From Oscillospiraceae bacterium (GTDB lineage: Bacteria > Bacillota > Clostridia > Oscillospirales > Ruminococcaceae): DNA of 64,000 bases. Below, piece by piece: positions 1 through 64,000 of the stretch. The notes beneath the pieces were generated by a model. It was not told the origin of the DNA. It saw nothing but the letters and a program-made list of their open reading frames with translations, and ran no database searches. The number at the start of each line of letters is the position of its first letter. The first letter of the stretch is position 1. Location: the NCBI GenBank assembly GCA_017550285.1, contig JAFZPP010000040.1, forward strand, positions 62,001 to 126,000. Reading direction: 5' to 3'. The translations under genes were made by a program, and so were the position numbers.

Positions 1-2
1 TG

Positions 3-1364
3 CTCTGGCTGCTGCAAACCGTCTTTTTGCAGCAGTTCTATGACGGCATGATCATCCAAAACACGGTTTCCGCTGCGGACAGTATTGTATCACAATTCGG
101 CAGCGACCGGATCGCCGATTATATTGATGAAATATCCAGAGAAAACTCCATTGTTGTCTATGTGACAGATACAGAGGGCAATCTTCTTTACAGCTCCGAT
201 GAATTCCGGAAGCTGCAAGGAAAGCATAACGAACGGGAAGACCGCGGCGAAAAGGCGTTCAAAGGCGACCGCCTGCAATACAGGGAACTGCCTGAAAACT
301 TCGGCACATTTCTGCAAATGCTCCGTACATCAGAGGACGGCACTGCCGAGCTGCGCACGGATGATCTGTATGCTTACGGCAAGTATATCACATTCTGCGG
401 CGAGGATGCCGTGCTGTATCTCGGTGCAGTGCTGGGAGCCGTCGGTTCAGCGGCGCGCATCATCCGGACGCAGCTGCTCTGGGTGACGCTGCTGTCTGTG
501 GCTGTCGGGTTTGTGCTGGCATGGTTCCTCTCCCGCAGCTTTGCAAAGCCGATTGCACAGCTCAATGAAAAAGCACATAAGCTCGGCGATCATCAGCAGG
601 ATTTACCGTTCACAGAGGGCTTCTGTTCAGAACTGGATGATCTGAACGGCACGCTGAACAAAACCGCCGAAAAACTGAAACAGAACAGAGACTTTCAGAA
701 TGAGTTTCTTGCAAATGTATCCCATGACCTGCGCACACCACTGACCATGATCAAAGGCTATGCGGAGATGATACGCGATATTTCCCGCGAGGATGAACAG
801 CAGTGTGCGGCGGATGTTGCGGTGATTGTTGAGGAATCCGACCGGCTGACTGCGCTTGTCAATGAGATTCTGGAATACTCCGAATTACAGATGACCGATA
901 AAGAGCCGGTCGCGGAACAGGTCGATCTCAGCGAGATCGTCACCTCTGTCACAGACAGCTTCGAGAATCTGTATGCAAAGGACGGATTCCGTTTTGTGCG
1001 CAGCATTGCAGAAGGCTTGCAAATCAGCGGCAATGCGTCCCGACTGCAAAGAGCCGTCTATAATCTGCTCGACAATGCAGTTCGTCATGCCGGAGAAGAC
1101 AAATGGATCGGCGTCACGATCAACTCCGACGGACAGACTGCGGCGGTAGAGATTTCCGATCACGGCAGCGGCATTGCGCCGGAGGAAATCGAGCGCATCT
1201 GGGAGAAATACTATACAAACCGCCAGCGGCGCGGCAAGGGCGTTTCCGGTCTGGGGCTTGCAATCGTGAAGCAGACTGTCACAATGCAGGGCGGCAGATG
1301 CGAAGTCACGTCGGAACCGGACAAAGGCAGTACATTCCGGATTCTGCTGCCGATCAGCACATAA
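3..1364 (+). CDS. Sensor histidine kinase, 5' end outside the window
   Basis: Membrane two-component sensor kinase. The frame is already open at base 3 and reads a hydrophobic stretch, so the true start and first membrane helix lie upstream. Counting from the TTG at 27: an extracytoplasmic sensor region (about 1-145), a second membrane helix (about 148-168), HAMP linker, then the HisKA H-box NVSHDLRTPL with the phospho-acceptor His near 233. The ATP-binding domain follows with N-box (NLLDNAVRH), G1 (DHGSGI) and G2 (GLGLAIVKQ). All catalytic boxes are intact. The stimulus cannot be read from the sequence. The partner response regulator is not in the window and presumably lies just upstream. 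A strong terminator follows directly. Confidence 0.93.
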   Translation, partial: LWLLQTVFLQQFYDGMIIQNTVSAADSIVSQFGSDRIADYIDEISRENSIVVYVTDTEGNLLYSSDEFRKLQGKHNEREDRGEKAFKGDRLQYRELPENFGTFLQMLRTSEDGTAELRTDDLYAYGKYITFCGEDAVLYLGAVLGAVGSAARIIRTQLLWVTLLSVAVGFVLAWFLSRSFAKPIAQLNEKAHKLGDHQQDLPFTEGFCSELDDLNGTLNKTAEKLKQNRDFQNEFLANVSHDLRTPLTMIKGYAEMIRDISREDEQQCAADVAVIVEESDRLTALVNEILEYSELQMTDKEPVAEQVDLSEIVTSVTDSFENLYAKDGFRFVRSIAEGLQISGNASRLQRAVYNLLDNAVRHAGEDKWIGVTINSDGQTAAVEISDHGSGIAPEEIERIWEKYYTNRQRRGKGVSGLGLAIVKQTVTMQGGRCEVTSEPDKGSTFRILLPIST

Positions 1365-1372
1365 TATCTTTC

Positions 1373-1403
1373 ATGCCTCCGGCGCAATCCGGAGGCATTT
1401 TTT
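1373..1403 (+). terminator. Intrinsic terminator after the histidine kinase
   Basis: Perfect 10-bp stem ATGCCTCCGG / CCGGAGGCAT with a 6-nt loop, running into a T tract. It closes the histidine kinase transcript 9 bases after the stop codon. Confidence 0.9.
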
Positions 1404-1573
1404 GTTTCATCATATTTATATCACAGAATCCACTTGTTTTCCCGAAAGATTCCTCATTTCTCTAACTTTAATTCCAAAATTCATTCATTCTCCTTTCAAA
1501 TTCAACCGTTATAATCATACTTGTAAGAACGAAACACCGCCGAAAACGGCACAATCTGAAAGGATGGTTTATA

Positions 1574-2827
1574 ATGAATCAAAAGAATCACAACGGTCAC
1601 TCTATTATGAAGGTTACTGCGGCACTGGCTGCTATGCTGCTTGTATCGGGCACATCTATCGGGATGTATAAGCTGATTGACGAACTCGGAACGGATATTC
1701 CGGCATACAGCGTATCGGAAAACGCCGCAGAATCAGACAACACCGATCAAACAGAGAAAGCGGATCATACCGCCGTTCAGGCAGAGAATATGAGCTGGGT
1801 AGAGCTTGCCTCCCCTGCCGATGCACTGACGGTTCCGGAAATCGTGGAAAAGGCAATGCCTTCCGCGGTCGGCATCCGTTCAACCTTTACATATACAACC
1901 CAGAGCACCGGTTATTCCGGATTCGGATTCGGCGGAATGCGCGGCAATGCACAGCCCGCAGCACAGGAGGCAACAGCTTCCGGCAGCGGCATCATCATGA
2001 GCAGCGACGGATATATCATCACGAATGCCCATGTAATCTACGATACCGAAAGTGAATACAAAATGGGAAAGGCTTCTTCTGTCAGCGTGGTCATGGGCGA
2101 GAATCACGATATTGAATATGAGGCGGAAATTGTCGGCTATGACATTCAGACGGACCTTGCCGTGCTGAAAATTGATGCGGAAGGGCTCACGCCTGCCGAA
2201 TTCGGCAACAGCGATGATCTGCGGGTCGGCGAACTGGTCGTTGCAATCGGCAATCCGCTCGGATTTGAACTCTACGGCACCACAACCTGCGGCATTGTAT
2301 CTGCAAAGAACCGCGAAGTGCAGCTTGAAGACAGAACTATGACACTGATTCAGACCGATGCTGCGATCAATGCAGGAAACTCCGGCGGTATGCTGCTCAA
2401 TTCCTACGGACAGGTCATCGGCATCAACTCCATGAAAATGGGTTCCTCCTACGGCGAGGCAAGCGTCGAAGGTCTTGGTTTTGCCATTCCGATCTCCGAT
2501 GCAGCCGAGATTATCAAGTCGCTCATCACTGAAGGCTATGTGACCGGCAGACCGCTGCTCGGCATCAACGGTACAACGATTACCGAAGATATGGCGGCGC
2601 TTTATCATCTCCCGCATGGCGTGTATGTTTACAGCGCATCAACTGACAGTTTGCAGCAGGGTGATGTGATTACTGCGATTGACGGCACGACAGTCACCAC
2701 AATGGAGGAGCTGAATACGCAGAAAAATCTGCATCAGGCAGGCGAAACCGTGACGCTGGGCATCATCCGCAAGGGTGAAGAGCTGGATGTACAGATCACT
2801 TTGCAGGAAAGCAGACCGGAGGAATAA
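1574..2827 (+). CDS. htrA: HtrA/DegP-type membrane-anchored serine protease with PDZ domain
   Basis: Surface quality-control protease. A short cytoplasmic N terminus is followed by one membrane helix (about 13-33), a low-complexity linker, a trypsin-like domain and one C-terminal PDZ domain (about 318-412). The catalytic triad is complete: His153 in NAHV, Asp194 in TDLAVLKI and Ser270 in GNSGG. The length (417 aa) is usual for single-PDZ HtrA of Gram-positive bacteria. The ATG at 1574 is preceded by AAAGGATG at 7-bp spacing. A TATAAT at 1510-1515 is a possible -10 box without a clear -35 box. Family members degrade misfolded exported proteins. The gene stands alone between two terminators. 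Confidence 0.95.
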   Translation: MNQKNHNGHSIMKVTAALAAMLLVSGTSIGMYKLIDELGTDIPAYSVSENAAESDNTDQTEKADHTAVQAENMSWVELASPADALTVPEIVEKAMPSAVGIRSTFTYTTQSTGYSGFGFGGMRGNAQPAAQEATASGSGIIMSSDGYIITNAHVIYDTESEYKMGKASSVSVVMGENHDIEYEAEIVGYDIQTDLAVLKIDAEGLTPAEFGNSDDLRVGELVVAIGNPLGFELYGTTTCGIVSAKNREVQLEDRTMTLIQTDAAINAGNSGGMLLNSYGQVIGINSMKMGSSYGEASVEGLGFAIPISDAAEIIKSLITEGYVTGRPLLGINGTTITEDMAALYHLPHGVYVYSASTDSLQQGDVITAIDGTTVTTMEELNTQKNLHQAGETVTLGIIRKGEELDVQITLQESRPEE

Positions 2828-2905
2828 TCCTGATTTTTACAGCTTCCGGTATTATTCTTTCTGCCGCTGTGCAGAAGCCATAACCGAATGAACACTGAAA
2901 TCCAA

Positions 2906-2938
2906 AACGTGGGGAACCGGAAGGTTCTCCGCGTTTTT
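2906..2938 (+). terminator. Intrinsic terminator after htrA
   Basis: Stem AACGTGGGGAACC / GGTTCTCCGCGTT (13 bp with two G-U pairs) with a 4-nt loop, followed by a T run. Confidence 0.85.
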
Positions 2939-2963
2939 GCATTATGAACGCGCAAATAATGAC

Positions 2964-2993
2964 TTGACAAGTGCATTTTTCGTTTGTTATAAT
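2964..2993 (+). promoter_or_regulatory. Consensus sigma-A promoter of the MutS-like gene
   Basis: TTGACA at 2964-2969 and TATAAT at 2988-2993 with an 18-bp spacer, about 35 bp before the start codon at 3030. Confidence 0.85.
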
Positions 2994-3029
2994 AAATGCA
3001 ATATACTCCAAAGAATCTGAGGTGGCATC

Positions 3030-4664
3030 ATGCAAAACATCAGTCTTTTGGCGCCTGATTCGACAGGCGGCTGCTTTGCGCTCAGCGATCTCACCGCCAA
3101 TGATCTCGGGATTGCGTTTCTTGCAGATCATATCTGCGAAATCTCGACCGAACGGAATATTATCCGGAAAACCCTGCGGAATATGCCGGTCAGTCCGGAA
3201 ATCATCCGTTACCGTCAGGATGTTTACAGAGAACTGCGCGCCGATCCGGCACTCTGCACAGAGCTCTACAAAATCTGCGATTCCCTGCGTTTTTCCTTCA
3301 ATGACCGCCCGATTCAGATCGGGAGCAATTCCACAATCTGGGAGCTGATTCAGCGCTTTCGCTCACTGGAGCATTATCTCCGCTCCGTGCTGAAGCTGCG
3401 CGATCTCTTCGCAGACCGGACATTCACTTCCGAGGGCATGCAGCGCTTTTCAGGATTTGTCAGCGAACTCGGCAAGGACAGCGGCTTTGATGCGCTGCTG
3501 GAGGATATCTCCGCACTCGATGACAATGTCTACAGCATCCGCAGCATCACAATCGGCGTCAATCTGAATCCGGATTTTTATCCGCATGAGGTCGGCATCG
3601 TCTCGCTGAACAAGTATTATTTCAACGAACAAACCGCGCTTCAGCGGTTCATGGCATTTCACCGGAAAGATCAGGTCTCGGACAAGGACCTCTATCCGTT
3701 TTCCATGGAAATGCACGATGACCCGTGGGACTGGTTTGAGAAGCACTGCTACGGCATCCAGACACCGCAGCGCGCGTCCGACAGCGTGCTCATGAACAGC
3801 CTGACCGCGATTGTCGAACGCATGCTCCCCTCTCTGACCGCAAAACTAAAGAAGGTGCTTGATAAATACGTACATGTCAACGGCAGGGCGCTTGCCGATC
3901 TTGCAGATGAACTGCTGTTTTATCTGCGGTTTATCGGTCTGGAACAGAAGCTCACTGCGCACGGATTCCCCTGCTGTGATGCGGCGGAATCCGCAGATGA
4001 TACTGCTCTGGACGGCTTTTATAACATCAAGCTGGCGATTCTTTCCATGCAGGGTGAGCTCGCCGAGCAGGTTGTCAGCAACGATATCGCCTTCACAAAA
4101 GCGCAGACCGTGCAGATTCTGACCGGCCCGAACCGCGGCGGCAAAACGATCCTGACGCAGGGCATCGGGCTTGCATTTCTGCTGTATCAGTCCGGCGTAT
4201 TCGTTCCGGCAGCCGCTGCGAAAATCCGCCTCTGTGACGGCATCTATACGCATTTTCCGGTGGAGGAGGAGCGCACCGTGTCGCTTGGACGGCTCGGTGA
4301 AGAAGCCGAACGCTGCCGCGAAATCTGCAAAACAGCAACTTCGAACAGCCTGCTGCTCTTCAACGAATCCTTCGCCACGACCAGCCATACCGAATCGCTC
4401 TATATTGCAGAAGATGTGCTGAAATATCTCTGCTGTCTCGGTGCACGCACGGTCTTCAATACACATATGCATGAGCTCGCGGAGCACTGTGATATGCTCT
4501 GTGAATCGGATGCGGCGGTCTGCAAGGCTGTCAGCGTGGTCATGGAAAATGATGCGGCGCAGAAATATAAAATCAGCCGCCGGAAGCCCGACGGCAAAAG
4601 CTATGCCCATGTCATTGCACAGCAGTACGGCATCACATTCGAGCAGCTCAGCGAAAATCTTTGA
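3030..4664 (+). CDS. MutS-family ATPase (short MutS-like protein)
   Basis: A protein of the MutS superfamily that keeps the helical core and the C-terminal ABC-type ATPase but is much shorter (544 aa) than mismatch-repair MutS. It lacks a recognisable N-terminal mismatch-binding domain and the Smr nuclease of MutS2. Walker A is GPNRGGKT (366-373). The Walker B region reads LLLFNESFA (441-449), with Asn where classical MutS has Asp; this looks like a trait of the subfamily rather than damage. A late NTHMHEL motif fits the ATPase H-loop. It is read with the following hydrolase from the promoter at 2964. The cellular role is unknown; mismatch repair should not be assumed. Confidence 0.88.
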   Translation: MQNISLLAPDSTGGCFALSDLTANDLGIAFLADHICEISTERNIIRKTLRNMPVSPEIIRYRQDVYRELRADPALCTELYKICDSLRFSFNDRPIQIGSNSTIWELIQRFRSLEHYLRSVLKLRDLFADRTFTSEGMQRFSGFVSELGKDSGFDALLEDISALDDNVYSIRSITIGVNLNPDFYPHEVGIVSLNKYYFNEQTALQRFMAFHRKDQVSDKDLYPFSMEMHDDPWDWFEKHCYGIQTPQRASDSVLMNSLTAIVERMLPSLTAKLKKVLDKYVHVNGRALADLADELLFYLRFIGLEQKLTAHGFPCCDAAESADDTALDGFYNIKLAILSMQGELAEQVVSNDIAFTKAQTVQILTGPNRGGKTILTQGIGLAFLLYQSGVFVPAAAAKIRLCDGIYTHFPVEEERTVSLGRLGEEAERCREICKTATSNSLLLFNESFATTSHTESLYIAEDVLKYLCCLGARTVFNTHMHELAEHCDMLCESDAAVCKAVSVVMENDAAQKYKISRRKPDGKSYAHVIAQQYGITFEQLSENL

Positions 4665-4678
4665 AATGAGGTGTACCG

Positions 4679-5539
4679 ATGTCCTTGCAGACATTTCTGT
4701 ACCGCCGGATGTGCACAAAAGCCGACGCCAAACGCGATGCCGGACTTACGGTTCCGGATGATCTCGAAATCACGCAGAATCTCCCGTACAGCGGAGACCC
4801 GAAATGGCAGATTCTCGATCTTTACCGCCCGAAGCAGCGCGCCGGCAGGCTGCCCGTCATCGTCAGTTTTCACGGCGGCGGCTGGGTCTACGGCACCAAG
4901 GAAACCTACCGCTTCTACTGCATGTCTCTCGCACAGCAGGGCTTTGCGGTCGTCAATCCGACCTACCGTCTTGCGCCGGAGCACCGTTTTCCGGCTGCCT
5001 TTGCGGATATCGCGGCTGTCTATGCATTTGTCATGCAGCATGCAGACGAATATGAATTTGATACAGAGCATATTTTCGGCATCGGGGATTCCTCCGGCGC
5101 GAACGGTACGGCAGCATTTGCGCTGCTGCTGACAAATCCGGATTACGCCCCAAAATTCCCCGTGAAACCGCCGGAGGGTCTGCGGCTCTGCGGCATCGGC
5201 TTAAACTGCGGGGTATATTCCATGGAAGGCAAAAAGAACTCGATGCGCGATCTGCTGCCGCAGGAGAATCCCGATGCAGCGCTTGATCTGCTTGATATCC
5301 CGAAGCATATCACGGCAGCATTTCCGCCCTGTTATCTGATGACGGCGCACGGCGATTTCAATGCATCGCAGCCGCAGACACTGATTCCGGCGCTGAAACG
5401 CTGCGGCGTCCCGTATCAGTGCAAAATCTGGGGTGATGCGCAGAATCCGCTCGGGCATGTCTTCCACTGCAATATGCGGGATGCACATGCCGCTGCCGCG
5501 AACAGCGAGGAGCTTGCCTTCTTCCGTGCGCTGCTCTGA
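4679..5539 (+). CDS. Alpha/beta hydrolase, hormone-sensitive-lipase (HSL) type esterase
   Basis: Probable cytoplasmic carboxylesterase of 286 aa. The oxyanion-hole motif HGGGW is at 65-69, and the nucleophile elbow GDSSG puts the serine at 138. The C-terminal part should supply the Asp and His of the triad; a plausible His lies in GHVFH near 260. No signal peptide is seen. The ATG at 4679 has GAGGTG 5 bp upstream and starts 14 bp after the MutS-like gene, so the two are probably co-transcribed. The substrate is unknown. Confidence 0.88.
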   Translation: MSLQTFLYRRMCTKADAKRDAGLTVPDDLEITQNLPYSGDPKWQILDLYRPKQRAGRLPVIVSFHGGGWVYGTKETYRFYCMSLAQQGFAVVNPTYRLAPEHRFPAAFADIAAVYAFVMQHADEYEFDTEHIFGIGDSSGANGTAAFALLLTNPDYAPKFPVKPPEGLRLCGIGLNCGVYSMEGKKNSMRDLLPQENPDAALDLLDIPKHITAAFPPCYLMTAHGDFNASQPQTLIPALKRCGVPYQCKIWGDAQNPLGHVFHCNMRDAHAAAANSEELAFFRALL

Positions 5540-5560
5540 CGGCAAACCGACACAGAATAC

Positions 5561-5601
5561 AAAACGGCAGATGCATGCGATTCCCGCAGCTCTGCCGTTT
5601 T
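5561..5601. terminator. Bidirectional terminator between convergent genes
   Basis: Perfect 10-bp stem AAAACGGCAG / CTGCCGTTTT with A and T flanks, usable from both sides. It lies between the hydrolase (+) and the end of the DNA-damage operon (-) and touches the YolD-like stop codon. Confidence 0.85.
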
Positions 5602-6023
5602 TATATCTGCCCGTCCGTATCGTCAGCCGGCATCAGCTTGCAGACAGACTGCACCGGAATCCGCGTACCGTCTGTGAAAATCAGCATATGCTCTGCCGCA
5701 TCATAATGCCGGAACACGCCTGTATAGTTCACATATCTGCCGCCTGCCTTGCGTGCATCCGGCTGAAAAAATATCAGTGCAGCGGTCGGATGCATCGGTT
5801 CTGCATCCAGCAGCCGCTGAAATGCCGCATCCAGTGCCGCAAGATCATCCTCCGCCATCGCCGTGCGCACATCGGTCAGACGCGCCGTTTCACCGATCTT
5901 CTCATCATAGCCTGTCAGCGCGGCAAATGCCGCAAACTGCACGGCACGGTCAGCAATCGGCATCTGCCTGCGCGTTTTGGAAACATGATGCGGCAGATTG
6001 ATAATATCCGAAAAATCGTCCAT
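5601..6023 (-). CDS. YolD-like protein, last gene of the S24/Y-polymerase operon
   Basis: 140-aa soluble protein with the N-terminal motif of the YolD-like family: HHVSKTRRQM followed by AVQFAAFAALTGYD. In Firmicutes these proteins are commonly encoded beside UmuC/UvrX-type Y-family polymerases and are thought to act with them. Here the gene starts 10 bp after the stop of the broken Y-family polymerase. The C-terminal half (VNYTGVFRHYD, LIFTDGTRIPV) fits the beta-rich YolD fold. Biochemical function is unknown. Confidence 0.82.
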   Translation of the reverse strand: MDDFSDIINLPHHVSKTRRQMPIADRAVQFAAFAALTGYDEKIGETARLTDVRTAMAEDDLAALDAAFQRLLDAEPMHPTAALIFFQPDARKAGGRYVNYTGVFRHYDAAEHMLIFTDGTRIPVQSVCKLMPADDTDGQI

Positions 6024-6032
6024 TGCCGCACC

Positions 6033-7503
6033 TCATGCCTTGTGTCCGCCGACCTGCCCGTTCCGTTCGCGGGCTGTCGCACCCTCCTGAAAATTCATCC
6101 CCTTGAGCACGGCGTTTTTCCCGTATCTGCTTTTTAACACGAGCATCGCCTCCTGTAGCTTCCGCTCCTTCGCAAGCGTGATTTTTTCCTGCGCACGCTT
6201 GCGTTCCAGTGCCTCGACGTCGTCAAACAGCCCGTACTGCACCGGCGCATCCTCCGCGGGAATCATCTCCTCCGCAGTCACATGATTTGCCGTGACATTC
6301 AGCCGCCGGACATACAGATCGCTGTCGATGATGCTGTCATAGAGCCGCATCACTGCCGCAAGAATGATCTTCGCCGATGCCGTATGCCTGCCGAGACTGA
6401 CCGACCCGTGCGCCGGCTTCGGCACGGTTTTGCCGTAATGATTCCGCGTCAGCGTGCCGGTATAGTGATCCGGAATGCCGGTGTGATCGTAGCCGATATG
6501 CAGCACGATCTGATCGGCTGCAACGCCCTTGCGCACCATATCCAGCACGAGCAGATCGGTCATTTCGCGCACAATCAGCCGTGCCTTTCCCGCTGCATAG
6601 GGCGTCGAGAGCACCTGCCCCTGCGACAGACTGTGATTGACCGGACGGTACGCCTTGATTGCTGCAATCGTACAGGGCTCCCAGCCCCATGCATGGTCAA
6701 TCAGCAGCTCCGCTTTGACGCCGAATGCCTTGTACAGCGCATTTTCATTGTATTCCGAGCAGCGTGCCAGCTGCCCCATATTATAGATGTGCATGGCTTC
6801 GAGCCGCCTTGCAATGCCGCCGCCGATCTGCCAGAAATCGGTGATCGGCGTATGCGCCCAGAGCTGCTTCCGGTAGGACATTTCATCGAGCGACGCAATG
6901 CGCACGCCGTCCTTGTCGGGCGGCATTTTCTTTGCTGTAATATCCGAGATACAGATTCGTGCCGATGCCTGCGGTCGCGGTAATACCGGAGACTTGCAGC
7001 ACATCGCGTATCATCTGCATCACCAGATCATGCGCCGAGCAGTGATAGGTCTCCAGATAGTTCGTCACATCAATGAACACCTCGTCGATTGAATAGACAT
7101 GGATATCCTCCGGCGCGATGTATTTCAGATAGGTCTTATAGATCATCGCGCTGACCTGCATATAGCGGCGCATCTGCGGCGGTGCGACGACATAGCCGAT
7201 CTCTAGCGACGGATTCTGCGCAAGTTCATCCGCATAGTAGGATTTGCCGGTAAACTGCCGGTGCGGCGCATGCTGACGGCGGCGTTCATTCGCCTGTGCC
7301 ACCTTCTGCACAACCTCAAAGAGCCGCGGTCGTCCCGGCACACCGATTGCCTTCAGAGACGGCGATACCGCAAGGCAGATCGTTTTCTCGGTGCGGCTCA
7401 GATCGGCGACGACCAGATTCGTATTGAGCGGATCAAGCCCCCGTTCGACGCACTCCGCCGATGCGTAAAACGATTTCAGGTCAATCGCGGCATAAACCGG
7501 CAT
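6033..7503 (-). pseudogene. Y-family DNA polymerase (UmuC/UvrX type), interrupted by a frameshift
   Basis: Translesion polymerase gene split between two frames. The N-terminal part (from ATG 7503, behind GGGAGG at 8-bp spacing) has the catalytic Asp in AAIDLKSFYAS and the YSIDEVFID active-site motif. It stays in frame to TAGIGTNLYL (base 6946), then runs out of frame. The palm, little-finger and C-terminal parts resume one frame away at DITAKKMPPDKDG (from base 6944) and stay open to 6033. Family members read TNLYLAK-A-MDI here, so about five residues are missing; a loss of 14 nt explains both the missing residues and the frame change. Either the gene is inactive or the sequence has a local error. 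The rest shows no decay. Confidence 0.85.
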
Positions 7504-7536
7504 CGTGCGCACCTCCCGTCTCTGCGCTTCGGCAAA

Positions 7537-7983
7537 TCAGTTTTCCTGCATCAACATCTCACGCGTGAAAATCTTATTCAGACTGCCGGGTGCAATGACG
7601 ATTCCGGCAATATCGCTTTCCTCAATGCAGCGCTGCCGCACATCCGCAAAGCTGACGATACCGATGTGAATATGATCGCCGAACATGCCGGTCATCGCCC
7701 GATATTCCAGAAACAGCGGAATAAAATCCCTGCCGTCCGGCGCGGTGATCTTCCGCAGATGCATCATGCCGCCGGATGCTTCCGTCGCAGGCGCAAATGC
7801 AGCAGGCATCTCATCCAGACAGATCAGCGCAGAACCGGCAGCCTGCATCTGCGCGGCATGTACCGTATAATGCAGCGCTTCATCCGGTTTCTCCGGCGGC
7901 AGCGGCAGACCGTCCGCACCGCAGGGATCGCCGTCACAATAGACGGGGCACATAAACAGATCATTCAGCAGATTGATTTCCAT
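7537..7983 (-). CDS. SseB-like protein
   Basis: 148-aa soluble protein resembling the SseB N-terminal domain family: a DGRDFIPLFLEYRAM segment followed by an AGIVIAPGS...FTREML segment. The family's function is poorly known; in enteric bacteria it is linked to enhanced serine sensitivity. The ATG at 7983 is chosen because CGGAGGAAATATT precedes it and it starts 13 bp after the previous gene; the frame stays open further upstream but would overlap that gene. It sits inside the S24-regulator/polymerase operon, 33 bp before the polymerase gene. Confidence 0.7.
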   Translation of the reverse strand: MEINLLNDLFMCPVYCDGDPCGADGLPLPPEKPDEALHYTVHAAQMQAAGSALICLDEMPAAFAPATEASGGMMHLRKITAPDGRDFIPLFLEYRAMTGMFGDHIHIGIVSFADVRQRCIEESDIAGIVIAPGSLNKIFTREMLMQEN

Positions 7984-7996
7984 AATATTTCCTCCG

Positions 7997-8215
7997 TTAT
8001 CTGATATTCTCCGGCGGAACGCCGTATCGTGCATAAAAATCGTCAATATACTGCTCCGAGCGCACAAGCTCTGCATAGCGCAGCTTATGCGTTTTCCGGT
8101 CATAAAACCCGATCATCCGCTCGCCGGTGCAGATACTCGCCTCGGTTTTGATATCCGCCGCCGTAAAGGGCGCAGGAATCGGCAGAATCTCTTTTTTCCG
8201 GTGAAAGAGCTTCAT
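7997..8215 (-). CDS. Small hypothetical protein in the DNA-damage operon
   Basis: 72-aa soluble, charged protein (MKLFHRKKE... PPENIR), not recognised. Its start codon overlaps the SRAP stop codon by one base (TGATG), and the next gene starts 13 bp after its end, so it is translationally coupled and very likely real. No signal peptide, membrane helix or metal site is visible. Confidence 0.75.
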   Translation of the reverse strand: MKLFHRKKEILPIPAPFTAADIKTEASICTGERMIGFYDRKTHKLRYAELVRSEQYIDDFYARYGVPPENIR

Positions 8216-8847
8216 CAGATCACCTTCTCTGTCATCATATGGACCGGCGCTCTCTTCGCAATTTCGTTCGGATCGCCGTCCGGACGAATCCAGTCCGCAA
8301 TGCTCTCCTTACTGAGAATCAGCGGCATCCGGTCATGCAGTGCGCTGACATGCTCATCTGCCGGTCTGGTGATGACCGCAAACACCGGCACCTGTATGCC
8401 GCCGTGCGTTTCATACCGGTACAGCCCTGCAAGCCATGTCACATCGGCGCCCTCCGGCTGCACTGCATATTTTGCGCCGGTCATACGTTTTTTGCCGTCC
8501 GGCGAAGAAAAATGCTCCCATTCATAATACCATGATGCCGGTATGACGCAGCGCCGCCGGTACCATGAATCCTTCCAGAGCGGCTTATAATCCGCGGATT
8601 CCAGACGGCAGTTGACAACCGGCGCGCCGGTCTCCGGTACGGTAAATCCCCAGAGCATCGGAAACACCCCGATACCGCCGTTTTTATCTGGCGCCAGCAC
8701 TGCGGCAACATCGGTCGGATGCAGTTCCCCGCTCATTGTCAGCGGCTTACCGAGTGATACGATGATCCGATCGGCAAGCGACAGTCGCTTCGCACGGTCA
8801 ATATACGGGCAAAACACTGCCGGTTCCACATAAAACCGCGTACACAT
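8215..8847 (-). CDS. SRAP-domain protein (HMCES/YedK family), abasic-site protein crosslinker
   Basis: 210-aa SOS-response-associated peptidase family member. HMCES/YedK proteins form a stable covalent link to abasic sites in single-stranded DNA through the Cys at position 2. The key residues are present: Cys2, Asn79 (VVNCRLE), Glu109 (SWYYEWE) and His171 (LHDRMPL). The length matches YedK. It lies 21 bp downstream of thpR and overlaps the next gene by one base. Its place between a LexA-like regulator and a translesion polymerase fits a DNA-damage role. Confidence 0.93.
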   Translation of the reverse strand: MCTRFYVEPAVFCPYIDRAKRLSLADRIIVSLGKPLTMSGELHPTDVAAVLAPDKNGGIGVFPMLWGFTVPETGAPVVNCRLESADYKPLWKDSWYRRRCVIPASWYYEWEHFSSPDGKKRMTGAKYAVQPEGADVTWLAGLYRYETHGGIQVPVFAVITRPADEHVSALHDRMPLILSKESIADWIRPDGDPNEIAKRAPVHMMTEKVI

Positions 8848-8868
8848 TCGATCACCCCCGATGCGCTG

Positions 8869-9396
8869 TCAGAAGCACTGTCCTTCCGCGCCGGATTCCA
8901 CTGCACCGATCTCGGTATACTGTGCGCCGTGCTTTCCGAAATCCGAGCGCATCAGCGAAATCCGCTGTACGGTCATGCTTTCCTTTTTGAGCATAATATC
9001 CGAAAATGCCTGACTGCTCGCTGCATTCCGCAGCAGCGTAATATGCGGATAAAACTTTGTCCTGTCAAACGGAATACCGCGTTCCGCGAGCGCATGCCGC
9101 AGCTGCTTCACATATTTTTCGAGCGCCGGGCACGGTTCCGCACCCGCCCAGAGCAGATCGCCGAAATTGCCGATATACCCGTTCAGCGTCAGGACACACG
9201 GCGCAGGCGGGACGGATTCCATGGCTTCCAGAACCGCCTCCGGATCGTGATATTCCCCGAGAAAGCGCAGCGTCAGATGCAGATTCGGTTCGGGGATATA
9301 ATGCCCGCTGAAATTGTGCTGCCGCAGCGCATTCTGTGCGTCAGTCAGTGCTTTTTTCATGTTCTGCGCAAGGAGCACCGCAATAAACAGCCGCAT
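8869..9396 (-). CDS. thpR: RNA 2',3'-cyclic phosphodiesterase (2'-5' RNA ligase family)
   Basis: 175-aa member of the 2H phosphoesterase superfamily. Both signature motifs are present: HLTL at 40-43 and HITL at 118-121. ThpR hydrolyses 2',3'-cyclic phosphate RNA ends and can also ligate 2'-5' bonds. The start MRLFIAV at 9396 is chosen because it matches the family N terminus and lies 4 bp after the regulator stop. A longer frame upstream overlaps the regulator and is not supported. Confidence 0.92.
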   Translation of the reverse strand: MRLFIAVLLAQNMKKALTDAQNALRQHNFSGHYIPEPNLHLTLRFLGEYHDPEAVLEAMESVPPAPCVLTLNGYIGNFGDLLWAGAEPCPALEKYVKQLRHALAERGIPFDRTKFYPHITLLRNAASSQAFSDIMLKKESMTVQRISLMRSDFGKHGAQYTEIGAVESGAEGQCF

Positions 9397-9400
9397 GCGC

Positions 9401-10219
9401 TCACACCTCCCCTGCATGAATCTGCTGATACAGACGGATATCCTCCGGCTTTGCAAAATCATCCGGTTCCAGAATCCCGAGCACACGCCCGATCAGGGTC
9501 ACGCGCTCATCCTCCGCAAATTTCATCGTTTTATACTGCCGGTTCAGGGAACGCAGACCGTCCTCCGCGTAGACCTTGATATAGGTACTGCTGCCGATAA
9601 GAAACGCACCGATCTCACCATAATGCAGTGCCGGACATTCCGGTGCGTGCTGTACCAGCACCAGATCGCCGTCATGATAAACCGGCTCCATGCTGTTGCC
9701 GCTGACGGGAAACACCAGATCCGCCTGCCGGATCTGCGGAGAGGAATAAAGATAGATCGTCTCCCCTTCCGCCTCGAAATCCGTATTTGCATCCAAACCG
9801 GCGGCAAGCTGACGGCTGCATGCAGTCAGCACAGTCAGCGCAGGACACCGCGCCGCAGCTTCCGCCGATTTGAGCGAATCAATCAGCTGCTCGACCGCAG
9901 CCCTGTGTCCGTCGGAAAGTTCACGGTAACCGGCAACCAGCAGCTGCTCCCGGTCTGAATACCGGTCTACGGGCTTGTCGATGCCGTAGAGCTCATACAG
10001 CGTAATATTGAGGATTTCGCAGAGCGGCGGCAGCAGACTGAGATCAGGGCGCGTTCTGCCGTTTTCCCAGTTGCTGACCGCATTCGGCGTAATACCGAGC
10101 TGCGCGGCGATCTCCTTCTGCTCCATGCCCCTGCTTTCGCGGTAATATCTGATGCGCGCACCGACCGTATGCAGATGTTTGAGTGCTGCTGTATGGCGCT
10201 TTTTCTCCTGCTGTTTCAT
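9401..10219 (-). CDS. XRE-type repressor with LexA-like S24 autocleavage domain
   Basis: 272-aa regulator. An N-terminal helix-turn-helix (about 20-75; EIAAQLGITPNAVSNWENG) is joined by a linker to a C-terminal S24/LexA peptidase domain. The Ser-Lys dyad is visible as Ser176 (SGNSMEP) and Lys215 (TYIKVY), and an Ala140-Gly141 pair is a plausible self-cleavage site. Such proteins repress damage-inducible genes until RecA filaments trigger cleavage. The ATG at 10219 follows GGGAGGGG; a longer upstream frame would include the promoter. It heads the operon running to YolD and probably represses it and itself through the dyad at 10283. Confidence 0.92.
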   Translation of the reverse strand: MKQQEKKRHTAALKHLHTVGARIRYYRESRGMEQKEIAAQLGITPNAVSNWENGRTRPDLSLLPPLCEILNITLYELYGIDKPVDRYSDREQLLVAGYRELSDGHRAAVEQLIDSLKSAEAAARCPALTVLTACSRQLAAGLDANTDFEAEGETIYLYSSPQIRQADLVFPVSGNSMEPVYHDGDLVLVQHAPECPALHYGEIGAFLIGSSTYIKVYAEDGLRSLNRQYKTMKFAEDERVTLIGRVLGILEPDDFAKPEDIRLYQQIHAGEV

Positions 10220-10274
10220 ATCCGCCCCTCCCGTCCGGTTTGATTTCGCACAAATGTTCCTCTCGATTGTTTCC

Positions 10275-10303
10275 ATTATACCACACGAATCGTGTTTTGT
10301 CAA
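10275..10303 (-). promoter_or_regulatory. Consensus promoter of the S24-regulator operon
   Basis: On the minus strand TTGACA (10303-10298), a 17-bp spacer and TATAAT (10280-10275): a full sigma-A consensus, about 55 bp before the regulator start. Such a strong promoter would need repression, in line with the dyad in its spacer. Confidence 0.88.
10283..10295. promoter_or_regulatory. Probable operator: perfect 6-1-6 inverted repeat in the promoter spacer
   Basis: ACACGA-A-TCGTGT lies between the -35 and -10 boxes of the S24-regulator promoter. Its position would block RNA polymerase, so it is the best candidate binding site of the repressor encoded just downstream. No second copy was noticed in the window by eye. 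Confidence 0.65.
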
Positions 10304-10346
10304 GTGCAAATTCAGCCAATTCAGGAAACAGATACTGTGCTGATGC

Positions 10347-10380
10347 AAAAAACAGGGAGAACAACTGCGGTTCTCCCTGT
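10347..10380 (-). terminator. Terminator of the CHAP/dockerin gene
   Basis: Perfect 10-bp stem ACAGGGAGAA / TTCTCCCTGT followed on the minus strand by a T run; about 23 bp after the stop of the large secreted protein and just before the next promoter. Confidence 0.88.
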
Positions 10381-10403
10381 CTGAAATAGATATGTGCCGT
10401 CTG

Positions 10404-13400
10404 TTACGAAGCAGGATGTGCGATCAGCTCTTCCCAGGAAATATCGTTTCCGGAAAGCGTATTGTTGACATAGTACAGCAGAATCAGCTGCGCATCGTCA
10501 ACGCCGATCTGACCGTCGCGGTTGACATCGGCAGCACGAAGCTGCTCCGGCGTCAGCCCGCTGTCTATCTCTGCCATGATATTCACATACGCGAGCAGAG
10601 CAAGCTGTGCATCCTCCACGCCGACACCGTTTTTGCCGTCCACATCGCCCACCGGATATTCAATGGAAACGGGCGGAACGGTGGTTTCCGTCGTCGTTGA
10701 CTCTGTGGTTGTACTCGTTGTGACCGAGCTCTCCGCAGAAGACGCTGTGCCGGTCGTGACAGTGGTTGTACCTGTCACAGGCGTGGTCGCAGTCGTTGTC
10801 ACAGACGAATCCGTCGTACCGGTTATCGTTGTATCAGAGGTTGTCGAAGTGGTGCTAGTAGTAGACGTTGTCGAAGTGGTCGAGGTGGTGCTTGTGGTTG
10901 ACGTTGTCGAAGTCGTCGATGTGGTGCTTGTGGTTGACGTCGTCGAGGTTGTCGATGTGGTGCTAGTAGTAGACGTTGTCGAAGTGGTCGAGGTGGTGCT
11001 TGTGGTTGACGTTGTCGAGGTTGTCGAAGTGGTGCTTGTGGTTGACGTTGTCGAGGTCGTCGATGTGGTGCTTGTGGTTGACGTTGTCGAGGTCGTCGAT
11101 GTGGTGCTTGTGGTTGACGTCGTCGAGGTCGTCGATGTGGTGCTTGTGGTTGACGTTGTCGAGGTCGTCGATGTGGTGCTTGTGGTTGACGTTGTCGAGG
11201 TCGTCGACGTGGTGCTTGTGGTTGACGTTGTCGAGGTCGTCGATGTGGTGCTTGCAGTGGACGTTGTCGAGGTCGTCGAAGTCGTGCTTGTGGTGGACGT
11301 CGTCGAGGTCGTCGAAGTCGTGCTTGTGGTTGTCTTGGTTGTGGACGTTGTTGTATCCGTTGTCGCCGTTGTGGTCGCAGAAACAACCGGCGTGAGCTTC
11401 CAGCGCTGGAGCACGCTGCCGTTATAGCGCTGAAGCTGCAAATTGCAGCCGACCGCATCGGCAGCCGGTGCAATGACAAGCTCCGGACGTACTGCATTCT
11501 GGAGAATATACTGACCCTTCGTCACCTCAGTGAACCAGAAATACTGTGTACCGTCGGTATATTCATCCCAGCCGGACATCACGATACCTTCCTTGATGTC
11601 ATTTGCAGTCTTGCAGGTGCAGTTGACATAACGGGTCGGCATATCGCCGAGTGCAAGGGAATATTTGCCGTCGCCGACATGTTTCAGCGTGAACTGCTGT
11701 GTCAGCTTGCCTTCGTTCAGTTCCAGACCGATCGGATGCCCCGCACTGATCTTCGCCTCCGTCTGATGCGTCATGCAGTAGCCGTTTTTCACATTGACAA
11801 GATAATATACGCCCGGCTTTACATTCTGCTTCATTGCCGGAACCGGTACCGGAACCGTGCTCGTGACCGTGGTAGATGTTGTTGTCGGCTTCGTGCCGGT
11901 GGTGGAAGAAGTGGTCTTCGTCGTGGATGTTGTCGTCTTGGTAGTGCTTGCGGTCGTCTTGGTGGTTGTGGCAGTTGTCTTGGTGGTGCCGGTAGTCTTT
12001 TTGGTCGTAGCAGTTGTAGTTTCCGTTGTGACCGGATTTCTCAGCTCCTTGAAGGTCCACTTCTGGAGCTTGCTGCCGTTGTATTCCTGAAGCGACAGAC
12101 CCGCTTTCACATCATCACTCATCGGCGCAATGACGAGATTCTCATTGAGCATGCTCTGAATAATAAACTCCTCATCGCCGACTTCCGTAATCCAGAAATA
12201 CTGCGTGCCATCATCATATGCTTTCCACGAGGAAATCTGTACGCCTGCCTTGACATCGTTTGCCGTCTTGCAGGTGCAGTTGACAAACAGATTCTGATCC
12301 TCATAGAGCGCGAGCTTATAGTATCCGTCCTTGACATAAATCAGATCATAGCACTGATTCGTCTCGCCCATGTAAAGTTCCAGTCCGATCGGATGCGATG
12401 CGCTCAGCGTATTCCATGTCTGATGCGTCATGGCATAATTGTTCGCTGCATTGATGATCGCGCACTGATTGTACTGCATTGTATCTGCCGTTGCATGCTC
12501 CGGCAGCTGCGGCTTGACAGGATTCGCAGTCGTCGTTGCGGAAACAGTCGGCTTCTTCGTCGTAGAAGTCTGGGTCGTGGTCGTCTTCTTGGTGGTTGTT
12601 GTATTCTTCGTGGTGGTAGCGGCAGACACAGTCGTTTTCTTCGTGGTGGTTGATGTGACGACAGGATTCGTCTCAGTGGAGACTGTCGTTGTCACAATCG
12701 GTGCCGGCTCACTCAGCTTCCACTTCTGCAATGCGCTGCCGTTATAAAACTGCAATTCCAGACCGGAGCTTACATAAGCACTTTGCGGCGCGATGACAAG
12801 ATTCTCATTGAGTGCACTCTGAATGATAAATTCCTCATCGCTGACTTCCGTAATCCAGAAATACTGTGTGCCGTCGGTATATGCATCCCATGAGGAAATC
12901 TTTACGCTTTCACAGACCTTATCCGCCGTACTGCACTTGCAGTTGACATACAGATTCTGATTCTCATACAGTGCAAGCTGATATTTGCCGTCGCTGATAT
13001 ATTTCAGCTCAAAGCGCTGATCCGCAGGACGATCCTTCAGCTCCAGACCGATCGGATGATACTTTCCGAGCTTATACTCCTTCTGATGCGTCATCGCAAA
13101 GCCGGTCTGCACATTCGTGAAGCTGCATGCACCATACTGTATCGTATCCTTTGTCGAATGCTTCGGCACCGAATTGAGCGAAACCGGATCAAGGCGCCAT
13201 TTTTGCAGCTGTGTACCGTTGTAGCGCTGAATCGTCAGCTGAGACTTTTCGCCGGAACCGGAGGGCGCTGCAACCAGCGACTTATCGTGCCCGTTCTGGA
13301 GAATATACTCGCCGTTGCCGACAGACGTCACCCAGAAATACTGTGTGTCATCCTTAAACGCGCTTCTGCCGGTCAGCTTTGTACCGACCGTAATATCATT

Positions 13401-14681
13401 CGGCGTCGGGCATTCGCAGTTGACGAAACCGCCGTCGGAATGATTAATTGCGAGCGTATACTTGCCGCTGCCGACATGGGTCAGCGTGAAAATCTGCTCC
13501 GGACTGTTATCCGGTGCAAATGCGGAAATCGGATTCGGATCGGAAGTACCCCATGAATAATTCATGCAGTATCCCGTCGATGCGTTGACGAATCTGTATT
13601 TGCCCTCTGCGAGATTCTTTTCTCTGGAAGGCTCCGGCACGGTCACCTTGACCGCCTTCTGAATCTTCCAGCGCTGCCCTGCGGCTTTCGTATAGCCGCT
13701 GACCGTGAGCGTGCTCTTGTTGCCGTAAGAGGTAATCACGAGCGACGGATTCTTGCCGTTCTCGATGATGTATTCGCCCTTGTGATCGGGGTCCTCCACG
13801 AGCCAGAAATACTGTGTATCATCGTTCCATGCATCTCTGCCGGTCAGCTGCACACCGTCATAGATCGAAGCGGGATTGGCGCATTCGCAGTTGACAAAGC
13901 CGCCGTCGGAATGATTGATGCCGAGGGTATATTTTCCCTTGCCGACATGGGTCAGCGTGAACTCCTGCTCCGGACTGCCGTCCGCCGGAAGCGTGATGAT
14001 CGGGCTGGCACCGTTGATATCACTGAGGAATGCATAGTTCATATATGCGCCGTCCGCGACATTGACAAGATTGTAGATGCCCTCACCGAAATTCGCCGTA
14101 TCGCCGTGCTTCGGCGGCTCAACGGCAGGAGCCGACTTGAAGTTCGGGCGGATCACACCGGTAAAATCATTGATCGTTCTGGGAACCGCCTGGCAAGCCT
14201 GCTGCCCGTAGTTCGTTTCTGCTGTTGTGACGGAACTGCCGTTGACATCGGTAATGATGCCGACATGACCTGCTTTGCCGGTACCGTGCGTATATGCTGC
14301 CTGCACGAAAATATCGCCTTTGCGCGGCGTACCGCCTGCAATATAGGTAAAGCCGTCCGGCAGTGAAATATACTGATAATCCGTTGCATCGCCTCTGATG
14401 AGATAATAATCCTGATGCCGCAGATATCCGATATATGCCATAATCAGGTCAACGCACTGACAGCCGTAGCTGCTGTCCACATCGCGCCACCAGCTTGTCC
14501 GTGCGCAATCTCTTGCCCACTGTGCACCCTGCTCCGCGGTGAACTCCGAAGGTGCGGCATATGCAGTCAGAGATTGCAGCATACCGGTTCCCGCGCCAGT
14601 CAGCGGACACAGCGATGCCGTCAACATCACTGCCGCAGCCGCTGCGGAAGCAAGACGTTTCCGAATACTTTTCCGAATCAT
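10404..14681 (-). CDS. Large secreted CHAP-domain, ricin-like lectin and dockerin protein
   Basis: 1425-aa secreted protein. In order: signal peptide (about 1-42, ending near AYA); CHAP amidase/endopeptidase domain (about 48-182) with probable catalytic Cys76 (CQCVD) and His139 (AGHVGI); five related beta-trefoil modules of about 145 aa (about 200-345, 355-500, 516-665, 735-885, 955-1100), each ending in a QxW motif (LQKW or QRW) and sharing VNC-C and TQYFW; Thr-rich linkers; a Thr-Ser-Thr tract (about 1112-1279); and a C-terminal dockerin (about 1345-1425) with two calcium loops. CHAP domains cut peptidoglycan cross-links; the lectin modules probably bind glycans; the dockerin would dock on a cohesin scaffold. 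A single-gene transcript with a long leader. Confidence 0.9.
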   Translation of the reverse strand: MIRKSIRKRLASAAAAAVMLTASLCPLTGAGTGMLQSLTAYAAPSEFTAEQGAQWARDCARTSWWRDVDSSYGCQCVDLIMAYIGYLRHQDYYLIRGDATDYQYISLPDGFTYIAGGTPRKGDIFVQAAYTHGTGKAGHVGIITDVNGSSVTTAETNYGQQACQAVPRTINDFTGVIRPNFKSAPAVEPPKHGDTANFGEGIYNLVNVADGAYMNYAFLSDINGASPIITLPADGSPEQEFTLTHVGKGKYTLGINHSDGGFVNCECANPASIYDGVQLTGRDAWNDDTQYFWLVEDPDHKGEYIIENGKNPSLVITSYGNKSTLTVSGYTKAAGQRWKIQKAVKVTVPEPSREKNLAEGKYRFVNASTGYCMNYSWGTSDPNPISAFAPDNSPEQIFTLTHVGSGKYTLAINHSDGGFVNCECPTPNDITVGTKLTGRSAFKDDTQYFWVTSVGNGEYILQNGHDKSLVAAPSGSGEKSQLTIQRYNGTQLQKWRLDPVSLNSVPKHSTKDTIQYGACSFTNVQTGFAMTHQKEYKLGKYHPIGLELKDRPADQRFELKYISDGKYQLALYENQNLYVNCKCSTADKVCESVKISSWDAYTDGTQYFWITEVSDEEFIIQSALNENLVIAPQSAYVSSGLELQFYNGSALQKWKLSEPAPIVTTTVSTETNPVVTSTTTKKTTVSAATTTKNTTTTKKTTTTQTSTTKKPTVSATTTANPVKPQLPEHATADTMQYNQCAIINAANNYAMTHQTWNTLSASHPIGLELYMGETNQCYDLIYVKDGYYKLALYEDQNLFVNCTCKTANDVKAGVQISSWKAYDDGTQYFWITEVGDEEFIIQSMLNENLVIAPMSDDVKAGLSLQEYNGSKLQKWTFKELRNPVTTETTTATTKKTTGTTKTTATTTKTTASTTKTTTSTTKTTSSTTGTKPTTTSTTVTSTVPVPVPAMKQNVKPGVYYLVNVKNGYCMTHQTEAKISAGHPIGLELNEGKLTQQFTLKHVGDGKYSLALGDMPTRYVNCTCKTANDIKEGIVMSGWDEYTDGTQYFWFTEVTKGQYILQNAVRPELVIAPAADAVGCNLQLQRYNGSVLQRWKLTPVVSATTTATTDTTTSTTKTTTSTTSTTSTTSTTSTTSTTSTTSTASTTSTTSTTSTTSTTSTTSTTSTTSTTSTTSTTSTTSTTSTTSTTSTTSTTSTTSTTSTTSTTSTTSTTSTTSTTSTTSTTSTTSTTSTTSTTSTTSTTSTTSTTSTTSTTSTTSTTSTTSTTSTTSTTSTTSTTSTTSDTTITGTTDSSVTTTATTPVTGTTTVTTGTASSAESSVTTSTTTESTTTETTVPPVSIEYPVGDVDGKNGVGVEDAQLALLAYVNIMAEIDSGLTPEQLRAADVNRDGQIGVDDAQLILLYYVNNTLSGNDISWEELIAHPAS
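10845..11345 (-). repeat. 36-bp tandem repeat coding for a Thr-Ser-Thr linker
   Basis: About 13 imperfect copies of a 36-bp unit, itself four 9-bp TST units, inside the CHAP/dockerin gene. Copies differ mostly at synonymous positions, and one TST is changed to TAS. The repeat keeps all frames open, which gives false Val-rich frames on the plus strand. The product is an extended, probably O-glycosylated spacer before the dockerin. Confidence 0.92.
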
Positions 14682-15037
14682 TTTTTCCTCCTGTGAATCT
14701 TGAAACTATGCGATTGCAAGACCGTTATGCTCCGCCGGACTGCGTTGTATATTTTATTGCAGCGGATACATCCCTGAAAGATGACCGGAACAACTCAGAT
14801 CTCAGTCCGAACGCCTGACGCCGCAGGATGCAGGACTGATCCCTCTGAAATGAAACTGATGCCTCTCGGCACTCCTTTCCGCCCCTTCTGCAAGCATTCC
14901 CCTGCGAACCGTTCCCTTTTCGGGCGCAGTATGCACATCCGGATTTCTTTTTCTGTTTTCTGACGGAATCCGCCGCAGCGAATGTCTGCATCCGGCAGCA
15001 ATTTCTGTTCAATTCTGGTCTTATCACACAATTTGTA

Positions 15038-15066
15038 ATTATATCATATTTTGCGGCTTCGTTCAA
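15038..15066 (-). promoter_or_regulatory. Promoter of the CHAP/dockerin gene
   Basis: Minus strand TTGAAC (15066-15061), 17-bp spacer, TATAAT (15043-15038). It is the best promoter in the interval and implies a 350-nt leader. Confidence 0.7.
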
Positions 15067-15118
15067 GCATTTCAGCAGCAGTTTGGTGCTATGTGACAAT
15101 ATTATTCAAGCCAATACG

Positions 15119-15165
15119 AAAAAATCAGCGCTGCTCAGAGTCCTTTGACCCTGTACAGCGCCGAT
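15119..15165 (-). terminator. Terminator after the YdcF-like lipoprotein gene
   Basis: Stem ATCGGCGCTG / CAGCGCTGAT (one G-U pair) with a 22-nt loop, followed by a T run on the minus strand. Confidence 0.75.
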
Positions 15166-15178
15166 CTGTAGATATGAA

Positions 15179-15991
15179 CTATGCGAATGAGCCGCAGCTG
15201 AGCACTTGCAGCAGACCGCCGCTCTCCCAGCTCAGCAAATCCTCTCTGCGGTAGATACTGTTCTCGACCGGACAGCCGCAGTTTGCGATCACATGCAGCG
15301 GCTCGGTCTGCGTTTCGGATGCCGCTTTCAGGAACACCGCCTCAAACATCAGCGAGCCCCACGGGATATGATAGCTGCTGCTGACAATCGCCGCAGAACG
15401 CACCTGCGGATAGCTGTACCGGAGAATCTGAAAGCTGTTGACGGCATTGGCTGCGGTCGAGAAAGACTGATTCTCGATAATCAGCCGCTTTACATCCAGC
15501 CCGTTGTCCAGCAGCCATTTGCCCATAAGGTCGCCCTCTGTCACGGCAGGATTATTCTGCGCCGTGCCGCCGCCGGTACAGATCACATAGGCTTCCGGAT
15601 ACTGTTCCGCACATTTTTTTGCAGTTTTCAGGCGCTCGATCAGCTCATCCTGCATCGAACCGTCGGGATTGAGTTCAAAGCCCAGCACGATAATCGCAAG
15701 ACTGTCATCCGCAGGCAGATCATCCGGCAGCGCATCCTCGCGGACAACCAGTGTATTGTCCACATAATCCCAGTATTCCATGATCTCCTGCCAGAGCGCG
15801 CCCTGACGTCTGTCCGTATGATGCAGCTCTTTCAGCAGCGTACTGATCTGCGCATCCGCCTGCGGATCGCCGCTGCCGTGCACATTGATCATATCGCGGA
15901 TGATCTCCTCCGCCGGACGCTTTTCGCCGCATCCGGTGAACATGCATACAGCAAGCAGAAGCGAAACAAGCAGCAGTATTCTCCTTCTCAT
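15179..15991 (-). CDS. YdcF/DUF218-family lipoprotein
   Basis: 270-aa exported lipoprotein. A signal peptide ends in the lipobox FTGC (Cys about 21). The C-terminal two thirds is a DUF218 (YdcF/SanA/ElyC) domain with IIVLGFELNPDG, VICTGGGTA and an ENQS..TAANA segment matching the family's E-NT--NA motif. The family is linked to cell-envelope metabolism, but the reaction is not established. It is preceded by the nfnB terminator (28-bp hairpin only 24 bp upstream), so it either depends on read-through or has a promoter inside the end of nfnB. Confidence 0.85.
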   Translation of the reverse strand: MRRRILLLVSLLLAVCMFTGCGEKRPAEEIIRDMINVHGSGDPQADAQISTLLKELHHTDRRQGALWQEIMEYWDYVDNTLVVREDALPDDLPADDSLAIIVLGFELNPDGSMQDELIERLKTAKKCAEQYPEAYVICTGGGTAQNNPAVTEGDLMGKWLLDNGLDVKRLIIENQSFSTAANAVNSFQILRYSYPQVRSAAIVSSSYHIPWGSLMFEAVFLKAASETQTEPLHVIANCGCPVENSIYRREDLLSWESGGLLQVLSCGSFA

Positions 15992-16008
15992 ATGCTGATC
16001 CTTTCCGT

Positions 16009-16042
16009 AAAAAAGCGCACGCCCGAATCCGCAGGCGTGCGC
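16009..16042 (-). terminator. Terminator after nfnB
   Basis: Perfect 9-bp GC-rich stem GCGCACGCC / GGCGTGCGC, 10-nt loop, then six T on the minus strand. A strong intrinsic terminator 11 bp past the nfnB stop. Confidence 0.9.
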
Positions 16043-16052
16043 CGAACATGAC

Positions 16053-17471
16053 TCATTCTCCGATGCCGAACTGACGCATGATTGCCTTTGCAGCGGTCTT
16101 TCCCGCGCCCATTGCCGAGATCACAGTCGCAGCACCTGTCACGGCATCGCCGCCTGCATAGACATGCTCGCGTGAGGTCAGACCGTCCTCCGTGACAACA
16201 ATGCCGCCTCTTGCATTGACCGTCAGACCCTCGGTCGTATTCTTCATCAGCGGATTCGGCGAGGTGCCGATTGCAATAATCACCGTATCAACAGGCATTT
16301 CAAACTCAGAGCCTGCAACCGGAGAAGGACGGCGTCTGCCGCGTTCATCGGGTTCGCCGAGCGCCATTTTCACGCAGCGGATAGACCGCACAAAGCCGTT
16401 TCGCTCATCACGCGGGACATCCGGATTATGGAAGCCGAAAATCTCAACGGGATTGGTCAGCAGCAGAAATTCCACGCCTTCCTCCATTGCGTGCTCAACC
16501 TCCTCCTTCCGCGCAGGAAGCTCCTCCATAGAGCGGCGGTAGATGATCGAGACCTTTTCCGCGCCGAGGCGCAGCGCAGTTCTTGCAGCATCCATTGCGA
16601 CATTGCCGCCGCCGACAACCGCGACCTTGCCGTGCTTCATGATCGGCGTGACCGGATTATCGAGATATGCCTTCATCAGATTGCTTCGCGTCAGATATTC
16701 ATTCGCGGAATAGACACCCTTATAATTCTCGCCGGGAATGCCCATGAAATTCGGCAGACCGGCACCTGTTCCGATGAACACCGCCTCGAAGCCGTCCGCA
16801 AACAGCTCATCGACGGTCAGGGTTCTGCCGATGATCATATTCGTTTCGATTTTCACGCCGAGCGCTTTGAGCCCTTCGATCTCCTTTGCAACGATGCGCT
16901 TCGGGAGACGGAATTCCGGAATGCCGTAGACCAGCACGCCGCCTGCGGTATGCAGTGCCTCATAGACCGTGACCTCGAACCCGTTTCTGGCAAGATCGCC
17001 CGCGCAGGTCAGTCCGGAAGGACCCGAGCCGATCACCGCAACCTTGTGCCCGTTCGGAGCAGGCTTCTCAACCGGCGCACTGTCATTTGCATTGTGATAA
17101 TCTGCGACAAAGCGTTCCAGTCTGCCGATTGCGACCGGCTCAAATTTGATGCCGAGCGTACACTTGCTCTCGCACTGCGACTCCTGCGGACACACTCTGC
17201 CGCAGACCGCCGGAAGCGACGAGGATTCCGTGATAATCCGGTAGGCATCCTCGTAATTCTGCGCTTTCAGCTGCGCAATAAAATCCGGAATCCGGATATG
17301 CACCGGACATCCGCTGACGCAGGGCTGATTTTTGCAGTTCAGACAGCGTTCCGCCTCGGCAACTGCCGTCTTTGCTTCATAACCGAGCGCAACCTCCTCG
17401 AAATTCCGCGAGCGCAGCACCGGAGACTGTGTCGGCATGTCATGCTTTTTCGGTTCGATTCCCATGCTCAC
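16053..17471 (-). CDS. nfnB: NADH-dependent ferredoxin:NADP oxidoreductase, large subunit (NfnB / GltD-like)
   Basis: 472-aa flavoprotein of the glutamate-synthase small-subunit family. N-terminal Cys clusters (43, 46, 51, 55 and a second CGRVCPQESQCESKC group near 90-104) bind two 4Fe-4S centres. They are followed by an FAD-binding GSGPSG motif and an NADPH-binding GGGNVAMD motif near 285. With NfnA it forms the electron-bifurcating complex that couples ferredoxin, NADH and NADP(H) in anaerobes. The gene overlaps nfnA by 4 bp (ATGA), which argues for NfnAB rather than a stand-alone GltD; no GltB large subunit is nearby. Confidence 0.92.
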   Translation of the reverse strand: MSMGIEPKKHDMPTQSPVLRSRNFEEVALGYEAKTAVAEAERCLNCKNQPCVSGCPVHIRIPDFIAQLKAQNYEDAYRIITESSSLPAVCGRVCPQESQCESKCTLGIKFEPVAIGRLERFVADYHNANDSAPVEKPAPNGHKVAVIGSGPSGLTCAGDLARNGFEVTVYEALHTAGGVLVYGIPEFRLPKRIVAKEIEGLKALGVKIETNMIIGRTLTVDELFADGFEAVFIGTGAGLPNFMGIPGENYKGVYSANEYLTRSNLMKAYLDNPVTPIMKHGKVAVVGGGNVAMDAARTALRLGAEKVSIIYRRSMEELPARKEEVEHAMEEGVEFLLLTNPVEIFGFHNPDVPRDERNGFVRSIRCVKMALGEPDERGRRRPSPVAGSEFEMPVDTVIIAIGTSPNPLMKNTTEGLTVNARGGIVVTEDGLTSREHVYAGGDAVTGAATVISAMGAGKTAAKAIMRQFGIGE

Positions 17472-18325
17472 AGCTCCTCTCTCTTGCGCAGCAGATTACA
17501 GGTATTTTCATATTCGCGGCGTTCAAAATCAACATACATGCGGTTGCGCGAAATTGCTTCGTCAAAGTCGATTTCATAGCCGTTGAAATCCGGACCGTCC
17601 ACGCAGGCGAATTTCGTAATGCGCTCGCCGCCGCGGTTCAGCGTCACACGGCAGCCGCCGCACATACCGGTTCCGTCAATCATGATCGGGTTCATGGAAA
17701 CGGTCACAGGCGTATGATACGGACGCGCCGCTTCGACAACGAATTTCATCATCATCATCGGTCCGACGGTCATGATCTCGTCAAACTGTTCACCGGCACC
17801 GAGCATCTTGACCAGCGGCATGCAGACATTGCCGTGCTCGCCGAAGGAGCCGTCATCGGTCATGATATGGAAGGTGTCGGAGCATTCTTTGAATTCATCC
17901 TTGAGGATAATCAGATCGCGGCTGCGAAAGCCGATGATGCTCGTGACATGTGCGCCGTTCGCCTTGAACGCGCGTGCAATCGGCAGCGCAATCGCACAGC
18001 CGACGCCGCCGCCGATGACGCAGACTTTGCGCTTGCCTTCGGTATTTGTAGCAATGCCGAGCGGTCCGGCAAAATCGCAGATATACTCGCCGGTGCGCTT
18101 CTGGTCGAGCTTCTTGGTTGTCGCACCGAGCACCTGAAAAATGATCGACACAGAGCCTCTGCTCTGATCTGCGCGATAGATCGTAAACGGCACGCGCTCG
18201 CCGTCCTCATCAACACGCAGGATGATAAACTGTCCTGCCTTCGCCTTTTTTGCAACTGCCGGTGCCTCAATCTCGAGCATTGTCACCGTGCGGTTGAGTT
18301 CCTTACGGTTCAAAATACGATACAT
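17468..18325 (-). CDS. nfnA: Ferredoxin:NADP oxidoreductase, small subunit (NfnA / sulfide dehydrogenase-like)
   Basis: 285-aa FAD/NAD-binding reductase subunit of the dihydroorotate dehydrogenase B electron-transfer type. An N-terminal FAD barrel (PFTIYRAD), an NAD-binding region (VCVIGGGVGCA) and a C-terminal 2Fe-2S cluster site (GTGMCGGCR followed by FACVDGPDF) are visible. The start MYRILNR at 18325 matches the family. A longer frame upstream overlaps galE and has no ribosome site. Coupled to nfnB by a 4-bp overlap; 40 bp downstream of galE. Confidence 0.92.
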   Translation of the reverse strand: MYRILNRKELNRTVTMLEIEAPAVAKKAKAGQFIILRVDEDGERVPFTIYRADQSRGSVSIIFQVLGATTKKLDQKRTGEYICDFAGPLGIATNTEGKRKVCVIGGGVGCAIALPIARAFKANGAHVTSIIGFRSRDLIILKDEFKECSDTFHIMTDDGSFGEHGNVCMPLVKMLGAGEQFDEIMTVGPMMMMKFVVEAARPYHTPVTVSMNPIMIDGTGMCGGCRVTLNRGGERITKFACVDGPDFNGYEIDFDEAISRNRMYVDFERREYENTCNLLRKREEL

Positions 18326-18365
18326 GCATTTTCTCCCAGTCTGATTATTTGATTGCATAACCGTG

Positions 18366-19391
18366 TCATTCGGCAGCCTGAAATCCGTTCGGATTCTGCC
18401 GCTGCCAGTTCCATGAATCACGGCACATATCATCGAGCGTTTTCTCCGTATGCCAGCCGAGCAGCCGCTCCGCCTTATCCGCGTTTGCATAGAATTCTGC
18501 AAGGTCGCCGTCACGGCGCGCGCCGTACACATGATTGACCTTCACCTGATTGACGCGCTCAAATGTCTCAACGATCTCTGTGACGCTGTAAGGCGTACCG
18601 GTGCCGAGATTGAACACCTCGACGCAGTGCTGATGCATGATATAATCAACAGCCTTCACATGTCCTTTCGCAAGATCGACCACATGGATATAATCGCGCA
18701 TGCAGGTACCGTCCTTGGTCGGATAGTCATTGCCGAAAATCGTCAGGCATTCGCGCTTGCCGACCGCAACCTGTGTCACATAGGGCATCAGGTTATTCGG
18801 AATGCCGAGCGGGTCCTCGCCGATCATGCCGGATTCATGTGCGCCGATCGGATTGAAATAGCGCAGCAGAATGACGGAGAGCGCCGGATCAGCCTTTGCA
18901 GCATCCTCAAAAATCTGCTCCATCATTGCCTTTGTCCAGCCATACGGATTCGAGCAGACGCCGCGCTTCATTGTTTCGATATAAGGCACGGCATTCTCCT
19001 CCCCGTAGACCGTCGCGCTCGAGGAGAAGATCACGTTCTTCACGCCGAATTCCTCCATGACCTCCAGCAGCGTCAGCGTCGTGTCAATATTGTTCCGGTA
19101 GTACATCAGCGGCTTTTTCACAGACTCGCCGACTGCTTTCAGTCCGGCAAAGTGAATCACCGCGTCAATCTTCTCTGCGCGGAACACCGCCGCAACAGCC
19201 TCACGGTCGCGTACATCCGCCTCATACAGTGCGACATGCTTTCCGGTGATCTGTTCCACTCTGCGGATTGCCTCCGGAGAGCTGTTCATGAAATTATCAA
19301 TCACTGCCACTTCATATCCGGCATGCAGGAGCTCCACAGCAGTATGCGAGCCGATATAGCCTGCACCGCCTGCCAGTAAAATTTTCGCCAT
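18366..19391 (-). CDS. galE: UDP-glucose 4-epimerase
   Basis: 341-aa SDR-family epimerase interconverting UDP-glucose and UDP-galactose (possibly their N-acetyl forms). It shows the NAD-binding GGAGYIGSH at the N terminus, SSSATVYG and the catalytic YGWTK (Tyr-x-x-x-Lys), and the usual family length. Start MAKILLAGG at 19391. It lies 29 bp after the phosphonopyruvate decarboxylase gene in the same direction, so it probably shares the phosphonate transcript and can supply UDP-galactose for surface glycans. Confidence 0.94.
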   Translation of the reverse strand: MAKILLAGGAGYIGSHTAVELLHAGYEVAVIDNFMNSSPEAIRRVEQITGKHVALYEADVRDREAVAAVFRAEKIDAVIHFAGLKAVGESVKKPLMYYRNNIDTTLTLLEVMEEFGVKNVIFSSSATVYGEENAVPYIETMKRGVCSNPYGWTKAMMEQIFEDAAKADPALSVILLRYFNPIGAHESGMIGEDPLGIPNNLMPYVTQVAVGKRECLTIFGNDYPTKDGTCMRDYIHVVDLAKGHVKAVDYIMHQHCVEVFNLGTGTPYSVTEIVETFERVNQVKVNHVYGARRDGDLAEFYANADKAERLLGWHTEKTLDDMCRDSWNWQRQNPNGFQAAE

Positions 19392-19420
19392 AACTGCCTC
19401 CGTTTCCCGATATCCGCGTC

Positions 19421-20542
19421 TCAGAGCGCCGCAAGATATCCCATAAAATTCTGCTTGTTTTCCAGCGCGGTCGTTGTCGGTCTGCCGAGATCGCCGCGCG
19501 CACCGATTGCGCATTTCACTTCAATCAGCGTGAGCGCGTCTCTGCTTCGGGCAGCCTGCAATTCCCGATCCAGCGCATCAAACGTATCGACGCAGACTGC
19601 ATACGGATAGCCGCAAGCCGCTGCAATCGCGGTCAGATCAATCTGTCCTGCTGCCGTCGGCATGCCGCCGACCGTTTCATGCGCGCCGTTGTTAATGATA
19701 AGATGCACAAGATTCTGCGGCTTCATGGCACCGTTCACCGCCATTGCACCCATATGCATCAGTGCCGCGCCGTCACCGTCCACGCACCAGATTTTCTGCT
19801 CCGGCATATGCAGTGCAATGCCGAGCGCAATGGACGAAGCATGCCCCATAGAGCCGACCGTCAGAAAGTCATATTTGTGACTCTGACCGTTTGCCTCCCG
19901 TATCTCAAACAGCTCACGGCTTGCCTTGCCGGTCGTGGAAACAACCGGATCGCTGCCGGAAACTGCGGTAATATGCCGGATAATCTCCTCACGGCTCATC
20001 GGATTGCCGTTTTGGTATGTGACCGCCGGTGCATCTGTCAGCGCACCCTTGCGAATGACAAATGCGACCTGCTTTCCCGCAGCCAGCACGCTGCGGAATT
20101 CCTCCATGACGGCACAGAGCGCATCCGCTGCCGTCTCCTTCCCGATCACAAAATACCGGATATCCATTTCCTCGAGCAGCTTCAGCGTGACCGCGCCCTG
20201 ATAGATATGCTGCGGCTCATCGTGTACGCCCGGCTCGCCGCGCCAGCCGATCACAAAAACCATCGGAATCGCATAGACCCGATCATTCAGCAACGACGCC
20301 GCCGGATTGATGATATTTCCTTCGCCGGAATTCTGCATATACACAACCGGCACTCTGCCCGTCGCCAGATGATAACCGGCGGCAAGCGCCGTACAGTTTC
20401 CTTCATTCGCCGCAATGATATGATGCCTGCGGTCAATGCCGTAGGTCTGCATCAGATAATCGCAGAGCGCTTTGAGCTGCGAATCCGGTACACCGGTATA
20501 AAAATCCGCACCGAGGATTCTGACAAAATCTGCAACCTTCAT
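19421..20542 (-). CDS. aepY: Phosphonopyruvate decarboxylase
   Basis: 373-aa thiamine-diphosphate enzyme converting phosphonopyruvate to phosphonoacetaldehyde; this step drives phosphonate biosynthesis by pulling the unfavourable PEP mutase reaction. Visible are the ThDP-binding VDGDGA...IINN segment, the N-terminal catalytic region AANEGNC and the conserved NGAHETVGGMPT. Start MKVADFV at 20542 is preferred; an upstream GTG at 20554 would add four residues and overlap the dehydrogenase gene. Adjacent to PEP mutase and an alcohol dehydrogenase, it forms a complete early phosphonate pathway. Confidence 0.93.
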   Translation of the reverse strand: MKVADFVRILGADFYTGVPDSQLKALCDYLMQTYGIDRRHHIIAANEGNCTALAAGYHLATGRVPVVYMQNSGEGNIINPAASLLNDRVYAIPMVFVIGWRGEPGVHDEPQHIYQGAVTLKLLEEMDIRYFVIGKETAADALCAVMEEFRSVLAAGKQVAFVIRKGALTDAPAVTYQNGNPMSREEIIRHITAVSGSDPVVSTTGKASRELFEIREANGQSHKYDFLTVGSMGHASSIALGIALHMPEQKIWCVDGDGAALMHMGAMAVNGAMKPQNLVHLIINNGAHETVGGMPTAAGQIDLTAIAAACGYPYAVCVDTFDALDRELQAARSRDALTLIEVKCAIGARGDLGRPTTTALENKQNFMGYLAAL

Positions 20543-20546
20543 AGTT

Positions 20547-21662
20547 TTACACACCCTGCAAAATCTGCTGATAAAGTGATTTGATTGTACCTGTACTCAG
20601 CGAAACGGGATGATTCCGCAGCCGCTCCGGATTGACCGATGCAGTCAGTACGGCAAAATCCTCATCGGATTTCACAGAAGGCACCGGAAGCGCAAGCGCA
20701 TCGACAATCTCCGCAAACCGTGCCGGCAGATCATATCGGGAGCATCCCAGTGCATCCGCGATTTCGCCGAATACATTTTCCAGATGTGCCGCACCGCGTG
20801 CATCCGTACAATGCGCCGAATACTGCATCATATACGGAAGCAGCGCCTTGACGCACAGCGCCGCTGCATGACCGTGTGCAATGCCGTAAAGCGTTGTCAG
20901 CTTATAGCACATCGCATGGCCTGCGGTTGTCTGCGTAATATTGATCGCCTTGCCTGCGAGATTCGCAGCCTGCATCATCTCCGCATTGCCCTGATCGTCA
21001 TTCGCAAGATAGCGTGCCTCTGCTGCAACGATCATTTTGATTGCTCTGCGCGCATAGTCCATGCTCTCCTGTGTCGCATGCACCGACCAGTAGGATTCGA
21101 CCGCATGGCAGAGCGCGTCAAGCATTGTTGCCTTCCGCTGATACATCGGCATGGGCTTCAGCAGCACCGGATCAAACAGCACTGCGGACGGAATGCAGCT
21201 TTCATCGGAGACAGAGAGCTTTTCACCGTTATGATAAATCACGGCAAAGCGCGTTGCCTCACTGCCGGTTCCGGCGGTTGTCGGGATTGTAAGCAGCGGA
21301 ATGTCATTCGGTACGATGCGCTGTGCAAGATAGGGCGCATGGTTATCCATATTCGCGTAGAGCTTGATGCACTTGGCAACGTCCATTGCGCTGCCGCCGC
21401 CGACTGCCGCAATCAGATCGCATTTGCCGGCACGGAAAATCGACACGCCCCTGACAACCGAATCATAGCACGGATTCGGCTGATAATCCGAAAACCGTAC
21501 AATACGGACGCCGAGACGTTCCTCGAGCGTCTCAAAGTAATCTTTGATGCGCAGATGCTGAAATCCGCTGCCGCACACAAGCAGGATACATTCTGCACCG
21601 GTCCGGACAAAATAATCATCGAGATCGGCATATGCCTCATCGGCATTCATAATAAACTGCAT
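20547..21662 (-). CDS. Iron-containing alcohol dehydrogenase, probable phosphonoacetaldehyde reductase
   Basis: 371-aa group-III (iron-dependent) alcohol dehydrogenase. NAD site GGGSAMDVAK, the TTAGTGSEAT motif, and metal-ligand regions DALCHAVES and GIAHGHAAAL are intact. Between PEP mutase and phosphonopyruvate decarboxylase the expected reaction is reduction of phosphonoacetaldehyde to 2-hydroxyethylphosphonate, as known for PhpC/FomC-type enzymes. Function is inferred from context. It starts one base before the PEP mutase stop region and ends 4 bp before aepY, so the three genes are tightly coupled. Confidence 0.88.
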   Translation of the reverse strand: MQFIMNADEAYADLDDYFVRTGAECILLVCGSGFQHLRIKDYFETLEERLGVRIVRFSDYQPNPCYDSVVRGVSIFRAGKCDLIAAVGGGSAMDVAKCIKLYANMDNHAPYLAQRIVPNDIPLLTIPTTAGTGSEATRFAVIYHNGEKLSVSDESCIPSAVLFDPVLLKPMPMYQRKATMLDALCHAVESYWSVHATQESMDYARRAIKMIVAAEARYLANDDQGNAEMMQAANLAGKAINITQTTAGHAMCYKLTTLYGIAHGHAAALCVKALLPYMMQYSAHCTDARGAAHLENVFGEIADALGCSRYDLPARFAEIVDALALPVPSVKSDEDFAVLTASVNPERLRNHPVSLSTGTIKSLYQQILQGV

Positions 21663-21663
21663 A

Positions 21664-23682
21664 TCAGATGTCCTCCGGAATCAGGCGAATAATGTCCTTG
21701 AACGGCATGCAGACCGCATCACATTCCCTCGCGCGGTGATACGTCAGAATCAGCTCCGCCGCATGCTGCATGGCAGGAAATCCGCTTCTTGTGAGCTGAT
21801 TGGCATAGATCACAACATTGACGCCGCGCGCCCTGAATTCCTCCTCCGTAACCGTATTGAACGATGTCGGAACAACAACCAGCGGCGTTTCGGTATCCTG
21901 CGCACGGAACAGCTCTGCGAACGCAAAAATCTCCGCAGGGTCCTGTCTGCGCGAATGAATCATAATTGCATCCGCACCGGCATCCCGAAATGCAAATGCG
22001 CGTGTCAGTGCATCCTCCATGCCCTGTTCCAGAATGAGACTCTCAATGCGGGCACAGATCATGAAATCTGCGGTTTTCTGCGCTTTTTTGCCCGCTCTGA
22101 TCTTCTCGCAGAAATCAGAAACCGAAGCCTGTGTCTGCGCGACCTCCGTGCCGAACAGTGAATTCTTCTTCAAGCCTGTTTTATCTTCAATGATAACCAT
22201 GGAAACGCCCATGCGCTCCAGTGTGCGGACCGTGTATACAAAATGCTCCGTCAGACCGCCGGTATCGCCGTCGAAGATGATCGGTTTCGTCGTGACCTCC
22301 ATGATATCGTCGATCGTGCGGTAGCGCGAGGTCATATCCACAAGCTCAATATCCGGCTTGCCCTTTGCAGTCGAATCACAGAGCGACGAAATCCACATTG
22401 CATCAAACTGTCTTGCGCCGCCGTCCTGAAAAACCACGGTTTTTTCCGCGATCAGACCGGTCAGTCCGCTGTGTGCCTCAATCGCGGTAATCAGCCCCTT
22501 CATGGCAATCGCCTTCCGGAGCCGCCCCCTGCGGATATGCGGCATGGACATATCGGCGCGTGCACGGTTTTCAAGCTCCTGATATTTTTTATCCTTTGCA
22601 TAGGGATATTCCACGAGCTGTCCGCCGTAAGACGCAAGCACCGAGGTCACCTCATCGCGTATGACCTTCTGAAAACCGGTCTGCCAGTCATCGCCGTGCA
22701 CAACATAATCCGGCTGATAGGCTTCGAGATTCTCTCTGTAACTCAGCGATTTCTGCGCAACAACCTTCCAGACACCTGCAATATTCTCAAACATTGCCTT
22801 CCGTTCCGCAAAGGGCAGCAGCGGAAAACGCTTGTAGCTGCAAACCGCCTCATCGGAAAGCACGCCGACAATCAGCCTGCCGAGCCGTTTTGCCTTTTTG
22901 ATAAGTGCAATATGTCCGCTGTGAATCATGTCGGTCGAGAAGCACATATAAACGGTGCGGCTTTCAATCTCACGGAGCCTTGCGGATACAACCGCCAGAT
23001 CCGCCGGATTGTCAATCTCCGCACAAAGCCTGTCTGCAACATCCAGCGGAACGATATCCTTTTCCGCAATCTCGTTGAGTGCATGTTCCGCATAGCACGT
23101 TGTCTTTGCAGCATCGCCCGATTCACAGTATGTGATGATGCGCGCAAGCCACAGATTCCAGTCAGCTTCCAGCAGCTTATACAGCGGCTGCGCAGCGACG
23201 GCATCATTGAAGAATTCAATGCCGACCTTCTGCACCCTTCCGTCCGCGATCACCGCCTTAAAATCCTTTTCCGGCAGTTCCAGCGATGTGCTGACCGTCA
23301 TGCAGCTCTGCGCCGACGCGAGGACATCATCGAGCACGGTATTCTCAAACACAAGATCGCCGTGCATCAGAATGACAGCGGTATCTCTGAGGTATTCCCG
23401 CGCGCAGTAAATCGAATAAATATAGTTCGTCCGGTCATAGACCGGATTTTTGACAAAGGTAATATGCAGCGGCAGTTCCAGACTGTTGCAGTAACTGACC
23501 AGTACGCTGTCAAAGGCACCGGTCGTCATGACAACATCGGTAATGCCGGCATCGGCAAGCATCCGGAGCTGCCTGCTGAGAATCGTCTCACGGGCGGAGA
23601 TTTCTGTCATGCATTTCGGATGCTCGCTCGTGAGGACGCCCATGCGGCTGCCGAGACCGGAATTCAGTATCAGTGCTTTCAC
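21664..23682 (-). CDS. aepX: Three-domain enzyme: NTP transferase, cytidylyltransferase and phosphoenolpyruvate mutase
   Basis: 672-aa fusion. Residues 1-240: a LicC/MobA-like sugar-type nucleotidyltransferase (LNSGLGSRMG, HPKCMTEI, HGDLVFEN). Residues about 241-375: a second, TagD-like cytidylyltransferase of the HxGH superfamily (HSGH 254-257, GVLSDEA). Residues about 385-672: phosphoenolpyruvate mutase with DGDTGG and the signature EDKTGLKKNS at 499-508, which separates it from isocitrate lyase relatives. PEP mutase makes phosphonopyruvate from PEP, the first C-P bond. The attached transferases probably couple the phosphonate to CMP. The GTG start at 23682 follows GGAGGGAG; a longer frame overlaps the region after the VanZ-like gene. 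Confidence 0.9.
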   Translation of the reverse strand: MKALILNSGLGSRMGVLTSEHPKCMTEISARETILSRQLRMLADAGITDVVMTTGAFDSVLVSYCNSLELPLHITFVKNPVYDRTNYIYSIYCAREYLRDTAVILMHGDLVFENTVLDDVLASAQSCMTVSTSLELPEKDFKAVIADGRVQKVGIEFFNDAVAAQPLYKLLEADWNLWLARIITYCESGDAAKTTCYAEHALNEIAEKDIVPLDVADRLCAEIDNPADLAVVSARLREIESRTVYMCFSTDMIHSGHIALIKKAKRLGRLIVGVLSDEAVCSYKRFPLLPFAERKAMFENIAGVWKVVAQKSLSYRENLEAYQPDYVVHGDDWQTGFQKVIRDEVTSVLASYGGQLVEYPYAKDKKYQELENRARADMSMPHIRRGRLRKAIAMKGLITAIEAHSGLTGLIAEKTVVFQDGGARQFDAMWISSLCDSTAKGKPDIELVDMTSRYRTIDDIMEVTTKPIIFDGDTGGLTEHFVYTVRTLERMGVSMVIIEDKTGLKKNSLFGTEVAQTQASVSDFCEKIRAGKKAQKTADFMICARIESLILEQGMEDALTRAFAFRDAGADAIMIHSRRQDPAEIFAFAELFRAQDTETPLVVVPTSFNTVTEEEFRARGVNVVIYANQLTRSGFPAMQHAAELILTYHRARECDAVCMPFKDIIRLIPEDI

Positions 23683-23720
23683 GGTGACAAATCTCCCTCC
23701 TTGCCGGATCAAACAAAATT

Positions 23721-24233
23721 CTATTGCTTTGCCGCAGCGCATTTCCGGATGAAGCTGTAAAACAGATATCCGATCACGGCGCCGAGCGTATTATGAAACA
23801 CATCATCAAATTCCAGCAGTCCTCTGCCGGTATAATACTGTGTCAGCTCTATAAAACATGTAGACAGCAGCGCGGTCAGCGTGACAAACAGCAGTTCACG
23901 CAGCATGCGTCTTTTCGGATCGCGCCGCTGCGGACACAGTGCCGGAAGCAGCACGCCCAGCGGCATCAGCAGAAGCAGATTGCCCAGAATCTGGCGAGCG
24001 AAAAATCTGCGGCTGCTCCCGCGGAACACCATGCGAATCTCCCAGAACGGCGTCAGAATTGCCCTGCGGATACCGACCTTCCGGTCAATCAGCGTCAGCC
24101 ACAGGACGGCGAATACATATAGAAACAAGACACAGACGCCGAATATGCGTCTGTATCCTGCGGTACTGTGATCATTTTGACCGGACCGATGCAGTGCCGC
24201 ATCATGATCCGCATTGCGTTTCCGTCTCTTCAC
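23721..24233 (-). CDS. VanZ-like membrane protein
   Basis: 170-aa VanZ-family protein with four predicted membrane helices and the family motifs NLLLLMPLGVLLP and IELTQ...GRG...FDDVFHNTLGAVIGY. The name-giving VanZ gives low-level teicoplanin resistance, but most members have no known role. It is the first gene after the promoter at 24279-24307 and leads into the phosphonate genes 38 bp downstream. A highly charged N-terminal tail (MKRRKRNADHD) is cytoplasmic. Confidence 0.9.
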   Translation of the reverse strand: MKRRKRNADHDAALHRSGQNDHSTAGYRRIFGVCVLFLYVFAVLWLTLIDRKVGIRRAILTPFWEIRMVFRGSSRRFFARQILGNLLLLMPLGVLLPALCPQRRDPKRRMLRELLFVTLTALLSTCFIELTQYYTGRGLLEFDDVFHNTLGAVIGYLFYSFIRKCAAAKQ

Positions 24234-24278
24234 GATTGCCCCCTGTCGGCTGCGGCATCCTTCGTATCTTATCGTTTA

Positions 24279-24307
24279 AGTATACCACAGACCATAAGGT
24301 TTGTCAA
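24279..24307 (-). promoter_or_regulatory. Promoter of the VanZ-phosphonate operon
   Basis: Minus strand TTGACA (24307-24302), 17-bp spacer, TATACT (24284-24279), about 45 bp before the VanZ-like start. Confidence 0.85.
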
Positions 24308-24443
24308 GTATCTGCGGCTGTCTGAAACTGCCGCTGCACCATGAAGAAACAGACATTTCCGCCGTATCCTGTCCCCCGCAGGCGCACCGTTTCTTCCGGT
24401 CATCCGATGTATAGATTTTACTGCATTATTTGCAAATCCCTAC

Positions 24444-24473
24444 TTGACAATCTGCAATATAGTATGCTATAAT
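24444..24473 (+). promoter_or_regulatory. Promoter of the CDP-glycerol transferase / LicC-LicA / symporter genes
   Basis: TTGACA at 24444-24449, 18-bp spacer, TATAAT at 24468-24473. It diverges from the phosphonate promoter 140 bp away, so the two operons share one control region. The leader is about 105 nt. Confidence 0.85.
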
Positions 24474-24584
24474 TTGAATTGGGTTGTTCAAATAAAAGAA
24501 TTACAAAATGGAGTGCAATATATAGTAAGATTTACTGACAGTATATTATACTGATGCTGAATTCTTTGATTGGAGGTCTCGTTC

Positions 24585-25880
24585 ATGGGTGTGAAAGCGA
24601 TCCTGCGCAAAACGCCTGTCAAAAAAATCTATACCGCAGCCAAAAACTGCCTGATTGATCTGGATTCTGCTGCAATCGGCGTATGCAGGAAAATGAAGGC
24701 ACATAAATCCGATGTCATTACGGTTGTTTTCATGTGCCAGTATATTCCGGCATGGAACAAGATGAAGCCGGTCTATGAAAAGCTGAAAGCCGACAAGCGC
24801 TTCAAGGTCATTCTGCTCTGCATCCCGTCGGATATCACTGAGCATGTCCTGCATTCCAAAGTAAATGACGTCTATCAGTATTTTGTCTCGGAGCACTATA
24901 CGGATGCTGTCGATGCGCTCGAAAAGCAGGACGGCACGCTCAGGTGGAAGAGTCTCCGGCAGTTCTCTCCGGATTATGTTTTCTACGGCAGGCCGTACAA
25001 TTCTTATATGCCTGCGGTGTATACCTCAAGAAGCGTTGCGCGGTATGCAAAGGTCTGCCTCATCATGTACAGCACAAACATCACGAAGTTTGCGCTGGAT
25101 ACGACAATCAACCGGAATTTCCTTGCGTATACCTATATCTATTTTGCAACCTCGCAGGAGCTTGCCGAGATCAATACAAGCCGGAATAAGCTCGCGCACA
25201 GGCTCGGATTCAGCCATACCTATGACTGCGGTCTGATTCCGATGGAGGAAATCCTCCTCAACAAAGATCAGCCCCATAATTCATGGGACTGGTCCGAAAA
25301 GCAGATTCGCGTCATGTGGACACCGCGCTGGACGACTGATCCGGCAATCGGCGGCAGCAATTTCTTCCGGTATAAGGAAGTGCTGTATGACTATGCTTCG
25401 CGTCACCCCGAAATGGATTTCCTGTTCCGTCCGCATCCGATGATGTGGGACAATTTCATCAAAACCGGTGAGATCACTGAGGCGGAACGGGATGCATATA
25501 TCAGCAAATGCAATGCACTCGGAAATATCCGGTTTGACAGCAACAAGGAATATATCAGCACGCTCTGGAGCACAACCGTGCTGATTTCCGATATCTCCGG
25601 CATTATGACCGAGTTCTATGCAACAGGCGCACCGCTTATTTTCTGCGAATCGGATATCAAGATGTCGCTGTTCAGGCAGGGCGAAACGATCATGGATTCC
25701 TGCTATCGGGTCAATTCCGAGGCAGAGCTGATAGAAACGCTCGATCAGATCGGCAGAAATGAGGATCCGCTGCGGGAAAAGCGTGAAACCGTTGTCCGTT
25801 CGATGATCAATCCGGACAAGCTGCCGAGCACGGTCATTCTTGAGCATCTTCTCGCAGACCATAAAGGGAAAAAGAAATAA
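24585..25880 (+). CDS. CDP-glycerol glycerophosphotransferase family protein (TagB/TagF-like)
   Basis: 431-aa cytoplasmic or membrane-associated transferase. The C-terminal half carries the family's conserved FRPHPMMWDNFI and SDISGIMTEFYATG motifs, the latter matching the donor-binding SDxSS(x)xxE region. Family members move glycerol- or ribitol-phosphate (or another phospho-alcohol) from a CDP donor to a glycan. It is short, with no extra glycosyltransferase domain. The ATG at 24585 follows GGAGG. The next gene makes CDP-choline-type donors, so a phosphocholine or phosphonate donor is possible. A paralogue lies at 37910. Confidence 0.88.
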   Translation: MGVKAILRKTPVKKIYTAAKNCLIDLDSAAIGVCRKMKAHKSDVITVVFMCQYIPAWNKMKPVYEKLKADKRFKVILLCIPSDITEHVLHSKVNDVYQYFVSEHYTDAVDALEKQDGTLRWKSLRQFSPDYVFYGRPYNSYMPAVYTSRSVARYAKVCLIMYSTNITKFALDTTINRNFLAYTYIYFATSQELAEINTSRNKLAHRLGFSHTYDCGLIPMEEILLNKDQPHNSWDWSEKQIRVMWTPRWTTDPAIGGSNFFRYKEVLYDYASRHPEMDFLFRPHPMMWDNFIKTGEITEAERDAYISKCNALGNIRFDSNKEYISTLWSTTVLISDISGIMTEFYATGAPLIFCESDIKMSLFRQGETIMDSCYRVNSEAELIETLDQIGRNEDPLREKRETVVRSMINPDKLPSTVILEHLLADHKGKKK

Positions 25881-25913
25881 AAGATCACAATGAAAAAGGA
25901 GTTCTAAGGACAA

Positions 25914-27680
25914 GTGGACAAGGAAAAATTTGAGATTCTGCGTTATCTCAGCGAGCATCACAATGAAATTACGCAGGCACAGATTGCAGAAGGCACCGGA
26001 AAGGCGCCGGAATCGGTCCGTACGCTGCTGGATGCACTGCTTGCAGAAGCGCTGATCAATGACGCATATCAGCTGACAGAAAAGGGATATGAGGTCATGG
26101 AGCCTTATCGCGTCAAAAATGCGATCATTCTGGCTGCCGGTATGAGCACACGGTTCATTCCGGTCTCCTATGAGCTGCCGAAGGGTCTGATCTCCGTCAA
26201 GGGCGAGGTCATGATCGAGCGGCAGATTCGCCAGCTGAAAGAGGCAGGCGTGCAGGAGATCATCGTCGTTGTCGGCTACATGATGGAAAAGTTTTTCTAT
26301 CTGCGCAGCAAGTATAATGTCAAGCTGGTTGTCAACAACGAATTCGCTACGAAAAATACGCACAGCAGTATCTATGTTGCGCGCGATTTTCTGAGCAATA
26401 CCTATATTCTCTGCTCGGATAACTATTACCCGCAGAATATGTTTCACCAGTATGAATACCGTGCCTTCTACTGCTCGGTATTCCTTGCGGGTACAAGCTA
26501 TGTCGAACGTGCATTCACCTATGACGAAGAAGGTCTGATCTATGATACCAACAAGCCTTCACATGATCAGTGGATCATGTACGGGCATGCGTATTACGAT
26601 CATGCATTTACCGAAAAGTTCCGTCCGCTGCTTGAAAGCTATTTCGGACGGCAGGGCGTCGAGGGCATGTACTGGGAAAATGTCTGGGCGGAGCATGTAA
26701 AGGAAATCCCGATGTGGATTCAGAAATGCGAACCGACAGATATTCTGGAATTCGACAGCATGGATGAATTGCAGGCATTCGATCCGGATTATATCTATAA
26801 CAACAGAGTGCATGTATTTGAAAATATCTGCCGTATCCTCTGCTGCGAGATCACCGATATCTGCGATATGACGATTATCAAGAAGGGGCTGAACAATCAG
26901 TCCTTCAAGTTCAAGGTCAACGGCGAATATTATATCTACCGTCATCCGGGCATCAATGCCTCGGGCGTCATCGACCGCAAAAAGGAGGCTACGAACCTCA
27001 GAGCCGCGAAAAAGCTGAAAATCGACGAGACACTCGTGTATATCGACGAGGAGGAAGGCTGGAAAATCTCAAAATTCGTCACGACGACGGAGATTTTTGA
27101 TTTCGGCAATAAGAAGCATATTGACATGCTGGCGCGGAAGCTGAAAACGCTGCACGATGCCAATATCTCGGTTGGCTTCGGCTTTGAATACGAGAAGGAA
27201 GCCGATCATCTGATCGACATTCTCCGGCTGACGGACGCGCTCGCCTACCGCAGATCAATCGCCGAAAAGGAGGCAATGCTTCCGCTTTTCGAGTTTCTGC
27301 GGAAGGATCAGTGGCAGGTGTCGCTCTGCCACAACGATCTCTATGAGCCGAATCTCCTTGTAGACGGCGACAATCTGCACATCATTGACTGGGAATTCTC
27401 CGGCGATGCGGATATCGGCTATGACATCTGCAAGCTGTTCGCCGTACACAATCCGGATTATCAGGAATATGACTACTGGCTTGAGCAGTATTACGGCAGA
27501 GAAACCACATTTGAGGAAAAGCGGCATCTGATCGCCTGTGCCTCTGTGATCTACTATTACTGGTATATCTGGGGTATTTACGCCGGAAAGAACAATCAGG
27601 ATGTCTCAAACTACATGATGGCATGGTATGACAAAATGAACAGCTTTCGGATCAAGGCACTGGAGATGATCGGAGAATAA
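25914..27680 (+). CDS. Winged-helix / LicC-like cytidylyltransferase / LicA-like choline kinase fusion
   Basis: 588-aa cytoplasmic fusion. Residues 1-65: a winged-helix-like segment (AQIAEGTGKAPESVRTLLDAL). Residues about 68-295: a LicC-type nucleotidyltransferase (ILAAGMSTRF, PKGLI). Residues about 300-585: a choline/ethanolamine-kinase fold with the Brenner motif HNDLYEPN near 472 and IIDWEFSG near 489. The kinase would phosphorylate choline (or a similar alcohol) and the transferase would make the CDP form, the two steps done by separate LicA and LicC in pneumococcus. The GTG start has AAGGAG upstream. The substrate is inferred; ethanolamine or aminoethanol analogues are possible. Confidence 0.88.
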   Translation: MDKEKFEILRYLSEHHNEITQAQIAEGTGKAPESVRTLLDALLAEALINDAYQLTEKGYEVMEPYRVKNAIILAAGMSTRFIPVSYELPKGLISVKGEVMIERQIRQLKEAGVQEIIVVVGYMMEKFFYLRSKYNVKLVVNNEFATKNTHSSIYVARDFLSNTYILCSDNYYPQNMFHQYEYRAFYCSVFLAGTSYVERAFTYDEEGLIYDTNKPSHDQWIMYGHAYYDHAFTEKFRPLLESYFGRQGVEGMYWENVWAEHVKEIPMWIQKCEPTDILEFDSMDELQAFDPDYIYNNRVHVFENICRILCCEITDICDMTIIKKGLNNQSFKFKVNGEYYIYRHPGINASGVIDRKKEATNLRAAKKLKIDETLVYIDEEEGWKISKFVTTTEIFDFGNKKHIDMLARKLKTLHDANISVGFGFEYEKEADHLIDILRLTDALAYRRSIAEKEAMLPLFEFLRKDQWQVSLCHNDLYEPNLLVDGDNLHIIDWEFSGDADIGYDICKLFAVHNPDYQEYDYWLEQYYGRETTFEEKRHLIACASVIYYYWYIWGIYAGKNNQDVSNYMMAWYDKMNSFRIKALEMIGE

Positions 27681-27788
27681 GGCTCTCTGCCGTTCTCTGT
27701 GCTTTCCGTGTCGGATGATATACCGCGCCGCACTGCCCTGCAAAAACAGCGGATGCAGCGCGGATACTATAAAAGAAGGAGGATTCAT

Positions 27789-27881
27789 ATGGAACTTATC
27801 ATCGCAATTGGTATCGGCATCTGGTTCGTATTTATGGGCTGTGTTGCAGCGTACCGCATTATCAAAGACTACAAGGAATAA
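27789..27881 (+). CDS. 30-aa single-span membrane peptide, symporter accessory protein
   Basis: A tiny protein, MELIIAIGIGIWFVFMG... ending KDYKE, almost all of it one membrane helix with a charged C terminus. The ATG at 27789 has a very good AAGGAGG site 5-6 bp upstream. It precedes the sodium:solute symporter gene by 76 bp in the same direction. Very short membrane partners encoded just before SSS and NSS symporters are known; this is probably one. A longer frame from 27699 lacks a ribosome site. Confidence 0.75.
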   Translation: MELIIAIGIGIWFVFMGCVAAYRIIKDYKE

Positions 27882-27957
27882 TCCACAGAAAGACAAAACA
27901 CAGCATCTATGCAGGGTTGGTGTACCCTTCTAAGAAAAAAGGAGGTAAATCTCAAAA

Positions 27958-29550
27958 ATGAACATCTATCTGATCGGTATGATTATTACCATGATCGCAT
28001 ACATCGGTGTCGGCGCGCTTATCAGCCGTAGAGTAAAAAACGCGAACGACTTTTATGTCGCCGGACGGAATGCACCTGCATTTCTGATTACCGGTTCACT
28101 GGTCGCTTCGTTCATCGGCGTCGGTCTGTTTATGGGTGACGTCGGCGAATCCTACAGCGGTTTCTTCGGTCCGATTATGGTCGCGGTCGGCACGCTTTCT
28201 ATCGGCTATATTTTCGGTTCGGTTTTCTTCGGACGCTATCTTCGCCGCAGTCAGGCATTGACCATTCCGCAGTTCTTCGGCAAGCGTTTCGATTCCAAGG
28301 CAATGAAAATGCTCGCAACACTGACGGGCACCTTCATTATGCTGGTCTACAGTCTCTCCTGCGTACAGGGCATCGCAACACTGATGTCCGTCGTAACCGG
28401 ACTTGCATACAATACATGTATTATCCTCTCCGTCATCGCATTTACGCTGATTACGGCATTCTCGGGCGCAAAGGGCGTTCTGATTACAGATACGATCATG
28501 TTTGCGATTTTCTCCGTTGCAACGCTGATCGGCGCAGGCGTCATTGCAATCAAGGCAGGCGGCTGGATGCATACCGTCACGGAAATGGCTAACTATCAGG
28601 CAATTCCCGGTATCCTCGCCGCAGGCGGCAATCCCTCTTACTTCTATCCGACAACGCATGAGAACATGATCTGGGCGGTCGGATACGGTATCGCATGGCT
28701 GGCTGTTCTGGCAATCGCACCGTGGCAGTCGAGCCGCTACCTCATGGCAAAGAATGAGCACGCTGTTATCCGTTCGAGCATTGTGGCATCCGCTGCCGTA
28801 TTCGTCATCGAATTTCTGATGTGCATGGCAGGCGTCTTCACGCAGAAGCTCAATCCGGGCATGGAGACTCCGTCACACGCACTGATCTGGGCGTCGATGA
28901 ACCTGATGCCTGCAATCCTCGGCATCATCGTTCTCTCGGGTGTTCTCGCTTCCGGTATCTCCTCGGCTACGACATTCCTCTCTCTGATCAGCTCGAATAT
29001 CATGAACGATATCATCACTGTCAAAGACGAGAAGAAGAAGGTTCTCTACGGTCGTATCTCCGTTCTGATTATCGGTATTATCATCTGCCTGCTCTGCATC
29101 TTCCAGCCGCCCCAGATTTTCTGGATCACCTATCTCGGCGCAACAATCGTTGCCTGCTCGTGGCTGCCGGTTGCACTCGCCAGCGTATGGAGCAAGCGCG
29201 TGACAAAGGTCGGCGCTTTCTGCGGCATGCTGGTCGGCTTCGTTGTCAGTGCAAGCATGAAGATCGGTGTATCGGTTGCCGGTGTCACGCTGCCGATCTA
29301 CTTCGATCCGTTCTTTGTCGGTCTGTTCTCCGGTATCATTGCAATGATCATCGGCTCCGCGGTCACCAAGGTCACGCCGAAGGAAAAGGAAGAGCGCGAG
29401 GCGCTGTTCCAGATTCCTGCGGATGAAAAGGATGCTGCCGAGGTCAAAAAGACCAAGAATATGGTGCTGCTTTCCATTCCCATGGGCATCATGATCACGG
29501 TTGTCCTCGCGGTATGCTGGGCAATCCCGTATCTGAAGGGTCTCAAATAA
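27958..29550 (+). CDS. Sodium:solute symporter (SSS family)
   Basis: 530-aa LeuT-fold transporter with about 13 membrane helices. Family traits: N-terminal DFYVAGRNAPAF, GxFxGD region near 60, and the SGVLASGISSATTFLSLISSNI segment typical of the sodium site. The start at 27958 follows AAAGGAGG. In its operon with the LicC/LicA fusion it could import choline or a related head-group precursor in place of the LicB transporter; this is inference, since SSS proteins also carry pantothenate, proline and sugars. Confidence 0.9.
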   Translation: MNIYLIGMIITMIAYIGVGALISRRVKNANDFYVAGRNAPAFLITGSLVASFIGVGLFMGDVGESYSGFFGPIMVAVGTLSIGYIFGSVFFGRYLRRSQALTIPQFFGKRFDSKAMKMLATLTGTFIMLVYSLSCVQGIATLMSVVTGLAYNTCIILSVIAFTLITAFSGAKGVLITDTIMFAIFSVATLIGAGVIAIKAGGWMHTVTEMANYQAIPGILAAGGNPSYFYPTTHENMIWAVGYGIAWLAVLAIAPWQSSRYLMAKNEHAVIRSSIVASAAVFVIEFLMCMAGVFTQKLNPGMETPSHALIWASMNLMPAILGIIVLSGVLASGISSATTFLSLISSNIMNDIITVKDEKKKVLYGRISVLIIGIIICLLCIFQPPQIFWITYLGATIVACSWLPVALASVWSKRVTKVGAFCGMLVGFVVSASMKIGVSVAGVTLPIYFDPFFVGLFSGIIAMIIGSAVTKVTPKEKEEREALFQIPADEKDAAEVKKTKNMVLLSIPMGIMITVVLAVCWAIPYLKGLK

Positions 29551-29564
29551 TTCAGAATATGAAA

Positions 29565-29601
29565 ACCGGCTTCGCTTCAGGAAAGCGTAGCCGGTTTTTT
29601 T
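29565..29601 (+). terminator. Terminator after the symporter
   Basis: Stem ACCGGCTTCGCTT / AAGCGTAGCCGGT (13 bp, one mismatch) followed by seven T. Confidence 0.88.
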
Positions 29602-29613
29602 GCGGACAAAAAT

Positions 29614-29648
29614 GCAGATATCCGAAGCTGCTCCGGATATCTGCTTTT
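29614..29648. terminator. Bidirectional terminator, end of the polysaccharide operon
   Basis: Perfect 11-bp stem GCAGATATCCG / CGGATATCTGC with T runs on both strands. It ends the 24-gene minus-strand operon and backs up the symporter terminator. Confidence 0.88.
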
Positions 29649-29655
29649 TCATTTC

Positions 29656-30264
29656 TCAGAATGTGAATGTATTTTCAAGGGTATACCATTTCTGATCCTT
29701 CTCGGAAAGCGTCAGTGCGGTGCCGTCTTTGAGCGAATAGCCTGCGGCGGATGCACTGCCGGGGTATATACCGGTCAGCTCCGGCCACTCGATGCCGATT
29801 GCCGGATCGTTCCATGCAAGACCGCCCTCATCGTTCGGATGCCAGAAATCATCGCACTTGTAGCAGAATTCCGCCGAATCACTCAGCACGAGGAAGCCGT
29901 GCGCAAAGCCCTTCGGAATCAGGAACTGCTTGTTGTTTTCTGCGGTCAGCTCGACGCCGTACCACTTGCCGTAGGTTTTGGAATCCTTTCGCAGATCGAC
30001 ACAGACATCAAATACGCTGCCCTTGATGACGCGGACGAGCTTCGTCTGCGGATACTGCTTCTGGAAATGCAGACCTCTGAGCACACCCTTGACCGAGCCG
30101 GACTGATTATCCTGCACGAAATCAATGTCAATGCCAGCCTCAGCCATATCGCGCTTGCTGTAGGTCTCCATAAAATAGCCGCGGTTATCACCGTGAACTG
30201 CCGGTGTAATCACACAGAGACCTTCGATCCCTCCGACATTCTTTTCCACTGTGATCTGTCCCAT
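29656..30264 (-). CDS. rfbC: dTDP-4-dehydrorhamnose 3,5-epimerase
   Basis: 202-aa cupin epimerase, third step of dTDP-L-rhamnose synthesis. RGYFMETY and the LRGLHFQKQYPQ segment with the catalytic His are present; length is normal. Start MGQITVEK at 30264 overlaps the rfbD stop by one base (TAATG). Last gene of the polysaccharide operon. Confidence 0.95.
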   Translation of the reverse strand: MGQITVEKNVGGIEGLCVITPAVHGDNRGYFMETYSKRDMAEAGIDIDFVQDNQSGSVKGVLRGLHFQKQYPQTKLVRVIKGSVFDVCVDLRKDSKTYGKWYGVELTAENNKQFLIPKGFAHGFLVLSDSAEFCYKCDDFWHPNDEGGLAWNDPAIGIEWPELTGIYPGSASAAGYSLKDGTALTLSEKDQKWYTLENTFTF

Positions 30265-31151
30265 TACGAAATCTCCTTTAAGTATCTGCTGAGTGCATCC
30301 TGCCAAGTCGGAAGCGGTACAAAGCCGTTTTCGGCGAGCTTGGATTTATCCAGACGCGAATTGAACGGTCTGGCAGCCTTGGAAAGCCCGTACTCAGCGG
30401 TTGTCACAGGCGTGACCTTCGTCGTCATATGCGCCTGTCTGTAAATTTCAACCGTGAAATCATACCACGAGATATAGCCGCCCTCGTTTGTCGCATGGTA
30501 ATAGCCGTATTTATCGGTTTCCGCCATATCGACGAGCAGTCTCGCAAGATCAAAGGTGTAGGTCGGCGTACCGATCTGATCGCAGACTACGCGCACTTCA
30601 TCATGCGTCTTGCCGACATTGATCATCGTCTTGATGAAATTCTTGCCGTTGACGCCGAACACCCATGCAATGCGGACAATGAAATACTTGTCAATCGTAC
30701 CGGAAACGGCAAGCTCACCGTCGAGCTTGGACTGTCCGTAGACATTCTGCGGCGCATAGTCCCTGCAATCCGGCTGCCACGGCGCAGTCCCCTGCCCGTC
30801 GAACACATAGTCCGTCGAAATATAGATCATCTTGCAGTCGAGCTTCTTGCAGACGTTTGCAATATTCTGCGTGCCGTCTACGTTGATCGCACGGACCTTC
30901 GGGATATTCTCCGCATCCTCGGCAGCATCGACCGCTGTCCATGCTGCACAGTGAATCACAACATCCGGCTTGATTTCGGAAATCGTGCGCGCAACAGCCT
31001 CCGCATCGATAATATCGAGCCTGACATAGTCGCATTCCGCCGCAGTCTGCTCGAGAATATCGCTGCCGACCGCCGTATAGCCGCGCCGTTTCAGTTCGTT
31101 GACAACATCAAAGCCGAGCTGTCCGCCGACTCCGGTTACAAACGCCTTCAC
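30264..31151 (-). CDS. rfbD: dTDP-4-dehydrorhamnose reductase
   Basis: 295-aa SDR reductase giving dTDP-L-rhamnose. NADPH-binding GVGGQLGFDV at the N terminus, STDYVFDG and YGQSKLDGE (catalytic Tyr-x-x-x-Lys) are all present. Four bases separate it from rfbB and it is coupled to rfbC by a one-base overlap. Confidence 0.95.
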   Translation of the reverse strand: MKAFVTGVGGQLGFDVVNELKRRGYTAVGSDILEQTAAECDYVRLDIIDAEAVARTISEIKPDVVIHCAAWTAVDAAEDAENIPKVRAINVDGTQNIANVCKKLDCKMIYISTDYVFDGQGTAPWQPDCRDYAPQNVYGQSKLDGELAVSGTIDKYFIVRIAWVFGVNGKNFIKTMINVGKTHDEVRVVCDQIGTPTYTFDLARLLVDMAETDKYGYYHATNEGGYISWYDFTVEIYRQAHMTTKVTPVTTAEYGLSKAARPFNSRLDKSKLAENGFVPLPTWQDALSRYLKEIS

Positions 31152-31154
31152 GAT

Positions 31155-32183
31155 TCAGACCTCCGCACGGCTGCCGTACATTTTCTCATAGTAGTTCTGG
31201 TATTCACCGGAAATAATGGTCTCCCACCATTCCTTGTTTTCCAGATACCACTTGATCGTTTTCTTGATGCCGTCTGCGAACTTGGTCTCCGGCAGCCAGC
31301 CGAGCTCGTCGTGAATCTTGGTCGGGTCGATTGCATAGCGCATATCATGACCCTTTCTGTCCTCGACATGTGTAATCAGGGATTCCGGCTTACCGAGCTC
31401 CTTGCAGATCAGCTTGACGATGTCGATGTTCTTCATCTCATTGTGACCGCCGACATTATAGACCTCGCCGACTCTGCCCTTGTGGATGATCAGGTCAATC
31501 GCGCGGCAGTGATCCTCGACATACAGCCAGTCGCGGACATTCAGACCCTCGCCGTAAACCGGCAGCGGCTTGTCATTGAGTGCATTGGCGATCATCAGGG
31601 GAATCAGTTTCTCCGGGAAATGATACGGACCGTAGTTATTTGAGCATCTCGAAATGGAAACCGGCAGACCGTAGGTTCTGTGATATGCCAGCACGAGCAG
31701 ATCGGCGCCTGCCTTGGAGCTGGAATAGGGGCTGCTGGTATGAATCGGGGTTGTCTCGGTGAAGAAGAGGTCGGGTCTGTCGAGCGGCAGATCGCCGTAG
31801 ACCTCATCGGTCGAGACCTGATGATAGCGCTGGATACCGTACTTGCGGCAGGCATCCATGAGCGTAGCCGTACCGATGATATTTGTCTGGAGGAAGATTT
31901 CCGGATTCTCAATCGAACGGTCAACATGCGATTCCGCAGCAAAATTGACAACGATATCCGGCTTCTCCTCCTCGAACAGCTTGTAGACGCCCTCACGGTC
32001 GCAGATATCGAGCTTCACAAAGCGGAAGTTCGGATTCTTCATGACAGGCTCCAGCGTAGACAGATTGCCTGCATAGGTCAGCTTATCCAGACAGATGATA
32101 CGGTAATCCGGATAGGTATTCAGCATGTGGAAAACGAAATTGGCACCGATGAAGCCGGCACCGCCGGTAACGATAATGGTCAT
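31155..32183 (-). CDS. rfbB: dTDP-glucose 4,6-dehydratase
   Basis: 342-aa SDR dehydratase making dTDP-4-keto-6-deoxyglucose. GGAGFIGANF, the STDEVYGD active-site segment and YSSSKAGAD (Tyr-x-x-x-Lys) are intact. Its product is the branch point: RfbC/RfbD lead to rhamnose, while the FdtA/FdtB-like pair at 40.7-42.2 kb leads to a 3-amino sugar, so one dehydratase probably feeds both. Confidence 0.96.
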   Translation of the reverse strand: MTIIVTGGAGFIGANFVFHMLNTYPDYRIICLDKLTYAGNLSTLEPVMKNPNFRFVKLDICDREGVYKLFEEEKPDIVVNFAAESHVDRSIENPEIFLQTNIIGTATLMDACRKYGIQRYHQVSTDEVYGDLPLDRPDLFFTETTPIHTSSPYSSSKAGADLLVLAYHRTYGLPVSISRCSNNYGPYHFPEKLIPLMIANALNDKPLPVYGEGLNVRDWLYVEDHCRAIDLIIHKGRVGEVYNVGGHNEMKNIDIVKLICKELGKPESLITHVEDRKGHDMRYAIDPTKIHDELGWLPETKFADGIKKTIKWYLENKEWWETIISGEYQNYYEKMYGSRAEV

Positions 32184-32195
32184 GACACACTCTCC

Positions 32196-33083
32196 TTAAT
32201 ACTTGATCTTGCCCTCGGCAACCTTTCTCAGATGCATGCCGTAGGGCGATTTGCCGTACTTTTCAGCGGACTGCATCAGCTCTGCATTGTCAATCCAGCC
32301 GTTGATAAACGCAATCTCCTCCGGCGCGGAAATTTCAATGCCCTGACGGTTCTGCACCATCTGCACGAAATTCGTCGCCTCCGCAAGGCTGTCCATTGTG
32401 CCGGTATCGAGCCAAGCAAAGCCGCGTCCGAGCAGCTGTACATCGAGATTCTGCTCATGGAGATACATCTCGTTCAGCGTGGTGATCTCCAGCTCGCCGC
32501 GCGCAGAGGGCTTGACCTGATTTGCCTTTGCGGAAACTCCTGCCGGATAGAAATACAAGCCGGTTACGGCATAATTGCTCTTCGGAACCTTCGGCTTCTC
32601 CTCAATGGAAAGCGCATGTCCCTCCGCATCGAAATCGACAACGCCGAAGCGCTCCGGATCGGGCACATAGTAGCCGAAGACGGTCGCACGCGCATTCTCC
32701 TCGGCATTTTTCAGCGCCGCACGGAGAATGGAGCCGAAGCCGTTGCCGTAGAAAATATTATCGCCGAGCACCATGGCGCAGGCATCATCGCCGATAAACT
32801 CTTCGCCGAGAATAAAAGCCTGTGCGAGTCCGTCCGGCGAAGGCTGAACCTTGTAGCTCAGGTGTATGCCGTACTGCGAGCCGTCACCGAGCAGCCGCTC
32901 AAAATTCGGAAGATCGGTCGGCGTCGAGATAATCAGGATATCCTTGATGCCTGCAAGCATCAGCGTAGACAGCGGATAGTAAACCATGGGCTTATCATAG
33001 ACCGGAAGCAGCTGCTTCGAGGTGACCATGGTCAGCGGATAAAGTCTGGTGCCGGAGCCTCCGGCAAGAATGATGCCTTTCAT
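32196..33083 (-). CDS. rfbA: Glucose-1-phosphate thymidylyltransferase
   Basis: 295-aa nucleotidyltransferase making dTDP-glucose from glucose-1-phosphate. N-terminal signature [11 protein letters not shown] and [12 protein letters not shown] are present, and length is normal. Start MKGIILAGG at 33083, behind AAAGGAG. First of four rfb genes in the order A-B-D-C, 11 bp after the preceding fusion gene. Confidence 0.96.
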
Positions 33084-33094
33084 AGTAACTCCTT

Positions 33095-34435
33095 TCAAAT
33101 CAATTCAATCATGTTCTGCCGTTTATTAAAGTCTTCGATTACGCCGACAATCGCCTCAGAGATTTCCTCGGAAACATTGCTGTAGTTTCTGCCGGAATCC
33201 ACAGCCTTAGCGAACGCGACGATTTCATAGCGGATGCCTTCGCCGTCGAGCTGATAGAAAAATCGCCTGTTGTCCTCCGGATGTTCATAGCGGATTTCAA
33301 AGTAATCCGTTTTCCACCACGGCGCCGGAACATAGATATAGCCCTTTGTTCCGGTGATAATCAGCTCACCCTCAGCCTTGGCGCCCTTTGCAACCTTGAC
33401 CGTTGCGACACCGGAGCCGTATACAAAGTCGATTTTCGTGAACGCATCAATATTTTCGGATTTATCCTGAAACATCGTATAATAGAGCTTCCTGCGGTAA
33501 TCCGTTCCGAAAATCTGAAAGACCGGAAGCATGGCTGCCGGTGCCCAGCCGCACATGCTGTTCCACTTCTTTGAGAGATCGGTGCCTTCAATCGAGATGC
33601 CGTCGCGCAGACTTGTACAGACCGCATCGACCGAGACAACCCTGCCGATCTTTCCGCCCTTCGCCATGAGAATCAGCCGCTCATACGCCGTGGAATACGC
33701 GGTTTTGATTGCATCCATGAGAATCAGATTCTTCTCCTTTGCCAGCGCAAACAGCTCCTGACACTGTTCACGGGTATAGGCAACCGGTGATTCGCAGAGC
33801 ACATGTTTTCCTGCAAGAAGTGCCTCCTTGCAGTGCTTATAGTGATTCTCCGGCTTGGAGATGATATATACGGCATCAACCCGTTCCAACAGCGCATCAT
33901 ACCGGTCGGTATAATACAGCGTATTGAGCTCGGGTTCGGTGCCCTTCGCAGAGGCATAGACGCCGACGACCTCTACGCCGTTGACAAACTTTGCCTCATT
34001 GATAAACTTCGTTCTGAATACAGTCGAGCCGACGAGTCCGATCCGCAGCTTCCGCTTTTCCGCCCGCACCTCCGAGCTGGAAACGCCCTGCGTTCTGGGA
34101 AGATAGACCACCTTGCAGTATTCATTCAGATAGTCAAAATAGCCTTCCCAGTCCGAGCCGACTGTAAATATATCGACGCCGAGACGGCGGATATCGTCGA
34201 TTTTCTGTCCCTCGTATTCCTCAACGACAATCTCATCCGCAAGACCCGTCGCTTCCACGGCGGCAATGCGCTCCATCAGCGTCTGCTGCAAATTGATCTT
34301 GCCGCGGGTCTTGTCGTAGTCATCCGAGGTAATACCGACAATCAGGTAATCGCCAAGCGCCTTTGCGCGCTCCAGTAACCGGATATGTCCGTAATGAAGC
34401 ATATCATAGGTTCCGTATGTGATAACTTTTACCAA
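33095..34435 (-). CDS. TagD-like cytidylyltransferase fused to a Gfo/Idh/MocA oxidoreductase
   Basis: 446-aa two-domain enzyme. Residues 1-128: glycerol-3-phosphate cytidylyltransferase type domain ([16 protein letters not shown] with HYGH at 14-17; VGSDWEG). Residues about 129-446: a Gfo/Idh/MocA-type NAD(P) oxidoreductase ([11 protein letters not shown] nucleotide-binding start, [10 protein letters not shown] with the usual catalytic-region Glu/Pro pattern). The fusion suggests oxidation or reduction of a sugar or polyol phosphate coupled to CMP activation, as in TarJ/TarI. The substrate is unknown. It lies 27 bp after a class V aminotransferase gene, which may act on the same intermediate. 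Confidence 0.88.
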
Positions 34436-34462
34436 TGTAGTATCTCCGTCACATGCAGTTTC

Positions 34463-35536
34463 TTACAGCTTACCCTTCGCCTGCATATCCTTCAGGGCAT
34501 TGATCAGCGTGGTATTGTCATCATGCGTCAGATGTCCGATATGACCGACGCGGAAAACCGTGCTCTTCATATCGCCGCCGTTCGGGCAGATCCAGATGCC
34601 GTAATTGTCCTTGAGCTCCATGAAGATTTCATATGCATCTGCATGGAGCGGGTGCACCGGTGTGACGCCGTTTGCAGGAGATTCGGATACAAATTCAAAC
34701 GGCAGTGCGCTGATCTTGTCACGGAAATCCTTTGCCTGTGCCGCAACACGCGCGATCTCCGCATCCGCGCCGCCTGCGTTCTCGATCTCGCGGAGTCTTG
34801 CATTCATCTGACGCAGGATACCGACAGCCGGTGTAAACGGCGTCTGTCCGCGCTCCATATTTTTCAGAACATCGGCAAGATTGAAGTACATAGACTTCAC
34901 ATTTGCATTGTTCACGCGATCAACTGCACGCGGTGCAAGCACGATCATCGAAACACCCGGAGGGCATGCAAGCACCTTCTGCGAACCGGTAATCATGACA
35001 TCCGCACCGCAGTGTGCCATGTCAAAGGGATCGGCAAGAAATGCGGATACGCAGTCACAGACATAGAACATCTGATTCTTCCGGCAGAATTCACCGAGCA
35101 TTTCGGCATCATACAGTACACCGGTCGATGTCTCGTCGATGTTGACGAGCAGTCCGGTATAGCCCTTGCCGTCATATTCGTACAGACGTTCCTTTGTCAG
35201 CTTCTGACCGTGATTCAGGCGCAGTACATCATGCGGAATTTCATGAATTTCGCAGAGCTCAGTAAAGCGCTGACCGAAGCTGCCGCCGTTGATGACAAGC
35301 ACTTTGTCCGCTGCGGTAAAGCAGTTCATGACAGTCGCCTCCATAGAACCCGTGGAGGAATTTGTCATGAAGGCAACGCGCGACCCCTGCGGCGCCTTTG
35401 CAAATTTCAGCATGAGCTGTTCATTTTCCAGCATCAGCGCAGAAAATTCAGGCGTTCTGAAATACGGTACCTGTTCACCGCCGACTGCACAAACTGCATC
35501 GCTGCACATGACCGGTCCGACTGTAAAATTCAACAT
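34463..35536 (-). CDS. Class V aminotransferase, 2-aminoethylphosphonate-pyruvate transaminase-like
   Basis: 357-aa PLP enzyme of the alanine-glyoxylate / 2-aminoethylphosphonate transaminase group. N-terminal TVGPVM, the [11 protein letters not shown] phosphate-binding segment, [10 protein letters not shown] (Asp for PLP nitrogen) and the Schiff-base Lys in [13 protein letters not shown] are present. If it is an AEP transaminase run in the synthetic direction it would aminate the phosphonoacetaldehyde made by the genes at 19.4-23.7 kb. The neighbouring cytidylyltransferase/oxidoreductase fusion makes a different amino-alcohol product equally possible. Confidence 0.82.
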
Positions 35537-35546
35537 ATGAAAATCC

Positions 35547-36764
35547 TCACTTTTTATTTTTCAGATTCCAGACAAACACCTTCTGCCGGTTGCCCCAGAC
35601 ATATTTCTGGAACAGCAGCTTTGCATCCGGCTTCTTTGCCCATTTATCGCAGATTTCCTGATAGGACATCTCACTGTTCATCAGATCGTTCATGCAGTCC
35701 TCGCGCTGCGGATTCGCGTCGATATGCTTCCGCATCGGGCTCTGATACTTCAAAGCCGTCTCAAAATCCAGCGCATGACCTGTAAAGCGCTTCTCAGCAG
35801 CCTTCCAGAGATTTCTGCCCTTCTCCGTATTGCAGACGATCAGCGATGCACCGCCGTTTTTGCCGTAAAGCTCCGGACAGTAGAGATGCACGCCCCAGAG
35901 ATCGCCGAGCGTGATATCCGCCTGCCGCTCGGTCGTCGTAAACGGACATTCATAGCAGGAGGGTCTGCTCATCAGATGCTGGAGCCAGATCGACCAGTAC
36001 GGATTGAACCAGCGGTCTTTTTCGAGGATTCTGCCGTCCTCAAGCTCCAGAGACATCCGCTCAAAATCCCACTTGAAGGATTCCGGACTGAATTTCTGAC
36101 CCTTGCTGCGGTAATCGAGCTTTTTGATGCGGGAGCCGTAGGTTCTGAAAATATGATCGTCGAGCTTCCGGACATACAGCGGGCTCGGAACACCCTCACA
36201 GATCACCTCAACCAGCAGCAGATTCGCAGTATCCGCATTGCGCAGAAATGCCTTCAAGCCTGCAACCTGACAGGGCGTACCGGAAAACAGAACCTTTTTT
36301 CCGGCTTTCAGTGCATCACGCACCTGCACATAGGTATTCCCGATCCGGCTCTGCGAATATTTCGACTTGCAGATAACAGGCAGCTTCCGGATATTGTCAA
36401 TGCCGTAATGGAACACGGCAAGCCCTTTCGATGCAGCTCCGAACAGGAGATAATCCGGATTCTGTTCCGCCCATTGCTGCGCGATTGCGGTAAATGCGCC
36501 GCCGGATGTACTGAATTTCCGCACGTTCAGGCTGTTGTGATAACCGCCGAACGCATATTTTTCATCCTGTGATGCTTCCGGCATATTTTCAGCCGGACAT
36601 ACCTTATGGCACAGACCGCAGTGAATGCACAAATCCTCGTTGAGCTGCGGATAACGGAAGCCTTCCGCGTCCTCCTGCATCTTGAGTGCGTTCTTCGGGC
36701 AAGCCTGAACACATGCTTCACAGCCGAAGCATGCACTCTTATTTTGCGATGTAAAAAAATCCAT
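35547..36764 (-). CDS. Ferredoxin-type F420H2-dehydrogenase-beta-like protein
   Basis: 405-aa iron-sulfur flavoprotein-like protein. Two 4Fe-4S motifs at the N terminus ([13 protein letters not shown] and [12 protein letters not shown]) precede a domain of the coenzyme F420 hydrogenase/dehydrogenase beta-subunit C-terminal family. In Firmicutes this family is very often encoded beside polysaccharide pyruvyl transferases, as here (next gene upstream, 11-bp gap). It is thought to act on surface glycans, but the reaction is unknown; F420 use should not be assumed. Confidence 0.88.
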
Positions 36765-36775
36765 AGCGATATCCT

Positions 36776-37891
36776 TTACTTTTTCGGACAGCCGTCAAGC
36801 TCCGATTGCAGGAATGCAACGGATTCCTGCCGCGCTGCGTCAATCCGCGCATGCACTTCATCATAGCTGATTGTTTCGCGGAATGACTCCGTTCCGTTCA
36901 CCAGCATCCTGTCAGAAAGCCCGAACAGCGCAAGCAACTCCTCGATCTTGGTGTCACACTGCTCACGCGAGAATACCACGAACGGTCTGCGGTACTGCAC
37001 GCTGAAAATCATGCCGTGGAATGAATTTGTCACAACATATTCCGCATGCTTGACAAGCGAGAGGAATTCCTCGACGCCTGCTTCATAGAACATCTGATGA
37101 CCGCGCTCCGCATTCGTCGCACGCAGGCTGATATCAATGATCTTCCAGCCGTTTTTCTCCGCCAGCTTTTCGGCATATTCGGTCATGACCGGATTATAGC
37201 GGCGCGCATAAAGCAGCAGATATTTTTCCGGAACAATGCGCTTTTCCGCGATCCGGTCATAATCGGCAGAGGTCAGCAGAAGCGTCGGATCAACGACCTT
37301 CTGCACCGGTACCGAAGTATGCTCCTTCACATACGGGATCATCAGGTTCTCGCGCAGACCGAACGCCTTGAAGTTTTGCAGTCTTGCATTCAGAACCGGA
37401 TAGGTTTCCTCCGTAAAATGCGGATCGCCGAAGCTCGCCGCATATGCAACGGCATACCCGTTCTTCATGCAGGCATAGTTTCCGTAATAGCCGTCATCAA
37501 AGCCGAATTCATCCGGACAGAAAATCGTATCGCTGCCGCAGACAAAGCCGTCAAGCTGCTCCTCCGCAATGATATCATTGAAGTTTGCGGCGGTATACTT
37601 GCGCTTGGTTTTATCAAACTGCTCATGATAGAAGCGGTTGAATTTCTCGTAATTGATACGGATTGCAGGCATGGTCAGCTCGCACATTCTGCGCGATTCC
37701 TCGTCCTTGTCCCACATATTTTCAAAGGGATTCAGCGGATCCTTGTCCGCAAGAATCTCCGGACAGTAATCGACCAGCTTTGCATGATGCCCGAGCTTGC
37801 CGATTGCCTGTGTCAGTGCCCACGATTGCAGCGCGGAGCCGTAATTCGTAAAATTACAGTAAATATTATAGGAAACGACACCGAAGGTCAT
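36776..37891 (-). CDS. Polysaccharide pyruvyl transferase family protein
   Basis: 371-aa GT-B-like transferase of the PS_pyruv_trans family: N-terminal YNIYCNFTNYGSALQSWAL, central FCPDEFGFDDGYYGN, and the C-terminal SLVKHAEYVVTNSFHGMIFSV motif with the conserved SFHG. Members add ketal-linked pyruvate from PEP to glycans, giving a negative charge. It draws on the same PEP pool as the phosphonate pathway. The start at 37891 and a gap of 18 bp to the previous gene fit operon reading. Confidence 0.9.
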   Translation of the reverse strand: MTFGVVSYNIYCNFTNYGSALQSWALTQAIGKLGHHAKLVDYCPEILADKDPLNPFENMWDKDEESRRMCELTMPAIRINYEKFNRFYHEQFDKTKRKYTAANFNDIIAEEQLDGFVCGSDTIFCPDEFGFDDGYYGNYACMKNGYAVAYAASFGDPHFTEETYPVLNARLQNFKAFGLRENLMIPYVKEHTSVPVQKVVDPTLLLTSADYDRIAEKRIVPEKYLLLYARRYNPVMTEYAEKLAEKNGWKIIDISLRATNAERGHQMFYEAGVEEFLSLVKHAEYVVTNSFHGMIFSVQYRRPFVVFSREQCDTKIEELLALFGLSDRMLVNGTESFRETISYDEVHARIDAARQESVAFLQSELDGCPKK

Positions 37892-37909
37892 TCAATCACC
37901 CGTTTCTGT

Positions 37910-39148
37910 TTATTTTAGACGCAAACTTTCTTTTTTGATTGCCTGCACGATATTGTCCGTCGCAGACTGATTGCTGCCGAAGTATTCTGCGATGATCTTC
38001 TGCCGCGTTTCCAGCAGCGGATCCTCATGCGCAGAAAGCATCCGGATATATTTTTCCAGCTCGGACCAGTCATTTGCCTGATACAGTCCCGGCAGAATCG
38101 CACTGAACAGCGAGCCGTATTCACACTCAATCGGACAATAAATCACCGGCTTTCCGGTCAGGAAAAACATCGGGATCACCGAGGAACGGTCGGAGATCAT
38201 CACATCCGCGGTCACGAAGGTATCCTCAATACTCTTATTCTGATCGGTCAGAATATGACGTTCCGCCCACTGCTGCCGGATTGTCTCCGCCTGTTCCGCA
38301 GTCAGAAAATTGTTCTTGATGAAATTATCCCACATCATCGGATGCGGACGGACGGTCAGTTCAGTATCGCCCCAGTCAAAATCCGTCAGCTGCTGATAAT
38401 ACTCGAGAAAATGGCTGCCGCCGACAACCGGATCATAGCTCCAGCGCGGTGTCCAGAGGAAGCTGCGGTAGCGGCATTCGCTGCGGATTGTCATGCATTT
38501 TTCAAAGGGCGGGTAGCCGACGCTCATGAAATGCTGTACGCCGTCACTGTTTTTGTGCAGCTGCTGCATATTGACTTCCGCTGCGCCGCTGTCCTCCATA
38601 AATCCGAAGTACAGATTCCGGAAGAAATTGACCGGATAAATGCTTGTTTTTTTGATCTCCGGCGTTGCATAGGGCACATAGCAGGCTCTTGTAAACCGCA
38701 CGGCAGTGCTGCTTTTCAGCGTATCCGGAAGATAATGGTCATAAGGGCGCTGATAAAACAGAAAATCAAACCCCTCCTGCGAAATATCAACGAACCGGTC
38801 TCCGTCCTTCGCCAGAATATAGCTGCCGTTCAGACAGGCATTGCGGAAGAACTCTTTTTCCGAGGAATACTCCCCCACTGTTTCCGCCGCCAGATCATAA
38901 GCCGGCACGATAATCAGGGTGACTTCAAAATCCGGATCAGCGACCATTTTTGCATAGACCGAGGACTGCTTGTCCCAGAGCTCGGGCATCTGGACGATAA
39001 ACCCGACCTTAATCCTGTCTTTAACCGGTGTCTCGGTCATTTTTCTGATATAATGCTCTGCCTTGCCGTTCAAAACGGAATTGCCGATCATCCGAAAAGG
39101 TGCTTTCACAATTCGTTTGGCCAGCAGGATTCCTTTTTGTACTCCCAA
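37910..39148 (-). CDS. CDP-glycerol glycerophosphotransferase family protein, operon copy
   Basis: 412-aa paralogue of the protein at 24585: it shares VRPHPMMWDNFI and an SDRSSVIPMFFLTG motif (the usual SDxSS donor-site pattern). It is expected to transfer a phospho-alcohol from a CDP donor to the glycan. The TTG at 39148 is chosen because GAGGAG lies 9 bp upstream; the frame stays open to 39217 but that would overlap the flippase gene. The start is therefore uncertain. The single short domain and the setting in a polysaccharide operon point to modification rather than bulk teichoic acid synthesis. Confidence 0.82.
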   Translation of the reverse strand: MGVQKGILLAKRIVKAPFRMIGNSVLNGKAEHYIRKMTETPVKDRIKVGFIVQMPELWDKQSSVYAKMVADPDFEVTLIIVPAYDLAAETVGEYSSEKEFFRNACLNGSYILAKDGDRFVDISQEGFDFLFYQRPYDHYLPDTLKSSTAVRFTRACYVPYATPEIKKTSIYPVNFFRNLYFGFMEDSGAAEVNMQQLHKNSDGVQHFMSVGYPPFEKCMTIRSECRYRSFLWTPRWSYDPVVGGSHFLEYYQQLTDFDWGDTELTVRPHPMMWDNFIKNNFLTAEQAETIRQQWAERHILTDQNKSIEDTFVTADVMISDRSSVIPMFFLTGKPVIYCPIECEYGSLFSAILPGLYQANDWSELEKYIRMLSAHEDPLLETRQKIIAEYFGSNQSATDNIVQAIKKESLRLK

Positions 39149-39188
39149 AAAATACACGCTCCTCAATTCGCCTTTATTTCTTTCTGCG

Positions 39189-40640
39189 TTATTTGTGTCT
39201 GATTGTTGTATTGACAAACTGCATCAGCTGTCTGCGCTTGATGAAAGCAGCCGCAGCGCCGGCAGCGACAATCACATATCTGATGACAACAAAATGATAC
39301 AATGCCATCATCACGAAGCATACCGCACAGAACGCAAGAAAGATCAGGCACAGCATCTTCATATCCAGTGACTTCATCGAGAAATTGTTTTCCGCCGCGA
39401 CTTTTTTCATGGCAATAAAGTTCATTGCAGCGAACAGAATATAACTGAACAGCGTCGTATATCCGGCAGCGATATAGCTGACATTCGGAATCAGGATTGC
39501 ATTCAGGACAATGTTTGCAACTGCCGCACCGATGGATGCGTACACGAGGCTCTTCTTCTTTTCATAATAGAACTGCACATTGATGAAAAGCTGCGAATAG
39601 AACAGCAGCAGCAGGCTGATTGCGACCGGCGGAATAATCCAGATCGCTTCTGCATATTTCTGACCGCCCATGACCAGAATAATCTCCGGCGCCATAATCA
39701 CAATGCACAAAATCAAGCCCGCCATGAGAATGGCAATGCCGTTTGCAACCTTGGCATTCTCCTCCTCCTTGCCGTCCTTGATCTTTTTATAGAACCACGG
39801 AACATAGGAGTTATTGATTGCATTCAGGACAAAGGTCAGGATCATCGCAAGCGTATAGGCAGCGCCGTAAATCGCAGCCTTGCCCTTGCCGCAGTAGTGG
39901 TTGATCATCAGTCTGTCGCTCTGGTTGAAGACCATTTGCGAGAGATAATATGCGAGCAGCGGCACATTGAAGCCAAGCGCATATTTCCAGTATTCCTTAT
40001 GGAACAGGCTTTTGCCGCGGATTGCATTCAGACAGAATATAACCATGCCGAATGCAAGCGTTGCGACCACATGACCTATGATTCTCGCTTCGCCCTTCTG
40101 CTCGCTGAGCAGGACAAAAACGAGGGAAATCGCGGTATTCGCAATCGACATCAGCAGCGTCAGCGCGACAACCGGTTTATACTCATACTCAAAGCGCTTT
40201 TTGCCGCTCCAGAGATTCACGGAGTTAATGGAAAGTGTTTCGAGCAAGAGGAAGATGACAAACAGCGTCGGCAAATCGAGCACACCGTTCCAGAATCCCT
40301 GAAACGGCAGATAGACGATCAGGAAGAAGCTGCACAGCACCAGCCAGATGCCCTGAATGGCGGAGATATATCTGTCACGATCCTTCTCGAATTTCAGCAT
40401 CGCCGGAGAGAACGAGCCATACGCGAGATTCAGCGTCAGCACAATCGAGAATATGCCGGACCACGATGAATAAACCGTCATCTCGCCGTATTCCTCGGTA
40501 GACATCAGCCGCATGAAAATCGGCATATTGATAAATGAGATACACTTCTGAATGATGCTGCAAATCGTATATGCAACCGAAGCGCGCGCTTCCTTCGACA
40601 TTGAACCCCATTTATGTCTCACGTTCTGAATAATCCCCAT
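39189..40640 (-). CDS. Wzx-type polysaccharide flippase
   Basis: 483-aa membrane protein with about 14 helices, of the oligosaccharide flippase family in the MOP superfamily. The N-terminal segment FINMPIFMRLMSTEEYGEM is typical, with the Arg/Glu-Tyr-Gly pattern at the end of helix 1. It would move the lipid-linked repeat unit made by the glycosyltransferases across the membrane for the polymerase at 43.7 kb. Confidence 0.93.
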   Translation of the reverse strand: MGIIQNVRHKWGSMSKEARASVAYTICSIIQKCISFINMPIFMRLMSTEEYGEMTVYSSWSGIFSIVLTLNLAYGSFSPAMLKFEKDRDRYISAIQGIWLVLCSFFLIVYLPFQGFWNGVLDLPTLFVIFLLLETLSINSVNLWSGKKRFEYEYKPVVALTLLMSIANTAISLVFVLLSEQKGEARIIGHVVATLAFGMVIFCLNAIRGKSLFHKEYWKYALGFNVPLLAYYLSQMVFNQSDRLMINHYCGKGKAAIYGAAYTLAMILTFVLNAINNSYVPWFYKKIKDGKEEENAKVANGIAILMAGLILCIVIMAPEIILVMGGQKYAEAIWIIPPVAISLLLLFYSQLFINVQFYYEKKKSLVYASIGAAVANIVLNAILIPNVSYIAAGYTTLFSYILFAAMNFIAMKKVAAENNFSMKSLDMKMLCLIFLAFCAVCFVMMALYHFVVIRYVIVAAGAAAAFIKRRQLMQFVNTTIRHK

Positions 40641-40681
40641 GAAACAGGTTTCCTCCCGCTTAATATGAATTGCCGTTCCGT

Positions 40682-41779
40682 TTATTTGAAGCTGTTGACC
40701 GAGCTGATTACAAATTCGATCTGTTCATCGGTCATGCCGTAGAACATCGGCAGGCTCAGCTCCGTTGCACTGATTTCCTCTGCAACCGGCAGCGCGCCCT
40801 GCGGAATATTCAGCTCACGGTAGCAATCCTGCATGTGCATCGGAATCGGATAGTGCTTATTGGTCGAGATGCCCTTGTCTGCGAGATAATCCGCCAGCGC
40901 ATCCCGCTTCTGCGTCCGGACGGCAAAGATATGCCAGACCGGCACGGCATAATCCGGAACAAACGGCAGAATGACATCCGGATTCGTAATGCCGTCCAGA
41001 TAGCATTTAGCGATTCTTCTGCGTTCCTCGTTCATTTTGTCCAGATGCGGCAGCTTTGCAGCAAGGAATGCAGCCTGCATCTCATCGAGACGGGAGTTAT
41101 TGCCCTGATAGATGTGATGATACTTGTAATCCGAGCCGTAGTTGCCGAGCGCTCTGACCTTGTCAGCGAGCGCCTTGTCATTGGTGACGGTTGCACCGGC
41201 ATCGCCGAGTGCACCGAGATTCTTTCCCGGATAGAAGGAGAAGCCTGCGGCATCGCCGAAGGAGCCGATTCTTCTGCCCTTATAGGTCGCGCCGTGTGCC
41301 TGTGCGCAGTCCTCGACGACAAAGAGATGATACTTCTTTGCAATCGCCATAATCGGGTCCATATCGCAGGGCTGACCGTAAAGATGCACCGGCATGATCG
41401 CCTTCGTTTTGTCCGTGATCTTTGCCTCAATCAGCTCCGGCGCGATATTGTAGGTACGGATATCCGGCTCAACAAAGACCGGCGTTGCGCCGACATATGT
41501 CACGGCAAGTGCCGTTGCAATATATGTATCGGAAGGCACAATCACCTCATCGCCCTGTCCGATGCCGAGCGCCTTGAGCGCAAGCATCAGTGCATCGAGA
41601 CCGTTGCCGACACCGACACAGTATTTCGAGGTGCAGTATTCCGCAAACGCCTTCTCGAAGGCTTCATCCTCCTTGCCCTCGATATACCAGCTTGCAGTGT
41701 AGACTCTGTGAAATGCACCGCGGAGCGCAGTATCGAGCTCTGCCTCCATAGGCTTGAAGCTAACAAACGGGACCTTCAT
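40682..41779 (-). CDS. DegT/DnrJ-family sugar aminotransferase, FdtB/QdtB-like
   Basis: 365-aa PLP-dependent aminotransferase. EDCAQAHGA and the PLP Lys186 in [15 protein letters not shown] are typical of the family. Directly upstream are an FdtA-type 3,4-ketoisomerase (4-bp overlap) and a GNAT acetyltransferase, so the likely reaction is amination at C3 of a dTDP-3-keto-6-deoxyhexose. That route gives dTDP-Fuc3N or dTDP-Qui3N; which epimer is not decidable here. Confidence 0.92.
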
Positions 41780-42192
41780 TTATTCTCCTCCTCACTTGCC
41801 TTGACAAAGGCAAGAAAATCATCGTAATTTCTGATGTAATCGCTTTCATCATACAGCTCGGAAGCCAGCACCAGCAGAACCGCATCCGGAGAAAAATCAT
41901 ACATTTCTCTCCACATGTTATTTGCAACATACAGTCCTTCATACGGCTTTTCGAGCGGAATGACCTTTTTCTCGTGACCGTTGTCGAGCAGAATCTTGCA
42001 GGAGCCGTGAATGCAGATCAGAATCTGCTCTAGAGCTTTGTGCGCATGAAATCCGCGTCTGACATCCGTCACGGTATCATACATATAGTAGACGCGCTTG
42101 ATCTTGAACGGAATATCCTTGAATTCCTCCAGTGCGACGAGCTGTCCGCGGTCGTCGCCGTGCGGCTGAAACATATATTTTACGACTTGCAT
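41776..42192 (-). CDS. dTDP-4-keto-6-deoxyhexose 3,4-ketoisomerase, FdtA/QdtA-like
   Basis: 138-aa cupin of the FdtA/QdtA/WxcM C-terminal type. The catalytic histidine pair lies in RRGFHAHK, and [10 protein letters not shown] and RVYYM fit the family. It uses the RfbB product and passes a 3-keto sugar to the aminotransferase. It overlaps that gene by 4 bp and the upstream acetyltransferase by 13 bp. Confidence 0.93.
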
Positions 42193-42731
42193 GCTTTCAT
42201 CTCCTTACACTTTTCAGAATAGGCTTCCGGCGTAATTTCCATATAGTTTTCGGTCATGCCGCAGCTGATATGGCTGTCCTTCTTGACAAAGCCTGCGCTT
42301 TCGTAGATATGTCTTGCGGCGATATTATCCTCATAAACATGCAGAATCACCTTCTCGAGCTTTAAGTCCTCAAAGGCGACCTTCAGAACGGCAAGCAGCG
42401 CATGCAGACCGATTTTCTTTCCGTGCGCCGCTTCGTCGCCGATCAGGATTTTCCCGAATTCCGCCTGTTTTCCCTGAAATTCATAGAGCGAAAGGCTGCC
42501 GACCACGCGGTTCAGAACATCCTGCTCGAAAATGCTGAAACAGATTTCGTCCTCATTTTCGAGATACTTCTCAAACCATGCCTTCTGCATTTCAGAAGTG
42601 ATATACGGAATTTTCCGCAGATACTTTGCATTGCCGGCGTCATTCCGCCAGTTTCTCAAGAGCTCGATATCCTCCGCAGCCAGCGGTTTCAGCTTGACAT
42701 TGCGGAATTCAGACGTATAGCTGTGCTTCAT
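42180..42731 (-). CDS. GNAT-family N-acetyltransferase, probable amino-sugar acetylase
   Basis: 183-aa GNAT protein of the RimJ/RimL type with the acetyl-CoA site GKKIGLHAL and the C-terminal NIAARHIYESAGF motif. Overlap with the FdtA-like gene suggests it N-acetylates the dTDP-3-amino-3,6-dideoxyhexose, a job done by a hexapeptide-repeat enzyme in classical FdtC/QdtC systems. The ATG at 42731 is preferred over a GTG nine bases upstream because CAGGTG fits as ribosome site. Confidence 0.85.
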   Translation of the reverse strand: MKHSYTSEFRNVKLKPLAAEDIELLRNWRNDAGNAKYLRKIPYITSEMQKAWFEKYLENEDEICFSIFEQDVLNRVVGSLSLYEFQGKQAEFGKILIGDEAAHGKKIGLHALLAVLKVAFEDLKLEKVILHVYEDNIAARHIYESAGFVKKDSHISCGMTENYMEITPEAYSEKCKEMKACKS

Positions 42732-42785
42732 ATGATTCACCTGCCAGTTCTATTTGCAGCGGAATCCACTGCTGCAAAAATTCGA

Positions 42786-43760
42786 TTATTGTTTTTTCGC
42801 CAGAAGTGCATCAATATACTTCCTGTCTTCTCTGATCCGCTTTTTGCGCGGCATGCTGTAAATGACATACTTGATGCAGGAAGGAAGATATTTGAGCGCG
42901 ACCTTGATCTTTTTTGCTTTGCTTCCGCCGGTCTCCCCCTTTTCCAAGGAAAAGGCAAGCATCCGCTTTTCAGAGGCGGAAAGCCGATCTTTATGCGCTA
43001 TGCGGTCTGTCGCGTTAAACAAATCAATATCCTTCTGATAGATCGGATTGCGGCTCGCCGACCCCGAGGAAATACCGCCGGTCTGATACCAGATCGACAC
43101 AATGTCATAAGCAAAGCAGAGCTTGTCTTGCAGCAGATATCTCGACAGGAACGGACCGTCCTCCCAGAGGCGGTATTTTTCGTCATAATACCCGAGCTTC
43201 TCCATGACCGCGCGGGAATAATACATCGCACTGCCGGATGCCATATTATAGTACATGCTCAGAATAAATGCCTTGTACTGCTTTTCGGCAGTGTTGACTT
43301 TCGTTTCGAGGATTCGCCGCTCACTGTAATGCGGCATCAGGCAGATCGGCTCATAGGAATTCTGATATGCCAGCCGCGACGTCACAACGACATCCGCCTT
43401 ATTTTTCAGAAATGCGCGCACGATTCTGCGAACTGTATTATCCGAGAAAAACACATCACCGCAGGAAAGATTGAGGATGTAATCGCCGTGCGACTGCTTG
43501 TATGCATTGTTCAGATTCCGGACCGTGCCGCGGTTTTCCGGAGACGCCAGAATGATGACATTTTTCACGTTTTCGCATTTGAGCTCGTCGATTTTCTTTC
43601 TGATTTCCTCCTCCGGAAAATCATCCGAGCCGTCATCACAGATCACATATTCGATATTGGGATAATCCTGACAGAACACAGACTGCATCGTCTCAAACAG
43701 CGATTCAAAATGCCGGTAGGTTGCCGTCACAACGGATACTAAAGGATATACCTTAGCCAA
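42786..43760 (-). CDS. Family 2 glycosyltransferase
   Basis: 324-aa GT-A glycosyltransferase, predicted cytoplasmic face of the membrane. N-terminal VSVVTATYRHFESL, acid motif YVICDDGSDD and LNLSCGDVFFSD (DxD-like region) are present. The start appears to be TTG at 43760, with AAAGGAG 9-12 bp upstream, overlapping the polymerase gene by 22 bp. The sugar transferred is unknown. Confidence 0.9.
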   Translation of the reverse strand: MAKVYPLVSVVTATYRHFESLFETMQSVFCQDYPNIEYVICDDGSDDFPEEEIRKKIDELKCENVKNVIILASPENRGTVRNLNNAYKQSHGDYILNLSCGDVFFSDNTVRRIVRAFLKNKADVVVTSRLAYQNSYEPICLMPHYSERRILETKVNTAEKQYKAFILSMYYNMASGSAMYYSRAVMEKLGYYDEKYRLWEDGPFLSRYLLQDKLCFAYDIVSIWYQTGGISSGSASRNPIYQKDIDLFNATDRIAHKDRLSASEKRMLAFSLEKGETGGSKAKKIKVALKYLPSCIKYVIYSMPRKKRIREDRKYIDALLAKKQ

Positions 43761-45085
43761 TTCTTCTGTCTCCTTTCGTTTTCAAGCGCGCAATGCGTGA
43801 GGATAAACACAGGAATACCCAGAATCACGATTGCCGATCCGTAATTGGAAAAAGAGAAAAGTTTGAATAAATAAATCAGAAAGACTGCTGCATCAATCAC
43901 AAGCAGACATCTGTAATGCTTTTCACGTGTTGTGAAAAATGCAATGACAAACGCATTGACATAACCAAAGAGCAGCAGCGCCGTTCCGATCCCGCCGTAC
44001 CGCCACAGACACTGAATATATCCGGAGTCAATGCCGGAATATCTTGCAATGGACTCCGGCGACGCACCGGCACCCAGAAACAGCTGCTCCGGAAAGACAA
44101 GGTCCTTTCCGAGAATCTGATTATATGTTCCGGAGTTTGCATCGACATTACCGCTGAGCAGCTTGCTCGTCTCCTCGACGCCCTTCGTGACCCATGCCGC
44201 TGTCGTACCCGGCAGCAGGCTGAGCACCTTGGCTGAGACAAACACAATCAGCGGCAGACACAGACCGACAATCAGGATATTCTTCGGCTTGCAGTAGAAA
44301 AGCGCAATGATTGCGAAGGCAACTGCGGAAAGCAGCAAGCCCGTTCTCGTATTCACCAGCGAGATAAACAGCAGAAGGAATCCGGATACAATGTATATGA
44401 GCTTTTTCTGCGCAATTCCTTCGAGAAAAACCGCCGCAATACAGAGCGACATAATATAGCCCAGTGAATCGAACAGATTGTTCGCAAAGCCGAAGCAGCG
44501 GTAGACAGTACCCTTCTTGACAGCCTTTTTCAGAATCTCGTCATGTGAATTCCGCATGATGAAAGAGATGAACAGCGATTTCACGGGAGGCAGAACGAAT
44601 GCTGCAACGACGCAGAAAAGCTGTAGAATCGAGGCTAAAAACAGATAATATATGATATCATGGATTGACAGATCAAAGAAATTCATCATCTGCACAATCG
44701 CAAGCACCATCACAAACAAATAGAGCAATACGTTGAAATTCGATTTCAGCAGGGAGACATACAGCGATGTATTTCCGCTGTCCAGATACGCATGGATCAT
44801 CTGCACACAGCACAGATACAGTGTAAACGGCAGAAATCCGGCAAGGACAAAAAAGACTTTCTTCGGGCACTTGAATGTGCCTTTCAGAATCATTGTTCCG
44901 CCGATGATCGCAACATTAAATGCGATCACAAGATATTTTGTATCAATCGGAATCACCGGCGGCATAAAGAGTGCAAAGAAAAAATACAATGCAAAAAAGG
45001 CTTTCTTCATAAGAATTGCAATTTTTGATTGTTGATTCTCCTGTTCAAGGGCGCGCAGGATTGAACCCGTAGCAGCTCCGTTCAT
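43739..45085 (-). CDS. O-antigen-ligase-like polymerase (Wzy type)
   Basis: 448-aa membrane protein with 10-12 predicted helices and a large outside loop near the C terminus that contains SPESIARYSGIDSGYIQCLWRYG-type sequence, as in Wzy/O-antigen ligase proteins. It is the only candidate polymerase in the locus and pairs with the Wzx flippase. Sequence conservation in this family is low, so the call rests on topology and context. Confidence 0.82.
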   Translation of the reverse strand: MNGAATGSILRALEQENQQSKIAILMKKAFFALYFFFALFMPPVIPIDTKYLVIAFNVAIIGGTMILKGTFKCPKKVFFVLAGFLPFTLYLCCVQMIHAYLDSGNTSLYVSLLKSNFNVLLYLFVMVLAIVQMMNFFDLSIHDIIYYLFLASILQLFCVVAAFVLPPVKSLFISFIMRNSHDEILKKAVKKGTVYRCFGFANNLFDSLGYIMSLCIAAVFLEGIAQKKLIYIVSGFLLLFISLVNTRTGLLLSAVAFAIIALFYCKPKNILIVGLCLPLIVFVSAKVLSLLPGTTAAWVTKGVEETSKLLSGNVDANSGTYNQILGKDLVFPEQLFLGAGASPESIARYSGIDSGYIQCLWRYGGIGTALLLFGYVNAFVIAFFTTREKHYRCLLVIDAAVFLIYLFKLFSFSNYGSAIVILGIPVFILTHCALENERRQKNWLRYIL

Positions 45086-45144
45086 AAATGCAATCTCCTA
45101 TTTTCCGGAAAACTCTTTTTTGCAGAGTATTTGACCATTCCTGT

Positions 45145-46197
45145 TCAGTTCAGCTCCCGTAAAATCTGAAGCGTATGGCGGATGCCTTCCTCCACGGTAA
45201 ACTGCCCCTTCCAGCCGAGCGCTTCGAGCTTCCGGCTGCTGAGCACCTGCTTGGCAATCGGGGTCATCTCAGCCTTTGCAGCTTCATCGGGATCGGCGAA
45301 GATGACCTTAGTACCGGTCTGCTTCGCAACTTCCTTTGCAAATCCTGCAATCGTTGTCCGTGATGCAGAATTTGCGATATTATAAGCATTGCAGCTTTCG
45401 CCGCAGGCAAGCACCGTCAGGATTGCAGATGCCGCATCCGCAAGATAGGTATAGGAGCGCATCTGATTGCCGGCGCTGTTGAGCACGATATCCTCACCGG
45501 CAAGACCCTTGTTGACAAACTGCGCATTTGCGCGGTTATCGGCTCTTGTCACGGTCGGACCGTAGGTGTGACTCGGACGGACAATCACCGTATCAATCGC
45601 ATACTGCTTCGTATAGGAAACGCAGAGCGTCTCGGCGGTGCGCTTGCCGTTCGGATAGCAGGAGCGAACGGATGTCGGATCAACATAGCCTGCATAGGAT
45701 TCCTCGAAGGATTCAAGGCTCAGATCGCCCTGACCGTACACCTCACCGGAGGAAATATAGAGCATGCGCTTCGTGCCGTGATCCTTGCCGTAGTCGAGCA
45801 GATATTTCGTGCCGAGGATATTGCTCAGCACCGTGCCGACCGGATCGCTGTTGAACGCTGCCGGAAATGCAGGGCTTGCCGCATGAATGATATAATCAAA
45901 GGCTTCTTCAAAATCCGGCGCCTGATTGACATTGTGCTCGATAAAATGCAGCTTGTCGGATTCAGCACCGGCATATCTCGCCGCAAGGCGCTCCGCACTC
46001 AAATCCATTGCATAAACGGTGATATCCGCGTTCATATGGCGGTTTGCATAGAGCAGCATATCCGCCATAAAGGAGCCGATCAGTCCGGAACCGCCAGCGA
46101 TCAGCACAGACGAACCGAAGAGCTTTTCGAGCCCGACCGTCGCTTTGACAGCGATTGCAATATCCTGTTGATAGCTTTCACTCTGATAGAAATTCAT
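45145..46197 (-). CDS. NAD-dependent sugar epimerase/dehydratase (SDR)
   Basis: 350-aa extended SDR enzyme. GGSGLIGSFMAD (NAD site), YISSGEVYG and YPNGKRTAE (Tyr-x-x-x-Lys) are intact. The general sequence is near UDP-glucuronate decarboxylase and RmlB-type enzymes. It begins 5 bp after the TarI-like cytidylyltransferase gene, so it may act on that enzyme's CDP product, or be the missing reductase of a polyol-phosphate pathway. Substrate undetermined. Confidence 0.85.
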   Translation of the reverse strand: MNFYQSESYQQDIAIAVKATVGLEKLFGSSVLIAGGSGLIGSFMADMLLYANRHMNADITVYAMDLSAERLAARYAGAESDKLHFIEHNVNQAPDFEEAFDYIIHAASPAFPAAFNSDPVGTVLSNILGTKYLLDYGKDHGTKRMLYISSGEVYGQGDLSLESFEESYAGYVDPTSVRSCYPNGKRTAETLCVSYTKQYAIDTVIVRPSHTYGPTVTRADNRANAQFVNKGLAGEDIVLNSAGNQMRSYTYLADAASAILTVLACGESCNAYNIANSASRTTIAGFAKEVAKQTGTKVIFADPDEAAKAEMTPIAKQVLSSRKLEALGWKGQFTVEEGIRHTLQILRELN

Positions 46198-46202
46198 CGC
46201 AT

Positions 46203-46919
46203 TCAGTCCTTTAACCAGTCAGATCTCTTTGCCTTGAGCAGTGCCTTGAAGATATCAATATCCTCAACGGTCGTCAGCTTGATATTCTTCTCAGAGCCGG
46301 CGGAGAAGTAAACCTGCTCGCCCATCTCGATCATCAGCGTGCAGGAGGCAACGGAATTCGTAATGCCTGCTTCCAGCGCACGGCGGTGCAGATCGCAGAT
46401 TTTGCCGATTGTAAAGCCCTGCGGCGTCTGAGTGCGCTTGAGATTGTCACGCGGATAGCTGCCGGTCGAGACAACACCGTCCTCGGTCTGCATCATCGCC
46501 TCCGCGCAGGGAATGACAGTAATGGCATTGCCGAATTTCTTGGTTTTGCTGATACAGTCGGAAATGATCTCCGCAGAAACCATGGGACGGATTGCATCGT
46601 GAATCAGAACAACGTCGTCCGCAGCAAAATGCTTTTCCAGCTCATAGACGCCGTTGCGGATCGAATCCTGACCGTTCTTGCCGCCCTGTACGACATATTG
46701 CAGCTTCGTGATATTGAACTGCTTTGCATATGCCCACAGAACCTGCTCCCAGCCCTCAATGCAGACCACGGCGATTGCATCAATCTCCGGATGATTCTGG
46801 AACGCCTCGAGCGTATAGACAATCACAGGACGCTCATGCACCGTGATAAACTGCTTCGGGATATCCTGATGCATTCTGTTGCCGGAGCCGCCTGCAATAA
46901 TCAAACCAATATTTGCCAT
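46203..46919 (-). CDS. IspD/TarI-family cytidylyltransferase
   Basis: 238-aa nucleotidyltransferase. N-terminal GGSGNRMHQDIPKQF, HDAIRPMV and the KRTQTPQGF motif mark the IspD/TarI family; in a polysaccharide operon the TarI reading (CTP plus ribitol-5-phosphate or a like polyol phosphate giving the CDP form) is far more likely than isoprenoid synthesis. Start MANIGLII at 46919. No TarJ-type zinc dehydrogenase is adjacent; an SDR enzyme follows instead. Confidence 0.88.
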   Translation of the reverse strand: MANIGLIIAGGSGNRMHQDIPKQFITVHERPVIVYTLEAFQNHPEIDAIAVVCIEGWEQVLWAYAKQFNITKLQYVVQGGKNGQDSIRNGVYELEKHFAADDVVLIHDAIRPMVSAEIISDCISKTKKFGNAITVIPCAEAMMQTEDGVVSTGSYPRDNLKRTQTPQGFTIGKICDLHRRALEAGITNSVASCTLMIEMGEQVYFSAGSEKNIKLTTVEDIDIFKALLKAKRSDWLKD

Positions 46920-46942
46920 TTCCTCATTTTCCTCCGTTCGCC

Positions 46943-47869
46943 TTAGAAGTAATTTGTCATGATCATCACCGCAAACATGCATTTTTCCTTGACGGATCTT
47001 CTGCTGTATTTGCGGTACATGCCGATCAGTCTGCATTTTGCAGCAAACGATTTCTCAGATTTCACCAGTAATTTCAGAACCTCCGCAAAATCCGGATTGA
47101 CCTCGTCACTGTGCGTCCGCAGAATATACTGCGCCATTTCGCGGATAATATGCGGTCTGTCTTTGTCAAAAAGCCGCTTCACGCCGCGCCATACATTCCG
47201 CTCGACGGCACCGGCGACATTGTTTCCGTGCTGCCGGTAGAGTATGGTCTCCGCATCATCATAGATGATCGGATATTTCGCGGAAAGGCACATGCGGTAA
47301 ATATAATTGTCATGCAGGAAGGGATGCTCATAGAACGCATCGTCCGCGAGCTGCTCCACGAGACTGCGCGTCATGCACATCGTACAGCCAAAGACATTGC
47401 TGCGGTCAAAGAAATCCCAGAAGCTGCCGGTCCGGAAGATTTTATCCTCTCTGGGCAGCGGATTCAGGCTGCCGTCCACGAGCTTCTTTTTGGAGTAATA
47501 GAGCGCCGGACGGTCCTTGCGCTTATACAGCTTTTTCACTGCGCGGCAGCATTTCTCCGGCAGCCAGAAATCATCCTGATCGCAGAAGAAGAAGTAATCA
47601 ATCTCCGGAAACATTTTGCCGGCATGATGCAGCAGGAACGAAAAGCCCTTTGCAACACCGAAATTCTGCCCGAATGCCTCCTCAAGAATGACGATCTGCG
47701 GATATTTTGCGGCATAGTCCCGCAGAATCTCCGGTGTGCTGTCCTTTGAGCCGTCATCGTGCACCAGCACCAGCACCTCAACATTCTTTTGCTCCAGCAA
47801 AGATTTGAGCTGCTCATCAATGTATTTCTCACCGTTATAGGTTGAGAGCAGAATACATACCTTTTCCAT
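46943..47869 (-). CDS. Family 2 glycosyltransferase, rhamnosyltransferase-like
   Basis: 308-aa GT-A glycosyltransferase with LLSTYNGEKYIDEQ, VHDDGSKDST and FFFCDQDDFWLPEK, the last being the DxD-type metal and donor site common in rhamnosyltransferases. dTDP-rhamnose from the rfb genes is a reasonable donor. It lies 23 bp upstream of the TarI-like gene and 11 bp after licD. Confidence 0.91.
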   Translation of the reverse strand: MEKVCILLSTYNGEKYIDEQLKSLLEQKNVEVLVLVHDDGSKDSTPEILRDYAAKYPQIVILEEAFGQNFGVAKGFSFLLHHAGKMFPEIDYFFFCDQDDFWLPEKCCRAVKKLYKRKDRPALYYSKKKLVDGSLNPLPREDKIFRTGSFWDFFDRSNVFGCTMCMTRSLVEQLADDAFYEHPFLHDNYIYRMCLSAKYPIIYDDAETILYRQHGNNVAGAVERNVWRGVKRLFDKDRPHIIREMAQYILRTHSDEVNPDFAEVLKLLVKSEKSFAAKCRLIGMYRKYSRRSVKEKCMFAVMIMTNYF

Positions 47870-47880
47870 GCTCTAGTTCC

Positions 47881-48774
47881 TTAATCTTCTTTCTTTTTGC
47901 CCTTGACAAAATACTCTTTGCCGCGGTACTTGATAAACGGTGTATCCAGATCCATGAACAGAATCTTGTGCTCCGGATGACGGTCCTTCTCAGGCGGCAG
48001 CTCCATATAATTGCCGTAGCGCTGCTTGAGATAGCCCTTTGCGCCAATCGGAATCGGCATCACGGTATCCTCAAACGGAACCCATACTGCCTTATCAAAC
48101 CACTTCTTCGGGAAATTCCATTTGATATACGGGAACATGGAAAATTCCTTGACAAACTTTGCATCTTCATAATGCTTGTCCGGAATGGAAGCGAGCTTTT
48201 CCAGATTGCTCCAGATGAAGTATCTGGAGGAATCGGACTTGAAGATACCCAGAAGAACCTTCGAGCAGGTGTAAATCAGCTTGCTCTGACGGTTCGGCAC
48301 TCTGCTCGCCTTGAAGAGCGAAGTACCGGCTGCACATGCAAGCTGAAACATTCTGCCGACAGAGGTCTTTGCGGAAGCATGAAAGCATCCCACATCAATG
48401 CTGACGCCCTGATGACCGTCAGTCTCATAGGAAGATGTGGTGATAAAGGTCGTTTCATTATCCTGAATAGACGAAGACAGCCGATGATCATTATACTCCT
48501 TGCAGGTATAGCACAAAGAGTATTTCTTAGTATCGGCTTTCTCATTCCAAATTTTAAGCAGCTTGCAATAATCCGGATACGGCATCTCCATGTCGATATC
48601 ATCATCCCACGGAATAAATCCCTTATGGCGAACCGCACCAAGCAATGAACCTGCATACAGATAGACCCTCAAATTGTTTTCCTTGCAGAATTCCACAAGA
48701 TACTTTGCAATTTCAAGGTTCTTTTTCTGGAGCTCCTTGAGCTCGCTGTCAGTCAGCTTTTTCAGCTCTCTCAT
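47881..48774 (-). CDS. licD: LicD-family phosphotransferase
   Basis: 297-aa LicD protein. The family core AGSLLGAVRHKGFIPWDDDIDM (residues about 42-62) with the acidic metal cluster WDDDID is intact. LicD enzymes move phosphocholine, or another phospho-alcohol, from a CDP donor to sugars of teichoic acid or capsule. In this window it is the natural last step for donors made by the LicC/LicA fusion (25.9 kb) or the PEP mutase fusion (21.7 kb). The symbol is used for the family; the actual head group is unknown. Confidence 0.92.
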   Translation of the reverse strand: MRELKKLTDSELKELQKKNLEIAKYLVEFCKENNLRVYLYAGSLLGAVRHKGFIPWDDDIDMEMPYPDYCKLLKIWNEKADTKKYSLCYTCKEYNDHRLSSSIQDNETTFITTSSYETDGHQGVSIDVGCFHASAKTSVGRMFQLACAAGTSLFKASRVPNRQSKLIYTCSKVLLGIFKSDSSRYFIWSNLEKLASIPDKHYEDAKFVKEFSMFPYIKWNFPKKWFDKAVWVPFEDTVMPIPIGAKGYLKQRYGNYMELPPEKDRHPEHKILFMDLDTPFIKYRGKEYFVKGKKKED

Positions 48775-48834
48775 TGTATACCCTACCTCCGTATTTTCAG
48801 CATGCTCTGCTTCCGACAGAGCGTTTATCCAGAA

Positions 48835-49896
48835 TCAGTTTGCTCTGTACTCGGGGAAATAGCCTGTATCCGATACAGCACCTTCTTCGGCTCTCATCTG
48901 CTTTAACTGCTGATAAGTCTCCTCAGCAAAGATGACTTTTCCGATGCAGAAGGTATAAGAAGCATCTCCTCTGTAGAAGGAGCGCTTGAATTTGAACAGG
49001 CTGTCCTCGCCGGAACCGACACCGCCGCCGAGATGCAGCGTTTTGCAGCCATTTGCGCTGCCCCAGAGCGCTGCCTTATACAGAAGAAGATTCGTCGGTG
49101 CAAGGCTTGCGTATTCGCGGAGTGAACCGGAAAGATGATAGTTCAGTCTGCCGTTTGCAGCGAGCATGATCGAAGCCGCAATGACCGTATCATCCGGCAG
49201 GACGGCGTAGAAGACCTGTGCCTGCTCCGGCATATCGTTCAGAATGCTCTGATAGAATTCCGGCGCGAAATAGTAATAATCCTTCGCGTTGTCCTTATCC
49301 ATTGTGGAATTGTAAATGACGCGGAATTTCTCGTAAATCTCGGGATATCTGCCGTTATAGATCCGGATGCCGTTTTTCTCAGCCTTGCGGATCATATTGC
49401 GGTTTTTGCTGATGATATTCGCCCAGATCACCTCCGGCGATGCAAGGTCCATAGCAATCGTATTGCCGAGGCTGATGACATTGTAAAACGCCTTGTTCTG
49501 CTCGTCGTTTTCCAGCACCGGATGATAGCGGACAAATTCGCAGACAACTGCATGCTTCTGACACCATGTCCGGTATGCAGCAAACAGCGCCTCGGTCTCC
49601 GTCCCCTCAATCAGCCAGCCGCCGTAGCCGTAGGGCGTCGCAAAGTCAAAATACGTTTCCTTTTCAAGCTTTCCCTGAAAATGCGGATCATCGGCAATAT
49701 CGCGCTTCATGACAACATTGATCGCGCGTGTCTTGGGCGTATTCTTGTCCTCATAATAGAAAAGAAGCGCCTGACCGTCACCGTGCAGCTCAAAGGCCTT
49801 CACATACCCACTCATATAATAGATATCGTAATTGCCGAAGGATGAAACGATCTTGTCCCATTCTTCACTTTGCTCCGTCGTAAAAACTGTCAGCAT
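48835..49896 (-). CDS. FemAB/GNAT-fold acyl- or aminoacyl-transferase
   Basis: 353-aa protein with the double-GNAT layout of FemAB/FemX relatives: FATPYGYGGW in the first half and a second acetyltransferase-like half with NRNMIRKAEKNG, YHLSGSLREYASLAPTNLLLYKAALW and LHLGGGVG. FemX proteins add amino acids to lipid II from tRNA; relatives in capsule loci probably aminoacylate or acylate glycans. Start MLTVFTTE at 49896 (GGAGCG upstream). A 107-bp gap separates it from the epimerase upstream. Confidence 0.82.
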   Translation of the reverse strand: MLTVFTTEQSEEWDKIVSSFGNYDIYYMSGYVKAFELHGDGQALLFYYEDKNTPKTRAINVVMKRDIADDPHFQGKLEKETYFDFATPYGYGGWLIEGTETEALFAAYRTWCQKHAVVCEFVRYHPVLENDEQNKAFYNVISLGNTIAMDLASPEVIWANIISKNRNMIRKAEKNGIRIYNGRYPEIYEKFRVIYNSTMDKDNAKDYYYFAPEFYQSILNDMPEQAQVFYAVLPDDTVIAASIMLAANGRLNYHLSGSLREYASLAPTNLLLYKAALWGSANGCKTLHLGGGVGSGEDSLFKFKRSFYRGDASYTFCIGKVIFAEETYQQLKQMRAEEGAVSDTGYFPEYRAN

Positions 49897-50002
49897 AAGC
49901 GCTCCTTTATCTATACAAAACTTATCATACAAGACGCATAGACCAAGCCGGATTTCCGCGAATTTATGCGAAAAAGCGGCTGATCTATGCACCTTTCACT
50001 GA

Positions 50003-51001
50003 TTATTCGCCTCTGAGGGACTTAAAGCGGTCGAACTGCTCCTCGTACTTATAGTCCTCAAACAGCTTGTGTACATCGTAAACGGGCTCATAGCCGAGCT
50101 CTTCCTTGGCGTTCGTGATATCCATGAGGAATCCGCCGCCGCTCTTGCCCGGATGATACTCGATGGTCGAAGGCTTATCCTTCGGCGAGAAGACGTCGAT
50201 GATTGCCTGACACTGCTCCTCGAGCGTGACCGGAATACCGGTACCGACATTGTAGATGCCGTGGTCACGGTTTGCGATGACAGCCTTGCAGATCATCTGT
50301 GCGCAGTCATAGACATGCACCATATCCTTTGCGTAGTTCGGATCGCCCCAGAGCTCCAGCGGCTCGCTGTTCTTTGCGCGCTCGATCTGTCTGTAGAGCG
50401 GTCTCATGGTCTTGACGCCGTTCGGATAGTAATATTTGAAGGTGCTGTATTCGTAAATGGTCGGGAAGCGGAAGACAAAATACTTGAGACCGTACTCCTC
50501 GAAGTAGTGCTTGAGCATCTCGATTGCAGTATTCTTGGAGATGACATACATTGCGTGGTCGCCGGTGTAGCTGAAATTCGGAGCGTCATACGGCTTGATC
50601 ACGTAATTCGGGTCAGCCTGCGAATACAGGGAGACATCGAAAACGGTCTGGCTGAACATGATTCTGTCCGCCTTGACCTTTCTGCAATACTCGAGCACGT
50701 TGTAAGTGCCCATGATATTCGTTCTCAGATAAGCCTCGCCGCTGTAATCGGACATATAGGAAGGAATCGTAGCAGCAAGCAGAATGACAGCATAGACATC
50801 CTCCTGCGGCAGACGGTCGAAGTCCTCCTTGTTCATCATATCAACCTGAACGAACTCCACACCGAACTGATTGAAAACATCTGTGTTGCGGCGGCCGGAT
50901 GCGATCACCTGATACTCGGAATCCTTGAAAAATTCCGAAGCATACTTGGTCACATACGAACCGACATTGCCTGTTGCGCCGAAAATAATTACCTTCTTCA
51001 T
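50003..51001 (-). CDS. NAD-dependent epimerase/dehydratase
   Basis: 332-aa extended SDR enzyme with the nucleotide-binding GATGNVGSYV and a Tyr-x-x-x-Lys at MYVISKNTA. It overlaps the priming transferase gene by 4 bp (ATGA), so it probably makes or modifies the nucleotide sugar used for the first step. Together with the aminotransferase at 52.8 kb it could build a 4-amino-4,6-dideoxy UDP-sugar, but a separate 4,6-dehydratase for UDP-GlcNAc is not clearly seen. Confidence 0.87.
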   Translation of the reverse strand: MKKVIIFGATGNVGSYVTKYASEFFKDSEYQVIASGRRNTDVFNQFGVEFVQVDMMNKEDFDRLPQEDVYAVILLAATIPSYMSDYSGEAYLRTNIMGTYNVLEYCRKVKADRIMFSQTVFDVSLYSQADPNYVIKPYDAPNFSYTGDHAMYVISKNTAIEMLKHYFEEYGLKYFVFRFPTIYEYSTFKYYYPNGVKTMRPLYRQIERAKNSEPLELWGDPNYAKDMVHVYDCAQMICKAVIANRDHGIYNVGTGIPVTLEEQCQAIIDVFSPKDKPSTIEYHPGKSGGGFLMDITNAKEELGYEPVYDVHKLFEDYKYEEQFDRFKSLRGE

Positions 51002-51717
51002 TTCTTAACACTCCTTTTTTTCATATGAGCACGCTCCACGTTCAGAGCCGTCGGCTTCTCGGCACCCTGACCGATATCCGAATGGTCAATGACAGTTTTG
51101 ATTGTATCAAAGAACAGCTTGACATCGCCTGCGAACGTGATCTTATTGACATACTTCAAATCGTACTTGAACTTTTCTTCCCACGAGATGCTGTTGCGTC
51201 CGTTGACCTGTGCAAGACCGGTCAGACCCGGGCGGACATCATGTCTGTGCATCTCCTCCTCGGTGTAATACGGCAGATAAATGACAGCGAGCGGACGCGG
51301 TCCGATGAATGCCATATCGCCCTTGAGGACATTAAATAGCTCCGGCAGCTCGTCGATGCTGAATTTCCGGATGAAATTGCCGAACCATGTCATGCGCTCT
51401 TCATCCGAGCTGACGTATCCCTCGCCCTTTTCCTTGATGATTTTCAGGCGCTCCGCATCGGTCAGCTTTCTGCCGTTGCGGTCGGTCGCATCCTTCATTG
51501 AGCGAAATTTGTACATCGTAAAGATTTTGCCGTGCAGTCCGGGACGCTGCTGCTTGAAGATTACCGGCGAGCCCATGGTCAGCTTGATGATCGCCGCCGT
51601 AAACAGAAGCAGCGGACTCAGAATGATGATGCCGAACAATGCGCCGAGAAAGCCAAGCGGTCGCTTGAAAAACATTTCATAAGGACCGTAGGGACGGTGC
51701 TTTTTCCTTTTTGCCAT
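50998..51717 (-). CDS. Priming sugar-phosphate transferase (WcaJ/PglC type)
   Basis: 239-aa polyprenol-phosphate sugar-1-phosphate transferase. An N-terminal membrane helix (FLGALFGIIILSPLLLFTAA), then the catalytic region VIFKQQRPGLHGK, FRSMKDA, FSIDELPELFNVLKGDMAFIGPRPL and RPGLTGLAQVNGR, all standard for the family. It loads the first sugar onto undecaprenyl phosphate to start the repeat unit. The ATG at 51717 (AAAGGAG 7 bp upstream) is preferred over the TTG at 51723. It overlaps the stop of the gene upstream region. Confidence 0.95.
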   Translation of the reverse strand: MAKRKKHRPYGPYEMFFKRPLGFLGALFGIIILSPLLLFTAAIIKLTMGSPVIFKQQRPGLHGKIFTMYKFRSMKDATDRNGRKLTDAERLKIIKEKGEGYVSSDEERMTWFGNFIRKFSIDELPELFNVLKGDMAFIGPRPLAVIYLPYYTEEEMHRHDVRPGLTGLAQVNGRNSISWEEKFKYDLKYVNKITFAGDVKLFFDTIKTVIDHSDIGQGAEKPTALNVERAHMKKRSVKK

Positions 51718-51719
51718 AT

Positions 51720-52757
51720 TCAAGCTCCTTTATATGAAGTGATAAATGAAACGATTTCATCACAGATGCGCTGCATATCGGAGAGATCATACCGCTGGTC
51801 GCAGATGATGCTCAGCTCCGTATCATACAGCGTCTGTGTCTGCGGCGTCAGCCTGTGATATTCCGAGACAGGCCAGTGAACCGGACAGTAAATCTGTTTT
51901 CCGATCAAATGCTTCCGCAAAGCACTGCGAAGCGCCGGATCGAGAAAAACCGGCACAAACAGCGGACAGTCCCTTTCGCCGAGCGTCTGCACAAACGAAT
52001 ACTGCCCGAGCTTTTCCAGCAGAAATGCAGCATTCTCGCGGCGTTTTCTGCGGATCAGATCCGTATCAAGGCTTCTGATCGCGGAGATATCCCTTCCGGC
52101 AGCTCCGAAGAGCTCCGTATTTTCATCCAGCCATTCCTCGGCATAGCCGAAGAGCTTTAAGAATTTCTTGTCATTGCCTTCCGGATGCTCAATATACTTT
52201 TTCTTTTGCAGTATCGCAGCCTTGCGCGCAGCGATGTACGGATGCAGCTCATTGACGGGCTTTGCATCCGGCAGTATGCCGTCCTTGGCCCATGCATAGC
52301 CGCCGGACCAGATACCGGTCCATTTCCGCGTACTGCCGAAATAATAATCCGCATCCTCCGGAATACCGGAGAAAAACGCATGCGTCAGATCGCGGATCAC
52401 GATCCCGCGCAGCGCCGATGTATCCTGCTCTGTATGAAAGCCGAAATAATCGAGCACCAGCACAAGATCACAGTCTTCGGCTTCATGCAGCGACTGTACG
52501 AGTCTGCCGCTTTCATCGCGGTAAACCGGATAGAACCGGATATCGAGCCCGTGATCGGCAAACGGCTTGATCATCGAATCGCAGCACCACGACGGCAGTG
52601 CAGCCGTGCGGCAGGTACGCTTTGCAAGGATATCGCCGAGAATCGCGTTCAGTGCCGCTCTGCCCGAGAGATACCATTTTGTATCTGCGGGGAACAGCGC
52701 CGGATCGGGCTCTGCCTTCATCGGCAGCTCCCAGAATTCACTTCCGATTTCTATCAT
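51720..52757 (-). CDS. Divergent DegT-like PLP-dependent protein
   Basis: 345-aa protein with the fold pattern of DegT/DnrJ aminotransferases but low similarity to the sugar aminotransferases nearby. The Asp-His pair region IRDLTHAFFS and a Lys145 in FGSTRKWTGIWSGGYAW are in the places expected for PLP binding and Schiff base. Start MIEIGSEF at 52757. It lies between a classical DegT aminotransferase and the priming transferase. The substrate cannot be inferred. Confidence 0.75.
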   Translation of the reverse strand: MIEIGSEFWELPMKAEPDPALFPADTKWYLSGRAALNAILGDILAKRTCRTAALPSWCCDSMIKPFADHGLDIRFYPVYRDESGRLVQSLHEAEDCDLVLVLDYFGFHTEQDTSALRGIVIRDLTHAFFSGIPEDADYYFGSTRKWTGIWSGGYAWAKDGILPDAKPVNELHPYIAARKAAILQKKKYIEHPEGNDKKFLKLFGYAEEWLDENTELFGAAGRDISAIRSLDTDLIRRKRRENAAFLLEKLGQYSFVQTLGERDCPLFVPVFLDPALRSALRKHLIGKQIYCPVHWPVSEYHRLTPQTQTLYDTELSIICDQRYDLSDMQRICDEIVSFITSYKGA

Positions 52758-52794
52758 ACACACTCCACAGAAACCGGCGGATGCACCGGCAGAA

Positions 52795-54069
52795 TTATTC
52801 AAAGCAGCTTCGGATAATCTCAATGATGATATCCTGCTCCGCAGGCGTCATTTTGTTGTCGCTCGGCAGGCAGAGACCGCGCTCAAAGATATCCGCGCCG
52901 ACATCCACAGCCTCACCGCAGTCGATATACGCATTGGACTGACCTCTGCCGCTGCCGCTTGCCGTAACAAACGGATTCATTCTGTAGATCGGCTGCATAT
53001 GCATCGGCTTCCAGATCGGTCTGCCCTCTGCATTGTATTTTAACAGTGTTTCAAGAATTTCGGTCGGACATGTCTTGCCTTTTTCCGGAACATAGAGCGG
53101 CTGATTTTCGCCGCGCACCTGTCTGCACATCGCATCCCTGTCGATCAGCATGCAGGAGAGCCAGAAATTCGGCTCACTGTTCACCGCATCAAACGGATTC
53201 ATCGTAACCGGCAGACCCTTGAAGCCTTCCTTATAGCGCTCATAGATCGCTTTCTTCTGCGCGATATGTTCATTGAGGTAGGGCATCTGTCCGCGGACAA
53301 CGCCCGCAATCAGATTGGACATACGGTAGTTATATCCGATCTCCTCGTGCTGATACCACGGTGCATTCTCACGCGACTGCGTGGACCACTTGCGGATTTT
53401 GTCCGCCGCGTCCTTGGAGTCGGTTAGGAACATGCCGCCGGAGGAACCGGTGATGATCTTGTTTCCGTTGAAGCTGATCGCATTGAAATCGCCGAAGCCG
53501 CCGGTCTGCTTGCCTTTGTAGGTTGCGCCGAAGGATTCCGCCGCATCCTCGACAATCAGTGCGCCGTGCTTCCCGCAGATTGCGCGAATCTCATCAATCT
53601 TGCCGGGTGTTCCGTAGAGATGCGCAATCACAAGGAGTTTCACATCCGGATAGAGCTCGAAGGCTTTTTCGAGTGCCTTCGGATCCATATTCCATGTATC
53701 GCGTTCGGTATCAATAAAGACAGCCTCGCCGTCCTCATATGCAATCGGGTTGACGGTCGCATCAAAGGTCATATCAGAAGCGAAAACCTTATGCCCCTGC
53801 AAGGTACCGCAGTCGGGCTTTGCCTGCCCGTAGAGCTGCTCGCCGGCGAGCTTGACTGCCAGATGCAGCGAAGCCGTGCCGCATGAAAGTGCGACGGCGT
53901 ATTTTACACCGGCATACTCTGCAACGATGCGCTCCAGCTCATTGATATTCTCACCGGCTGTGGTGATCCAGTTTTTTGCGAACGCATCCTGCACCCATTT
54001 CAGTTCATCTCCGTGCATCGTCGGGGATGAAAGCCAAATCTTGTTTTCAAACGGTTGAAACCGGTCCAT
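52795..54069 (-). CDS. DegT/DnrJ-family sugar aminotransferase, PglE-like; first gene of the polysaccharide operon
   Basis: 424-aa PLP enzyme: SCGTASLHLAVK, EDAAESFGATYKGKQTG and the Schiff-base Lys204 in ISFNGNKIITGSSGG match nucleotide-sugar aminotransferases of the PglE/PseC kind, usually acting at C4 of a UDP-4-keto-6-deoxy-HexNAc. It would give the amino sugar loaded by the PglC-type transferase. It starts the 24.4-kb minus-strand operon, about 155 nt after the promoter at 54232-54260. Confidence 0.92.
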   Translation of the reverse strand: MDRFQPFENKIWLSSPTMHGDELKWVQDAFAKNWITTAGENINELERIVAEYAGVKYAVALSCGTASLHLAVKLAGEQLYGQAKPDCGTLQGHKVFASDMTFDATVNPIAYEDGEAVFIDTERDTWNMDPKALEKAFELYPDVKLLVIAHLYGTPGKIDEIRAICGKHGALIVEDAAESFGATYKGKQTGGFGDFNAISFNGNKIITGSSGGMFLTDSKDAADKIRKWSTQSRENAPWYQHEEIGYNYRMSNLIAGVVRGQMPYLNEHIAQKKAIYERYKEGFKGLPVTMNPFDAVNSEPNFWLSCMLIDRDAMCRQVRGENQPLYVPEKGKTCPTEILETLLKYNAEGRPIWKPMHMQPIYRMNPFVTASGSGRGQSNAYIDCGEAVDVGADIFERGLCLPSDNKMTPAEQDIIIEIIRSCFE

Positions 54070-54231
54070 CTAAATTCCTCCGAATTACTGACTGTATTTT
54101 TCAGTTTGATCCTGCGCAGCCACTGCGCCGGGAAGCATTCTGCATCCGGAGCGGCAGTCCCGTTTTCCCACGGCGGAAGAGCCGATTTCTGCAAGAGCGC
54201 AGACTTCCCCTAAAACTGTACACTATCTCAT

Positions 54232-54260
54232 ATTATAACACAGGAAAAGTCGTTTGTCAA
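54232..54260 (-). promoter_or_regulatory. Proximal consensus promoter of the polysaccharide operon
   Basis: Minus strand TTGACA (54260-54255), 17-bp spacer, TATAAT (54237-54232). Full sigma-A consensus. The leader to the first start codon is about 155 nt. Confidence 0.88.
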
Positions 54261-54268
54261 TACATAAC

Positions 54269-54501
54269 AAAAACGCATACCCCGATTTGTAAGATATGCC
54301 CAATATTCAGTGTGCATTTCGTGACTTTTACCCTATAAGCGCGTCTGATTCTGTCTGATATTTGGAATCGCAGTGTCCGTGGCAGCGCATCCGCGAAAAT
54401 GAAGGATGCAGCAGCAGTGCGGCGCGCCGCATGCCGCTGACGGTACGCCAAAGCCGGAGGGGCAGTTCCGGTTTCGTGCACATCCGTTTTTTCGCGCATA
54501 C
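54269..54501 (-). ncRNA. Candidate structured leader or small RNA upstream of the polysaccharide operon
   Basis: Between the distal promoter (54508-54535) and the proximal one lies a 233-nt segment that codes for no convincing protein but holds several stems: GCCGGA / TCCGGT near 54453-54472, a GC-rich palindrome TGCGGC-GC-GCCGCA near 54418-54431, GCATCC / GGATGC near 54387-54409, and a 7-bp stem GCATATC / GGTATGC followed by five T (54269-54299) that could act as terminator or attenuator. No known RNA family was recognised. Confidence 0.4.
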
Positions 54502-54507
54502 GCTTAT

Positions 54508-54535
54508 ATTATATCATAAATATGTGATTTGTCAA
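54508..54535 (-). promoter_or_regulatory. Distal promoter upstream of the polysaccharide operon
   Basis: Minus strand TTGACA (54535-54530), 16-bp spacer, TATAAT (54513-54508). It reads toward the operon through the structured segment. Confidence 0.8.
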
Positions 54536-54743
54536 GTGGGGAAATTATCCGGTCACGGCATCGCCTGCCTGAGACAGAATCCTGACTGCAGCCCGTTAAA
54601 TATCCGACATTTCCCGCAGAAAGAAATCTGTGCGCTTCCGTCTCAGATAATTTAACATTATACAATAGTATCTATAACCGGACCGTGTCAGGCTCCGTTT
54701 TGTTTCTCCGGCAGGATTCTTTCGGCTTTTTATCATGCTCCCA

Positions 54744-54772
54744 TTGCGTTTTTCTTCATAATATGTTATAAT
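54744..54772 (+). promoter_or_regulatory. Promoter of the 54836 gene, sharing extended boxes with the LRR-protein promoter
   Basis: TTGCGT (54744-54749), 17-bp spacer, TATAAT (54767-54772). Flanks CCATTGCGTTTT and ATATGTTATAATAAA almost repeat those at 57233-57267 with the same spacing. Confidence 0.7.
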
Positions 54773-54835
54773 AAAAGCAGCATCCCGACCGGATGCCGCA
54801 ACATGATCAAATTCATTTGGAAAGAAGGCGTCATT

Positions 54836-55579
54836 ATGAAAAAAGCAGTCATCCTCAGCACACCGGATATACAGCTTGAACGCTGTTTTTTGGGGATTAC
54901 GTCCGTTCAGATCGAATTTTCCGAACAGCTTGCAATCCCCGCAGATGCTGACTGCGTCCTGATTGCACAGCAGCAAGCCGCAGCGGCACTCCCCGCACTG
55001 TCCGAGCTGCTCCGCGAGCGGAATCTCCCTTCCGCAGCCCTCACCTTTGATCAATCGGAGGAAAATCAGGAGCTACTCCTCGATCTCGGCTTTGACAATA
55101 TCTTCCTGCTGCCGATGTCCGGACGCCTGCTCGAAAAACGAATCTGTGCGATGATCGGCAAGGCAGGCGCACCGGAGCTCGGCTTCGATCTCTTTGCGGC
55201 AATGGAGCAGTCCGAGGGACGCCTTGGTGCCTATGCAGTCAGCAGCGGCGTATTCCCGATGATTCTGCGCTATGTCGAGCGCTTGCAGGACCGCATGGAC
55301 AAGCCCTCGCAGCTTGTGACATTCCGGTTCCGGACACGTTTGAATATCCCGCCGGAGCCCGGTACGCTCGAAGAAGCATTCCCGATTGTACAGACCTGTC
55401 TGCGCCGCGGCGATATTGTCACAATCAGCGGGCAGGAAATCCTTGCGGTACTGATCGGTGCGGACGATGCCGGATGCAAAGGCGCTGCGGACCGCATCAT
55501 CCGGACATATCAGTCACATTGCTCCGACAGCATCTTCGATATGCTGTATGATATCCGTGAGATCAAGCCGAACCGCTGA
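54836..55579 (+). CDS. Unrecognised protein, possibly degenerate receiver/GGDEF-like
   Basis: 247-aa soluble protein. The first 110 residues alternate hydrophobic strands and helices in a receiver-like manner (VILSTPD, DCVLIAQQQ, AALTFDQ, NIFLLPMS). The C-terminal part has RRGDIVTISGQEILAVLIGADDAG...AADRII, which resembles the core of a diguanylate cyclase with the GGDEF signature lost (SGQEI instead). If so it is catalytically dead and might bind a nucleotide or a protein. This reading is tentative. The ATG at 54836 has GAAGG 7 bp upstream; an in-frame ATG at 54803 is less well placed. It is read with the esterase gene 12 bp downstream. Confidence 0.6.
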   Translation: MKKAVILSTPDIQLERCFLGITSVQIEFSEQLAIPADADCVLIAQQQAAAALPALSELLRERNLPSAALTFDQSEENQELLLDLGFDNIFLLPMSGRLLEKRICAMIGKAGAPELGFDLFAAMEQSEGRLGAYAVSSGVFPMILRYVERLQDRMDKPSQLVTFRFRTRLNIPPEPGTLEEAFPIVQTCLRRGDIVTISGQEILAVLIGADDAGCKGAADRIIRTYQSHCSDSIFDMLYDIREIKPNR

Positions 55580-55591
55580 TACTGTCCGCAT

Positions 55592-56464
55592 ATGAAAAAA
55601 CAAATCGCAGCACTGCTTCTGCCCGTGCTTCTGCTGACCGGCTGCAAGGCACAGGCTGCGAAGGAGCCGGTCTACCCTTCGGAAATCACCGCAGTCTCCG
55701 AGCACAAATACACCTGCACCTTTGAGGATGTCAAATATGAATATGTGCTCGATCTGCCGGAAAAAACCGAAAATGCCCCGCTGATTCTGATGCTGCACGG
55801 CTACGGAGATTCGGCAGAGGGCTTCCGCAGCAGCGTGCATCTGGAAAAAGCTGCCAATCCGCTCGGCTATGCTGTGGCATATGTCGGAAGCGGTCTCGGC
55901 TGGAACAGCGGCATCGCAGCCGGCGGCAATCCGGACAAGGCGTTTCTCGTATCGCTCGCGCAGTATTTGCAGCATACATACGGCTTTTCGCAGGACTGCA
56001 CCTATGCAGCGGGATTCAGCAACGGCGCATTTATGGCGCACCGCCTTGCTGCCGAAGCCTATGACACATTCTCCGCATGTGTGAGCGTTGCAGGCATGAT
56101 GCCGCAGCAAATCTGGGACAATCTCCCCGATTACCGGAATTTTCCGGAGGTCGGCTTTTTGCAGATCACCGGTCAGAAGGATGCTGTCGTACCGCAGGGA
56201 GAGGATCAGTCCGACCCCGATATATACAATGTTGTCCGGTATTATCTCGAAGCCGACGGGCTGAGCATTCACCCGTTTACAATCGGGAACAGCTGCAAGC
56301 TGTTCAAAGCATCTGCCGAGGACAAGCGCCCGCAGGTCTGGCATCTGGTCATTCCGGAGGGCGGACACACATGGCAGAGCAGCAGCAGCGGCGTCGATAC
56401 GAATGCACTGATCATGGAATTTCTCGAGATACAGCGCACGCCGCCGCAAAATGCAGCATCATAA
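55592..56464 (+). CDS. Esterase lipoprotein, PHB-depolymerase/feruloyl-esterase-like
   Basis: 290-aa exported alpha/beta hydrolase. A signal peptide ends in the lipobox LLTGC (Cys about 18), so it is anchored on the outer face of the membrane. LMLHGYGDSAEGF (oxyanion region) and the nucleophile elbow AGFSNGAFMAHRLA (Ser in GFSNG) match the LpqC/PHB depolymerase family, whose members often remove feruloyl or acetyl groups from plant polysaccharide. The late EGGHTW supplies the catalytic His. It fits a fibre-degrading lifestyle. Confidence 0.88.
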   Translation: MKKQIAALLLPVLLLTGCKAQAAKEPVYPSEITAVSEHKYTCTFEDVKYEYVLDLPEKTENAPLILMLHGYGDSAEGFRSSVHLEKAANPLGYAVAYVGSGLGWNSGIAAGGNPDKAFLVSLAQYLQHTYGFSQDCTYAAGFSNGAFMAHRLAAEAYDTFSACVSVAGMMPQQIWDNLPDYRNFPEVGFLQITGQKDAVVPQGEDQSDPDIYNVVRYYLEADGLSIHPFTIGNSCKLFKASAEDKRPQVWHLVIPEGGHTWQSSSSGVDTNALIMEFLEIQRTPPQNAAS

Positions 56465-56472
56465 CAAAAAAA

Positions 56473-56504
56473 ACGGAGTCTGCAAGGAAACAGGCTCCGT
56501 TTTT
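56473..56504. terminator. Bidirectional terminator between convergent genes
   Basis: Stem ACGGAGTCTG / CAGGCTCCGT (one G-U pair) with A run on the left and T run on the right. Confidence 0.85.
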
Positions 56505-56517
56505 CTCTGCATATTAT

Positions 56518-57027
56518 TCAGCCCTGCCACGCCTTGGCGACCTCAGAGGCTTTTTTCAGATGCTTATCAAGTTCATAGATATTATCATAGAAAACAGTCA
56601 GGCTCTCGCCGTTGGAACGCACCCAGTCAGAAATCACACCGCCGCAGGAGTCCGCACTCAGCACCTTGAGCGATGCAGAAGCACGCTCGCAAAGCCCGAG
56701 AACATCATGCACCAGCACCGAGGAAAGAAACTTGCGCTTGTTCAGCTCAAATTTCAGAAAACGCGCAGCCGCTTCCCATTCTTTTTCACAGCCGTATTTC
56801 TCAGCCGGATACGCGGTGTCATTGAGCGCCGCATCGACAAGCGCGGCATAGAGCCAGACACGCGCGGCAAAATCCGCATCCGTGCGATCCCGCTGGGAAA
56901 TGTTGTCCGCTTTATACGCCTTGAAAAACAGATTGTCGATCTCCGTCAGCAGTGTTTTATTCTTAACGGATGTCGGCAGCTCGGTTTGAACTGTCTGCAT
57001 AACAGACGGCAGCTGAAAAAATGTCAT
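56518..57027 (-). CDS. Hypothetical soluble protein
   Basis: 169-aa helical protein, not recognised. The start at 57027 follows AAAGGAG at good spacing, and a consensus promoter (57065-57093) stands 40 bp upstream, so the gene is well supported. Sequence is rich in Ala, Lys, Glu and Leu, with no signal peptide or membrane helix. The C-terminal half (SLTVFYDNIYELDKHLKKASEVAKAW) looks like a helical hairpin. It is a single-gene transcript between a terminator and a divergent surface-protein gene. Confidence 0.8.
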   Translation of the reverse strand: MTFFQLPSVMQTVQTELPTSVKNKTLLTEIDNLFFKAYKADNISQRDRTDADFAARVWLYAALVDAALNDTAYPAEKYGCEKEWEAAARFLKFELNKRKFLSSVLVHDVLGLCERASASLKVLSADSCGGVISDWVRSNGESLTVFYDNIYELDKHLKKASEVAKAWQG

Positions 57028-57064
57028 ATCGGCACTCCTTTCCGTAATCCAAATGATTAGTCTT

Positions 57065-57093
57065 ATAATAGCACATTTTAACAAAATTGTCAA
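57065..57093 (-). promoter_or_regulatory. Promoter of the 169-aa protein gene
   Basis: Minus strand TTGACA (57093-57088), 17-bp spacer, TATTAT (57070-57065). Confidence 0.82.
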
Positions 57094-57235
57094 TCGTCAA
57101 TCCGATGAAAATAGATACATCCTATAGTGCATATTGCTAAAATTTGACAAAAATGCAATATTCCGCGCTGCACCTGTCTGTACAATCCTTCCCGATGCCG
57201 ATTGCAATCAGACATCTATTAGGCAATTTCGTCCA

Positions 57236-57264
57236 TTGCGTTTTATGGGCAGATATGGTATAAT
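57236..57264 (+). promoter_or_regulatory. Promoter of the LRR/dockerin surface protein
   Basis: TTGCGT (57236-57241), 17-bp spacer, TATAAT (57259-57264), within CCATTGCGTTTT and ATATGGTATAATAAA as at 54741-54775. Confidence 0.72.
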
Positions 57265-57308
57265 AAATTCTGCATGGATGCAAATCTTACCGAGAGGAAG
57301 GAAAGAGA

Positions 57309-60300
57309 TTGAACAGACTGAAAAAACTGGCGGTCACATGTGCGTGCTGCATCGCGGTATCCGGTATACAGGCAGCCCTGCCTGCACCCTCCGTGCTGCG
57401 TCCGTATTTTGTCACCGCTGCAACCGAAGAGGAAGAAGACCTCATCTGGGAAACACTGAAATACAGAGTCGCGGACGATCAGGTGACTGTCACCGGCACG
57501 ACAGAGGAGGCACTTCCGGAGGAATTCGAGATTCCCGCCGAGATCGACGGCATGCCGGTTACTGCTATCGGCAGGGAAGCCTTCGCAGACCAGAAAACAC
57601 TGAAAACCCTCACCCTGCCGGACTGCCTGCAAACATTCGGCAGCAATGCATTCTGCCGATGCAGCGCGCTCGAATCCGTTACGATTCCTGCGTCGATGAC
57701 ATCAATCGGAGCCGGCGCATTTTCCAACTGCGAAGCGCTCGCCGAGATCGTATTTCACGATCAGATCACTACCATCGAAACAGAAGCCTTTTACGGCTGC
57801 CGTGCACTGAAAGAACTGACGATTCCGGCATCCGTCGAATCCATTGAAAAATCTGCATTTGATACCTGTACCGGTCTGGAAACCGTCACGGTTCCGGGTT
57901 CGGTCAAGGAATTCGGCACGCATGTGTTCAATTACTGCACAAGTCTGAAAAACGTCACGCTCGGCAGCGGCATAACGGTCATTCCGAGCAGCATGTTCTC
58001 CGAGTGCAGTGCACTGACCGCAATCGAGCTGCCGGATACTGTCACGGCGATTGAGAGCAGCGCATTCAGCAGATGCAATATGCTCACAGATATCACGCTC
58101 AGTCCGAATATTACCGCAATCGGCAGCTATGCCTTCCGTCTTTGCAGAGCATTGACGTCGATCACGTTGCCTGCAAAGCTCGAGACCATTTCCGACAACG
58201 CATTCCTGAAATGCGCAAAGCTCGACAATGTCGTATTCCCCGAAACCGTCACGGCAATCGGTGAATCTGCATTCAGCGGCTGTACGGCAATGACCGCGAT
58301 CAAACTGCCGGCATCGCTCACATCGCTCGGCGCAAACGCATTCAGCGACTGCCGCGGTGCTGCCTCACTGACACTTCCTGCCGGTCTGACAACAATCGAA
58401 TCCGGCACATTCCGCAACTGCTCCGGACTGGAATCCGCAGCAATTCCGGAAACTGTCACGGAAATCGGTGCGTCTGCATTTGCATCTTGCAGCAAACTCG
58501 CATCCGTCACCGTTCCGGCATCGGTCACGAGAATCGGCAGCGGCGCATTCACCAATACATCGTGGCTGACTGCGCAGCATGCATCACAGCCGTTTGTTGT
58601 GGTGAATCATATTCTGATTTCCGCGCAGAACTGCAAAGGCAATGTTGTCATTCCGGATACCGTCATCGAGATTGCGGAAAACGCTTTCAGCGATACCCTG
58701 AATACTGAGCTGACCGGCATTACAGTCCCGGGAACCGTCAAGCGTATCCGTGATTATGCGTTCCAGAACTGCAAAACGCTCGTCAGTGCAAAGCTCGAAG
58801 AGGGCGTTGAGGAGATCGGCAGCAGCGCATTCTATGGCTGCGCCGCACTGGAAAGCGTCTCGCTGCCGGACAGCCTGACCGCCACCGGAACCCGCCTGTT
58901 TGAAAGCTGCCGCGCACTCCGCGATGTCAGACTGCCGGATACGATGAAAATTCTGCCTGAGGGCATCTTCACGAACTGCGAGGCAATGGAATCCCTCACG
59001 CTGCCGCCTGCACTCGAGGAAATCGGCGAGGGCGCATTCTCACATTGCAGCAAGCTGCCCTATGTCATCCTTCCGAATACCGTGCAGAAGGTCGGCAGCA
59101 ATGCATTCAGCTATTGCACCGGCATGCGCAGTCTCGTGCTGCCGGAGAGCGTCACGGAGATCGGCTCCGCATTCGGAAACTGCCTGAGTCTCGGAAATAT
59201 CACCTTCTACAATCCGTACTGCACGATTCCGGATACCAAGGAATTTGCATTCAACACCTCACATTATGAAACGCCTGCATATAAGGGCGTCATCTACGGC
59301 TATGATAATTCCACAGCGCAGGCATATGCCGAAAAGTACGATATTACGTTTGAAACGCTCGGTGCAATTCCTGCCTCTCTGACAACCGTGCCGACCACGA
59401 CAGCAACCACCGCTACGACCGAATCCACGTTCTCTACCACCAATACCGCCGTAACCAAAGCGCCGACAATCATCACGCAGCCCGGCGAGAGCACCGCGCC
59501 GACCACCGCGACAACCGAGAGCACCGTTTCCGGAACAACGCTGTCCGCGACCGTTTCGGCTGTAACCACTTCGACCAAGCCGACCGGCACAACCACATCA
59601 TCCACAGCGAAGACCACTTCTTCGACCAAGCCGACCGGCACGACCACATCATCCACAGCAAAGACCACTTCCTCGACCAAGCCGACCGGCACGACCACAT
59701 CATCCACAGCAAAGACCACTTCCTCGACTAAGCAGACAGGTACAACCACCGCGTCCACAGCGAAGACCACTTCTTCGACCAAACCGACCGGCACGACCAC
59801 CTCATCTACAGCGAAGACCACTTCATCAACCAAGCCGACCGGCACGACCACATCGTTCACAGCGAAGACCACTTCATCAACCAAGCCGACCGGCACGACC
59901 ACATCGTTCACAGCGAAGACCACTTCATCAACCAAGCCGACCGGCACGAACACCTCATCTACAGCGAAGACCACTTCATCAACCAAGCCGACCGGCACGA
60001 CCACATCGTCCACAGCGAAGACCACTTCTTCGACCAAGCCGACCGGCACGACCACATCATCCACAGCGAAGAGCACTTCTTCGACCAAACCGACCGGCAC
60101 GACCACCGCATCCACAGCGAAGACCACTTCATCAACCAAGCCGACCGGCACGACCACCGCATCCACAGCAAAGACCACTTCTTCGACCAAGCCGACTGTC
60201 ACAGCGACTTCTGCGACAAGCACATCCCCCGTCACGAGCACCTCGACAACAAACACCCATACGCAGACAACGACAGTCACAAGCACAACAGTCAGCACAT

Positions 60301-62678
60301 CCCTGACATCGACCGCCCCGACCACAAGCAGCACCGGCGTCACAACGACAACCGGCAGCAGCACATCCGTCCCGACATACAACGGTCTGCTCTACGGCGA
60401 ATATTTCGAGGCTACGGATACCGAGCACGCGCATCCGCTGATTTACATCGGCGGCAGCACAGAGGATATGCCCTATGACGTCGAGATTCCGGCAGAAATT
60501 GACGGCAAGCCTGTCCGTCAGATTTCCGAGCGTGCATTCTTCCGCAATCAGCGCATCCGCTCGATCACGATTCCCGACGGTATACAGATCGGACCGCAGG
60601 CATTTTATGAGTGCCCGCATCTCGAAAGCGTGCATCTGCCCGAGGGACTGACTGCGATTGAATCGCAGACATTCACCGGCTGTCCGGTTCTGGAGGAAGT
60701 CAATATTCCGAGCACCGTCGAAACAATCGGCTCAAATGCATTTGCAAGCTGCTGTGCGCTGAAACAGATCACACTGCCTGCCGGTCTGAAGCAGCTCGAT
60801 GAATATGCATTTTTCCACTGCACCGCACTCGAACCAGTCACGCTGCCGCAGTGGTTCAAGGGCAATCCGCTCTTCTTCGGCAGATATCAGACCGAGTACG
60901 TCGAGTACACATTCAGCAACAAGATCGACGGCACGGAAAACTTCGGCGAATTTCCGAAGCTGACCGAGATGGTCCTGCCGGAGAATGTCACGGAGATCGA
61001 CACCCGCGCGTATGCAAAGGCACATTCGCTCAAGCGCATCACGATTCTGAATCCGGACTGCAAAATTCTCTGGAAATACGGCGACGCCGACGAATCGCTG
61101 ACAATCTGCGGACTTGCAGGCTCAACAGCGGAGGCATATGCCGAGGAAACCGGCAAGACCTTCCTCCCGCTGACGGCAAACACACTCCTGCCGCAGCTTC
61201 GCTTCTCGCCGCAGGATTGCTCGAACTGCTATACATATCTCGAAAAGAACGGAAACATTGTCATTACGTCGATTCAGGACGCAGCCCCGTATCCGGATAA
61301 GCTCATCATTCCGGAGATGATTCAGGGCAAGCCCGTACAGTCGATCCTGCCGGATTACAAAACCGGCGACAACTACCGCACGCTCAGCATCCCGAAAACC
61401 GTGATCAACATTGACGTCACCGGATTCAAATACAGCGACAATCTCGAAGCATTTGAGGTTGATCCGAACAACCCTGCATACAGCTCCGAGGACGGCGTCC
61501 TGTTCAACAAGGACAAAACCGCCCTGCTGATGTTCCCGCCCGCCAAGAAGCTGAATACCTATCAGATTCCGGCGACGGTCAAGCGCATTGCGAATGAAGC
61601 CTTCTCGAACAACAAATATCTCGGCTTTGTGACGGCGCCTGCCGGACTGGAAAAGGTTGACTGGGGCGCATTTCACACTGCCGAAAGAATGATTATGCTC
61701 GATTTCTCCGCATGCACGAATACCGTTTTTGATTCAAGCAGCCTTGAAAAATGCTCATCGCTTGAGGTATTGCTGCTGCCGAAGAATATAACGGACATCC
61801 CCTACGGCTTGTGTGACGGATGCGAAAAACTGCGTGAAATCGTCATTTCGGACAGTGTCACAAAGATCGGCACAAATGCCTTCCGCAACTGCAAGGCACT
61901 GAAAAAGGTTCAGCTCAGCAACAATCTGACCGACCTCGGTTCGAGTGCATTTGCAAACTGTGAATCGCTCGGGGAAATCACGCTGCCGAAGACGCTCAAG
62001 GCAGTCGAAAATGATACCTTCCATAACAACAGCAATCTGAAATCTGTCACGGTGCTGAATCCGAAAACACGCATCAGCAACGATTCCGGCACGATCAGCA
62101 ACCGGCGTGAAAAGGATGCAGCGCAGAACCGGAATGTGGATGTCTATGACGGTGTCATCCGCGGCTATACGAATTCCCCTGCCGAGGAGTACGCCAATAC
62201 GTATCACTACCGCTTCGAGTCAATCGGCGTAATCGAACCCGAAACAACGACCACAACTACAGTCACGACAACAACAACCACCGTAACCACCACAACGCAA
62301 ACCACAACTACACAGACCACCACAACGCAGACTACAACTACACAGACTACCACGACAGAAACCACCACAACCGAAACAACATCCACTACTTCGACAACTG
62401 AGACCACCACAACGACAACAGAGCCTGCGAAGAACATTCTTCGCGGCGACGTCAATCTCGACGGCACAGTCAGCATAGAGGATGCGCAGCTCGCACTCAC
62501 CGCCTATACCGCCTCCATGGCTGGGCTCGAGAGCGGACTGAACGAAGATCAGATGACCGCCGTCGATGTCAATCTGGATCATCAGCTCTCGATTGAGGAT
62601 GCACAGTTTATCCTGCTCTACTACGTCGAAAATTCCGTTTCCGGCAACCCGACACCTTGGGATGAGATTCTAAAATAA
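57309..62678 (+). CDS. Giant secreted BspA-type leucine-rich-repeat protein with dockerin
   Basis: 1789-aa secreted protein. Signal peptide (about 1-34); LRR_5/BspA-type repeats of about 23 residues (about 60-690; units like AFxxCxxLxxVTIPxSVTxIGxxAF); a Thr-rich linker (690-1020) holding twelve 17-residue repeats; a second LRR region (about 1025-1640); a Thr-rich tail (1640-1705); and a dockerin (1712-1789) with two calcium loops (DVNLDGTVSIEDAQ and DVNLDHQLSIEDAQ). Such LRR proteins bind host or fibre surfaces; the dockerin would attach it to a cohesin-bearing scaffold. The start is TTG at 57309 behind GAGAGGAAGGAAAG. It shares dockerin type and linker style with the CHAP protein. Confidence 0.92.
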   Translation: MNRLKKLAVTCACCIAVSGIQAALPAPSVLRPYFVTAATEEEEDLIWETLKYRVADDQVTVTGTTEEALPEEFEIPAEIDGMPVTAIGREAFADQKTLKTLTLPDCLQTFGSNAFCRCSALESVTIPASMTSIGAGAFSNCEALAEIVFHDQITTIETEAFYGCRALKELTIPASVESIEKSAFDTCTGLETVTVPGSVKEFGTHVFNYCTSLKNVTLGSGITVIPSSMFSECSALTAIELPDTVTAIESSAFSRCNMLTDITLSPNITAIGSYAFRLCRALTSITLPAKLETISDNAFLKCAKLDNVVFPETVTAIGESAFSGCTAMTAIKLPASLTSLGANAFSDCRGAASLTLPAGLTTIESGTFRNCSGLESAAIPETVTEIGASAFASCSKLASVTVPASVTRIGSGAFTNTSWLTAQHASQPFVVVNHILISAQNCKGNVVIPDTVIEIAENAFSDTLNTELTGITVPGTVKRIRDYAFQNCKTLVSAKLEEGVEEIGSSAFYGCAALESVSLPDSLTATGTRLFESCRALRDVRLPDTMKILPEGIFTNCEAMESLTLPPALEEIGEGAFSHCSKLPYVILPNTVQKVGSNAFSYCTGMRSLVLPESVTEIGSAFGNCLSLGNITFYNPYCTIPDTKEFAFNTSHYETPAYKGVIYGYDNSTAQAYAEKYDITFETLGAIPASLTTVPTTTATTATTESTFSTTNTAVTKAPTIITQPGESTAPTTATTESTVSGTTLSATVSAVTTSTKPTGTTTSSTAKTTSSTKPTGTTTSSTAKTTSSTKPTGTTTSSTAKTTSSTKQTGTTTASTAKTTSSTKPTGTTTSSTAKTTSSTKPTGTTTSFTAKTTSSTKPTGTTTSFTAKTTSSTKPTGTNTSSTAKTTSSTKPTGTTTSSTAKTTSSTKPTGTTTSSTAKSTSSTKPTGTTTASTAKTTSSTKPTGTTTASTAKTTSSTKPTVTATSATSTSPVTSTSTTNTHTQTTTVTSTTVSTSLTSTAPTTSSTGVTTTTGSSTSVPTYNGLLYGEYFEATDTEHAHPLIYIGGSTEDMPYDVEIPAEIDGKPVRQISERAFFRNQRIRSITIPDGIQIGPQAFYECPHLESVHLPEGLTAIESQTFTGCPVLEEVNIPSTVETIGSNAFASCCALKQITLPAGLKQLDEYAFFHCTALEPVTLPQWFKGNPLFFGRYQTEYVEYTFSNKIDGTENFGEFPKLTEMVLPENVTEIDTRAYAKAHSLKRITILNPDCKILWKYGDADESLTICGLAGSTAEAYAEETGKTFLPLTANTLLPQLRFSPQDCSNCYTYLEKNGNIVITSIQDAAPYPDKLIIPEMIQGKPVQSILPDYKTGDNYRTLSIPKTVINIDVTGFKYSDNLEAFEVDPNNPAYSSEDGVLFNKDKTALLMFPPAKKLNTYQIPATVKRIANEAFSNNKYLGFVTAPAGLEKVDWGAFHTAERMIMLDFSACTNTVFDSSSLEKCSSLEVLLLPKNITDIPYGLCDGCEKLREIVISDSVTKIGTNAFRNCKALKKVQLSNNLTDLGSSAFANCESLGEITLPKTLKAVENDTFHNNSNLKSVTVLNPKTRISNDSGTISNRREKDAAQNRNVDVYDGVIRGYTNSPAEEYANTYHYRFESIGVIEPETTTTTTVTTTTTTVTTTTQTTTTQTTTTQTTTTQTTTTETTTTETTSTTSTTETTTTTTEPAKNILRGDVNLDGTVSIEDAQLALTAYTASMAGLESGLNEDQMTAVDVNLDHQLSIEDAQFILLYYVENSVSGNPTPWDEILK
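59575..60200 (+). repeat. 51-bp tandem repeat coding for a Thr/Ser-rich linker
   Basis: Twelve full copies and one partial copy of a 51-bp unit (17 codons, STKPTGTTTSSTAKTTS) in the LRR/dockerin gene. Single-residue variants (Q for P, F or A for S, N for T) mark different copies, and two adjacent copies share the F variant, pointing to recent unit duplication. Expected to be a stiff, glycosylated spacer. Confidence 0.93.
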
Positions 62679-62712
62679 TCGCTGTGCAGCCGCAAAATCC
62701 ACAATAAACAAA

Positions 62713-62755
62713 CAGCCGCTCATGCGCACGAATCATGCGCTGAGCGGCTTATTTG
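62713..62755 (+). terminator. Terminator of the LRR/dockerin gene
   Basis: Stem AGCCGCTCA / TGAGCGGCT, extended inward by TGCGCA-like pairing, followed by TATTTG. 35 bp after the stop codon. Confidence 0.75.
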
Positions 62756-62778
62756 TATGGGAGCAATCGTGACACAGC

Positions 62779-62821
62779 AAAAAAAATCTCTCCTGCGTAG
62801 AGAGGGTACGCCGCAGGAGAG
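62779..62821 (-). terminator. Strong terminator of the candidate small RNA
   Basis: Perfect 10-bp stem with further GTA/TAC pairing inside, then eight T on the minus strand. It shows that something on the minus strand is transcribed here. Confidence 0.85.
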
Positions 62822-62905
62822 TTGTTCCGATTGACCGGTAAAACCGGTATGAGAAAGGATGTAACCAGCATCTCTGCATGTGCATTTGCAAAGATGTCCT
62901 GTACC
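62779..62905 (-). ncRNA. Candidate small RNA with three hairpins
   Basis: On the minus strand an extended -10 box (TGC-TATATT, 62912-62917 plus flank) would start RNA near 62905. Then follow a 10-bp stem CATCTTTGCA / TGCAGAGATG (one G-U; 62896-62869), a 6-bp stem of two ACCGGT copies (62848-62834), and a perfect 10-bp stem CTCTCCTGCG / CGCAGGAGAG (62821-62788) followed by eight T, a strong terminator. No clear -35 box. Not matched to any known family. Confidence 0.45.
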
Positions 62906-63192
62906 ATCTTTAATATAGCACATTCCCGCTGTAAATACCACTTCATTATTGCGATATTAAGTGCCTGTTTCGGAAGGTAAAACGATACCATCCACAGCAC
63001 CCGGCAGCAAAGTAATATCATAAAATGCACGAATCTGCATAGTTTTGAGCATATTTCGATACAGCATCTAAAATATTACAATTCGCAAATTATAAGGAAA
63101 TTATTACAATTTGCATAAACGAGGCGTTTGCAGGTTCAAATAATTCGGCAGGCTGTGCATAATCTTACATATCAAAAATTGCACAACGAAAC

Positions 63193-63223
63193 CGACCCGT
63201 CTGACGCAGCATTCAGACGGGCC
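63193..63223 (-). terminator. Terminator after the ABC permease
   Basis: Perfect 9-bp stem CCCGTCTGA / TCAGACGGG flanked by CCG / CGG pairs; a moderately T-rich stretch follows on the minus strand. Confidence 0.65.
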
Positions 63224-63292
63224 GGCAACATGGAAATGAAGTAGAGAGGGGGGAAACTTACCAGATTATTCTGATATATGAAGGAATAGGGA

Positions 63293-64000
63293 TTATTCCT
63301 TGACACCGCCGAGGGCAACACCCGCGATGATGTACTTCGAGAGAAGGAAGTAAATCACGAAAATCGGGAGAACCGTCAGCAGAAGTCCGAGATAAACTGC
63401 GCCATACTCAGTCTTATACATATCGCCGCTGAGCTGGCTGACCATCATCGGCATGGTCCACTTTTCCTTTTGGGTAAGCAGGATCATCGGCATGAACAGG
63501 TTGTTCCACTGGAACACGAAGATGAAGATCGCCTGTGTTGCCATGCCCGGCTTACAAAGCGGAAGCACGATCTGGTTGAAGGTACGGAATTCACCTGCAC
63601 CGTCGATACGGGCAGACTGGACAATTTCCATCGGCAGCGCCGGAATCATGTACTGACGCATAAAGAATACTGTGGAAGGTGCGGCGATTGCCGGCAGAAT
63701 CAGCGCAGCAAAGTTATTCGTCAGACCGATCTTGTACATGAACTGATAGAAACCGATCGAGGAAACGGTTGCAGGAATCATCATGATAGCCATGATCACT
63801 GCAAAAAATCCCTTTTTCAGCTTCCAGTCATATGCAACGATTGCATATGCGGTCAGCGTCGAGAAGTAGACGCTCAGTGCGGTTGCGCAAATGGAAATAA
63901 TCGCGGAGTTTTTGAAACCGACCAGCGGGTGGAAGGTCTTTGTCGTCAGAACCTTCATATTGTTCATGAGGTAGTGCGACGGAATGAACGAAAGTGCGTG
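63293..64000 (-). CDS. Sugar ABC transporter permease (MalG type), 5' end outside the window
   Basis: Partial membrane permease of a carbohydrate ABC importer. The frame is open through base 64000, reading LSFIPSHYLMNNMKV, so the start lies beyond the window. At least five membrane helices are visible. The EAA loop that contacts the ATPase is intact (EIVQSARIDGAGEF...LPLCKP). The C-terminal end ...YIIAGVALGGVKE is typical of MalG-type permeases. The partner permease and binding protein are presumably encoded upstream on the minus strand, past the window end. Substrate unknown. Confidence 0.93.
   Translation of the reverse strand, partial: HALSFIPSHYLMNNMKVLTTKTFHPLVGFKNSAIISICATALSVYFSTLTAYAIVAYDWKLKKGFFAVIMAIMMIPATVSSIGFYQFMYKIGLTNNFAALILPAIAAPSTVFFMRQYMIPALPMEIVQSARIDGAGEFRTFNQIVLPLCKPGMATQAIFIFVFQWNNLFMPMILLTQKEKWTMPMMVSQLSGDMYKTEYGAVYLGLLLTVLPIFVIYFLLSKYIIAGVALGGVKE

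Follow-up and report, generated by a model that had tools for sequence, protein, structure and literature searches.

The PEP mutases closest to the protein described here are fused to nucleotidyltransferase domains. Approximately one PEP mutase in four carries a fused PF01467 domain, an arrangement taken as direct activation of the phosphonate (Rice et al. 2019, PMC6697681). One such enzyme is Fom1 of Streptomyces wedmorensis, a two-domain CyTase-PEP mutase described as converting 2-hydroxyethylphosphonate (HEP) to CMP-HEP (PMC6697681, PMC8976061). Rice et al. 2019 also inventoried 42 triple fusions among 1,485 PEP mutases, which combine Ppm, PF12804, and PF01467 domains with the motif EDKxxxxxNS; in the available part of that account they are counted only, without a motif check of PF01467 or an assay. 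No study of the enzymology of the three-domain fusion was found in the open-access literature searched. For the PF12804-like partner, the described references are PntC-AEPT of Treponema denticola (6PD1/6PD2) and Streptococcus pneumoniae LicC (1JYK), which share a fold and the consensus GxG(T/S)R-x4-8-PK. Replacing the Arg or the Lys of this consensus leaves PntC less than 10% active, and Glu104 of PntC lies where it can contact the AEP amine, a position occupied by Asp (Asp105) in LicC (PMC6697681). For the TagD-like partner, CTP is bound by the family signature RTxGISTT, whose Arg113 is reported as essential in TagD, as are both His of HxGH (PMC8262930). In Plasmodium CCT, replacing either of the last two Thr with Ala renders the enzyme practically inactive, with CTP binding reduced about threefold (PMC6060094).

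The window analyzed here is a stretch of 64,000 nucleotides from an Oscillospiraceae contig, whose carrier is a Ruminococcus-like bacterium, probably of the gut or rumen. At the gathering threshold, no tRNA, tmRNA, or Rfam matches were found within the window. The following features of the window were considered:

21664..23682, minus strand: three-domain PEP mutase, 672 aa, GTG start (Pfam, TIGR02320, relatives)
22978..23682, minus strand: N-terminal LicC/PntC-type domain, residues 1-235, with GLGSR...PK at 9-23, HGD at 107-109, and EID at 222-224
22564..22959, minus strand: middle Fom1/TagD-type CyTase domain plus linker, residues 242-373, with HSGH at 254-257 and HGDDW at 329-333 kept and D364-Q368 (DKKYQ) at the GISST position
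21667..22527, minus strand: C-terminal PEP mutase domain, residues 386-672, with EDKTGLKKNS at 499-508
20547..21662, minus strand: Fe-ADH, probable phosphonoacetaldehyde reductase (44% identical to a Segatella copri gene so annotated, plus context)
19421..20554, minus strand: phosphonopyruvate decarboxylase (TIGR03297, 452.5 bits; cut-off, 312.5)
18366..19514, minus strand: GalE-like epimerase, probably in the same transcription unit as the PEP mutase genes (Pfam/TIGR)
23721..24233, minus strand: VanZ-like gene, upstream of the three-domain gene on the same strand
24570..25880, plus strand: weak CDP-glycerol glycerophosphotransferase-like gene, second candidate transferase (PF04464, 19.2 bits, below the cut-off of 22.1)
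47881..48774, minus strand: LicD-family gene, candidate transferase of the activated group (PF04991, 122.3 bits)

The three-domain frame runs from a GTG start at 23682 to a stop that ends at 21664 and carries PF12804, PF01467, and PF13714 on one chain, each above its gathering score, which is the layout of the triple-fusion Ppm. The Pfam matches were NTP_transf_3 at residues 3 to 125 (42 bits; cut-off, 27), CTP_transf_like at residues 251 to 348 (50.9 bits; cut-off, 21), and PEP_mutase at residues 396 to 645 (179.9 bits; cut-off, 31.5), and TIGR02320 (PEP mutase) scored 388.9 bits, above its curated cut-off of 319.55. With its EDKxxxxxNS motif present, the C-terminal domain is a predicted PEP mutase, which should form the first carbon-phosphorus bond. 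In a named-genome collection, 411 stretches encode relatives, and in the best 80 of the 411 the frame is kept at 72 to 86% identity over all three domains (one is cut by a contig end), which excludes a chance or assembly fusion; the frame is thus real. Hence, the original prediction of a 672-aa chain with LicC-type, TagD-like, and PEP mutase domains and an intact EDK-x5-NS holds at the coordinates given; that the gene is on the minus strand had been left unsaid. Among annotated relatives, aepX of S. copri DSM 18205 (WP_006848642.1, plasmid NZ_CP085933.1) is 72% identical over its full length; it is annotated as a PEP mutase and is followed by an annotated decarboxylase and phosphonoacetaldehyde reductase, as in the pathway of the window. 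It differs in that the decarboxylase precedes the reductase and that the middle domain reads NSAH for HxGH, so that the first catalytic His is lost. Ruminococcus sp. FC2018 (L090), a cultured bacterium, also carries the three-domain gene and has the reductase and decarboxylase close by.

The same prediction had called the fusion unusual, which is only partly right. A PEP mutase above the cut-off was found in 47 of 396 genomes of a family sample, where a frame of three-domain length (670 to 720 aa) occupied 20 of the 47 places. It is rarer in a phylum sample (2 of 16 genomes with a PEP mutase above the cut-off, of 398 genomes). The architecture is not new, since it had already been inventoried in print by Rice et al. 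2019. To compare relatives, we assembled 213 loci from the family, a related family, the class, the phylum, named genomes, and one plasmid, which yielded 196 nonredundant PEP mutase open reading frames (ORFs) after frames with identical last 250 residues were counted once and those at or below 200 bits to the window's mutase domain were removed; the window's own protein was left out of these counts. They comprise 105 three-domain proteins, 86 CyTase-PEP mutases, and 5 ORFs without a recognizable CyTase, with three-domain forms over-represented because the 80 loci from named genomes were picked for their resemblance to the window protein. The counts are all of sequences, from Clostridia plus a few records labeled otherwise, e.g., Bacteroidota, and the small-group samples are sparse (10, 16, 19, 3, and 8 genomes). 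One contig (L275, genome G1128) carries two PEP mutases above the cut-off, in frames of 668 and 432 aa approximately 5 kb apart.

Downstream of the three-domain gene, the order reductase then decarboxylase is kept in 78 of the 105 relatives, and where the reductase comes first (89 loci) the median distance to it is 5 bases; 8 loci have the decarboxylase alone and 3 have neither. This order supports the earlier view that the following genes point to HEP. The Fe-ADH scored 162 bits against TIGR03405 (phosphonoacetaldehyde reductase), below the cut-off of 423.7.

The N-terminal domain has the fold of PntC-AEPT and LicC; its residues 9 to 23 (GLGSRMGVLTSEHPK) match GxG(T/S)R-x4-8-PK, and the equivalents of the catalytic Arg15 and Lys25, R13 and K23 in the window, are kept in all 100 fused N domains aligned (the other 5 of the 105 were missed by the start pattern or are duplicates). 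The strict motif pattern was matched by 98 of the 105; among the seven misses, L229 and L244 have Leu for a Met in the pattern, and some others are cut at a contig end or by the choice of start. By contrast with PntC-AEPT and LicC, the window protein has His107 in place of Glu104 or Asp105, so the AEP-contacting Glu is missing. As seen in the alignment, this column holds His in all 100 fused N-type domains and in 24 of the 25 separate ones (the remaining one has a gap), versus Glu in 39 and Asp in 1 of 40 PntC-type genes. The column of PntC Lys153, where the alignment is weak, holds Lys in 36 and Arg in 30 of the 100 fused N domains.

The His and Glu residues follow the neighboring chemistry, the window's His going with a reductase, not a transaminase. 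Among the 173 LicC-type domains inspected, 149 come from loci that have a reductase or a transaminase but not both, and the rule holds in 147 of these (His with reductase, 110; Glu with transaminase, 37), the two others being one gap and one Glu, both with a reductase. The latter Glu domain, which its label makes look DUF6564-like, comes from L062, where an N-type gene is also present. The remaining 24 domains, in loci with both enzymes or neither, have His (13), Glu (10), or Asp (1). At the level of whole domains, with N-type and PntC-type separated by similarity to one query each, the type agrees with reductase versus transaminase in 151 of 151 scorable loci. These large counts overstate the evidence, because they amount to two to three phylogenetically independent contrasts and the motif class of the CyTase, described below, changes only 3 times. 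N-type domains were also fused directly to the Fe-ADH reductase in four ORFs (L046, L048, L300, and L301; Pfam confirms the last two). Of these fusions, L301:11528-13210 is an N-type cytidylyltransferase-Fe-ADH chain, and L300:2271-5861 adds a family 2 glycosyltransferase domain.

The middle domain shares the CyTase fold and HEP context of Fom1. In a Foldseek comparison of the model, it matched the Fom1 CyTase (5X3D) with 50% identity, a root mean square deviation of 1.0 Å, and a TMt of 0.93 over 121 columns; the VIA list was filled by the N-terminal and PEP mutase domains and the middle domain was absent from it, whereas Foldseek did list it. HxGH is kept as HSGH, exact in 100 of the 105 three-domain relatives (of the five exceptions, three read HSAH, one LGAH, and one NSAH); all 86 two-domain proteins match the slightly looser HxG/AH. 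However, at the end of the domain, where Fom1 reads YTPGISST, the aligned residues of the window are YAKDKKYQ (segment YAKDKKYQELE), so that GIS[ST][ST] is missing; the predicted helix still starts at residue 365, where the motif would sit. Fom1 thus has two domains and GISST, while the window protein lacks GISST and has an added LicC-type domain. Between Trp333 and residue 400, GIS[ST][ST] was absent from all 105 three-domain relatives, and the broader G[IVL]S[ST][ST] occurred in none of the 191 fused CyTases other than L039. Overall, the motif is full in 1 of the 191 (L039), partial in 12, and absent in 178, and is therefore incomplete in 190; an earlier, smaller tally covered 163 fused CyTases. 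The full-motif comparison rests on this one clostridial enzyme plus Fom1. The Fom1 family is itself already off the wider signature, since Fom1 has Tyr at the position of TagD Arg113, a Tyr that the window shares (Y361).

Nevertheless, the middle domain is not decaying, as HxGH is exact in 100 of 105 relatives and its mean conservation (0.81) is above that of the N domain (0.76). The pocket residues (both His, Arg294, His329, Gly330, and Trp333) are among the most conserved positions. By analogy with CCT, this conserved pocket suggests a domain in which catalysis is lost and binding mostly kept; conservation fits a function, and an altered but active loop is possible. On a quickly built mutase-domain tree, there are 3 changes of motif class and 7 of the three-domain label, versus 34 of a 12-class label that combines architecture with motif class and second enzyme. 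From these figures, the loss of GIS[ST][ST] looks old, and partners seem to have been exchanged repeatedly. We also considered whether the middle pocket tracks the product, with HGDDW in HEP and HGDNW in AEP clusters. In HEP clusters, Lys stands at Fom1 position 67 in 106 of 118 members, and 110 of 118 keep the second Asp of HGDDW; in AEP clusters, Asn replaces that Lys in 31 of 36. This idea was dropped, because two independent contrasts showed no difference and clade may explain the split.

A second cytidylyltransferase candidate was found fused or within 8 kb for 182 of the 190 incomplete-motif CyTases, at 40 bits and with any-domain labels, a looser cut that favors our main reading; similarity thresholds define what counts as a second enzyme, and a stricter tally (best-hit labels, 60 bits) leaves 18 of 189 without one. 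The tally was redone because N-type domains hid in Fe-ADH fusions and because of PntC-like genes (42 to 57 bits) and DUF6564 (PF20202) genes. The 182 comprise 105 with a fused N-type domain and 77 with a separate N-type, PntC-type, DUF6564-type, or stand-alone CyTase gene. No candidate lay within 8 kb of the other eight (7 of 178 motif-less and 1 of 12 partial-motif enzymes), in two of these, the flank on one side or both is shorter than 1.5 kb, and in a third it is approximately 4 kb. L039, the sole full-motif fused enzyme, is without a second candidate. In seven clusters, a separate CyTase is the only other candidate, and it carries the full motif in six; that of L075 reads NVSSS.

Further architectures were observed among these loci. 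Proteins with a Radical SAM domain plus a CyTase reading GISSS, NVSSS, or GVSST (L242:7565-9007, L075:2581-4005, and L076:1293-2717, respectively) adjoin a motif-less CyTase-PEP mutase; all three have CxxxCxxC, with Pfam backing for L242, and recall the Fom1/Fom3 logic. L062:13308-14834 encodes an N-type plus CyTase protein that retains just a faint trace of a PEP mutase (20.3 bits); its neighbor is an intact two-domain CyTase-PEP mutase. DUF6564 (PF20202) proteins in L053, L059, L282, L287, and L290 look like LicC-type nucleotidyltransferases (Pfam on L053), and their genes turn up repeatedly in a phosphonate cluster beside the same few neighbors.

Taken together, we slightly favor, at a little better than even chances, a reading in which the N domain makes CMP-HEP and the middle domain is a former transferase that binds a ligand or acts as a scaffold, the chain thus joining the first and last steps. 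The C-terminal domain would convert PEP to phosphonopyruvate, the decarboxylase (19421-20554) would yield phosphonoacetaldehyde, and the Fe-ADH (20547-21662) would reduce this to HEP. The N-terminal domain, with His for the AEP-contacting Glu, would then form CMP-HEP from HEP and CTP, and LicD-like or CDP-glycerol-transferase-like enzymes could pass the group to a surface glycan. The middle domain presumably descends from a Fom1-type HEP cytidylyltransferase, keeping most of the pocket; since it has lost the GIS[ST][ST] turn that would hold pyrophosphate, it is probably no longer a working transferase. That the first and last phosphonate steps share one chain, as first proposed, is plausible from the sequence; that both transferases work is at odds with the loss of this key element from one of them, an outcome that the first proposal itself had named as refuting.

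Two working transferases, one acting on HEP and the other on a second phosphonate or an alcohol phosphate, seem unlikely. Both domains are strongly conserved, and several activated groups may be made, as the window also has a LicC-LicA-like fusion, a TagD-like fusion, and a PhnW-like gene. Against this stand the incomplete motif in nearly all fused CyTases, at a site where change inactivates a related enzyme (PMC6060094), the presence of the same kind of middle domain in HEP and AEP clusters, so that it does not follow the product, and the Asn at Fom1 position 67 in most AEP-cluster members. We consider it very doubtful that the middle domain is itself the HEP cytidylyltransferase, with a remodeled pyrophosphate loop, while the N domain activates something else. 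Its closeness to the HEP-CMP-bound Fom1 CyTase, the HxGH of most members, and the Lys67 and second Asp retained in HEP clusters would agree with this, but N-type domains travel with the HEP-forming reductase and are fused to it in four ORFs, the seven clusters without a LicC-type candidate have a separate CyTase, mostly with the full motif, and S. copri has also lost the first catalytic His.

A mere structural spacer or oligomerization unit, binding no ligand, is likewise improbable: of the 196 ORFs sampled, 191 have a CyTase fused to the PEP mutase, in HEP and AEP clusters alike, as would suit a spacer, but the pocket is conserved more than a spacer needs. Returning to the reading of a ligand-binding former transferase, a more specific version, which we regard as quite unlikely, is that a retired HEP cytidylyltransferase became a sensor that still binds CMP-HEP, the end product of the N domain (or CTP), and thereby regulates the committed step by feedback to the PEP mutase on its own chain.

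The surroundings are rich in glycan genes, with LicD-, IspD-like, and glycosyltransferase genes (Pfam) and a flippase-like gene at 39189-40640 (by eye), and fit surface tailoring. Of the three-domain loci, 56 are flanked by at least 7 kb in both directions, and just 23 of them have a LicD- or transferase-like gene within 8 kb; the attachment enzyme therefore stays a candidate only. The window also encodes, at 25914-27680, a chain of NTP-transferase and choline-kinase-like domains with a weak winged-helix match, followed at 27958-29550 by an SSF-type transporter; together they likely form a phosphocholine branch beside the phosphonate genes. A TagD-like cytidylyltransferase fused to a GFO/IDH/MocA oxidoreductase (33095-34435) and a PhnW-like aminotransferase below family cut-offs (34463-35536; TIGR03301, 143.1 versus 360.8 bits) were also observed, as were, by eye, two large proteins of secreted appearance that have long Thr/Ser-rich stretches and dockerin-like C termini (10404-14681 and 57309-62678).

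The three-domain form itself is known; what is new here is the motif loss in fused CyTases, the His/Glu split, and the four N-type-reductase fusions. In the clostridial sample, the PF01467 domain is nearly always without the motif whose loss inactivates a related enzyme, and another candidate is nearly always at hand. Were the sensor reading true, the fused CyTase would be a regulatory domain across gut Clostridia, and the published reading of the PF01467 fusion as nucleotidyl activation would need correcting for them. The one-residue split, His with reductase and Glu with transaminase, offers a simple sequence-based predictor of the surface phosphonate of a gut bacterium.
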